From positions 1-36,352 of the forward strand of contig BQIW01000044.1 of assembly GCA_021604105.1 (NCBI GenBank): a stretch of DNA of 36,352 nucleotides, in the 5' to 3' direction. Position numbers and translations under genes: made by a program. Within the stretch, counting starts at the first letter, position 1. Each line of letters starts with the position of its first letter. Below, one piece after another: positions 1 through 36,352 of the stretch. The notes under the pieces are model-generated. The model had not been told where the DNA came from, did no database searches, and was given only the letters and a program-made list of their open reading frames with translations. The DNA comes from Nitrospirales bacterium. Its GTDB lineage: Bacteria > Nitrospirota > Nitrospiria > Nitrospirales > UBA8639.

Positions 1-24
1 ATGACCACAAACCACCCTTTGAAA

Positions 25-597
25 CTAGGGGGTACGGATCTCACCACTTTCCCGATCCAACGCCTGAATCACCTCTGTAGATATGTCCAGGCCAGTTTGA
101 TAAAACAAGGTGCCAGAATTCACTCCATATTCTAAGACCAGGCTTAATCCACGTTGACCGGCGACTTCCGCTACCACCTTTTGCACCTGAAGGCGAAATT
201 CGTTTTGCAATTCGCGTTGTTTTTCTTGAACTTCTCTGTTTAAATCGGCTACTTTTTGTTGATATCCAGCCATTTTTTCCCTGAATTGTTCTTCCTTTCG
301 ATCTCTGGCCTCCTGACTCAATACCGTACTTTGGGCCATCAATTCACTTTCCAACTTGCGCAATTCCCTTTGCTCTAATTCCACAAGGGTCTGCCGATCC
401 TTCATGAAGGCATTCAGCGCATCCGACATTCGTTTTCCCTTGACCGTTTCAGCCAATATCCGCTGAGGATCAACGACGCCGACCGGGAAATCAGACGAAT
501 GGTTTGACCCAATACCCGTACAGCCCCAGGAAAGACTCAGGACCAGACTTCCCAGAGTGATCCACCCGCCGATACTTCCAACACCTTTCTTTTTCAT
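25..597 (-). CDS. ompH: OmpH/Skp-family periplasmic chaperone, probable lipoprotein
   Basis: Predicted 190-residue Skp/OmpH-like protein, a family that holds unfolded outer-membrane proteins in the periplasm and passes them to the Bam machine. The N-terminus has a basic n-region (MKKK), a hydrophobic stretch and a cysteine at residue 26 in the context LSWGC, which reads as a lipobox, although Trp at -2 is atypical. Residues 40-46 (GVVDPQR) match the usual start of the mature OmpH fold. Residues about 55-150 are a charged, Glu/Gln/Arg-rich coiled coil, the tentacle region. I chose the ATG at 597 rather than the upstream one at 627 because AGGAG lies 10 nt before it and it gives a clean signal peptide. 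It lies 54 nt downstream of bamA on the same strand, the classic bamA-skp order. A lipid anchor is less usual, since the E. coli protein is soluble. Confidence 0.88.
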   Translation of the reverse strand: MKKKGVGSIGGWITLGSLVLSLSWGCTGIGSNHSSDFPVGVVDPQRILAETVKGKRMSDALNAFMKDRQTLVELEQRELRKLESELMAQSTVLSQEARDRKEEQFREKMAGYQQKVADLNREVQEKQRELQNEFRLQVQKVVAEVAGQRGLSLVLEYGVNSGTLFYQTGLDISTEVIQALDRESGEIRTP

Positions 598-651
598 TAT
601 AGGTTTTCTCCTACATCTCGCTATCACGCATCGTCTTAGTGCACACCCAAA

Positions 652-2946
652 CTAAAAGACGGATCCCACGGAAAACTCAAATACCCACTTTCTGTCATCC
701 TTTGGCCCATCTATAGGGCGGCCATAGGCTGCCCGAAGAGGACCGAATGGTGAAATCCATCTCACCTCCAAACCTGCAGCCATTCGAAGATCAAAATCTA
801 ATTTATCTCCTTCTGAAAATCCTTTTCCATAGTCGAAGAAAAGGACGCCGTTCAACTTGGCGTCGGGCAACACGGGAAAAATTAAATCATTATTAATAAT
901 GATTTGTTTATTGCCCCCTTCAGGATCGTTACCAGAGGTTACGGGTCCGGCACGACCATATTTAAATCCTCGAACGGTGTTAATGCCCCCCACGTAAAAA
1001 AACTCAGGAATAGGGAAATCCTCTCCATTAAATCCGTCTCCGTATCCAATCCGTCCTCGAATGGAATGACGAAAATCCCAAAATGGTAACGGAGTAAACT
1101 TCATCGCATCAAACGACATGCTATAAAAATTATTTGACCCCCCAAGGACATCCGTTCCGAAACTCGCCATGACCCCGATTCGCGTCCCACGCCGGGGGTC
1201 TAAATAATAATCACGCGAATCCCTGAATAAAGAGGCACGGAACCCAGTCGTGGATTGCGTGCCCTCCTGATCCTTAATGAGATCGTTGGCATCAGATTCC
1301 ACATCATCAATCTTGATTTTTTCAGCTACTAAGGTAAAGGTACCCGTCAGGTATTCAGAAAAGCCCCGACCAAACGTCAAATTCGCCCCTTGCTTTTTTT
1401 CAAGGTACGTCAAATAATTGGTTCGTGAGCTAAACAAATCTGCTTGGCCCGAAGTTAAGGTATCAAAAATAGCCGGATTTCGAAAGGTAATAGTTCCCAG
1501 AGTACGCCGTCCTCCTACCTGGCCTCGAATCCTGGCTAAGTACCCTCGACCGAATAAATTCCCCTCGGTAATATCCGCAATCAACGTGAATTGGTCCAGG
1601 GTACTGAAACCTCCGCCAATGCTGAAGGAGCCGGTAGGTTTCTCCTTGACTTTGACCTCTAAATCGACTTCTCCCGGGGCAATCTGTTTAGGAAGAATCT
1701 CCACGGTTTCAAAAAAATTCAAATTATTAAGACGTTCGAAGCTTCGTTTTATTGCCGGGGAATCGATCATATCCCGTTCATCGACCCGCAATTCACGCCG
1801 AATCACATTGTCCCGAGTCTTATTATTACCGGTAATGCGGATATCTTGAATCCGGACCATTTCCCCTTCCTGAATGGCAAAACCAATACGAGTGCTTCGT
1901 GTGGGCGGATCAGGCTCTACCGACGGATTGGCCTCTGCAAACGCATACCCACGACTGCCATATAAATCTGTCAACCGGGTAATTTCATCACGGATTTTTG
2001 CACGCTGAAACACTTCACCAGGTTCAATGATCAGTCCTTCCCGCAATTCCGCATCAGAGAAGAGCGTATTTCCGGTATACTCTATTTGACTCACCACATA
2101 AGGCTCTCCTTCGACAATCGAAAACACCAGAGTAAACCACTCCTTCTTCTCATCCAAATCCAATCGAGGCATCCCGACTTGAACATCTAAATACCCTTTA
2201 TTGAGATACACTTCCTTAATCCGTTCGACATCATTCGGCAGCTCATCACGATGCAGAATGCCGGCATCGGAAAAAATTGACCAGGGCCAGGAATATTCCC
2301 GATTGGCCATAAAGGAGGTCAATTCCTTCTTCTGAATGACATTTCGGCCCTCAAATACGATCGTGCGAATATGAGCCTGACTCCCCTCTTCGATATAATA
2401 TGTCAATCGTACTTGATTGTTCCCGACCATATCAGTGATAGGAATAATTTGAACATGGTAAAAACCCTTGTCGTGATACAACGATCGAAAATTTTCTACA
2501 GAAACCTTTACCTGTTCTTTATCCAAAAATACCTGGTTTTTTACGGTATTCTTTTCGTTAAGCTTGTCATCTGACAACTCTTCATTTCCATCAAATACCA
2601 CTTCGATCGTAAACGCCTTTTCCTTCACACGGAAGACCACCAGAACCCCATCCTCCTTGGTTTCGGTTGAGACTTCGACTTCTTCAAAAAATCCCATCCC
2701 ATATATGAGCTGAATTTGTTCCCGAATGGACTCTTGGGTAAATGTATCCCCTGGCTTGATGGACAATCTCCCTAAAATAGCCAGATCTTCGATATGCTGG
2801 TTTCCTTCAATTTCAATGGCCCCAATGTGGGATTGGGAGGATTGGGCCAACACTGGTCTTTCAAACGAAAGTGTTCCTAATATAAGAAGGGCGACAAGGA
2901 GAAAAAGGCTGACCAAGGGGAAATGAGAAATCCCGAAACGCTTCAT
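652..2946 (-). CDS. bamA: Outer membrane protein assembly factor BamA (Omp85)
   Basis: BamA inserts beta-barrel proteins into the outer membrane. The 764-residue product has a signal peptide ending near residue 34 (PVLA before QS), then five POTRA repeats, the first beginning IGAIEIEGN, up to about residue 420. A C-terminal 16-strand barrel follows. The VRGF motif near residue 658 is the conserved Omp85 loop-6 signature, and the chain ends in Phe (EFSVGSVF), as the barrel signal requires. The in-frame ATG at 2988 would add 14 residues before the signal peptide. Neither start has a strong ribosome-binding site, so the choice at 2946 rests on signal-peptide geometry. It is followed at once by the OmpH-like gene, its usual partner. 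Length is typical of the family (about 750-810). Confidence 0.95.
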   Translation of the reverse strand: MKRFGISHFPLVSLFLLVALLILGTLSFERPVLAQSSQSHIGAIEIEGNQHIEDLAILGRLSIKPGDTFTQESIREQIQLIYGMGFFEEVEVSTETKEDGVLVVFRVKEKAFTIEVVFDGNEELSDDKLNEKNTVKNQVFLDKEQVKVSVENFRSLYHDKGFYHVQIIPITDMVGNNQVRLTYYIEEGSQAHIRTIVFEGRNVIQKKELTSFMANREYSWPWSIFSDAGILHRDELPNDVERIKEVYLNKGYLDVQVGMPRLDLDEKKEWFTLVFSIVEGEPYVVSQIEYTGNTLFSDAELREGLIIEPGEVFQRAKIRDEITRLTDLYGSRGYAFAEANPSVEPDPPTRSTRIGFAIQEGEMVRIQDIRITGNNKTRDNVIRRELRVDERDMIDSPAIKRSFERLNNLNFFETVEILPKQIAPGEVDLEVKVKEKPTGSFSIGGGFSTLDQFTLIADITEGNLFGRGYLARIRGQVGGRRTLGTITFRNPAIFDTLTSGQADLFSSRTNYLTYLEKKQGANLTFGRGFSEYLTGTFTLVAEKIKIDDVESDANDLIKDQEGTQSTTGFRASLFRDSRDYYLDPRRGTRIGVMASFGTDVLGGSNNFYSMSFDAMKFTPLPFWDFRHSIRGRIGYGDGFNGEDFPIPEFFYVGGINTVRGFKYGRAGPVTSGNDPEGGNKQIIINNDLIFPVLPDAKLNGVLFFDYGKGFSEGDKLDFDLRMAAGLEVRWISPFGPLRAAYGRPIDGPKDDRKWVFEFSVGSVF

Positions 2947-3260
2947 CTTTTGCCCAAGACCCAGTGACCCAGGCAACACTAGATCCATGGAGCATCTCTA
3001 AAAGGATGAAAGAAACCAGAAGGGTGTATCACAGAAAAATTGTATGGTAAGGGACCACAGAATTGCCCCTTCAATATGGTCCCCAACGGTTAAACCTTAG
3101 AGCTGCTGATGAAAATGGGGGGAAGCCTCAGAAATGAGAAGACAATCCTCATGTTGGGATCAAGGTGCCAGATTATATTCGTGACAGGATTCCTTGTAAA
3201 GGCAACATCTTAGGCATGGGCTCTTTTCAGAGGATCCCATGAAAGGAGCACGCATAAACC

Positions 3261-3290
3261 TTGACAACATTTTTCACCTTCTCCTAGTAT
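3261..3290 (+). promoter_or_regulatory. Sigma-70-type promoter upstream of lon
   Basis: A perfect -35 box TTGACA (3261-3266) is separated by 18 bp from TAGTAT (3285-3290), a 4-of-6 match to TATAAT. It points toward lon, whose start is about 240 nt downstream with nothing else between. Assignment is by consensus only. Confidence 0.5.
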
Positions 3291-3423
3291 CAAAATCAGT
3301 AAAAAACATGAAGGTGTCCTTGAACAACAATAATGGAATGTCATTCAGAGGCCCGTTCCTAACCCCAGACAATCTTCGGCATTGGCTGTGTAAGCCAGGT
3401 CCATCCTAACGCTCACAATGTGC

Positions 3424-3440
3424 CCGAGGATGTTCCTCGG
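3424..3440 (+). other. Short perfect hairpin in the lon leader
   Basis: CCGAGGA-TGT-TCCTCGG forms a perfect 7-bp GC-rich stem with a 3-nt loop, inside the predicted lon 5' leader and about 100 nt before the start codon. No T-run follows, so it is not a standard terminator. It may stabilise or regulate the leader, or be incidental. Confidence 0.4.
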
Positions 3441-3538
3441 CTGTCTGGTGAAGTTCCCTTACGCATGAACAAATTCAGTAAAACACTGCTCTCCATTTTT
3501 GCCAAATCTTTCATGAACCTATACGTTCATCGTTTGAA

Positions 3539-6022
3539 ATGAACCCGATGCCTGAAGACTACCCGGAGATTCCCACGCCTTCCATTGAACAGATCCCAGA
3601 GGAATTACCACTCCTTCCAGTACGGGACATTGTCGTCTTTCCCTATATGGTGCTTCCCCTCTTTGTGGGACGTGATATGTCCATTAAGGCCATTGAAGCG
3701 GCACTTTCCTCCAATCGCTTAATTTTTTTAACCACCCAAAAAAATCAGGACGTGGAGGTACCGGAGAGTCAAGATCTCTATCAATTGGGCACGGTCGGCG
3801 TCATCATGCGCATGCTAAAACTTCCGGATGCCCGTATCAAAATACTCGTCCAAGGCCTCACAAAAGCCCGGGTTCAAGAATTCACCCAATCCAATCCATT
3901 TTTCTCCACCCGCATCAAAACTTTGACCGAATCTCCCACAGCGCTTCCTACCTTAGAGAAGGAAGCCATCGTTCGCTCCACCCGAGAGTCCTTGGAAAAA
4001 ATTGTTGGATTAGGAAAAGTGTTGATGCCGGATGTACTGACCGTCATTGAAAACCTTGACGATCCCGGACGTCTGGCAGACATCATCTCCTCCAATCTTG
4101 GGCTCAACATTGCGACTACTCAGGAAGTCCTCGAAATTGACGATCCTCTTCTCCGGCTGAAACGAGTCAATGAGATCCTGGGAAATGAGCAGGACGTTTT
4201 GTCCATGCAACAGAAAATCCAGGCTGAAGCCAAGGGGGAAATGGATAAGACACAACGGGAATACTTCCTTCGCGAACAACTCAAAGCGATCCAGAAAGAA
4301 TTGGGAGACCTCGATGACCGCACCGAAGAAGTGGCCGAATTTCGTCGCAAGATTCAAGCAGCCTCCATGCCAGACAAAGTCCTGAAAGAAGCGGAGAAAC
4401 AACTGAAACGTCTAGAAAAAACGCACCAGGATACGGCCGAAGCCGGGACGATTCGAACGTACTTGGAATGGATAGTTGAATTACCTTGGAACCATCATTC
4501 TGTGGATAACCTCGACATTCCCCAGGCAACCCAGGTGTTACAGGAAGATCATTACGATCTGGAACGGGTCAAAGAACGAATTCTGGAATATCTGGCCGTG
4601 CGCAAACTCAAGGCCAAAATGAAAGGTCCCATCTTGTGTTTTGTGGGGCCTCCTGGGGTCGGCAAAACCTCTTTAGGAAAATCGATTGCTCGTGCCATGG
4701 GACGGGAATTCGTTCGCATGAGTTTAGGTGGAACACGAGACGAAGCCGAAATTCGAGGGCATCGCCGTACCTATGTCGGAGCATTGCCAGGAAGGATTGT
4801 CCAGGGAATCAAACAGGCAGGCACCAATAACCCCGTGTTTATGTTAGATGAAGTCGATAAGATCGGGACCGATTTCCGCGGGGATCCCTCTGCTGCCTTG
4901 CTGGAGGTTCTCGATCCGGAACAGAATCATGCGTTTGTCGATCACTATCTCGGAGTCCCCATAGATTTGAGTGAAATCATGTTCATTACGACCGCTAATT
5001 TGACGGACCCTATTCTCTCCGCATTACGGGACCGAATGGAGATCATTGAAATCCCCGGCTATTCGGAAGAAGAAAAGCTTGGCATTGCTCAACGCTACCT
5101 GATTCCCCGTCAGTTAGAAGAACACGGGATCACGCAGGAACACTTTCTCCTTTCCGATCCCTGTCTGGCGCGCATCATTTCTCAATATACCAAGGAGGCC
5201 GGTGTTCGCAATCTTGAGCGTGAACTGGCCAATGTCATGAGAAAAGTGGCGAAGCGCATTGCCGAAGGAAAGATTAAACGCTATCAGATCACACCCCGAA
5301 ACCTCCATCACTACCTCGGTGTCCCTAAATATGTGCCGGATCAGGAACAGGAAAAAGATGAAGTCGGCGTCTCAACAGGACTCGCATGGACCGAAACCGG
5401 TGGGGATGTCCTGTACATCGAGGCTTCGGCCATCAAGGGAAAAGGCCTCTTGACCTTAACCGGTCATCTCGGCGACGTCATGAAAGAATCTGCTCATGCC
5501 GCACTTACATATATACGCTCCCAGGCCAAGTCATTGGGAATCAATCCTGACATTTTCGCTAAACAGGACATTCACGTTCACGTTCCGGCCGGGGCTATTC
5601 CCAAAGACGGACCATCTGCAGGCATTACCATGGCAACCGCCCTTGCATCCTGTCTTAGCAATCACCCTGTAAAACGAGACTTGGCGATGACAGGGGAAGT
5701 CACACTTCGCGGCAGAATACTGGCCATTGGCGGGTTAAAAGAAAAAGTTCTCGCCGCTAAACGGGCCCATATTAAAACCATTGTCATGCCTAAAAGAAAC
5801 CAGAAAGATCTCGATGATATTCCCAAACATCTGCTACGGGGGCTTGAATTTATTTATGTAGAGAAAATGTCGGAAGTTCTCAAAGTCGCCCTTCACACTA
5901 AAAATTCACACGCCATGAACTCGGCAATGACTCATGGACATAGTAATTCCAGCCGTCGAAAAAAAGTTGCGTCCCCGGTCACCCGTCGCCCTTTACGACA
6001 ATCCATCACTAAGACACGCTAA
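3539..6022 (+). CDS. lon: ATP-dependent Lon protease, LonA type
   Basis: LonA is the cytosolic hexameric AAA+ protease that degrades misfolded and regulatory proteins. The 827-residue product has an N-terminal substrate-binding LON domain (about 22-215), a coiled helical linker, and the AAA+ module with Walker A GPPGVGKT at 370-377 and Walker [11 protein letters not shown]. The C-terminal Ser-Lys protease carries the catalytic serine at 693 (KDGPSAG) and lysine at 736 ([10 protein letters not shown]). The 43-residue spacing equals that of E. coli Ser679/Lys722. It is about 40 residues longer than E. coli Lon because of a basic, Ser-rich C-terminal tail of unknown role. The start at 3539 lacks a Shine-Dalgarno sequence; a second ATG at 3548 is possible. 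It probably heads a plus-strand unit with thiL 9 nt downstream. Confidence 0.98.
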
Positions 6023-6031
6023 TTTTTTATC

Positions 6032-7075
6032 ATGTCCCCTTCCCGCCGCCAGGCGCTCGTGTCAAAAATAGGGGAATTTCCACTCATCCGTGCTCTGACT
6101 CGTGGATTTTCCCCACCCGGTCCTCGTACCCTCATTGGTATGGGAGACGATGCGGCGCTTCTGGCTCACCCCTCATCTGCCCATATCGTTATATCCACGG
6201 ACCTCCTCGTTGAAAACATTCATTTCTCCAAACATACTTCCTCATTTTTTGACCTTGGCTACAAGGCAGCCGTAGCCAACCTCAGCGACATTGCCGCAAT
6301 GGGAGCCATTCCCACATATATTCTGGTGGCCGTGGCCCTTCCCTCTCATGTGAGATATGGAGACTGGAAGGACCTGTATCGTGGTCTTTCCGTTCCTTGT
6401 AAAGCCCATGGGGTTCAACTTGTGGGCGGGGATACTTCGGCCTCACATTCCTCCTTGTTTCTGGCAATCACGATACTCGGACAGGTTAAACCCGGTCAGA
6501 CGTTAACGCGAGGTGGAGCTCAGGAAGGAGATATCATCTATGTCAGTGGATCGTTAGGTAACTCCGCTGCAGGATTGGCATATCTGACCCATCACCCTTC
6601 ACATGGAAAAATATCGAAATTGCGGCAACCCATCAAATTTTTAGTTCGGCGCCATCTCCAACCCACTCCTCGTATTGAATTAGGACGATTGCTGTCTTCT
6701 CGGCGTTTGGCTTCGTCCGCCTTGGACCTATCTGATGGACTCTCAGGTGATATCCAACATTTGTGCCGACAAAGCCAAGTAGGCGCCCTGATTCAGGAGT
6801 CCAGCCTTCCCATGTCGCGTCATCTCATCGCGTATGCTTCAGAGGTGAACATAGATCCTCTACCCTGGGCTCTTCATGGAGGAGAAGAATATGAATTATT
6901 GTTTACCGTGTCTCCCAAAAAACAACACCGCCTCGAATTGGCAGCCAAACACCTACGGATTCCTACCACAGCCATTGGCGTCATTACCTCTCGTCGTTCG
7001 GGAGTTCAAATAGTTCATCAAGACGGCAAAACTCAAAAATTGGTATCCCAAAGTTATGTGCATTTTTCGGAGTAA
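6032..7075 (+). CDS. thiL: Thiamine-monophosphate kinase ThiL
   Basis: ThiL phosphorylates thiamine monophosphate to thiamine diphosphate, the last step of cofactor synthesis, using ATP and Mg. The 347-residue protein has the PurM-like AIR-synthase/ThiL fold. Visible signatures are MGDD (37-40), STDLLVE (55-61), NLSDIAAMGA (83-92), GGDTSAS (132-138), DLSDGLSGD (232-240) and HGGEEYELLF (281-290). The aspartates are the expected metal and phosphate ligands. The gene starts 9 nt after lon, so the two are probably co-transcribed, though there is no obvious ribosome-binding site in the gap. ThDP is the cofactor of the transketolase encoded at the far end of the window, but I see no sign of direct linkage. 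Confidence 0.96.
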   Translation: MSPSRRQALVSKIGEFPLIRALTRGFSPPGPRTLIGMGDDAALLAHPSSAHIVISTDLLVENIHFSKHTSSFFDLGYKAAVANLSDIAAMGAIPTYILVAVALPSHVRYGDWKDLYRGLSVPCKAHGVQLVGGDTSASHSSLFLAITILGQVKPGQTLTRGGAQEGDIIYVSGSLGNSAAGLAYLTHHPSHGKISKLRQPIKFLVRRHLQPTPRIELGRLLSSRRLASSALDLSDGLSGDIQHLCRQSQVGALIQESSLPMSRHLIAYASEVNIDPLPWALHGGEEYELLFTVSPKKQHRLELAAKHLRIPTTAIGVITSRRSGVQIVHQDGKTQKLVSQSYVHFSE

Positions 7076-7096
7076 CGGAATGCTAGGAAGTTGTCC

Positions 7097-7546
7097 ATGG
7101 TAACGATTGAGTCTGTCCGACAACAATTGACCAATGTTTTACATCTTCGCGAAACTCCTCACCGCACCGCCTTGGCATTTGCTCTCGGTGTGTTTATCGC
7201 CTTCGCGCCACATTATTTATTTCACACGGCCAGCGTCGTGTTCTGCGCCTGGGCCTTCCGGCTGAATTTTTTAGCGCTCTTTCTGGGGTCATTGATCAAT
7301 AATCCCTGGACGCTTATCCCAATCTTAGCTGCCAGTCTCTATACCGGCATGCTGTTGGTAGGCGCATCCTCAACAACCTCGATTGAGTGGGATCAAATGA
7401 GGGTGGACAATATATTTGAGATGCTTTCCCCCTACCTCATTCCGTTTCTCGTTGGAGCCTGTGCCCTGGCGATTGTCGGATCGTTGATCGCCTACCCCAT
7501 CATGCGATGGGCCATCATTCGATACCGGGGACTGAAGAATTTTTAG
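7097..7546 (+). CDS. DUF2062 small integral membrane protein
   Basis: A 149-residue membrane protein of the DUF2062 family, whose function is not established. After a short helical N-terminus comes the family pattern around residues 21-45 (PHRTALAFALGVFIAFAP), then a hydrophobic segment, and NNPWTLIP around 68-75, matching the conserved asparagine-proline motif. A further strong membrane span lies near 115-140, before a basic C-terminus. I set the start at the ATG at 7097 because AGGAAG lies 6 nt before it. The in-frame TTG at 7091 directly abuts that sequence and is unlikely. It follows thiL by 21 nt and probably belongs to the same transcript. Confidence 0.85.
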   Translation: MVTIESVRQQLTNVLHLRETPHRTALAFALGVFIAFAPHYLFHTASVVFCAWAFRLNFLALFLGSLINNPWTLIPILAASLYTGMLLVGASSTTSIEWDQMRVDNIFEMLSPYLIPFLVGACALAIVGSLIAYPIMRWAIIRYRGLKNF

Positions 7547-7668
7547 AAAAATTAAAAACATAGCACCCCAGCAAACCCTAATATTGAATACTTTATATGC
7601 CACGCATTTTCCAACAACCCGGCACACTCCAACAGACAAAACTTTGAGGTCAGGAAAGATTTTTAGCC

Positions 7669-9093
7669 ATGCCCGTATCCCGACCACTCTCATCCCCGTT
7701 TGATGGCGTATCGCTCCTTGCCGACCCTATTCACGGCTATATTTCCATCACCGTTCCTTATCCTCAACCAGATTCTACTGAACAGACCGAAAAGGATCTG
7801 ATTGATTCTCCCTGGGTCCAACGTCTTCGGTATATTCTCCAACTTCAGAGTGCGCATTGGGTCTATCCGGGCGCCGAACATACCCGCTTCCAACACTCCC
7901 TTGGGACCATGCATCTGGCAGGTCGATTTATGACACGTCTCTATTCGTCGCTTTGCCTAACCGTCTCCGAGGTACCATCGTGTCATTTCCTGGAAGAATT
8001 AATTCGTATAACGGCCTTGCTCCATGATATCGGACATGGCCCGTTCTGCCATTTTTTCGACCATCATTTCCTCCATCAATTTAACCTGACGCATGAAGTG
8101 CTCGGTCAACACATTATTCGTGACCATTTGGGACCAATGATCAAAAAGATCCGTCGGAGTCCGTCCGGGCCATTTGCCCCAGGAGAGCAATTGGATCCAG
8201 AACATATCGCTTTCCTTATTCTCAAGGATCCTCACAAATCGACAAAGCATCTGCCGCCATGGGTTATCGCCTTACAACCCCTTCTCGGCGGAATTTATAC
8301 CCCGGACAATTGCGACTATGTCCTCAGGGATTCCTACATGTGCGGAGTAGCCATTGGGCCTGTGGATATTGAACGACTCCTTCATTACACCTTTTTTTCA
8401 TCACAGGGACTCACAATCCATCAATCAGGACTTCCTGCGTTGCAAATGTTCTTACACGCGCGACTCTATCTCTACGCCAACGTCTACTACCATCGCACCA
8501 CACGGGCAATCGACATTCATCTGCAGGAAATTTTTCAACCCACCATGGAGATCCTGTGCAAAAAAAGTCCTCTCCAATCCTTACCTCATTACCTACATTT
8601 AACCGATTGGCACGTCATTGAAACGGTTCGTTCATGGAAGCACGCTCGCTCCATGCATAAACGGCGATTGGGAATGGAGTGGAGTCAAATCATCGGAAGA
8701 CATGTGAAATGGAAAACCGCATTCAGCACTCTGCTTCCCGTCATTCAGCCGGCATCATCATCCTTCCAACCTCAGGTCTTTCTGAGCCGCATGCGTCGAT
8801 TGTTACCTACCAAATATCGTCGCCAAGATATTCGAATAGACTTTGCTCATAAGGACCCACGTCCCATTAATTTGCTCAACATGGGGAACTTTCAAATATT
8901 TGTCTGGAACCCCGCCAAAGGCACGGTCGAAACAGATAGCCTCCAGAAATATCTTCAGTATCTTCCAGCCCGGATGATTACCCTGCGAGTATTCAGCCAG
9001 GATCATTCTATCGATGAGATACTTGCCAAAGCCGCCGAGGACACACTACGCCGACACTGGCCAACTTTAATGCAACCGGTTTCAGTGCTATAA
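7669..9093 (+). CDS. COG1078-type HD-domain phosphohydrolase (SAMHD1/dGTPase relative)
   Basis: A 474-residue HD-superfamily hydrolase, related by pattern to SAMHD1 and bacterial dNTP triphosphohydrolases. Visible signatures are DPIHGYI near the N-terminus, RFQHSLG with the first metal His at 76, LLHDIGHGPFCH with the HD pair at 119-120, THE at 141-143, and DNCDYVLRD at 213-221. In the last, Asp213, Tyr217 and Asp221 align with SAMHD1 Asp311, Tyr315 and Asp319. The full metal site (His76, His119, Asp120, Asp213) is therefore present. Residues beyond about 300 are not recognisable. Substrate is not predictable; members act on dNTPs or other phosphate esters. The gene stands 122 nt after the DUF2062 gene and converges with the minus-strand lipoprotein gene. 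Confidence 0.88.
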   Translation: MPVSRPLSSPFDGVSLLADPIHGYISITVPYPQPDSTEQTEKDLIDSPWVQRLRYILQLQSAHWVYPGAEHTRFQHSLGTMHLAGRFMTRLYSSLCLTVSEVPSCHFLEELIRITALLHDIGHGPFCHFFDHHFLHQFNLTHEVLGQHIIRDHLGPMIKKIRRSPSGPFAPGEQLDPEHIAFLILKDPHKSTKHLPPWVIALQPLLGGIYTPDNCDYVLRDSYMCGVAIGPVDIERLLHYTFFSSQGLTIHQSGLPALQMFLHARLYLYANVYYHRTTRAIDIHLQEIFQPTMEILCKKSPLQSLPHYLHLTDWHVIETVRSWKHARSMHKRRLGMEWSQIIGRHVKWKTAFSTLLPVIQPASSSFQPQVFLSRMRRLLPTKYRRQDIRIDFAHKDPRPINLLNMGNFQIFVWNPAKGTVETDSLQKYLQYLPARMITLRVFSQDHSIDEILAKAAEDTLRRHWPTLMQPVSVL

Positions 9094-9148
9094 CAGGGAC
9101 AGTTGCCCCTCATATAGTTCCATTGACATGAGAAAATGGCGGGCCAGC

Positions 9149-10831
9149 TTAGCGAGAGCGACTGCCAAGATGGAGGGCGGAAATGTCTTTCACCAGTGTA
9201 AGTTGTAAACGAAATATTTTAACCGGATCGGGGAGATGGGGGAAAACCTGACCGGAATCCTGACACTCCAGGCAAGCCCCCAATAATTGTATTTGAAGAT
9301 CTTGTAAGCTCTCAAGAAAAAAGGGATCCTCGGGCCAATGCTGAAATTGGATATCACGAATTTCCCCGTCTTGCACATGGACCACACCCACTGCCGTCCG
9401 TTTATTTCCTGGGAGGTACCCCCGCATTGGGAGCCCTTCCGTTATCGCAGGAGCCCAATTGGATTTGATCAGACGTTCTAACTTCTGAAGATGGACTTCT
9501 GTCTCAACCAGGTGCGAAATCGGGATTTCCTCTTCTTGGAACTCCTCGAGAGGCTCCAGGATTACAAGAACTTGTTCGTTTGGAACAGGAACCACCACGC
9601 TATCAAATGTCACATGGTGCCCTTCCCGCTCTACCCAATCAACCGGGAATCTGACGAGCCCGGTGACAAACGGATTCGGCCACATAGGTACGGATACCCC
9701 TTGATTACCTCGCATTGAAAATTTGCCTTCGGTCCGCCACCCCCAATCGGAAAAAATTGCCAGCACGTCCTGCTTATCATTAAGAGCACGGATAAATACG
9801 CGGCGGGGCTTTTGAAAATGTTCAACAAATAATGATTGAGCCCCTGAACCCACGTCTAGGCTCGTTCTAAATCCAACTGAATCTACATCCCCACCCGAAT
9901 CGGTTCCTGAATTCTTCGTTTGCTCGAATATATTGGAAATCCGGTGAGGAGAAAAAAACAATGAAAAAGGAATTGACATGACCGGCACCGACTTCGCGGG
10001 ATCAAATAACAAGTGCAAAACCCGATACAAGGGCTGCCCCATTTCAACAACACATCCCTCATCCCAAATCGTTTCCGCTAACCGATACGCTTCCCTTCGC
10101 TCATACGTCAATTTTTCCAATGATAGTAATACATCAGTGGGATACACCATAGATGAAGCATTAGTTTCAGAGAAAATCACCTGTCGCCCTTTCCTATCAT
10201 ATCCAGATTCCTCCCTGAAGTGCGACTGCCGGCCCTCCGAATTATGATCGACCATTGAACGACTCAATCCATCAAGAGAAGGATCAAACACACCAATGAG
10301 GTGAGTCACAAGGTCTTGCTCTAAACCAGGGATATCCGACTCTACTCCCTGAGCGTTGACTGAGCTCACGACCACACCAGTCTCTACGTCGACAATTTGC
10401 AAATCCACGGAAAGAGTGTCCTGCTGCAAGTAGATTCTCCCTTGAATGAGATACCGGACTCCTTTTAATTGTCCAGGACCAACGGGATTCTCAACTGAAG
10501 AAAATCCTCTTTGTTGAACCCATTGCTCCCGTAAGACCGAACCCAGTGCATCACGCGATACCACCTCGAATTGTGGCCATTGCGCCAAATCACTGACCAG
10601 CATTTCTTGAAGTCCCCGACCCAGCCAACTTAGATGGGAATGTCGGCTCATATTTTCCAGAGGAAGGATAGCCACACTATGCGGTCGATTGAGAACACGC
10701 TGGTGTAAAGAGGGAATGGGGGTTGAAGATGATGAAGGAGAAGAAACGGGAACCTCAGGTGGCCTCTGACATCCTGCCACAATCACAAGACAGGCCAATA
10801 GACACCAGAAATTTTTGGGAGCCCTAGTCAA
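9149..10831 (-). CDS. Large CsgG/FlgO-like lipoprotein
   Basis: Predicted 560-residue lipoprotein. With the TTG start at 10831 the first 21 residues form a basic n-region (TRAPK), a hydrophobic core and the lipobox IVAGC with Cys21. A Ser/Pro linker follows, then a CsgG/FlgO/TolB-N-like domain with VAILPLENMS, WLGRGLQEMLVSDL, FEVVSRDALGSVLREQ and YLIQGRIY. This fold is found in the curli secretion channel CsgG, the Vibrio flagellar lipoprotein FlgO and the PBP activator LpoB. Residues from about 210 to the end are not recognisable. The frame stays open upstream into the pilZ gene, but those residues are a shadow. The TTG overlaps the PilZ stop by 8 nt, implying translational coupling, though no Shine-Dalgarno is visible. 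Context suggests a flagellar or envelope role. Confidence 0.75.
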   Translation of the reverse strand: MTRAPKNFWCLLACLVIVAGCQRPPEVPVSSPSSSSTPIPSLHQRVLNRPHSVAILPLENMSRHSHLSWLGRGLQEMLVSDLAQWPQFEVVSRDALGSVLREQWVQQRGFSSVENPVGPGQLKGVRYLIQGRIYLQQDTLSVDLQIVDVETGVVVSSVNAQGVESDIPGLEQDLVTHLIGVFDPSLDGLSRSMVDHNSEGRQSHFREESGYDRKGRQVIFSETNASSMVYPTDVLLSLEKLTYERREAYRLAETIWDEGCVVEMGQPLYRVLHLLFDPAKSVPVMSIPFSLFFSPHRISNIFEQTKNSGTDSGGDVDSVGFRTSLDVGSGAQSLFVEHFQKPRRVFIRALNDKQDVLAIFSDWGWRTEGKFSMRGNQGVSVPMWPNPFVTGLVRFPVDWVEREGHHVTFDSVVVPVPNEQVLVILEPLEEFQEEEIPISHLVETEVHLQKLERLIKSNWAPAITEGLPMRGYLPGNKRTAVGVVHVQDGEIRDIQFQHWPEDPFFLESLQDLQIQLLGACLECQDSGQVFPHLPDPVKIFRLQLTLVKDISALHLGSRSR

Positions 10832-11429
10832 GGACGGAATCGACAGGTTGCTTGAGGCGAAGCCGTTGCATGGTGGCTTGAGACCGAAGTGTGTGCCGAA
10901 TAATCGCTTCGCGATCATCAGAAGAAATTTTGGTGAACTCCACCGCAATCTCAAATCCCTGTTCCTTGCCTTTTGATTTTGCATCAATCCTAACAATTTT
11001 CCCAACAGCCTGAATCGGAATGAATGGTCGCAAAATGAGGCGTAGAACGAGAAAAGAACCAAGGGGATAGGATTCTTCGGAAAAAAATTTCATTCCAGAA
11101 CCGCACAGGCTCACTTTCGTAAATTCTGGAATGGCCCCCTTGAGATTTTTATCCTTTCCCAATGTCCGGAGTATGGATGTCAACATCCAGTCAATTCGCG
11201 TGACCATCTGTAATAGCAAAGGATCACGGATGGTCAGATCCTTTTCATCTACCATCGCCTTCACTAAATCCGGAGAGACCGCTAGCTCATCCCATTGCCA
11301 CTGGCTAAATTCTGCCCCATCAAGATCAATCGTTTCATAAGAGAAGGCAAGAGGAATCTCAACCCACAGACATACAGGCACATCTACACGGCAATCTTGA
11401 CGTCGATCCTCAGAAGCCACGAAATCCAT
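10824..11429 (-). CDS. PilZ-domain protein, helix-inserted (tPilZ-like) type
   Basis: A 201-residue protein with the N-terminal arginine motif RRQDCR (Arg10 and Arg14 give RxxxR), as in PilZ domains that bind cyclic di-GMP. The beta-barrel part resumes only near residue 103 with VSLCGSGMKF, at the place of the usual D/N-x-S-x-x-G motif. About 75 mainly helical residues lie between, as described for tetrameric PilZ proteins such as Xanthomonas XC_6012. The second motif reads S-L-C-G-S-G: it keeps the last Gly but not the Asp/Asn and Ser, so ligand binding is uncertain. Start at 11429 has AAGG 7-8 nt upstream. It sits in the late-flagellar block, so a motility link is plausible; the following lipoprotein gene overlaps it. 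Confidence 0.78.
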   Translation of the reverse strand: MDFVASEDRRQDCRVDVPVCLWVEIPLAFSYETIDLDGAEFSQWQWDELAVSPDLVKAMVDEKDLTIRDPLLLQMVTRIDWMLTSILRTLGKDKNLKGAIPEFTKVSLCGSGMKFFSEESYPLGSFLVLRLILRPFIPIQAVGKIVRIDAKSKGKEQGFEIAVEFTKISSDDREAIIRHTLRSQATMQRLRLKQPVDSVLD

Positions 11430-11514
11430 AAGACACCTTTATAAGAGTAGCCATTTCATCACACACAATCCAGGCAAAAGCAATACTGAGGAATCCTAAG
11501 GCAAAGTTTTCATA

Positions 11515-11766
11515 CTAGGGGTTCCTCTCAGCATGAAGGCTACGAATTTCGACAAGAATATCCCTGGCTTGTTCTGCAGCCCCAAGAATTTTCTCTAACT
11601 GTCGCTTTAGCTGATCATCTTCGCACCGACGTAGCGCTAACTGTGAAAACACTACAATAGGCAGCAATTTATTGGAGAGCGAATGTAATAATTTTCCGTT
11701 GTGTGCTGAATTTTCTGCCAAAACAGACAAAGAAGCGTTTACAGGTGATAGGAATGGTTCGGCCAT
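11515..11766 (-). CDS. Orphan DHp-like (histidine kinase dimerisation) small protein
   Basis: An 83-residue, all-helical protein. Residues 26-46 (LLHSLSNKLLPIVVFSQLAL) resemble the H-box helix of sensor kinases of the HDLNNLLTPILGYAELAL type, with His28 at the phospho-acceptor place and Asn32 conserved. Residues 50-76 (DQLKRQLEKILGAAEQARDI) match the second DHp helix. There is no ATP-binding domain, and the next gene is 86 nt away, so this is not simply a broken kinase visible here. It could be a histidine phosphotransfer protein, a kinase-binding decoy or only a four-helix scaffold. I chose the ATG at 11766 because AAGGA lies 8 nt upstream; an adjacent TTG at 11769 is possible. Setting between FliT-like and PilZ genes points to motility control. 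Function not proven. Confidence 0.65.
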   Translation of the reverse strand: MAEPFLSPVNASLSVLAENSAHNGKLLHSLSNKLLPIVVFSQLALRRCEDDQLKRQLEKILGAAEQARDILVEIRSLHAERNP

Positions 11767-12079
11767 CAAATCGTTCCTTCAAATGGAGGAGATAAATAAC
11801 TAGCCGTGTCATCCTCCATAAAGGGGAATTTCTTTGTTGAGGGATGCAATCCAGCAATAACCATACCCGGACAGTCTATCCTCCTCTTCGGCTGTTTTAT
11901 GAGAGAAATGTAGGAAAGAAGGAAACATGAAGAAAAAAAGATTAAGGTTATCTTGACTTTGTTCGTCAAAATGATAACAGGGAAAAATCGTCATGACAGA
12001 CACAGACATTGGAATTGGGTTATCTGCGAAAATTTTAAGCTGAAGCGCACGGAAATCCCTCAAACATCCCCCTCCATTT
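11767..12079 (-). other. Intergenic stretch between the fliT-like and DHp-like genes
   Basis: About 310 nt with no convincing gene, AT-rich around 11930-11990. A possible minus-strand promoter reads TTGACG (11969-11964), 17 bp, then CTTAAT (11946-11941), which would serve the DHp-pilZ-lipoprotein genes. The match is modest. A 67-codon frame (11766-11969) begins with that same TTG, has no ribosome-binding site, and is not called. Confidence 0.4.
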
Positions 12080-12394
12080 TTAAATGGTCAAAAGATGTCG
12101 AACCGTGCCTGTCTGATGTCCAGCCCACTGCCGTTTTAAAATCCCTAACCTGCGGCGATATTCCTGGATATCATTCAGATGTTGGTTGATTGCCTCTTGG
12201 ACTTCTTGAACCCTGGTAATGAGCCATCGGTCAGATTCCATTAGAACTTGGATCGAATGTAAAGAGAGGGATGGTTGTAGTCCCTGGGACAGTCGCTGAT
12301 CATAGAGAGCAATTACCTGATCCCATTGACCATGTCGGGCTGCCTCCATGGCATCTTGGGTGAGCCGCTCTACTAGGCAATTGGTATCAGACAT
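12080..12394 (-). CDS. fliT: FliT-like flagellar export chaperone
   Basis: A 104-residue helical protein beginning MSDTNCLVERL. The segment ARHGQWDQVIALYDQRL (about 18-34) resembles the first helices of FliT-type proteins, which hold the cap protein FliD before export and restrain the FlhDC/FlhC regulator in enterics. Sequence similarity in this family is low, so the call leans on position immediately after fliS and fliD. The start at 12394 is preceded only by a weak GGGTG. The longer open frame to 12466 runs into fliS and gives a Trp/Arg-rich peptide that looks non-coding. The gene begins 13 nt after the fliS stop. Confidence 0.68.
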   Translation of the reverse strand: MSDTNCLVERLTQDAMEAARHGQWDQVIALYDQRLSQGLQPSLSLHSIQVLMESDRWLITRVQEVQEAINQHLNDIQEYRRRLGILKRQWAGHQTGTVRHLLTI

Positions 12395-12407
12395 CAGGCA
12401 CCCGTAT

Positions 12408-12800
12408 TTATATCCCAACTGCCTGAGCCTTGGTACCTTGAACCGCCAAATCCAACCAGGCCTCACGGATAAGAGACAGACAACGGATAGGGCCTTCTAA
12501 GCGCCGGGGTTCATTTTTGAGATTGGCTTGAGTCAACTCAAATTGGATATATTCATACATTCGGCGCAGATCTTTTGCGATTCCCCCACCTTCCTCCATA
12601 TTGAGGGAGGCGGATAATTCCCCAATCACTCGAAGGGCACGATCAAGAAACCGAGCCTTGTCCTGAAAATTCGAGGCCACCATCCCCTCTTGTGCTAATT
12701 TCATCGAAGAAATAGCTCCATCATATAAAATTACGACTACTTGAACGGAAGATGCTGTTTGAATTTGCGTATTTGCATAGGACTGAGCACCAACCATCAT
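12408..12800 (-). CDS. fliS: Flagellin export chaperone FliS
   Basis: FliS binds the C-terminus of flagellin in the cytosol, blocks premature polymerisation and delivers it to the type III export gate. The 130-residue product shows the family pattern: a YANTQIQTASSVQVVVILYDGAI N-terminal helix region, the central FLDRALRVIGELSASLNMEEGG and the YEYIQFELTQAN helix. An AGAGGA-like site (AGAGGA, 7 nt before the ATG at 12800) supports this start; a second ATG follows immediately. It lies 15 nt downstream of fliD and 13 nt upstream of the fliT-like gene, the usual fliDST order. Confidence 0.93.
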   Translation of the reverse strand: MMVGAQSYANTQIQTASSVQVVVILYDGAISSMKLAQEGMVASNFQDKARFLDRALRVIGELSASLNMEEGGGIAKDLRRMYEYIQFELTQANLKNEPRRLEGPIRCLSLIREAWLDLAVQGTKAQAVGI

Positions 12801-12815
12801 ACATTCATCCTCTCT

Positions 12816-14231
12816 TTAGCCATTAATTGAAGGAAATCCGTTCTGTAGCAATGACAATTGACTTTGTAATCTGGCCAATAACCCATCCAAATTGGCAAAT
12901 TTCAGGCGTTGCTGTTCCTCAAAACGGGCCAACGATTCTTCTTTAAATGAAATTTGTTTCGTAAAATCATTTACCTGTTTCGTTAATCTCTTTTGTCGAA
13001 GTGTGAGCGAGCCCGTGTCAATATCATCTAATCCATCAATTGCATTCACCACCAATTCCCCAATCCCATTGGTGCCCGTCGTGGCATTTTTGACAAACAG
13101 GTCACGAACGGCCGAAAAGTTGCTACTCAAGGCCGAATCTAAGGTCGCTTCATTTAGCTTAATCGTTCCATCGGCTGTTTGCGTTTCAAATCCAATTTGG
13201 GAAACCCCGGAATATTTCGTCAAACCGCTGATTGGGGAAAAGACAGATTCCCTGACTCGATCAAGGACCGATCGAGCTAAACTCTCTCCAACAAAAATTC
13301 CTCGCTCTTTTGTTTCGGTATTATAAAACGTGCGCTCATTCACGAATGTCACAATCTCATTGTACCCATTCACAAATTCTGAGATCGCTTCCTTGACCGC
13401 ATCATTATCTTGATTCACCGAAATCGTAACCGGATTTGTGGCGTCCACAGCTTGAAGATTGAGGGTGAGCCCATCCACGACATCAGTAAGTGTATTGCTC
13501 GAGCGGTTGATCGTAAGGGACTCGGTTCCGGCCTCGACATCCGTCACCCCCAACACGACTTCGGAATCCTGCGCGGCTTGAAATGTATCGACTCCCGTCG
13601 CCACCGTATCTAGTATCGTATCATCAGTCACAATCGTGATGGCCTGATCGAGTCCGGTTTCATTCGATGACAACACGAGACGATATTCTGGCAAAGCTTC
13701 ACTTCCCGTATTTAAGATCGAGGCACTTACCCCGGCGCCAAGATCATTAATTGCGGACCTTAAATCATCCAAGGTAGCCGTGGCATCTAAGTTCACCGTT
13801 TGAACCGAACCGGCACCCACTTGAAATTGAAATGTTCCCGATCCGCCGCTAACAATGTCCGAATCAGCTGCGGAAACCGCCGTGGAGGATGTTGAAATAA
13901 TTTGATGTGCGGAAGCCAACTGATTAACCGTCACCTGATAGGTGCCTGGGGACGCGGAAGAAGACACTGCTGCCGACAATGGTGTCTGTGCGCTGGGAGA
14001 GGCCACGTTGACTTGAGTTTTATTGAAACTGACTCGATTGCGGAGATTGCTCGCCAAACCTTGGAAGCTGAGTAATTTACCTTCCAACAAACCCAATTCG
14101 GTTTGTTTTTTTTGGGCCTGAAGCTTTTTCTGGGTCAGCCCATCAATGGGAAGGCGTTCTGCCTGAACCAGCGCATCGACTACCGGTCCAAAATCAACGC
14201 CATTTCCAAGCCCACCAAAACTAATAGCCAT
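12816..14231 (-). CDS. fliD: Flagellar hook-associated protein 2, filament cap FliD
   Basis: FliD forms the oligomeric cap at the filament tip, under which exported flagellin folds. The 471-residue product has the FliD N-terminal domain (GLGNGVDFGPVVDALVQAER at 7-26), a Ser/Thr/Ala-rich beta central region with TYQVTVNQLASAHQI, and a C-terminal domain with VNGYNEIVTFVNE and a final coiled coil (RLTKQVNDFTKQI to the LLARLQSQLSLLQ end). AAAGGA lies 7-8 nt before the ATG. Length is typical. It is separated from flaG by about 130 nt in which I see no clear sigma-28 or sigma-54 site. Confidence 0.95.
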   Translation of the reverse strand: MAISFGGLGNGVDFGPVVDALVQAERLPIDGLTQKKLQAQKKQTELGLLEGKLLSFQGLASNLRNRVSFNKTQVNVASPSAQTPLSAAVSSSASPGTYQVTVNQLASAHQIISTSSTAVSAADSDIVSGGSGTFQFQVGAGSVQTVNLDATATLDDLRSAINDLGAGVSASILNTGSEALPEYRLVLSSNETGLDQAITIVTDDTILDTVATGVDTFQAAQDSEVVLGVTDVEAGTESLTINRSSNTLTDVVDGLTLNLQAVDATNPVTISVNQDNDAVKEAISEFVNGYNEIVTFVNERTFYNTETKERGIFVGESLARSVLDRVRESVFSPISGLTKYSGVSQIGFETQTADGTIKLNEATLDSALSSNFSAVRDLFVKNATTGTNGIGELVVNAIDGLDDIDTGSLTLRQKRLTKQVNDFTKQISFKEESLARFEEQQRLKFANLDGLLARLQSQLSLLQNGFPSING

Positions 14232-14360
14232 CCGATATTCCTTTCGTCATTCTCTATACCATGACGAAATGCATAACGTTCTTCGATCGTATCAAGAGAA
14301 CGCGATCTCTCAGAGGCAGGAACTCTGGGTTCATGAGCTGCAAACGAATTGAAACGTCCA

Positions 14361-14759
14361 CTAAATATTTTCTTCTACAAACAAACCTGACTGTCCGGAA
14401 AATAAACGCGCAAGATCTACCACCTGTTCTGAAGGTATCTGTCGGATGAGGTCACCTGATTCTTTATCCACGACTCGAAAAATCACCTGATTAATATCCT
14501 TTTCCAAAGAGATCTCAATTCGGGGATCAACCTGCTTCACCCTTTCTTGAAGGCGAGCCACTGTTGCCTGGACCTGCTCCGCAGTCAATATTTCATTCAC
14601 CGTTGAATCCTTGGAAAAGTCTGGCCCATAGACTGGCGGTTTGGTCTCTGATTTGCGCTGAATATCACCCGTGATGGATTTCTGTCCATCTCGCACGCGA
14701 ATCTCATTTCCAACGGAGATATTTATAAAAGAGGCGCTGTCAGAAAGCGTTGAAATCAT
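14361..14759 (-). CDS. flaG: FlaG-family flagellar protein
   Basis: A 132-residue FlaG protein. The family is linked to control of flagellar filament length, though its mechanism is unclear. The conserved C-terminal half is plain: a helix LTAEQVQATVARLQERVKQ, then strands with ISLEKDINQVIFRVVDKESGDLIRQIPSE, where the RVVDK/IRQIP pattern is diagnostic, and a final helix. The N-terminal 55 residues are low-complexity and variable, as usual. No clear Shine-Dalgarno precedes the ATG. The gene lies 68 nt downstream of fliC, past a strong hairpin, so it may be expressed by read-through at a lower level than flagellin. Confidence 0.9.
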   Translation of the reverse strand: MISTLSDSASFINISVGNEIRVRDGQKSITGDIQRKSETKPPVYGPDFSKDSTVNEILTAEQVQATVARLQERVKQVDPRIEISLEKDINQVIFRVVDKESGDLIRQIPSEQVVDLARLFSGQSGLFVEENI

Positions 14760-14784
14760 AATGGGTTAACCACAACTGTTTTTA

Positions 14785-14819
14785 AAGGAGAAACCGGGAC
14801 TAAGTCCCGGTTTCTCCTT
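14785..14819 (-). terminator. Hairpin terminator after fliC
   Basis: A perfect 16-bp inverted repeat (arms 14785-14800 and 14804-14819, loop 3 nt) begins 8 nt after the fliC stop. On the minus strand it ends ...CTCCTTTAAAAA, so the T-run is short. It fits a terminator or attenuator that lets abundant flagellin mRNA end here while some transcripts continue into flaG-fliD-fliS, and it would also protect the fliC 3' end. Confidence 0.8.
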
Positions 14820-14827
14820 ATGACTGA

Positions 14828-15655
14828 TTACTGCAGCAAGGCGAGGGCTTGCTGAGGCAACGTATTTGCTTGGGCCAGTATTGACGTACCCGCCTGAACT
14901 AATATTTGGTTCCTTACGAACTTCGCTGACTCAAAGGCAATATCAGCATCACGAATCCGTGATTCAGCAGCGGTGATATTCTCACCGGCCACTTGCAGAT
15001 TCCCAACGGCAGCATCAATCCTGTTTTGCAATGACCCGATATTCGCTCGAGCAGACGCCACGGCACTAATGGCGCTATCGATGTTAGACAATGCGTCCAA
15101 TGCGTTGCTGGAAGTTGACACATTGGTCGAAGCGAGATTTAAGGTATTTGTGTTTAAGTCATTCAGAGACAAGGTAAGCGTATCATTCGCGGAACTCCGG
15201 AAACCGATTTGGATGCTCAACGAATCATTTCCGGTTCCACTTAACAGTTTTACCCCATTGAACTCGGTCACTGAGGAAATTCGATCGATTTCCGATCGGA
15301 GGGCAACAAATTCCTGATCAAGGAAAGACCGTTCATTCGAACCAAGGATTCCACTGGCTGATTGTTCGGCAAGCTCCCGAAGACGGCCTAACAGATTCCC
15401 AATGCCTTCGGCACCACCGTCTGCAATCTGCAACAAGCTTATACCGTCATTTGAGTTTCTGACGGCTTGATTAATACTGCGAATCTGGGCCCGTAAGGTT
15501 TCGGATATTCCTAAACCTGCGGCATCATCTGCAGCCCGGGTTATTCGCAAACCCGAAGAAAGACGGGCGACCGACCCTTCCAATTGGGAACTGGACACGC
15601 CCAAGTTCCGTTGAGCGTTGAGTGATGCAACATTGTTGTTAACGACAAGTGCCAT
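14828..15655 (-). CDS. fliC: Flagellin, short form
   Basis: The filament subunit. The 275-residue protein has the conserved N-terminal D0/D1 (VNNNVASLNAQRNL, ARLSSGLRITRAADDAAGLG, NDGISLLQIADG) and C-terminal D1/D0 (NLQVAGENITAAESRIRDAD, ILVQAGTSILAQANTLPQQ). The variable D2/D3 part is nearly absent: only about 50 Ser/Thr/Asn-rich residues (around 140-190) separate the cores. That stretch is a natural place for O-glycans. An AAGGAGG site lies 5-6 nt before the ATG, the strongest in the window. A sigma-28-type promoter, a 5'-leader hairpin and a strong downstream hairpin frame it as a highly expressed single-gene unit. It lies directly downstream of the sugar and glycosyltransferase locus. Confidence 0.98.
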   Translation of the reverse strand: MALVVNNNVASLNAQRNLGVSSSQLEGSVARLSSGLRITRAADDAAGLGISETLRAQIRSINQAVRNSNDGISLLQIADGGAEGIGNLLGRLRELAEQSASGILGSNERSFLDQEFVALRSEIDRISSVTEFNGVKLLSGTGNDSLSIQIGFRSSANDTLTLSLNDLNTNTLNLASTNVSTSSNALDALSNIDSAISAVASARANIGSLQNRIDAAVGNLQVAGENITAAESRIRDADIAFESAKFVRNQILVQAGTSILAQANTLPQQALALLQ

Positions 15656-15677
15656 ACTTTCCTCCTTGATGGCTGTA

Positions 15678-15701
15678 CCTCAAAGGATCCTTCCCTTGAG
15701 G
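15678..15701 (-). promoter_or_regulatory. Hairpin in the flagellin mRNA leader
   Basis: On the minus strand CCTCAAGGGA pairs with TCCTTTGAGG (10 bp with one G-T pair, 4-nt loop). It ends about 22 nt before the fliC start, just 5' of the Shine-Dalgarno. It could stabilise the flagellin mRNA or be a binding site for a post-transcriptional regulator; flagellin leaders are regulated this way in some bacteria. Confidence 0.5.
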
Positions 15702-15773
15702 GAGAATTAATTAGATGGGCCGACTGCCCTCCTCAAAAGTTGTGAAGTGAACTAATTTCCACCTCTGCCGTAT

Positions 15774-15800
15774 GTATCGACCACCAAGAGGAAAACTTGA
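15774..15800 (-). promoter_or_regulatory. Sigma-28 (FliA)-type flagellin promoter
   Basis: On the minus strand TCAAGTTT (15800-15793), an 11-bp spacer, then GTCGATAC (15781-15774). The consensus is TAAAGTTT-N11-GCCGATAA, so 7 of 8 and 6 of 8 positions agree with exact spacing. It points at fliC about 120 nt downstream, as expected for a class-3 flagellar gene. Confidence 0.78.
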
Positions 15801-15887
15801 GGGTGGGATAACCAATCAATTGTGTCTCTACCAGAACCCCCCTTAAGAATCCAGGCAGTAACCAAACGGGGTAACCAGAGGGAACTT

Positions 15888-15939
15888 CATTCCATATCCC
15901 TCAGTGATAACTCGGTAGGAAGCTCCAGGGAATGGAATG
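15888..15939. repeat. Interrupted inverted repeat upstream of the fliC promoter
   Basis: CATTCCATATCCCT (15888-15901) and AGGGAATGGAATG (15927-15939) pair over 13 bp with one bulged base, around a 25-nt loop. It lies 16 nt past the stop of the preceding gene and about 90 bp upstream of the fliC -35. No T-run follows on either strand, so it may be an operator or an mRNA 3'-end structure rather than a standard terminator. Confidence 0.5.
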
Positions 15940-15955
15940 ATGCGAAAGCATGGCC

Positions 15956-16504
15956 TCACAGAGGAGGGGTAATATTTCGAGAAAGACAAGGAATCACTTC
16001 ATACTCCAACATGTCTGCGATTCGAACCCCATCTTCGTTTTCTCGAGCATTCAGTAATTCTTTGATCCAGAACGTTAGGTCATGGATGACCTCAGGCTTT
16101 TTAAGCCCCATAGATTCATGAACCTGTAGCCACTCAAGGTAATCGGCTATTTGGCCGAACCATTGGTCTAGCTGGTGGTATTTTCCATCCCCTCGTCGGA
16201 AAGCATTAACAAACTTCTGTCCTTGATCGCGTAGCTGTGCTCCGAATTGTTGGCCTGTTTTTTCAGAATACTGCACGATGGTTTCCACATGTTTACTCAC
16301 GGCCGCTATCGATCCAAACGAGCTCGCCAATTTGGCCAAGGTGGGAGGCACTAACTCCCGATCCGTCATCTTCCGATTCCCAACTATTAATTCCGTCACC
16401 AAACACCCCTTGGCCTGAGCGCGGTCACTCAAATTGGCCAGAACTTCCCCTAGCTGCACACGATCACCCACTTCCCAGGTTTCTTCATCCAATTGTACGT
16501 GCAT
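15956..16504 (-). CDS. Protein of unknown function between the sugar locus and fliC
   Basis: A 182-residue protein I do not recognise. The N-terminus (MHVQLDEETWEVGDRVQLGE) is strand-rich and followed by LSDRAQAKGCLVTELIVGNRKMTDREL. From about residue 60 it is helical, with YHQLDQWFGQIADYLEWLQ and a C-terminal helical pair ending IPCLSRN. There is no signal peptide or membrane span, so it is probably cytosolic. The ATG at 16504 lies inside the end of the upstream GT9 gene (20-nt overlap) and is preceded by a run of eight G, which can serve as its ribosome-binding site. Coupling to the GT9 gene and position before fliC suggest a role in flagellin handling or glycosylation, but that is inference. 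Confidence 0.72.
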   Translation of the reverse strand: MHVQLDEETWEVGDRVQLGEVLANLSDRAQAKGCLVTELIVGNRKMTDRELVPPTLAKLASSFGSIAAVSKHVETIVQYSEKTGQQFGAQLRDQGQKFVNAFRRGDGKYHQLDQWFGQIADYLEWLQVHESMGLKKPEVIHDLTFWIKELLNARENEDGVRIADMLEYEVIPCLSRNITPPL

Positions 16505-18140
16505 ACAGCCCCCCCCTTGGATCATGAGAAAACATTCCTTCCAACTGATTATAATTTTCCTCCCCTCGAGTGCGAAATACATGATACGCTCGAGCATGTT
16601 CCTCGGCCATTCCGCTAAGAGTCAAAGCCTCCAAGCTAAAGGTATCTCGGAAAAAAGCCATCGCTAAAGGACCAAAGGCCAATGACGGCCTGGCGATCTG
16701 TTGCATCGTGAGTGTATCCACTTTTAACTGGTTCTGGCGTGCCTTTAACTTGTTAACTGGAATAGGCCTTTGACGACACAGATCCAATACGGTATCGGCT
16801 TGAAGACACAACTGATCGAGCTGGGGAGCCAAACGACGCCATACCTGCTCGCAGTCTGAAAAATCCGGTGTAGGCGTTGGGGGAAAAGGGACCAGACTAG
16901 GAGTGCCGGTAAAGGATTGATACCAGTATTGCCGCCAATACTCCGCATACCAGGAGACGCGCGGCTCTTCCGTTCCCGCTCTTATCCTAAATGTCCCTAA
17001 CTGATCTTCATTGACCCCACCTTCATATACTCGGATCTTGGACGAAAACGATGGAAAGGGCCGTTTACCTAAGAGATGTAAGCAGAGGTCGGCCACCTCT
17101 TGAGGAATGATCTGGTCTTTACAGGCATGGTGAGGACAGACCTTATCGAATCCGCATGGGCCACACATGATCTCGGGCTGAACCACCCAATGCCCTGATC
17201 CAAACGGCCCGGTTTCCCAAAAATTCACATGGCCCACCGAGAGGTTCAGGACCGGCGTATTCACTCCCACAGCCATGTGCATGGGCCCAGTGTCATTAGT
17301 CACCATCAACACACAATGTTCAAGCAAGGCAACCAGTTGTGGCACAGTGGTTTGGCCAACGGCTTCACATATGTCTCCCAATCCCCCCGCCTGCCGGTAA
17401 CACCGTATGGCCTCCTGAACTTCCGACTCCTCTTTCTTGGTGCCAATCAATACAAATCCGACCGGATGTTTTTGGCTGAGACACGCCATCATTTGTCCAA
17501 AGTATTCCGGTCGCCAGGCTTTCATCGGATCACTGGCGCCGACTTGAATGCCAATCCACTCATCGGCAGTTCCTGCTTGTCTCACATAGATCCGTGCCCA
17601 TTCTTTCATGTGCTGGGGCACAGATAAGCAAAGAGGATTAAACGAACCCGGACCGCTCCCACCAAGGGAAAAAAGATCCACGATATTGAACCGATTCAAT
17701 TGCCGATACACATGGAAATCCACGAAATATTTCATCCAAGGATTTTTCACCACGAAACTCCCATCCGGGGTCGTAGTCATTCCTCGCTCATCTGCACACC
17801 CGAAATATTTCACCAGAAACGCACTGCGGCGATTAAAGGTCAGGTTCACGACACGATCGTACCCAACCTGGACTAACGGTTGAACCCACCCGGCAAGTTC
17901 CCGGTAAAGGGCGACCACATCCCGCCCTCGCACCCGGCTTTCATCCATCAGCAGCTGAAAGTCAAACATTAACACCTGTCGAATCCCAGGAATTAGGCTG
18001 GCGACATGGGCAAATTCTTTATCAACAATCAGATCAATGGCCACACCGGGCCATTCTTCCTCTAACCGTGAAAGAAGGGGGACCATCTGAATTAAATCAC
18101 CCATCCGGGTAATATTAATAATGAGGATTTGTTTTTTCAT
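16485..18140 (-). CDS. GT9-family glycosyltransferase (heptosyltransferase-like) with C-terminal extension
   Basis: A 551-residue protein whose first ~375 residues are a GT9/heptosyltransferase (GT-B fold), the enzymes that move heptose from ADP-heptose to LPS core. It shows INITRMGDLIQMVPLL with Asp15 in the catalytic-base position, VGASDPMKAWRPEYF, NDTGPMHMA (282-290) and a cysteine cluster (Cys326, 329, 335, 340) typical of WaaF-type members. The last ~175 residues are a helix-rich extension without a recognisable domain. The ATG at 18140 is preferred over the TTG at 18143; no Shine-Dalgarno is clear. A run of eight G near the 3' end overlaps the start of the next gene. Its acceptor could be LPS or, given the neighbours, flagellin. 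Confidence 0.88.
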   Translation of the reverse strand: MKKQILIINITRMGDLIQMVPLLSRLEEEWPGVAIDLIVDKEFAHVASLIPGIRQVLMFDFQLLMDESRVRGRDVVALYRELAGWVQPLVQVGYDRVVNLTFNRRSAFLVKYFGCADERGMTTTPDGSFVVKNPWMKYFVDFHVYRQLNRFNIVDLFSLGGSGPGSFNPLCLSVPQHMKEWARIYVRQAGTADEWIGIQVGASDPMKAWRPEYFGQMMACLSQKHPVGFVLIGTKKEESEVQEAIRCYRQAGGLGDICEAVGQTTVPQLVALLEHCVLMVTNDTGPMHMAVGVNTPVLNLSVGHVNFWETGPFGSGHWVVQPEIMCGPCGFDKVCPHHACKDQIIPQEVADLCLHLLGKRPFPSFSSKIRVYEGGVNEDQLGTFRIRAGTEEPRVSWYAEYWRQYWYQSFTGTPSLVPFPPTPTPDFSDCEQVWRRLAPQLDQLCLQADTVLDLCRQRPIPVNKLKARQNQLKVDTLTMQQIARPSLAFGPLAMAFFRDTFSLEALTLSGMAEEHARAYHVFRTRGEENYNQLEGMFSHDPRGGLYARTIG

Positions 18141-18179
18141 CAAAAATTGGCAGTCGCGGAAAATTACCCCATCATAGGT

Positions 18180-19997
18180 TCAAAGAAAATCCCGCTTTTC
18201 CTGTCGGTACTCATCCATCATCAAAATTAGTAATTCCTCACGGCTTAATCGGGCTTCAGGCCCTTTATTCCGAATACTTTTCGCCACATCCACTAACTCC
18301 ACCCGATCAGTGGGAGGAAACTGCTTCAGCATGGGGATCAATTCCGGCGTCTTCCCACTTCGCGCCACCAGGGATTCAGCATGACGGTCTCCCTGAAGGA
18401 TAGATCCTAACCGGTCAGGACTCGCCATACCCACGGCGCCTAAGAATGTCTTCATCCGATGTCCGTACGTATGCGCCTCTAATACCCGCTTTCTGGATAA
18501 TTCAGCCATGGCCACTCGCCTGACTGGTTCATGCAGATAGGTTTGGACGGTTGGGAGGAGCTGATCCGGATTGTTGATTACCGCCACCATTGATTCATCA
18601 AAGAGGGCCGGGAGCAAGGTGCGAGTATCAACCACTTGAAACGCCCCGCAACTGGCTAATTCGAATGTCCTGGGATTCACCCCATCTCCCTGCGGATCGA
18701 ATCCATCTCCCGTATACGAATGCAAATTAATATTGACCGAGGTGGCATTAAAAATTTTCACACTGGTGGAGGTATCAATACGTGCGCCCCCTCTCTGAAG
18801 AACCGGCGCTAACGCCCCCGGGTTGTCCCATTCATTCCCCCACAATTTAAATGTCCACTCATGGCCTACCAGGGATGGGAGGATATGTCGCCGATTTCTA
18901 TATCCTGCTCCTAAAAACGAGACGTCGGCACCAAACTCCTGTCGCTCTTCTTCCGTGAAGGTCATAGGGTGATGAATGGCCGGATCAGCAGCCAAGGGAA
19001 GATAGGAGACGTGTTTGGCACCGGCTTTTCTGAAAGCGTCCAAGCATGCCGCTTGTTGCATCACAAACCAAAAGTCATACCCCGTCACCATCTGCTGCCA
19101 ATAGGTTAAATGCCGAAAATTTTCCACAAACCACATGGCCGTTAACACCTTCTTTCGACGCATTTGCTCTAAAACGGCCATGGTCAATGGCGCCTGGGAC
19201 AAGGCAAACACAAGATCCGGGGGATCTTCTGCCACATGAGCAAGGCTTATCACCGCCAGCGTTTCACTCATTCGTTGCTGGACTGTGAGCCGCAACCGGG
19301 GATCACGGATCGTTTCCAAATTCTGATAACCCGCATAATGAGGACTATGATCCACCCAACTTACACGATGTCCAAGTCCCTCCAATGCATTGACCACATA
19401 TCGGGCGATCGGCAACGACCCGCCATAAATAGGTCCGACCACCATGATGTGAAGCGCCCCGCTTAATTGTTGAGCGAGATGCTCACGAAGCTGCAGACGA
19501 AAGTGTTCATAGGTCTCACGATGAATCGTGGCCGCAGGTTCGTAACTCAGAATACGCACCCGCTTGGCTTCCTGTGTCACTTGGACAGCTATATCAGTCA
19601 TGGAACCCGTCAGCCATATCACCCCTTCACCCCACCCTTCCAACGCCCGGACTGAAACACAATCCGCAAATTCCGAAAGGTCCGGCACAATGACCATTAT
19701 GACCTGGTCACGGGGCAACATCTGACGCAAGGCTTGCACGTGGTAAATGAGCCCCACGCCAAGGAGGACAAGAGTTTCCTCGGCTTGACACTCTTTCACG
19801 CGTTCTTCAGCCCAGCGCTCCGCCTCGCGAATCGGATCATACGCACTATGGAGATATCGGGAGTTGACAAGCGCGGTGGGCATTCCAGATTTAGATGGTT
19901 GGATCGACAGGGTTCCTCCTTGTACCCGGAGGATCTGAGCGGCAAGAATCGGATCCTGGTCGCGAAGAATATCGATATTCTTTTTCAACACATCCAT
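18180..19997 (-). CDS. Maf-like N-terminal domain fused to a CgeB-like glycosyltransferase
   Basis: A 605-residue protein. Residues about 40-180 resemble the N-terminal part of Maf motility-accessory factors, the enzymes that place nonulosonic acids on flagellin: SAYDPIREAERW (51-62), LVLLGVGLIYHV (77-87) and MVIVPDL (101-107). From about 183 on the pattern is that of CgeB/YkvP-type GT-B transferases: MVVGPIYGGSLPIARYVV, WFVENFRHL, YLPLAADPAIH, DVSFLGAGYRNRR, and the donor-site stretch GVNPRTFELASCGAFQVVD. An AGGA lies 8 nt before the ATG. It sits between two GT9 genes, two genes from the flagellin unit. I infer a flagellin or surface-glycan transferase; the donor sugar is unknown. Confidence 0.78.
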   Translation of the reverse strand: MDVLKKNIDILRDQDPILAAQILRVQGGTLSIQPSKSGMPTALVNSRYLHSAYDPIREAERWAEERVKECQAEETLVLLGVGLIYHVQALRQMLPRDQVIMVIVPDLSEFADCVSVRALEGWGEGVIWLTGSMTDIAVQVTQEAKRVRILSYEPAATIHRETYEHFRLQLREHLAQQLSGALHIMVVGPIYGGSLPIARYVVNALEGLGHRVSWVDHSPHYAGYQNLETIRDPRLRLTVQQRMSETLAVISLAHVAEDPPDLVFALSQAPLTMAVLEQMRRKKVLTAMWFVENFRHLTYWQQMVTGYDFWFVMQQAACLDAFRKAGAKHVSYLPLAADPAIHHPMTFTEEERQEFGADVSFLGAGYRNRRHILPSLVGHEWTFKLWGNEWDNPGALAPVLQRGGARIDTSTSVKIFNATSVNINLHSYTGDGFDPQGDGVNPRTFELASCGAFQVVDTRTLLPALFDESMVAVINNPDQLLPTVQTYLHEPVRRVAMAELSRKRVLEAHTYGHRMKTFLGAVGMASPDRLGSILQGDRHAESLVARSGKTPELIPMLKQFPPTDRVELVDVAKSIRNKGPEARLSREELLILMMDEYRQEKRDFL

Positions 19998-20068
19998 TTA
20001 TCTGTTCCTGGTTGATTGCCCTGGAAACACCGCTCCCTGCCTTAAACCCCTACCGGGAGCATTCTCGA

Positions 20069-21304
20069 CTACTTCGAGACTTCCATCCGAATACCTTGAT
20101 TCGCCACCTGAGACAACGCCTCCCACGTATCTTTTCGCCGGAGGACAGCCTCGTCAGGGATGCCATCCCTGGTATAAAACGCCCCCCACTCATCTCTATT
20201 GCTGATCCAGAGATCCCACCCATCTGTTGTGGCATTCACCGGAGCTTCCCGCATTAAATTGACGGTTTCCATCACAGGCCAATAGGCAGAGAATGATCCA
20301 GCAGCGCTTACTTCACGGACATCCGGACTCTCCCGAAGTTTGGCTCCCGCGCATTGCCACACATAATGACCAATCCCATAAGGGCCCGTTTCATGGACTC
20401 TGGCCTGGGAGAAATACCAGCCGATCGCCCGCGCCCCACACATCGCTCCGAGATGCAATGGTCCCGTATCCGATCCGACCACCCACTGACACCGATTAAG
20501 AAGAGCCACAAGCTGGGGCAACGAGGTCCGGCCACACCCATTCACGACCCGATTGAGATATTTAGCGGGAAGACGATGCTCCAAGGCCAATGCCGCTTCC
20601 CGTTCTCCCGCACCCCCGACCAATAGCAGATAGCACTGAGGAATGTGCTCAGCGCATGCGGCAATCAGGTCTTGCCACACAGAAAGGGGAACTCGCCGGT
20701 CGGCATCTCCCGCACCAAGAACAATTCCGATAAGAGTAGAAGGCTCTCCATTCACCGGCAGTTCCAGCTCAAAGGGCAATGACACCTCCTGGGCCTGTAA
20801 GTAGGAAACATCCAATGGCGGAGAAACCTGACACAACCCGCAAAACGCATCCGCTAAATGCACCCGGTTGCTCCCTCGATCTCGAGCAATTTGACGTAAA
20901 TATCCCGCCCATGCCGGAAGCGTCTGATTCAATGGTCCATACTCGCCAGGACCGACAACCAGACCACTCAATACATGGGCAGCAAGTATCCCGCGAGGAT
21001 GGTTATTCAAATTATAGGCCAATGCATACGGGGGAAAGGCACAGTCAGCTAAATAGCGAGTGGCTCGGGCTAGTTGTTGATCACAATCCGTCATCCTGGT
21101 CGTGGCGAATTCATGCCATTGTTCCCCATTCCAAGGGAAAACCCTGTCCACACAAGGGAAAAGTTCTCCAAGCGCCACCAAGGGCGAAGGGCAAAGGAGA
21201 TCAAGAGGTCGCTCAGGATAGGCGGTTTGCAGAGCAGTCAAAACAGGAAGAGATTGGACCAGATCACCAAGCCGAGCGAATTGTATTAAGAGGGCTCGGG
21301 ACAT
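20069..21304 (-). CDS. GT9-family glycosyltransferase (heptosyltransferase-like)
   Basis: A 411-residue GT9 protein with LIQFARLGDLVQSLPVL at the N-terminus (Asp14 at the catalytic-base position), VLGAGDADRRVPLSVW in the middle and GSDTGPLHLGAMCGARAIG (277-295) at the nucleotide-sugar side. Unlike its paralogue at 16485-18140 it lacks the four-cysteine cluster and the long C-terminal extension, though a C-terminal ~70-residue stretch (to AVLRRKDTWEALSQVANQG) follows the core. No clear ribosome-binding site precedes the ATG. The gene starts 33 nt after the giant transferase gene. Two divergent GT9 enzymes in one locus suggest two different heptose, or similar, linkages. Confidence 0.9.
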   Translation of the reverse strand: MSRALLIQFARLGDLVQSLPVLTALQTAYPERPLDLLCPSPLVALGELFPCVDRVFPWNGEQWHEFATTRMTDCDQQLARATRYLADCAFPPYALAYNLNNHPRGILAAHVLSGLVVGPGEYGPLNQTLPAWAGYLRQIARDRGSNRVHLADAFCGLCQVSPPLDVSYLQAQEVSLPFELELPVNGEPSTLIGIVLGAGDADRRVPLSVWQDLIAACAEHIPQCYLLLVGGAGEREAALALEHRLPAKYLNRVVNGCGRTSLPQLVALLNRCQWVVGSDTGPLHLGAMCGARAIGWYFSQARVHETGPYGIGHYVWQCAGAKLRESPDVREVSAAGSFSAYWPVMETVNLMREAPVNATTDGWDLWISNRDEWGAFYTRDGIPDEAVLRRKDTWEALSQVANQGIRMEVSK

Positions 21305-21337
21305 AGGCTAACTTGACTAGGCAAAAAGTTCTTCTAT

Positions 21338-24300
21338 TTAAGTTGCGAGGGCATGACGGTCAGGATGTGCCGACTGCAGGAGAACCTCTAAATCGTGTAA
21401 TCCCTCATAATCGGGCTTTAAGAGGCTTAACATCTCAAATTGTTGCTTGGCCACATCGAGTCGACTCGCACGAAATTCCACCCCGGCCAGAGCAAAGCGC
21501 ATATCGCAGTCTGCAGGATTTCGTTCGACATACCGCGCGAGCCGTTCCCCCAAGCCTTTCCATCGTTGCAGGGATGTGCCGGCCTGAATCAACCCATTTA
21601 TGGCTTCGACATCATCCGGATGATCGACCAGCACCTGTTCAAAAATTTTCCAGGCTTCTTCCAAATCTCCCATCCCCATACACGCCATTCCCAAACCGAT
21701 GCGGGTTTTTCGAGAATCTGCGCCACATTGAAGAGCGCGACGAAATGACAGGGCCGCCTCACCACATTGCTGGGATTGCATCAACAGAATTCCCTGCAAC
21801 CAGTGACCCGACCCATTGCTGGGATCAGATTGAAGGAGCGCCTGGATTTGCTCAGTCGCCTCAGACAGATCCTTCCCGCTGAGCGCCAGTTTGGCGAGTC
21901 GTTCCCGTGCCGCTCGATCTTCTCCCATACTCAGTATCCGTTTCAAAAATGCCCGCTCCCCATCCAATAGCTGGAACGATTGGCAAAGCTTGGCTGCCCA
22001 TCTAAGCACTGCGCCATCATCCGGCCAATCTCGATACTCGGAAAGGAGAGCCTGTAATTCACGGTCGTCCTGGCTATTCAAGCCCTCGCCTGCGGCATGC
22101 CGCTGACGTAATAGGAATTCCTGCACCCGTTGAACTCGTTGCCACTGCGTTATTTCCCTATCGCCCTGCAGTGCCTCGAGCGACGGTTGAAGCCTCCCGT
22201 CACGCAAGGAATACCGGTTGGCATAGCCTGCCGGAACCGTATGGAAATCCTCATCGACCACAATGGAGGAAGCCCACCGTTCCATGAGCACAATGCCATT
22301 GTGCCGTTCGGCCCCATGATCCTTCCTTCCGGGAGTTTGATGTTCCAAATGATAGAGCACACTTTCCGGTTGATAGATGACTTTCTTGCCCCGTTTGCCC
22401 ACTTTGAGGCACAGGTCCACATCCTCGAACCCGTTCTGATAGATCTCGTCAAATTGCCCAACCGCATTAAATTCCTCAGGGCGAATGAGCATACAAGCCG
22501 CAGTGACAACCTGAAACTCTTGACGAATATTGGCCGCGCGCAGGTCTCCTGGAGCACCACGGAATATATGGTAGGGCGTCAAACAATGTTTTGCGAAAAC
22601 CACGCCGGCATGTTGAATAGTGTTATTTGGATAGAGAAGCTTGCTCCCGACAATGGCAACATCCTGATGGCTCTCGACTTCATTCAATAAAGCCCGCAAC
22701 CATCCTGGCTTCGGAATTGTATCGTTATTTAAAAAGACCAGAAAACGCCCCTTGGCAGAAGCGGCCCCTTGGTTGCAGGCTTTGGCAAACCCATAATTGG
22801 CCGGATTCGTGATGACCTGAATATCCCCACTTAAAGAAGACAGAAATGCTGAAGTCTCATCGGTGGATGCATTATCGACGACAATGACTTCATACGAACA
22901 GCCATCCGTGACCTCCGCCAAACGAGTCAAGCACTGCCGGGTCAATGCCACTTTATTCCAAACTGGAATAATGATTGAACAATCAAAGGAACACTTGGCA
23001 TGGTTGATTGGAAAATAAGAGGGCTCTGGTGAACTCTGTAATTTCGACTGAGGCACCCTGTTTGAGGATGTTACGTCTCGGCCCAACCAGGCCTGTTCAT
23101 ACTGAGGAAGCACATGTTCCATAAGACGATGGTTCAATACCCAGGCTCGGAGATGATCACCTTCCCTTTCTAAGGCACCTAAATCATGAATTCGTTCGCG
23201 AATCGCCTTGATCCAGGCTTGTGGTTCGTGCGGCAACCGTATGATGGGAGCATGTTGATGGGGAAAAATATCCGTGCCAATAACCGGATAGCCCAATATT
23301 CCATACTGTAAAATTCTAATATCACTTTTGGCTTCATTGAATGGATTTGGCACCAATGGCGCCAATGCAAGATCAAGATTGAGACTCGCCAATTTTTTCG
23401 GATACTGAGCCACGTCTACCATGGAAAATGTTTCGCTGATCACACCTGGACTACTGGCCATGCGGGGTGCATCTCCGAGGAATACCCATTCAACCTCATC
23501 TTTCAGGGCCTCAATAATCGTTTCCAAAATCGCCGCATCACCCTTGTGCACCTTCGCTTGTCCTGCCCATCCAATCCGAGGACGGGAACCGGCTTGACGT
23601 TGGGGTTTGAAATCCGCCCACTCCTGACGTGTTAAACAATTAAGAAGAACCGTCGACTTTATTCCTCGTTGGTTCAAATCAGCGTGAATAGGTTCAGTAG
23701 AGACCGTCACACAATTCGCCAGGGCCATCAGACGAAACATTCCTTCAAGACGTTCAGGCGTGAAAAACTCATGATTCGGATTATCGACAGGGATCTTCCA
23801 TAGCAAATCGTCACAGTCATAGACGATTCGGGTGCCTTGACTTCGGGCCTCCTTTAAAGTTTCTTCTGACAGCTTACAATTACGCTGAATGGCCCAAACC
23901 TGCGCGACACCCATAGGCGGCAGTGTGGCGTCACCTGAAAGAATATTAAGATCATTCACAATTGCGCCTTTTCCCCAAATCCCTTCACCAGCCAGGAGTG
24001 GTTGAAGGAGTCGAATACGACCACATATATAATCAGACCCAATCACCGAAACGCTTCGCCAGCCCTCCGGAGAAGTACCTCGTGGGCTATCAAGAATCAC
24101 TTCCCAAGGACGTTCATCAGTCTGAACCCATCGGCGAGTGGGGCCCTCAGAACCTTCGAGTTGTTCTCGAGCATGGAGTTCCTTCACGAAGGGAGACGAA
24201 CAATACAGCGATTTCACACCTGTTTGATAATTCTCCCAATTTTTAGTCGCAATGTCCTGAACATTTCTTCTCCGACATTCATCTTTGAATGACCGGTACT

Positions 24301-26533
24301 CAGCATGGGTCTCTTCTTCAATACCATCAGTGGCCTTAAATGTATGTGTGTCAATGTGGGCTGCTCTTCCGGCGGGAAGATGTACCCCCACCTGTTCATC
24401 CTCCATATAAGCATTCTGCAAACCCTGCAACTGGATTCTCAAACCATAATCCGCATCCTCCTCGCCGTACAATCCATAATCTTCAGACCAAAATCCCAAG
24501 ACTTCGTGAGTTCGCTTTGGGATGAGTGTACATGCCCCATTTAAATTCCCAACTTTCGGCCGAATGGGCACTCCCCGCATCTCACGCATGGGATAACTCA
24601 CTGGTTCAAAGCTATAAGCAATAGCGCCCAATTCCGGGATATGATCGATGACCCCAACCATCCTGGATAACCAGCCGGGCTTTTCAATAACAATGTCATT
24701 GTCCAACTTAAGGTAATAATCAGCATCAGGTTCCCTGCTCCAGGCCAAATTCGAAGCCTTCGCAATCCCTACATTCTCTGGCAACAAAATCAGATTCGTG
24801 ATAAAACCTTGCTGATAAAGGGCTAGTAAATACTCTGGCGTACCATCTGTACTTCCGTTATCCACAACCGTGATAACATGGGGGAAACAGGTATGCTGAA
24901 AAAGCGCAGTGATTGCCTGTTTCGTAAATTCCAATCGATTAAAAGTCACCATGCAGATATTAACGAATTTCCCAGTCCTGATTTTGCCTTGAAACTGATA
25001 ATTGTTTATGTTCTGAGCCTTGGGGGCAGGAAATTTATTCCGGTAAGCTTGTTGCACGTGTCGGGTTTCCCGATGAGCACGTTCTGGATTGGAATTAATG
25101 ACACCCTCTGGGTTCTCATAATACAACCCAAGAAAGGTGGCTATGTGCTTCATAGGATACCGTTCAGCAATCCTGCACCAAAATTCATAATCGGTAGCCG
25201 ACGGCAACGTCTCATCGAAATACCCAACTTCATCATGTACCGATTTCCTCCACATGGCCTGTGGACCCATGTGACACCCTGACAGCATGATATCTAGTGA
25301 AAATTCCGGACGAATGTGATAGCCACAACGAATATGATTGACGAACCGCTGATTTTCAAAATTCGTGACTAGCACATCTCCATAAACTAAAGCGACATTC
25401 CGATGAGCATCCAACTCTGACGCCAAGATCTCCAGGGCATCTACCCGGCGTCGATCATCAGTTGGAGCCAGGGTAATATACTGACCACGAGCCATCCGAA
25501 TTCCACGATTACAGGCTGCAGCGGGGTTTTCCCTTCTACTGGTTCGTACATAAATGATATTAGAGAATCGAGCCTGAAATTCCGCAATAATCTTGTATTC
25601 TTCAGTTTGGGAACCCGTTTCCACGATAATGATTTCTATTTCCTTCGCAATCGTTTGTTCTTCCAAATCTACTAATGCTCCACGCATAAACCGTTCGGCA
25701 TTATACGCGGCTACTATAACGGAGATTCGAGGAAGCACTGTTTGAGATTTCTGAAGAGTTGAATCCGAGACAGAAAGATCGGAATAAGCTTGTGCTGTCA
25801 CAGATGCCTCCACAATTGGTCGAACAAAAGAAGAATGATGTGCAGACTCCTTGAGTAAATAGAAATCTGCAGGCTTGGGAATACACACCGTCTTCCCCTG
25901 ATAGCCTAGGGTCCAGGGGTACCCCTGGATCAACGAAACATCTTTTCGATACACCAAGGCAAAGCCATTTCCAATTTTGTCATCTTTTTCCCGACTATCA
26001 ACTAGAACAAGCCTCTCCCCAAAGAATTGGGAAAAGAATTCCTTCATGGTCCCTGATGAAAAGATATGGTAATGGCAGTGAAGAAATCGTCCAGCTTCCG
26101 GCTCAGTCTCTGCTGTGGCATTTAATACATAATCTTGCACAATATGCTTCCAGTCAGTCAGAGGTTTCCCTCTATCCCCTGGAGCAGCTTCCGGATGTGG
26201 GGCAATGAGATACAAAAATCCCCCCGGCTTAATGATTCGATACCATTCCCACAACGTTTCCAAAAAATTAGGACAGTGCTCAATTACGTGGGACGACAAC
26301 ACAAATCCTTCAGATTCGCTGGGAACCGGAATGGCATCAGCCTCAGCCAAGATATCTAATGGAGCTGCTTCCCCGACTAGTGCAATTTGCTCATGATGAT
26401 AGATGGCATCTGGCAGTCCGACGGTCCTCGTCTCTAACCCAAACGGGTTATGGGCAGAGGGACCAATTTCTAAACCTTTCAACCCATCCAGCCAGCGATG
26501 TGCCATTTGACTTTCTGGAAAGATATGTTTCAT
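21338..26533 (-). CDS. Giant multi-domain protein: methyltransferase-GT2-GT2-GT4-GT2-TPR
   Basis: A 1731-residue polypeptide carrying six modules in one open frame. Residues 1-~200: SAM-dependent methyltransferase (LEIGPS, LSSHVIEH, RIIKPGGFLYL). About 269-476: GT2 (ISVIVAAYNAERF; TDD at 358-360). About 523-731: second GT2 (VNICMVTFNRLEFTKQAI, VVDNGSTDGTPEY, KLDND). About 828-1150: GT4/GT-B-like (DYICGRIRLLQPLL, YDCDDLLW, RIGWAGQAKVHKGDA, DIRILQYGILGYPVIG). About 1183-1396: third GT2, rhamnosyltransferase-like (CSIIIPVWNKVALTRQCL, FLNNDTIPKPGW, GFEDVDLCLKVG). About 1500-1731: TPR repeats. The ATG at 26533 has GGAAG 5 nt upstream; a TTG lies at 26545. It could build a repeat unit of an O-antigen or flagellin glycan. 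Confidence 0.92.
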   Translation of the reverse strand: MKHIFPESQMAHRWLDGLKGLEIGPSAHNPFGLETRTVGLPDAIYHHEQIALVGEAAPLDILAEADAIPVPSESEGFVLSSHVIEHCPNFLETLWEWYRIIKPGGFLYLIAPHPEAAPGDRGKPLTDWKHIVQDYVLNATAETEPEAGRFLHCHYHIFSSGTMKEFFSQFFGERLVLVDSREKDDKIGNGFALVYRKDVSLIQGYPWTLGYQGKTVCIPKPADFYLLKESAHHSSFVRPIVEASVTAQAYSDLSVSDSTLQKSQTVLPRISVIVAAYNAERFMRGALVDLEEQTIAKEIEIIIVETGSQTEEYKIIAEFQARFSNIIYVRTSRRENPAAACNRGIRMARGQYITLAPTDDRRRVDALEILASELDAHRNVALVYGDVLVTNFENQRFVNHIRCGYHIRPEFSLDIMLSGCHMGPQAMWRKSVHDEVGYFDETLPSATDYEFWCRIAERYPMKHIATFLGLYYENPEGVINSNPERAHRETRHVQQAYRNKFPAPKAQNINNYQFQGKIRTGKFVNICMVTFNRLEFTKQAITALFQHTCFPHVITVVDNGSTDGTPEYLLALYQQGFITNLILLPENVGIAKASNLAWSREPDADYYLKLDNDIVIEKPGWLSRMVGVIDHIPELGAIAYSFEPVSYPMREMRGVPIRPKVGNLNGACTLIPKRTHEVLGFWSEDYGLYGEEDADYGLRIQLQGLQNAYMEDEQVGVHLPAGRAAHIDTHTFKATDGIEEETHAEYRSFKDECRRRNVQDIATKNWENYQTGVKSLYCSSPFVKELHAREQLEGSEGPTRRWVQTDERPWEVILDSPRGTSPEGWRSVSVIGSDYICGRIRLLQPLLAGEGIWGKGAIVNDLNILSGDATLPPMGVAQVWAIQRNCKLSEETLKEARSQGTRIVYDCDDLLWKIPVDNPNHEFFTPERLEGMFRLMALANCVTVSTEPIHADLNQRGIKSTVLLNCLTRQEWADFKPQRQAGSRPRIGWAGQAKVHKGDAAILETIIEALKDEVEWVFLGDAPRMASSPGVISETFSMVDVAQYPKKLASLNLDLALAPLVPNPFNEAKSDIRILQYGILGYPVIGTDIFPHQHAPIIRLPHEPQAWIKAIRERIHDLGALEREGDHLRAWVLNHRLMEHVLPQYEQAWLGRDVTSSNRVPQSKLQSSPEPSYFPINHAKCSFDCSIIIPVWNKVALTRQCLTRLAEVTDGCSYEVIVVDNASTDETSAFLSSLSGDIQVITNPANYGFAKACNQGAASAKGRFLVFLNNDTIPKPGWLRALLNEVESHQDVAIVGSKLLYPNNTIQHAGVVFAKHCLTPYHIFRGAPGDLRAANIRQEFQVVTAACMLIRPEEFNAVGQFDEIYQNGFEDVDLCLKVGKRGKKVIYQPESVLYHLEHQTPGRKDHGAERHNGIVLMERWASSIVVDEDFHTVPAGYANRYSLRDGRLQPSLEALQGDREITQWQRVQRVQEFLLRQRHAAGEGLNSQDDRELQALLSEYRDWPDDGAVLRWAAKLCQSFQLLDGERAFLKRILSMGEDRAARERLAKLALSGKDLSEATEQIQALLQSDPSNGSGHWLQGILLMQSQQCGEAALSFRRALQCGADSRKTRIGLGMACMGMGDLEEAWKIFEQVLVDHPDDVEAINGLIQAGTSLQRWKGLGERLARYVERNPADCDMRFALAGVEFRASRLDVAKQQFEMLSLLKPDYEGLHDLEVLLQSAHPDRHALAT

Positions 26534-26556
26534 AAGTACTTCCAATTCATCCCATT

Positions 26557-27570
26557 TTACGAGACACGAACACGCGCTCCGCTAAATTGAACGGGGGCTC
26601 TCTTCCCCTGATTCTCCATCTGTTCACGATACCAGCCTAAAGTTTTCTTCAACCCAGCCTGAAGAGTGATCTTTGGAGAAAATCCTAACTGGACTGTTGC
26701 CTTCTCCACGTCAAGTAGGCGAATAGGAATCATAGAAGGCTTGCTGGGATTGGTGATCACATTGGCATTCTGGTATTCATCAACTGCGAGAAGCGTCGTT
26801 AACACATCATGCACACGACACCCTTTTCCATAACCAATGTTTACCGGATCGAACTGATTTAACCTGGCCATCGCTAGCATCACGGCATCAATAAAGTCAT
26901 CCACATATATTAAGTCTCTGACATCTTCACCTGTTCCCCAGACCTCGAGAGGATTTTGCCGTTCAACAACTTTGCGGAGAAGGGCCGCGGTCACATGGGA
27001 ACGTTCAAAATCAAATTTGTCATATGGCCCATAAACATTAGATGGTCTCACGACTACCGTCTTCATCGAATCCTTGATTTTTTCAGAATAGATTCGACAC
27101 AGGACCTCCCCATATCGTTTCATCCATCCCACACTGAAGTAGGCTTCATAGGGATCCCCGGCAAACATGTCCGCCTCGGATACCGGCCGATCCCCACTGG
27201 GTGGATAGGCCGCACTACTGCTAATAAAGAGAAACTTCTTTACCTTTGCCTGATAGGAAGCCTCCAACATCTGGGCGTTCATCACGACGTTCGGCGTCAC
27301 ATGAGCTAAAGGCTGGGTCGCCATGACCGCCGCACCTGAGGTATTCGCGGCACACATGAAGACATAATCCATGCCCTCTACGACCCGACGACACTCTTCC
27401 ATGTTCGTCAAATCGGCTTTGACATATTCCAGATCCTGGTGCTCGAATTGCGGGCTACGTGTATGCAATGTCCCGCGTACATAGCTTCCCTCTTCCACCA
27501 AACGCTTAGCCATATTGGTTCCCAGAAATCCTCCCGCACCCGTCACTAATACTTTACTACCCTTAAACAT
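26557..27570 (-). CDS. Extended SDR, NAD-dependent nucleotide-sugar epimerase/dehydratase
   Basis: A 337-residue extended short-chain dehydrogenase resembling GDP-fucose synthase (Fcl/WcaG)-type enzymes. It has the NAD-binding GAGGFLG (11-17), FISSSAAYPP (115-124), VVRPSNVYGP, and EVWGTGEDVRDLIYVDDF, the usual late motif. The catalytic YxxxK is altered: in FSVGWMKRYGE, Lys151 is kept but the position four before it is Val, not Tyr. I chose the ATG at 27570, which overlaps the upstream stop by 8 nt and has AAGGAG 6 nt before it; the frame extends to 27669 only as a shadow. It probably reduces, epimerises or dehydrates a nucleotide sugar (GDP- or dTDP-). Confidence 0.86.
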   Translation of the reverse strand: MFKGSKVLVTGAGGFLGTNMAKRLVEEGSYVRGTLHTRSPQFEHQDLEYVKADLTNMEECRRVVEGMDYVFMCAANTSGAAVMATQPLAHVTPNVVMNAQMLEASYQAKVKKFLFISSSAAYPPSGDRPVSEADMFAGDPYEAYFSVGWMKRYGEVLCRIYSEKIKDSMKTVVVRPSNVYGPYDKFDFERSHVTAALLRKVVERQNPLEVWGTGEDVRDLIYVDDFIDAVMLAMARLNQFDPVNIGYGKGCRVHDVLTTLLAVDEYQNANVITNPSKPSMIPIRLLDVEKATVQLGFSPKITLQAGLKKTLGWYREQMENQGKRAPVQFSGARVRVS

Positions 27571-28120
27571 GAGCGACTCCTTCATCCCGTTGGGACACAA
27601 TCGGCTGTTTGACCGGCCACCAGATTCCCAAAGTTGGATCATTCCAAGGTAACGTAAATTGCCCTTCACGGTTATAATTGGTCGTTTGCTTATAGTGGAA
27701 AATGGCCTGCTCAGACAGCACTAGATGAGCATTTCCAAACTTGGGTGGGATCAACACTTGTTGACGTTTCTGATCTGAGAGCGTGAACGATTCCCACTGT
27801 TGATACTGTGGGGACATGGAATCGCAATTCACTACGACCAAATAAAATTTTCCCCACAAACATGACACCAGCTTCCAGGTCTCTTGGTCTCCATGAATGC
27901 CTCGCAACACATGCCTGCCAGACACGGAGATGTCATCCTGCATAAAAGGCATATCAATTCCAGCTTGCCGATACAGGTCCTCGTTAAACGTTTCAACATA
28001 GGTACCCCGAAAATCTTCAAAAATTGTCGGTGGAGTGACCAGTCTCACGCCTTCCAGACGGCAGAAAGAGACGGCTAAATTAGGAGGCGGCGAAATAGTT
28101 TTTCCGGTGAAGATATTCAT
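27563..28120 (-). CDS. RmlC-like cupin nucleotide-sugar epimerase
   Basis: A 185-residue RmlC/dTDP-4-dehydrorhamnose-3,5-epimerase-like cupin. It shows IFEDFRGTYVETFNEDLY (33-50), VLRGIHGDQETWKLV (71-85; His76 in the position of the catalytic histidine), VLIPPKFGNAHLVLSE and the WNDPTLGIWWP end. His76 to Lys83 is 7 residues, against 10 in classic RmlC, so it belongs to a variant subgroup. Related enzymes epimerise 4-keto-heptoses in Campylobacter capsule synthesis, which fits the heptose genes here. Start ATG at 28120 has GGAG 7 nt upstream, and it overlaps the preceding SDR gene by 41 nt. The next gene overlaps its stop by 8 nt. Confidence 0.85.
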   Translation of the reverse strand: MNIFTGKTISPPPNLAVSFCRLEGVRLVTPPTIFEDFRGTYVETFNEDLYRQAGIDMPFMQDDISVSGRHVLRGIHGDQETWKLVSCLWGKFYLVVVNCDSMSPQYQQWESFTLSDQKRQQVLIPPKFGNAHLVLSEQAIFHYKQTTNYNREGQFTLPWNDPTLGIWWPVKQPIVSQRDEGVAHV

Positions 28121-29108
28121 CATGGTGCTCCAGGTACCAATCCCATGTGTGCTGTAACCCCTCTTGAAGACTGACTTGCGGTGCATACCCGAGAAGATGC
28201 TTTGCCAAAGAAATATCCATCACACGCCGGGGAAATCCGGTGGGTTTGTTGTGATCAAATCGGGCCCGGAACGGCACAACCGATTGAAGTGCTTCTACTA
28301 ATTCTTTGATGGTATAGCCGATACCACTGCCTAAATTGACATAACGCCCACCCGTGCCATGGTACAAAGCAAGAATCACTCCATCAGCCACATCACCACT
28401 ATAGGCAAAATCACGAATGGCGGTGCCATCTCCCCAAATCACTACCGGATCCTCTTTCGAAAATATCCGTCGCATGAGGGTGGGAATAACCATGGCATTG
28501 GCAGGATCGAAATTATCTCCAGGTCCATACACATTGCAGGGACGCACCACCGCATAGTGCTTCAGACCGTACTGTATTTGGTAGGCGCGAACTTGCAATT
28601 CGGCCATTCGTTTGGCCCATCCAGGGAACATATCCATTGGTGGCCCTTCATCCTCACCTTCCTGTTCCTTGAAAATTTCCGCACTCGGGTACGCGCCAAT
28701 AGAGGAGGTATAAACCACCCGATCAACCTTATTCAGGCGACAGGCCTCCAACATATTGGTATTCATCATCAACAACGGGACGAAAAAACTTGCCGGCTTT
28801 GATTTCGTGACCTCAATGGAACCTTTGATTCCCGCCACATGAAAAACACAATCCATGTCTTTCACTATCCGTTGGCAAAATCCAAAATCGCACAAATCAC
28901 CCTTCACATACTCCACCTTATCTTCAACCTGGATCTCATCAAGAGACACACTTCGAACGGAGGCCCCAGCCTCTATCAACCGACTTACAATTTTCCGTCC
29001 GATCAACCCACTTCCCCCCGTCACGACAATATTTTTTCCATAAAAGAACTGCATAATGGAATCGGCAATCATGTCCTGGCGTATTTGCTCAGCAATAGTT
29101 TGAAGCAC
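28080..29108 (-). CDS. Extended SDR, NAD-dependent nucleotide-sugar epimerase/dehydratase
   Basis: A 342-residue extended SDR with a GTG start at 29108 preceded by AAGGAG 7 nt upstream. It has GGSGLIG (31-37), VAGIKGSIEV (91-100), VYTSSIGAYP (132-141), VVRPCNVYGPGDNFDPANAMVIPTL and VIWGDGTAIRDFAYSGDV. The YxxxK site reads FPGWAKRMAE: Lys166 is kept, but Pro162 stands where the tyrosine is expected. It is a close paralogue of the SDR at 32459-33469 (both carry the GIKGS signature and FVPxL.....N.LEA). It probably acts on the same class of nucleotide sugar, perhaps at another step. Confidence 0.87.
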   Translation of the reverse strand: MLQTIAEQIRQDMIADSIMQFFYGKNIVVTGGSGLIGRKIVSRLIEAGASVRSVSLDEIQVEDKVEYVKGDLCDFGFCQRIVKDMDCVFHVAGIKGSIEVTKSKPASFFVPLLMMNTNMLEACRLNKVDRVVYTSSIGAYPSAEIFKEQEGEDEGPPMDMFPGWAKRMAELQVRAYQIQYGLKHYAVVRPCNVYGPGDNFDPANAMVIPTLMRRIFSKEDPVVIWGDGTAIRDFAYSGDVADGVILALYHGTGGRYVNLGSGIGYTIKELVEALQSVVPFRARFDHNKPTGFPRRVMDISLAKHLLGYAPQVSLQEGLQHTWDWYLEHHDEYLHRKNYFAAS

Positions 29109-29137
29109 GGACTCACTCCTTAGAGGTTGTAGGACCT

Positions 29138-29899
29138 TTATTCGAACACCACATACGACACTCGAGAGGCAAACGGAAATCGCTGAATTTTCAAATGATT
29201 CAATCCAAAGACTTCCATCAGGGCGAGGGTCTCTCCCGGGGAATCCGGATCATTCAATTCATCAAACCCCAGAATGGTGCCCTTGGTCATTCGAGGACGA
29301 AGGAGCTCAAGGCACTTGACCGTTGGTTCATACAAATCTAAATCAAAATAGGCCATAGCCACGATGGTTTCCGGGCATCTGGCCAGATATTGAGGCAACT
29401 CCTCCACCACATCCCCCACGCACAATTCATGTTTTTTAATATGGGTTAACGGATTAAGTGTTTCATGAAGACTGAGTAACTGTTGAAGAGTTTCTTCATA
29501 GTGAGGCGAGACGGCTAATTGTCCATTCACCATCATATTGGATTGCCCATCTTTTGCATGGATAGAAGGAAACCCGGAAAACGTATCAAATCCAACAATT
29601 TTCCGATGCCGGTTAAAGGGTTCATAGATCCCTCGCAATGCGGAAAACAAGGCAAGATTTTGCCCCCACCGTACTCCAAACTCCATAACGACTCCTTGAA
29701 CAGCGATGATCTGACGATACAAGAAGTCCATGAATAACATGCGAGCCAAATGCTTGGATTCTAGAAATAGTCCAAGATTCGATAGCAATTGGTCAGGGGG
29801 AATCGGATTTTGATAGAGCAAATCCCCCATCTGCTGCCGAGCCGCTTGCTCACTTGGATTCGCATAAGATTTAATCTGTAATTTCTCCGCGTTCACCAT
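29138..29899 (-). CDS. TylF/MycF-like SAM-dependent O-methyltransferase
   Basis: A 253-residue protein of the macrocin O-methyltransferase (TylF) family, Mg-dependent enzymes that methylate sugar hydroxyls. It shows VVMEFGVRWGQNLALFSALR (70-89; SAM motif), KIVGFDTFSGFPSI (100-113), FDLDLYEPTVKCLELLRPRM and ILGFDELNDP near the metal site. In the last, Asp-Glu stands where related enzymes have Asp-Asp. Start ATG at 29899 overlaps the upstream stop as TGATG, with GGAG 8 nt before it; GTG at 29902 is an alternative. Chain ends VSYVVFE. Likely it O-methylates the locus sugar or its glycan. Confidence 0.85.
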   Translation of the reverse strand: MVNAEKLQIKSYANPSEQAARQQMGDLLYQNPIPPDQLLSNLGLFLESKHLARMLFMDFLYRQIIAVQGVVMEFGVRWGQNLALFSALRGIYEPFNRHRKIVGFDTFSGFPSIHAKDGQSNMMVNGQLAVSPHYEETLQQLLSLHETLNPLTHIKKHELCVGDVVEELPQYLARCPETIVAMAYFDLDLYEPTVKCLELLRPRMTKGTILGFDELNDPDSPGETLALMEVFGLNHLKIQRFPFASRVSYVVFE

Positions 29900-30882
29900 C
29901 ACATCTTCTCCTCTACTGGCTTCCAGATCACCATAGAATAGCCATCATGGTATAGTGAGCCAAAAGTTCGGATCGTTCCAACAATTTCCAGCCGGCCTTC
30001 GTGCTCAAAAGTCTTCAAGGTTCCGAGCAATCCTTGCAAATACTTTCTTTTCTCCAGGTATCTGGCTGCGACGTAATCAAACAAGACGTTCTGATCGTAG
30101 AGTTCATACAGCGTTTCCACATGAATGCAAACAGAAGGGCGTTGTCTAAGAAGATAATTCACAAAACCATGGTACTGACAGCCCAATTGCTCCATGGCGC
30201 CAACGGTAAACACTCCGCTCCGAGGATACAGGTCAAACGATTCATCAGGCTCCAACATGTTAAATTCCCGACCAACGACATTAAATCCATGCTCTGCTTT
30301 CAACAGCCGAAGGATCGCCTGAGAGGATTGCGACCAATCCAATCCATACAGGGGACGACCTGGAAACAAACAAGCCGCATCGACTAAATTATGTCCGGTT
30401 CCACAACCAAACTCGTAAATATGGTCAACGGCATGAAACCATTTCTTGAACATCCAGTAACGCAGAATTTCAACAACGTTGGTCTCAAACTGAGAGGAAA
30501 CAGGCCGGACGTACTCACCCTTTAACCTGATGACTTCCTGAGGTCGAACAAATTTGGGGACCAATGCAGCCAAATCATACCCCGTGCGCTGAAAGTTACT
30601 TAAATTTTCTGCCCATCCATCTTCCCAACGCTGTTTCCGATGTGTCCCTGCGACTTCCAGATTCTGGTCGAGGGTTTTCAACACCCGAAGCACGACTCGG
30701 TCACGAGAAACCCCTTGCAACGTGTTGTAACGCAAATCGTACCGTCCAACCAATTCCTGACATTCCGGAAAGAGCGCTCCAGGAGCTTCCCCCAATATGG
30801 CCTCAAAATCTTCTTGATGAAGCGCCTCCTGGTGGTTATGAATCTGCTGGAGCGGAAGAGTGTCAAGCATAAATCTATTCAA
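29899..30882 (-). CDS. SAM-dependent methyltransferase with an N-terminal extension
   Basis: A 327-residue protein with a class I methyltransferase domain in the C-terminal half: HIYEFGCGTGHNLVDAAC (154-171; motif I with Glu157), YGLDWSQSSQAI (179-190) and VFTVGAMEQLG. The first ~145 residues (LVGRYDLRYNTLQGVSRDRV, NFQRTGYDLAALVPKF) are not recognised and may shape the acceptor site. The start is uncertain: TTG at 30882 is 6 nt after the upstream stop, and an in-frame ATG lies at 30870; neither has a clear Shine-Dalgarno. It ends in a TGATG overlap with the TylF-like gene, so the two methyltransferases are translationally coupled. Confidence 0.82.
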   Translation of the reverse strand: MNRFMLDTLPLQQIHNHQEALHQEDFEAILGEAPGALFPECQELVGRYDLRYNTLQGVSRDRVVLRVLKTLDQNLEVAGTHRKQRWEDGWAENLSNFQRTGYDLAALVPKFVRPQEVIRLKGEYVRPVSSQFETNVVEILRYWMFKKWFHAVDHIYEFGCGTGHNLVDAACLFPGRPLYGLDWSQSSQAILRLLKAEHGFNVVGREFNMLEPDESFDLYPRSGVFTVGAMEQLGCQYHGFVNYLLRQRPSVCIHVETLYELYDQNVLFDYVAARYLEKRKYLQGLLGTLKTFEHEGRLEIVGTIRTFGSLYHDGYSMVIWKPVEEKM

Positions 30883-30888
30883 AACCCA

Positions 30889-32004
30889 TCAGGAAAAATC
30901 CTCAATCAATGCCGGTAGCGGCTTTTCAAATCCGTGAGCAATAACCCATGCCCAATAACGGATTCGACCTTCCAATAACTCAAAGCGGTCAGAGGAAGAT
31001 TTAGCGGGGCGGAGACGTACTGGTTTCAAAAATTCCCCTGTGGCAATTTGTTCCGCTAATTCCTGCGGACTAGGCACGCAATTCATGGCATTTCTGAGAG
31101 CTTCGTCGAGAGTTCGATAGACCGAACGTCCCGAGTCATCAGCAACTTGTATGGACCGAGGTGGAATCTCTAGAAAGTGACCAGTACACTTTTCTTCCAG
31201 ATACCGAGCATCCTCCTCTTTTAAATCGAAATCCATGCTTTTCGCGTTTTCCTTCATTCGTTCACTATTCGTGGTATTTGGAATCACCACGACCGGTAGA
31301 TGCCCAGTCAACCACCGTAAAACAATTTGAGCTGGAGTTTTATCGTATTGATTCGCGATCGTCTGAAGAATACCAAACTGCCTACGATTCGCCACGATTC
31401 GTCCCCGATGAAGAGGACTATAGGCGACAATGCTGATGCCTTCTTGTTGCCCAAAAGGCAGGAATTCCCGTTCAATACTTCGATCGAACAAATTATATTC
31501 CACCTGAACGGAGGCTAAATGCTTTGGTGGTAGCTTCTGGTGTATTTCTTGAGTGTCGTTAAATGAAAAATTGCAGATTCCTACATATCGGACTAACCCC
31601 TCTCGTGCTATCTCTTCCAGGCCCATCAAGGTGTCCGAGAGGGGGATTTGGGGATTGGGCCAGTGGATTTGGAGAAGGTCAATCCGGTCTGTTTGCAGAC
31701 GCCGAAGACTTCCTTCGACCGAACCTTTAATTCCTTTTGAAGATATATTCTCAGGAGAGACCTTGGTTGCCAACACCACAGCATGGCGAATCCCCTTTAA
31801 GGCTTTGCCAATGACCATTTCGGCCTCTCCCTCACCATAGACGGGTGCCGTATCAACAAAGTTTATTCCCATCTCAATTCCGGTTCGAATTGTGGATTCA
31901 AGTTGCCGATAGATTTCACGATTCTTCAGGGAATGATGAATCCCGGTTCCCTGCCCGACTGCAGAAATTTCTATGTCAGATTGCCCTAATTTTTTAAGAA
32001 TCAT
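30889..32004 (-). CDS. Aldo/keto reductase fused to a ParB/Srx-like C-terminal domain
   Basis: A 371-residue protein. Residues 1-~275 are an aldo/keto reductase with its full catalytic tetrad: Asp51 and Tyr56 in NFVDTAPVYGEGEAE, Lys81 in ATKVSPEN and His114 in QIHWPNP. The NADPH-side pattern VVVIPNTTNSERMKENA (238-254) is present. Residues ~280-371 look like the ParB/sulfiredoxin-like fold: LAEQIATGEFLKPVRLRP, then RFELLEGRIRYWAWVIAHGF and PLPALI, close to the ParB pattern yeLl-GhRRl-A. Such a fusion is unusual and could act as a nucleotide-binding or regulatory add-on. The reductase may reduce a keto-sugar intermediate. No clear ribosome-binding site. Confidence 0.8.
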   Translation of the reverse strand: MILKKLGQSDIEISAVGQGTGIHHSLKNREIYRQLESTIRTGIEMGINFVDTAPVYGEGEAEMVIGKALKGIRHAVVLATKVSPENISSKGIKGSVEGSLRRLQTDRIDLLQIHWPNPQIPLSDTLMGLEEIAREGLVRYVGICNFSFNDTQEIHQKLPPKHLASVQVEYNLFDRSIEREFLPFGQQEGISIVAYSPLHRGRIVANRRQFGILQTIANQYDKTPAQIVLRWLTGHLPVVVIPNTTNSERMKENAKSMDFDLKEEDARYLEEKCTGHFLEIPPRSIQVADDSGRSVYRTLDEALRNAMNCVPSPQELAEQIATGEFLKPVRLRPAKSSSDRFELLEGRIRYWAWVIAHGFEKPLPALIEDFS

Positions 32005-32019
32005 TGGACTCGTCCAGGG

Positions 32020-32487
32020 TTACAGCTGGATACTCCAATCGTCTAAGTCATCCACCGAGACATTACTCGCGCGGCACACTCTGGTTGCATTTCTCACTCG
32101 GGCTAAGAGCAGATTTTTCATCTGATTTCTGATCCCATTTAATTGATGAGCTCTTTTCAACCACTGATCGTACAGTTTGGGTTCAGCCTTCATTCTCTCT
32201 TTGCACATCCAGATTTCGTAATTAATTTGGGCAAGTACAATAATGATCCTAACGTTCCGCCCTGACAATTTGATCTGATGTCGATCAGCCCATCCATCAA
32301 TATCATGCTCCAGATCAGCGATTTCTGTTCTCACAGATGTCCGGATCGATTCATGGAAGGCCTCTTTCAATTGATCAACAGTTAAGCGATCGACCAGATC
32401 TCCCAACCCAGGTACAAATCGAGGACTTGAAGGTCCTCCTGTCTTCCGTTTCCGTTTTTTAGGCGCTAAGAAGGTTTTTCCGCTCAT
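32020..32487 (-). CDS. Small basic protein of unknown function in the sugar locus
   Basis: A 155-residue protein I do not recognise. The N-terminus is strongly basic (APKKRKRKTGG) and Pro/Ser-rich, followed by predicted helices (LTVDQLKEAFHESIRTSVRTE, IADLEHDIDGWADRHQI, IIIVLAQINYEIWMCKERM), and an acidic C-terminus (VSVDDLDDWSIQL). No signal peptide or membrane span. The ATG at 32487 lies inside the preceding SDR gene (29-nt overlap), with GGGA about 9 nt upstream; the frame extends further upstream only as a shadow. Position in the chain of overlapping genes makes it likely to be expressed. The 15-nt gap to the reductase gene suggests co-translation. Confidence 0.68.
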   Translation of the reverse strand: MSGKTFLAPKKRKRKTGGPSSPRFVPGLGDLVDRLTVDQLKEAFHESIRTSVRTEIADLEHDIDGWADRHQIKLSGRNVRIIIVLAQINYEIWMCKERMKAEPKLYDQWLKRAHQLNGIRNQMKNLLLARVRNATRVCRASNVSVDDLDDWSIQL

Positions 32488-33469
32488 GGGCGAGTTCCCG
32501 ATTCTGGGTATACCAGTAAATAGTTTGGCGAATGCCATCTCGGAGAGAGATTTTAGGATGGAATCCAATGGTGGCTTCTGCCCGTTCCATCGATAACAAC
32601 CGGACAGGATCGCCTGCCGGCTTTGAGGGATCCCACTCAATTGCGGTGGAGACCCGGCTTTCAGCCACAATGATTTCAGCTAATTGTCTGATAGTAGTCG
32701 GAACGCCACTTCCCAAATTAAGAGGAAAGCAGGGCGGAGCATGCTCCATGGCCAACAACAGCCCGTCAACCACATCCTGGACAAAAATAAAATCCCGTAT
32801 GGCGGATCCATCTCCCCAAATACGAACCGGAGACTCTCCATCCAACACCCTTCGAATAAGAGCCGGGATCACCTGTCCTGTAGCCGGGTTAAAATCATCA
32901 AATGGGCCGTACACATTGGAGGGCCTGACCACCCGCACAGCCTCCCAATTGTATTCGTGCAGGTAGGTTTCGGCTTCAAGTTCTCCGATCCTTTTCGCGA
33001 TTCCGGCGTACCGGTCATTTTGCTTCGGAAGACCATTCCAGACGTTGTCCTCGACATGAAGCCCCGCCGGGGGATAGGCACAAATACTACTCACAAAAAG
33101 GTACCGCGACACTCCTCCTCGATAGGCGGCCTCTAACAAATTAGATTGATATCGAAGCATCGGCACAAAATAACTGGTTGCTCTTTTCACCCCGATGCCG
33201 ACGGATCCTTTGATTCCAACCAAATTAAAAACATACTCTTGCCCTTCAACAGCCCGCTCACATGTGTCATAACAAGTCAGATCCCCTCTAAAAAACGCAA
33301 TGGAAGAACCCAATAACGCTCTCGCATAACTTTCCTGTTCCAAGGAAACCACGGTCACCTGAGCCCCCAATTCCAACAAAGCTCGAACAAGGGGAATGCC
33401 GATCATTCCCGTGCCCCCGGAAACCAGGACCCGCTTTCCCGAATAAATGGAGGTACTCGTCTTCACCAT
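32459..33469 (-). CDS. Extended SDR, NAD-dependent nucleotide-sugar epimerase/dehydratase
   Basis: A 336-residue extended SDR: GGTGMIG (18-24), LVGIKGSVGI (83-92), FVSSICAYPP (125-134), VVRPSNVYGPFDDFNPATGQ and VRIWGDGSAIRDFIFVQDV. The active-site region reads RYAGIAKRIGE: Lys159 is kept, Ala155 replaces the expected tyrosine and Tyr154 sits one residue too early. It is the paralogue of the SDR at 28080-29108. The ATG at 33469 has AAGGA 5 nt upstream; an ATG at 33475 sits too close to that site. It begins 31 nt after the transketolase C-subunit gene. Confidence 0.87.
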   Translation of the reverse strand: MVKTSTSIYSGKRVLVSGGTGMIGIPLVRALLELGAQVTVVSLEQESYARALLGSSIAFFRGDLTCYDTCERAVEGQEYVFNLVGIKGSVGIGVKRATSYFVPMLRYQSNLLEAAYRGGVSRYLFVSSICAYPPAGLHVEDNVWNGLPKQNDRYAGIAKRIGELEAETYLHEYNWEAVRVVRPSNVYGPFDDFNPATGQVIPALIRRVLDGESPVRIWGDGSAIRDFIFVQDVVDGLLLAMEHAPPCFPLNLGSGVPTTIRQLAEIIVAESRVSTAIEWDPSKPAGDPVRLLSMERAEATIGFHPKISLRDGIRQTIYWYTQNRELAHERKNLLSA

Positions 33470-33500
33470 AAACATCCTTGGCTAAATCGATAGAAAAATT

Positions 33501-34445
33501 TCAGACCGTAGTAGGTAACAGGGCCATCTGCCTAAACGTATTTTTCAAGCTTTCCTTTTCGAGGCCGCACTGCCCATAGGCCCAGGTCCGACTCGCTGAG
33601 CCAAACAGCATTTCATCTCCCAATGAAAGCCCGCGGAAAGGAATAGCATGTCCACGCTCACTCAACAGTCGCCCAACCAAACTTCCAATTCCTCCAGTTC
33701 GACCATGTTCTTCCACCGTCACAATGGCTTGGGCTTTTCCACACGCTTCCCAAAGCCTGGACTCGTTGCACGGATTCATTCGATATAAATCCACAATGGC
33801 AACTTCGATGCCTTCTTCCAGCAATTCCCTCGCCGCTTCTCGTACCCTTGCAAGCATGATCCCGTTGGTCACTATACAGAGAGATTCCCCATGTTGAATC
33901 GTCTCGAGCCCTAAACTGAAATCATGTTCGTTGGGAGCGTATACCGGTTCATATGGGTCCTTATCGATCCGGATATAAGCGGGCATGCCACTTTGATAGG
34001 CCTGCTCGACCAGGGCTTTGATGGCTACACCATCTGCAGGCAGATAAATCGTCATCCCTGATAGGGTTTGGAGAAGAGCACAATCATGTGTCGCATGATG
34101 AGTGGGTCCATCTACCCCATACGACAAGCCAGGCCCCATTCCGAGAAGGATAACCGGAACCTTTAAGGCACATACATCCAATTTCAACTGCTCATAACAC
34201 CGCGTGGTGATATGTGAGGCAATCCCATAGACAAAGACCACATGACCGGAAAGTGCCAATCCTGCCGCCACGCTCATCATATTTTGCTCACTAATACCCA
34301 CATTCAGAACTTGCCGAGGATATGATTCTTGAATATGGCTTAATCCCATGGCTCCCATGTCATTGGTTAGGACAATCGTTCGAGGATTTTTAGCTACAAT
34401 CTGAAATACACTGTCAAAGACCGCATCACGAAAATCATAAGCCAT
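33501..34445 (-). CDS. Transketolase, C-terminal subunit
   Basis: A 314-residue protein equal to the pyrimidine-binding and C-terminal domains of transketolase. It carries GISEQNM (50-56) with Glu53 as the ThDP-activating glutamate, FVYGIASHITTR, DGPTHHATHD (112-121) and a C-terminal domain with VTVEEHGRTGGIGSLV. With the N-subunit it forms a split transketolase that moves two-carbon units between sugar phosphates. The ATG at 34445 overlaps the N-subunit stop by 11 nt and has GGAG 7 nt upstream; residues further upstream (frame to 34490) are a shadow. Split transketolases of this type often occur in archaea and in bacterial sugar loci, where they can supply specialised precursors. Confidence 0.92.
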   Translation of the reverse strand: MAYDFRDAVFDSVFQIVAKNPRTIVLTNDMGAMGLSHIQESYPRQVLNVGISEQNMMSVAAGLALSGHVVFVYGIASHITTRCYEQLKLDVCALKVPVILLGMGPGLSYGVDGPTHHATHDCALLQTLSGMTIYLPADGVAIKALVEQAYQSGMPAYIRIDKDPYEPVYAPNEHDFSLGLETIQHGESLCIVTNGIMLARVREAARELLEEGIEVAIVDLYRMNPCNESRLWEACGKAQAIVTVEEHGRTGGIGSLVGRLLSERGHAIPFRGLSLGDEMLFGSASRTWAYGQCGLEKESLKNTFRQMALLPTTV

Positions 34446-35301
34446 GAGCCATCTCCATCGTGACCGCAGAACCCGAAGAGGAACTCGCATCCGTCAGTTG
34501 TCGAATGGCCTCTTGCACTTTCTCACCATTTGGAATCCGGTGGTGCCAATCAACTGAGCCCTCCATAAATGAGACTCCTTTTCCCTTCACCGTTTGAGCC
34601 ACAATCATCAGAGGTTTAAGGGAAGTTCTTTGACCAATACTTTGTAATACCTTGCTTAACTCTTCTAATGAATGCCCATTGATATACACCACATCCCATC
34701 CAAAAGCCTCCCATTTGCTGACGAAGGGCTCCAGGGCCACATTGTTTTCGGTATAGCTGGTCGCACCTAAACCATTCCGATCAATAATTGCCACCAGATT
34801 ATGGAGTTGGTGATGACTCGCAAACATAGCCGCTTCCCATACCGATCCCTCCTGACATTCTCCATCCCCCATTACCGTCACAACTTTCCAAGGACATGAA
34901 TGAAGTTTGGCTCCCAAAGCCAATCCAGCACTCACGCCTAACCCATGCCCAAGGGATCCGGAAATACCCTCCACTCCCGGAATGTGGGTATCTGGGTGAC
35001 CAGCCAATAGACTTCCCGGGGCGCAAAAATTGTCTAACTCCGTTTTTGAGAAAAATCCCAAATCTGCCAATATCGCATATAAGGTCAAACAGCCATGTCC
35101 CTTACTCAAAATAAATCGATCCCGGTCTTCCCATGTTGGATCATGAGGCCGAACATGAAGATGCCCCCCATAAAACAACGCCACACCAATTTCCACCCAC
35201 GAAAATGCCGGGGGAACATGGCCTTTCCCGGCTTTTAACGCGGTCCTGAGAATATGGAGTCTCAGCTCTGCGGCTTTGTATTCAAGGGCCTGAACGTTCA
35301 T
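34435..35301 (-). CDS. Transketolase, N-terminal (ThDP-binding) subunit
   Basis: A 288-residue protein equal to the pyrophosphate-binding domain of transketolase. It shows FILSKGHGCLTLYA (63-76), GSLGHGLGVSAG (115-126), GDGECQEGSVWEAA (145-158) as the ThDP/metal motif, with Asn168 and Asp174-Arg-Asn downstream. The ATG at 35301 is one nucleotide past the Nudix stop (TGACATG), with GGTGG about 6 nt upstream; the frame up to 35373 is a shadow. In this locus its likely use is to form sedoheptulose-7-phosphate, the substrate that heptose isomerase GmhA turns into heptose-7-phosphate. That role is inference, since GmhA and the rest are outside the window. Confidence 0.92.
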   Translation of the reverse strand: MNVQALEYKAAELRLHILRTALKAGKGHVPPAFSWVEIGVALFYGGHLHVRPHDPTWEDRDRFILSKGHGCLTLYAILADLGFFSKTELDNFCAPGSLLAGHPDTHIPGVEGISGSLGHGLGVSAGLALGAKLHSCPWKVVTVMGDGECQEGSVWEAAMFASHHQLHNLVAIIDRNGLGATSYTENNVALEPFVSKWEAFGWDVVYINGHSLEELSKVLQSIGQRTSLKPLMIVAQTVKGKGVSFMEGSVDWHHRIPNGEKVQEAIRQLTDASSSSGSAVTMEMAHGL

Positions 35302-35302
35302 G

Positions 35303-35863
35303 TCATACCACCAAACGCGAACCGAATTGCCATTCAACAAGGCTAAAAAGGGATAACGCAGGAATATGCTCAAAATCTCCGGATGTCACCAGGGCTTTAA
35401 ACTCCGGGGGTGAAACCAGAATCACGTCTTGGTCTGGAACTTTGGGAGTTTGGGAAAGCACCTCGCAATCTTGAGCCAGGAATAAAAAATCTCTCGCACA
35501 GTACCGATTCATCATGATATGTCCGCTCCCTAACAAACGAAGAGTTCCGGCTCGATATCGCGTTTCTTCAAGTAGTTCCCGGGCCGCGGCCTCTTCGGGA
35601 GATTCACCGTCCTCAATACTCCCAGCAGGAAACTCAATGGTGTTCCTGCGCAACGCCTGTCGAAATTGACGCACCAGAATAATCTCTTCATTTTTGGTCT
35701 GGGCTAACACTAAGACACCATTTGAGCTTTCAATACGATAAAACGGTTGACGGTCCAAGTCAGAAAAGTCATCCCATGCTTCTTCATGGACCCGAAACCA
35801 CAAACAACCGAATACCTCCTTGGTCATACCCATTTGTGGCGGAATGGAAGTTCGTGACGGCAT
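35303..35863 (-). CDS. Nudix hydrolase, ADP-ribose pyrophosphatase-like
   Basis: A 186-residue Nudix protein of the ADP-ribose/nucleotide-sugar pyrophosphatase group. The Nudix box spans [20 protein letters not shown] plus TRY: it keeps the RE-LL-EE metal ligands but has Arg in place of the last conserved Gly. [20 protein letters not shown] immediately before it is typical of the ADPRase branch, which also includes GDP-mannose hydrolase. The ATG at 35863 has AGGA close upstream; the longer frame to 36016 overlaps the kinase gene and looks non-coding. In a sugar locus it could trim a nucleotide sugar or clear toxic intermediates. It lies 13 nt after the kinase gene. Confidence 0.88.
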
Positions 35864-35876
35864 GTGGTCCTGCCTC

Positions 35877-36352
35877 TCAGGATCGGTGCCCAACAAGAAC
35901 TTTTTCCTTCGCCTTTTTAGGGGTCTTGAGAGAGGGAAGGCGTCTTCTTTCCATTTCCTTATGGACCCCTTCTCCCTCGGAAGGATATCCGCCGGATACC
36001 CTTCTATCAGGCCCATCGTAGTAAATTATGCTGCTTCCTGATTGTGAAAAAGAAAACGGCACACAAATATAGGGATGCATCGCTGAAAGAAAATGTGCCT
36101 GCTTGGAAATCGGAACATAAAACAACATAAACCCACTGCCTCCTGCCCCAGAAAGTTTTCCACCAATAGCTCCATTACCCAGGGCTTTTTGATAAATTTC
36201 ATCAATTGTGGAATTGGAAATGTCGTGGGAAAGTGCCCGCTTAAGCATCCAACTTTCATGAAGCAATTTCCCGAACTCCTCCAACGAACTCGTTCCACTC
36301 AACATACCCAACCCCCTGTCCACCATTTCACGCATGGTTTTCAGTTCGGCAG
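35877..36352 (-). CDS. hddA: GHMP-family heptose-7-phosphate kinase (HddA-like), 5'-truncated by window edge
   Basis: The C-terminal ~158 residues of a GHMP kinase; the frame is open to the right edge ([11 protein letters not shown]), so the true start and the ATP-binding motif lie beyond it. [18 protein letters not shown] and [20 protein letters not shown] match the C-terminal GHMP signature of D-glycero-D-manno-heptose-7-phosphate kinase (HddA), which makes heptose-1,7-bisphosphate on the way to GDP-heptose. The usual end (SGSSIIYYD) is followed by a ~45-residue charged tail rich in Lys/Arg, not typical of the family. Other GHMP kinases (mevalonate, galactokinase) are less likely from the motif wording. 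The direction shows that more of the locus continues to the right. Confidence 0.85.

Follow-up and report, generated by a model that had tools for sequence, protein, structure and literature searches.

A Maf N-Terminal Domain Joined to a CgeB-Type Glycosyltransferase beside the Flagellin Genes of Nitrospirota

The Locus and Its Gene Order

The window analysed here, a stretch of 36,352 nucleotides, spans an entire contig (G000:C44) from a Nitrospirales-type genome. At its centre lies a gene, hereafter the fusion, whose product joins a Maf N-terminal domain to a CgeB-type transferase. Its features are listed below, with the basis of each assignment in parentheses.

12408..12800 (-), fliS (Pfam)
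12816..14231 (-), fliD (Pfam)
14361..14759 (-), flaG (Pfam)
14828..15655 (-), fliC flagellin, 275 amino acids, with a Ser/Thr-rich centre (Pfam)
16485..18143 (-), GT9-family transferase with a C-terminal extension of approximately 190 amino acids (Pfam, neighbourhoods)
18180..19997 (-), Maf_N-CgeB fusion glycosyltransferase, 605 amino acids (ORF list, Pfam, alignment)
18183..18419 (-), conserved helical C-terminal segment, fusion residues 527-605 (alignment and DSSP on the model)
18423..19457 (-), GT-B catalytic region, fusion residues 181-525 (Pfam, fold match, conserved residues)
19452..19997 (-), Maf N-terminal domain, fusion residues 1-182 (hhalign, 5MU5 match, Foldseek)
20069..21304 (-), second GT9-family transferase (Pfam, neighbourhoods)
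21338..26545 (-), 1735-amino acid protein with a methyltransferase, several GT2 domains and TPR (Pfam)
26557..36335 (-), variable sugar cassette (content and comparison with relatives)

The neighbours of the fusion, namely the two GT9 genes, the GT2/methyltransferase/TPR gene and the genes for FliC, FlaG, FliD and FliS, all lie on its strand. A sequence-only reading of this DNA had placed fliC and two GT9 genes close downstream of it. This is correct for fliC, 2.5 kb downstream, and for the GT9 gene at 16485-18143, but the GT9 gene at 20069-21304 is upstream, the fusion standing between the two. In the downstream GT9 protein, the extension (residues approximately 360-552; 16485-17070, minus strand) has no significant Pfam match and may be a second acceptor-binding part. 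The 1735-amino acid protein (21338-26545, minus strand) differs in length and content among relatives.

The Two Halves of the Fusion

In Maf, the central domain is a Maf_flag10/MptE-like (PF01973), sialyltransferase-like one, whereas the fusion has a CgeB-type GT-B in its place; the C-terminal helical domain of Maf resembles FliS/flagellin. The catalytic domain of Maf resembles sialyltransferases and uses nonulosonic acids, and what its N- and C-terminal domains do has been described as unclear (PMC11339370).

Taken as a single sequence, residues 1-181 of the fusion have no match in a Pfam scan, PF20157 included. They are too divergent for Pfam, and we therefore used profiles instead. A PF20157 search of the window's own genome also gives no match, a failure of sensitivity that does not mean absence. 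We compared a profile of 49 N-domains of fusion orthologues (profile A) with a profile of 20 N-domains of Nitrospirota proteins bearing the Maf catalytic domain (profile B). With hhalign they match with a probability of 99.9% (E-value 2.1e-31) over 170 columns, while the control, the fusion N-domain profile against the N-terminal half of the GT9 neighbours, gives 0.7%. The top PDB sequence match of the fusion profile is 5MU5, the Magnetospirillum Maf (E-value 4.9e-4); the full-length fusion sequence finds no relative in PDB by sequence. In deep orthologues Maf_flag10_N (PF20157) itself rises over its curated cut-off (best E-value 2.9e-12).

When the whole model was used for a fold search, GT-B structures took up the matches, and the N-domain was therefore folded by itself (pLDDT 94.4). 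Judged by this model and its structure matches, the domain looks Rossmann-like. 5MU5 is the top match both in Foldseek (E-value 3.5e-5, the sole match below 0.001) and in VIA-align (Z 14.9, 174 aligned, 3.6 Å; runner-up Z 8.4), and residues 1-182 of the model superpose on residues 9-240 of its chain. From the profile, Pfam-in-orthologue and structure matches together we conclude that residues 1-180 are a complete, genuine Maf N-terminal domain, homologous over its full length to that of Maf (M. magneticum, PDB 5MU5; C. botulinum CbMaf). The motifs SAYDPIREAERW (residues 51-62) and LVLLGVGLIYHV (residues 76-87) fall in conserved columns of the alignment of 49 divergent orthologues, in which H50, S51, E58, W62 and G80 are invariant and Y53, P55, G82, Y85 and H86 nearly so.

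The stretch from residue 181 to 525 is a CgeB-type transferase region of GT-B fold. Two Pfam domains exceed their cut-offs there, DUF3880 (PF12996; residues 288-366, E-value 1.8e-14) and Glyco_trans_1_2 (PF13524; residues 370-519, E-value 3.8e-29). The fusion thus shares with CgeB/YkvP-type proteins (PF13524 and PF12996, GT4-like) a catalytic domain, the GT-B fold and the invariant R443/E446 region. In the full-length model (pLDDT 81 overall), residues 181-525 match retaining GT4-family GT-B enzymes, e.g., BshA (Z 23.5, 308 aligned, rmsd 3.5). The residues invariant among 33 divergent orthologues include N424, H426, N441, R443 and E446, and catalysis is for this reason probably intact. These matches bear out both halves of the sequence-only reading, a Maf-like N-terminus and a CgeB/GT-B catalytic half. 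Its claim that the standard Maf catalytic domain is missing also holds: a Pfam scan finds PF01973 neither in the fusion nor in its own genome.

Distribution, Flagellin Linkage and Exchange with Maf

We surveyed 395 Nitrospirota genomes for the fusion, counting full-length or nearly full-length matches, tallied by hand. About 129 of the 395 carry it, mainly in single copy, and 127 of these 129 have a strong flagellin (E-value below 1e-15), a count not corrected for phylogeny. Where the places of both genes are listed (96 genomes), flagellin lies within 5 kb of the fusion in 74 and within 30 kb in 86. The order GT2-GT9-fusion-GT9-FliC-FlaG-FliD-FliS is repeated across Nitrospirales, and the fusion-GT9 pair recurs in deeper classes across the phylum, often with paralogous Maf_N-CgeB proteins. 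In nearly every locus the GT9 with the C-terminal extension comes after the fusion. The island of complete close relatives follows flgL/fliW-type genes (fliW read by eye) and precedes fliC. The linkage to fliC for which a survey of homologues had been proposed is therefore strong. The route is not universal, since both the fusion and Maf are missing from 59 strong-flagellin genomes of the phylum. Family f22 has a divergent fusion, though Ser/Thr are scarce in several of its flagellin centres.

Two variant arrangements occur in the phylum. A 959-amino acid ORF near flagellar genes in another class (L085:4092-6968) consists of a GT-B, a Maf N-domain and a CgeB-type GT-B, and deep lineages (L077-L091) have a second Maf_N-CgeB paralogue of approximately 560 amino acids near the main fusion (e.g., L087:6997-8676).

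A contig scan reaching close relatives only gives matches that are all from Nitrospirota. CgeB-like proteins on plasmids of other phyla lack the Maf N-domain that the fusion has, and their matches span only residues from 182 on. An Acetoanaerobium plasmid match to the N-domain of a deep orthologue (tblastn) was rejected, as by eye it reads as a true Maf. The N-domain tree is compatible with a single origin of the fusion as well as with two; the fusion may also be present or described outside the 395 genomes surveyed. In the open-access literature subset we found no prior description of CgeB/DUF3880 with flagella or of Nitrospira flagellin glycosylation.

True Maf (PF01973, E-value below 1e-30) is found in 20 of the 395 genomes, and none of the 20 has the fusion; three fusion genomes with weaker PF01973 matches (G244, G389, G391) were left out of the Maf count. 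Among strong-flagellin genomes of the two families nearest to the window's genome (f1 and f2), 86 have the fusion only, 8 Maf only, 1 neither and 0 both, numbers that, like their Fisher test, ignore phylogeny. Like the fusion, Maf adjoins flagellin, and in sister genomes its loci occupy the same position before fliC-fliD-fliS; the two enzymes alternate among lineages. The flagellin is 617-643 amino acids long at Maf loci versus approximately 275 at fusion loci. The filament genes and the glycosyltransferase appear to be swapped as a block.

The two kinds of loci also differ in NeuB. Strong NeuB is found in 19 of the 20 Maf genomes, in 14 on the Maf contig within approximately 32 kb, whereas it is absent from 15 of the 26 fusion genomes tested and linked to the fusion in none of the 26. 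The window's own genome has a NeuB-like gene (G000:C69) unlinked to the fusion, and nonulosonic acids may thus be made there for other uses. Weak NeuB matches (E-values approximately 1e-9 to 1e-14, approximately 345 amino acids, profile 52-239) occur in nearly all genomes and were set aside as probable DAHP-synthase relatives. The filament proteins differ in size as well: Maf-type loci (L197-L207) have a flagellin of approximately 620-640, a FliD of approximately 775 and a FliS of approximately 160 amino acids, the fusion loci 275, 470 and 130.

A Candidate Flagellin O-Glycosyltransferase

An N-terminal flagellin-binding module followed by a GT-B domain makes a working flagellin O-glycosyltransferase in FlmG (PMC7591256). 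The fusion is like the FlmG of Caulobacter, an enzyme of cytoplasmic flagellin O-glycosylation, in this plan; FlmG, however, has TPR repeats and uses pseudaminic acid, whereas the fusion has no TPR in a Pfam scan and a Rossmann-like N-domain instead. By analogy with the FlmG plan, the acceptor side is most likely the task of the Maf N-domain, and the CgeB domain would use another donor. We infer the following scheme for the activity, the donor, the acceptor sites, the sequence in which sugars are added and the function of the N-domain. With a probability of roughly two in three, the fusion is a flagellin O-glycosyltransferase: its Maf N-domain aids flagellin recognition, and the sugar that its CgeB-type domain transfers is probably something other than a nonulosonic acid. 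It would act in the cytoplasm, the Maf N-domain (1-180) most likely recognising or holding flagellin while the CgeB-type domain draws on its donor. The adjoining GT9 and GT2 enzymes would then lengthen or vary the glycan. Their donors would come partly from the variable cassette alongside and might include a GDP-heptose derivative.

The cassette (26557..36335) encodes SDR epimerases, RmlC-like, AKR, methyltransferases, transketolase halves, NUDIX and, cut by the contig edge, the C-terminal part of a D-glycero-D-manno-heptose 7-phosphate kinase (HddA; 35877-36335, minus strand; NF049969, E-value 1.2e-15). Relatives (L183, L184) have an intact HddA and a GDP-mannose 4,6-dehydratase-like SDR gene. 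Judging from these genes, HddA and the dehydratase-like SDR of the relatives would fit a GDP-heptose derivative as the donor. One genome (G047) has a fusion locus without the cassette, and the core step therefore cannot depend on it in every lineage. Within the short flagellin, the D1 loop is the probable acceptor: Ser/Thr make up 36% of residues 141-185 in the window's flagellin versus 14% elsewhere.

The same locus can be read in other ways. The N-domain might be a degenerate Rossmann domain of the nucleotide/SAM-binding kind, with a part in catalysis or structure (dimer) instead of recognition, flagellin still being a possible substrate. Methyltransferases do come next after Maf in the structure search with the N-domain (Z 7-8), and a weak methyltransferase likeness has been noted for Maf too (PMC11339370); but flagellin-linked enzymes retain the domain next to either of two unrelated catalytic domains, and we consider this role somewhat unlikely. 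The fusion could instead extend a glycan whose first sugar is attached by GT9 or another enzyme, its Maf N-domain binding the glycoprotein. The GT9 with the C-terminal extension nearly always adjoins the fusion, and, being linked as tightly, could be the enzyme touching the protein. The several transferases in the cluster imply an oligosaccharide, and Maf_N-CgeB paralogues number two or more in deep lineages. Such a division of labour is nevertheless unlikely, as only the fusion carries the domain common to a known flagellin O-glycosyltransferase, and it is the fusion that alternates with Maf.

That the locus makes a surface polysaccharide, its flagellar neighbourhood being incidental, would agree with the variability of the sugar cassette and with the CgeB, GT9 and GT2 families, which in general serve polysaccharide synthesis. 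We judge it very improbable in view of a fliC linkage kept across the phylum, the tight co-occurrence with flagellin, the Maf N-domain itself and the swapping of the fusion with Maf together with flagellin type.

Returning to the flagellin O-glycosyltransferase, it is tempting to hypothesize that the Maf N-domain is a portable flagellin-targeting module found on two unrelated catalytic domains, and that Nitrospirota have swapped enzyme, donor sugar and flagellin type as one cassette; we give this broader idea an even chance. With a Maf N-domain on a different transferase next to flagellin, functions of the acceptor side can be told apart from those of the donor side, and a natural Maf_N-CgeB enzyme makes the role of the domain directly testable by domain-binding and swap assays. 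The group carrying the fusion, Nitrospira-type bacteria, includes nitrite oxidisers. In this widespread group the fusion would imply that flagellin is glycosylated with sugars that are not nonulosonic acids. Our findings suggest that the flagella of Nitrospira-type bacteria bear a different kind of sugar, and that a flagellin and its glycosyltransferase are swapped as a pair.

Follow-up and report, generated by a model that had tools for sequence, protein, structure and literature searches.

Multi-module glycosyltransferase (GT) proteins, and GTs guided to flagellin by tetratricopeptide repeats (TPR), are already known. In Caulobacter crescentus, FlmG binds flagellin through its TPR domain, and its GT domain alone is insufficient (PMC7591256). 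FlmG is a protein of 596 amino acids with an N-terminal TPR and a single GT-B domain that uses a pseudaminic acid donor (PMC7591256). The type B GT2 of C. difficile (CDR20291_0242), encoded beside fliC, fuses PF00535 with PF08241, adds two rhamnoses to the flagellin glycan and probably methylates them; in the consulted passages, neither a GT4 module nor a TPR tail is described, and no exchange of modules (PMC5207246). In WsaE of Geobacillus stearothermophilus, two GT domains come after a methyltransferase at the N-terminus; the enzyme provides a methyl cap, but its product is a lipid-linked S-layer glycan that depends on Wzm/Wzt export and transfer by an oligosaccharyltransferase, with no link to flagellin (PMC2943079). 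KfoC, the K4 chondroitin polymerase (K4CP; 2z86/2z87), carries two GT2 domains on one chain and polymerises an alternating glycosaminoglycan in the absence of methyltransferase, GT4 and TPR domains. A protein-bound oligosaccharide is built stepwise in the cytosol by the streptococcal Fap1 pathway, whose dGT1 is a GT of only two domains that performs two steps; the substrate is an adhesin and the host is Gram-positive (PMC5207161).

The megaprotein described here, from a Nitrospirales bacterium, resembles FlmG in that TPR and GT domains share one predicted soluble chain within a flagellin pathway, and WsaE in that a methyltransferase and several GT domains are joined. In contrast to FlmG, its TPR is C-terminal and lies beside a GT-A domain (GT2C), and the chain holds four GTs and a methyltransferase. 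Since the two proteins differ in GT fold and in where the TPR lies, the megaprotein is not filed as FlmG-type. Relative to the C. difficile enzyme, it has three GT2 modules, one GT4 module and a TPR. A literature search returned nothing relevant on Nitrospira flagellin glycosylation or on TPR-bearing multi-GT proteins acting on flagellin. The literature searched also held no bacterial order in which a constant, flagellin-linked GT2-TPR end is combined with reshuffled GT and methyltransferase front modules. While multi-module GT proteins are known even from this phylum and genome, what is new is an order-wide, flagellin-linked family with a constant GT2C-TPR end and block exchange. The megaprotein is probably a cytosolic enzyme with several active sites that assembles the flagellin O-glycan, with TPR docking and exchangeable N-terminal modules.

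The window, meaning the whole stretch of DNA analysed, comprises 36,352 nucleotides of contig BQIW01000044.1 (genome G000), and the window features given below lie on its minus strand. The megaprotein of 1,731 amino acids is coded at 21341..26533, with an ATG at 26533 and a stop at 21338, and the plus strand at these coordinates is filled with many stops. An alternative TTG start four codons 5' of the ATG would give a frame of 1,735 amino acids (26545..21338). The order of modules is methyltransferase, GT2A, GT2B, GT4, GT2C and TPR. Pfam recovers Methyltransf_11 (E 3e-7), three Glycos_transf_2 stretches (E 9e-65 together) and a TPR_16/TPR_19 tail; NCBIfam agrees with its GT2-type and TPR matches and yields no equivalog above its cutoff. 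Together with the fold of the GT4 module, these searches uphold the four transferase modules and the six-module chain of 1,731 residues proposed by the sequence-only reading. No 19-residue window exceeds a Kyte-Doolittle (KD) value of 1.26, so that no transmembrane segment is found by this measure and the protein is predicted to be soluble. Full-length orthologues of 1,731-1,745 amino acids in f1, the family to which the window belongs, share this domain order and are 62-78% identical, and the named orthologue records are metagenome-assembled genomes of Nitrospirales/Nitrospirota. Two of these orthologues come from the single-contig genomes G029 and G030, and their intactness indicates that the megaprotein is not an artefact. 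Purifying selection acts on all modules (dN/dS about 0.08-0.27). One orthologue, in G019 (L055/L056, region 15641-20830), is broken by an in-frame TAA and is either a pseudogene or the result of a sequencing error.

Structure prediction was informative for one half of the chain. AlphaFold, run on residues 815-1731 with 29 family rows, gave a mean pLDDT of 81 with an inter-domain orientation that is not confident (pTM 0.46), while residues 1-815 were modelled poorly (pLDDT 47), leaving the N-terminal domains to sequence profiles. The GT2B module (residues 512-770; 24224..25000; Pfam and alignment) bears DND and GEEDADYG motifs. The GT4 module (residues 825-1170; 23024..24061) has no Pfam match, but alignment and its modelled structure place it: model residues 11-340 align by VIA-align over about 305 residues with HepE, BshA, PimA and others at Z 22-23, and this predicted GT-B fold confirms membership in GT4. 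Its conserved motif is FNExKSD...LQYG, and Gln replaces the second Glu of EX7E in each of the 18 f1 copies compared. The GT2C module (residues 1175-1430; 22244..23011; Pfam and fold match), with NND and GFEDVD motifs, is the most conserved by invariant columns. Its model (residues 368-635) is a GT-A fold that matches polypeptide GalNAc-T2 at Z 24 and the GT2 enzyme WrtF at Z 21.6. The GalNAc-T2 match was rejected as proof of polypeptide transfer by GT2C because GT2 and GT27 share this fold; moreover, GT27 enzymes have a ricin-type lectin domain C-terminal to the GT-A domain where the megaprotein has TPR, and Pfam assigns GT2. The tail itself (residues 1470-1731; 21341..22126; Pfam TPR_16/19) is modelled as all-helical repeats with pLDDT of 90 and above.

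Turning to the N-terminal modules, the methyltransferase (residues 1-240; 25814..26533) carries the LEIGPSAHNPFGL motif and, besides its Methyltransf_11 assignment, has weak PDB matches to SAM methyltransferases; its model is poor. GT2A (residues 262-500; 25034..25750) was delimited by Pfam and by alignments with K4CP, its best solved sequence relative (E 1e-21), and SpsA. All three PF00535 stretches show a DxD-like site and a catalytic Asp, with the exception that GT2A is without the first Asp. The TDD, DND and NND sites singled out earlier were found as PTDD (residue 357; 25454-25465), LDNDI (610) and LNNDT (1268). Equating the GT2A TDD with the TDD of SpsA was dropped, as the ungapped alignment pairs PTDD with SpsA TDDN and K4CP DSDD. 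It follows from this pairing that the first Asp of the DxD is truly replaced, by Pro, and that the second is retained. The replacement, and the variability of the site among the nearest relatives (PADD, NSDD, STND), could be taken to mean that GT2A is a dead or metal-independent domain with a structural or acceptor-binding role. This is very unlikely, given that all close copies retain both the Asp that follows and the catalytic one (ATDYEFW, 25178-25198) and that selection is strong and similar to that on other GT modules (dN/dS 0.077 for G000-G035 and 0.076 for G000-G029, compared to 0.09 for GT2C). Thus the unusual site noted in the sequence-only reading is real, its suggested inactivity is unlikely, and an altered donor contact is possible.

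The genes downstream of the megaprotein place it in a flagellar context. On one strand follow GT9b (20069..21304; Glyco_transf_9), which adjoins it, a GT with DUF3880 and Glyco_trans_1_2 domains (18180..19997), GT9a (16485..18143), a conserved 213-residue protein (15956..16597), flagellin (14828..15655) and FlaG, FliD and FliS (12408..14759; Pfam), the three GT genes being assigned by Pfam and synteny. The 213-residue protein, defined by synteny and without a Pfam match, separates GT9a from flagellin in both families and may act as a glycosylation partner or as a chaperone for flagellin. Further on, a CsgG-domain protein adjoins a PilZ protein (9149-11429), and many relatives keep it downstream of FliS. 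The flagellin, of 275 amino acids with Flagellin_N/C domains, is the presumed acceptor. The order from the mega gene through GT9b, the DUF3880-type GT, GT9a, the 213-residue protein and flagellin to FlaG and FliD recurs in 36 loci from two families, with flagellin about 5.5 kb (5.4-8.2 kb) downstream of the mega gene and on its strand. This arrangement was seen at 20 of the 20 loci examined in the second family and at every f1 locus on a long enough contig, except in genus g9 (G023, G025) and at the second G022 locus, where the flank examined contains no flagellin. The proximity to fliC that had been raised as a question is therefore an order-wide link. In genomes without the sugar cassette, FlgK, FlgL, a GGDEF regulator and a histidine kinase are found upstream, and with flagellin downstream this puts the mega unit inside a flagellar gene block.

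Where present, an optional nucleotide-sugar cassette (26557..36335 in the window; Pfam) is inserted between the FlgK/FlgL-side block and the mega gene; it is missing in G034, G036, G037 and G047. It encodes SDRs, an RmlC-like epimerase, two methyltransferases, an aldo-keto reductase, a split transketolase, a NUDIX-domain protein and a GHMP kinase, a content that suggests the synthesis of an unusual branched or higher-carbon sugar. Genomes with GT2B carry SDR1 and RmlC immediately upstream in 10/10 and 9/10 cases, versus 1/11 of the others (10/10 vs 1/11, Fisher 3e-5, with relatedness not removed). Such sugar genes upstream are also what would be expected of an O-antigen/LPS or capsule polymerase-type protein, similar to WsaE or WbdA, that builds a lipid-linked glycan and neighbours flagellar genes by coincidence. 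Fused methyltransferase and GT modules are typical of those systems (WsaE, PMC2943079; K. pneumoniae O7, PMC11231755), and large multi-GT2 proteins without TPR or nearby flagellin are found in other parts of the phylum as well as in this genome. Nevertheless, this explanation is unlikely in view of the constant position upstream of flagellin in two families and the machinery encoded: among the window and cassette ORFs examined by Pfam (beyond the window end, those of relative G030), there is no flippase, polymerase, phosphoglycosyltransferase or other lipid-primer GT, ABC exporter (Wzm/Wzt), Wzx/Wzy or oligosaccharyltransferase. Four GT sites, three further GTs and several methyltransferases, in a locus whose examined ORFs include no lipid-carrier or export machinery, fit direct stepwise cytosolic glycosylation of flagellin, and flagellin itself, not an O-antigen, is the most likely target of the oligosaccharide.

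The megaprotein is one member of a modular family and not a one-off six-module design. Across the Nitrospirales, chains of the family range from 1,040 to 3,496 amino acids. Beyond the orthologues of identical order, relatives of 1,085 to 3,496 amino acids are built as GT2A-GT2B-GT4-GT2C-TPR or with several GT2C-TPR units per chain, and yet another architecture places GT4-GT2C-TPR behind a different methyltransferase. A GT4-GT2C-TPR profile matches open frames of 1,051-2,322 amino acids in 59 sampled genomes of the second family at E < 1e-160. Outside the order, its best matches cover GT2C alone, and at the 10 loci examined these GT2C-sized matches fall in large proteins without TPR or nearby flagellin. 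In two genomes, a methyltransferase-like module of 440 residues with weak Pfam support follows the TPR (G041, L058:16952-18271; G039, L060:18310-19632). It is unrelated to the cassette methyltransferase at 29902-30882, and the notion that the chain always ends in TPR was dropped on its account. In the window's own genome, a second multi-GT protein of 1,092 amino acids without TPR is encoded in another sugar cluster (L131 15153-18431, minus strand, G000:C78), with relatives in the genus.

This modularity bears on whether the megaprotein could be a flagellar glycan enzyme whose independent GTs were fused for co-expression, with neither docking nor channelling and with a TPR that serves oligomerization. 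In G033 the transferase modules are indeed separable, with a GT protein of 1,147 amino acids upstream of a mega protein of 1,098 (L076:4211-7651 and 261-3554, both minus strand), and the uncertain inter-domain orientation of the model is compatible with independent domains. Yet GT2C and TPR stay together and repeat as a unit up to three times per chain, and in the longest proteins the internal units fall into clades of their own that several genomes have in common, which indicates that modules are reused. Fusion for co-expression thus seems improbable, and the docking enzyme remains the preferred reading.

Exchange of modules was analysed in seven orthologues of the same architecture (G000, G019, G029, G030, G042, G044 and G046). 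For the MT-GT2A block, G030, G046 and G042 stand apart from G000, G029, G044 and G019, while for the GT2C-TPR block G000, G030 and G046 group together, and in AU tests each block rejects the grouping of the other (p 5e-64 and 3e-47). The breakpoint region maps to the GT2A/GT2B linker (residues about 495-540; 24914..25051) by sliding identity, AU and dS. Sliding identity of G000 to G046 is 35-65% in residues 1-500, 83-98% from GT2B on and 74-81% around the GT2B-GT4 linker; identity to G044 shows the opposite pattern. Synonymous divergence is independent of selection on the protein. Between G046 and G042, dS differs about fourfold between blocks (0.30-0.41 vs 1.30), and G000 and G030 show the contrast in the opposite sense. 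The MT-GT2A block is therefore swapped as a unit, even between genomes with identical flagellin such as G000 and G046. Pairwise divergence of this N-terminal block is uncorrelated with that of operon genes (rho -0.1 to 0.01), whereas GT4 and GT2C-TPR follow flagellin and the downstream genes (rho 0.67-0.82, with 0.82 for the C block and GT4 against flagellin). Hence GT2C-TPR is nearly constant and tracks flagellin while the N-terminal part varies, a further point against the lipid-linked glycan explanation. A parallel between N-block and cassette alleles is unsupported, as G030 combines allele II with the cassette that G000 carries; since the two do not co-segregate, an exchange need not change the sugar.

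With the FlmG TPR and the C. difficile GT2 as precedents, the GT2C-TPR end is proposed to face flagellin. The C-terminal TPR tail would dock the flagellin chain or a flagellin-bound partner, and GT2C, next to it, would act nearest the protein. GT4, GT2B and GT2A would then attach subsequent sugars and the N-terminal methyltransferase would methylate an outer one. The acceptor, the docking, the order of transfer and the donor sugars in this scheme are all putative: TPR tails are generic and could serve another partner or oligomerization, the TPR is not always the tail, as the module after it in G039 and G041 makes clear, and linear module order need not equal transfer order. The three GTs encoded separately downstream (two GT9, one GT-B) would join in, completing an oligosaccharide on flagellin before export. 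The earlier idea that one chain assembles and caps an oligosaccharide therefore survives in spirit, although not as the work of that chain alone. Recombination at the N-terminus would alter the outer sugars and leave flagellin unchanged. More tentatively, the family might work as an assembly line for the flagellar glycan, in which a constant flagellin-docking GT2-TPR end, joined to exchangeable GT and methyltransferase modules in one chain of up to about 3,500 amino acids, allows linker recombination to switch the glycan in one step while flagellin is left as it is; if true, this would be the equivalent, within a single gene, of serotype switching in O-antigens, and would extend through the whole order Nitrospirales.

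The family would offer a natural module-swap set with which to ask whether, in protein O-glycans, the succession of sugars is dictated by the order of the modules. It would also predict that nitrite oxidizers have glycosylated flagella that vary among lineages, and such lineage-variable flagellar glycans could influence sensitivity to flagellotropic phages and biofilm behaviour.
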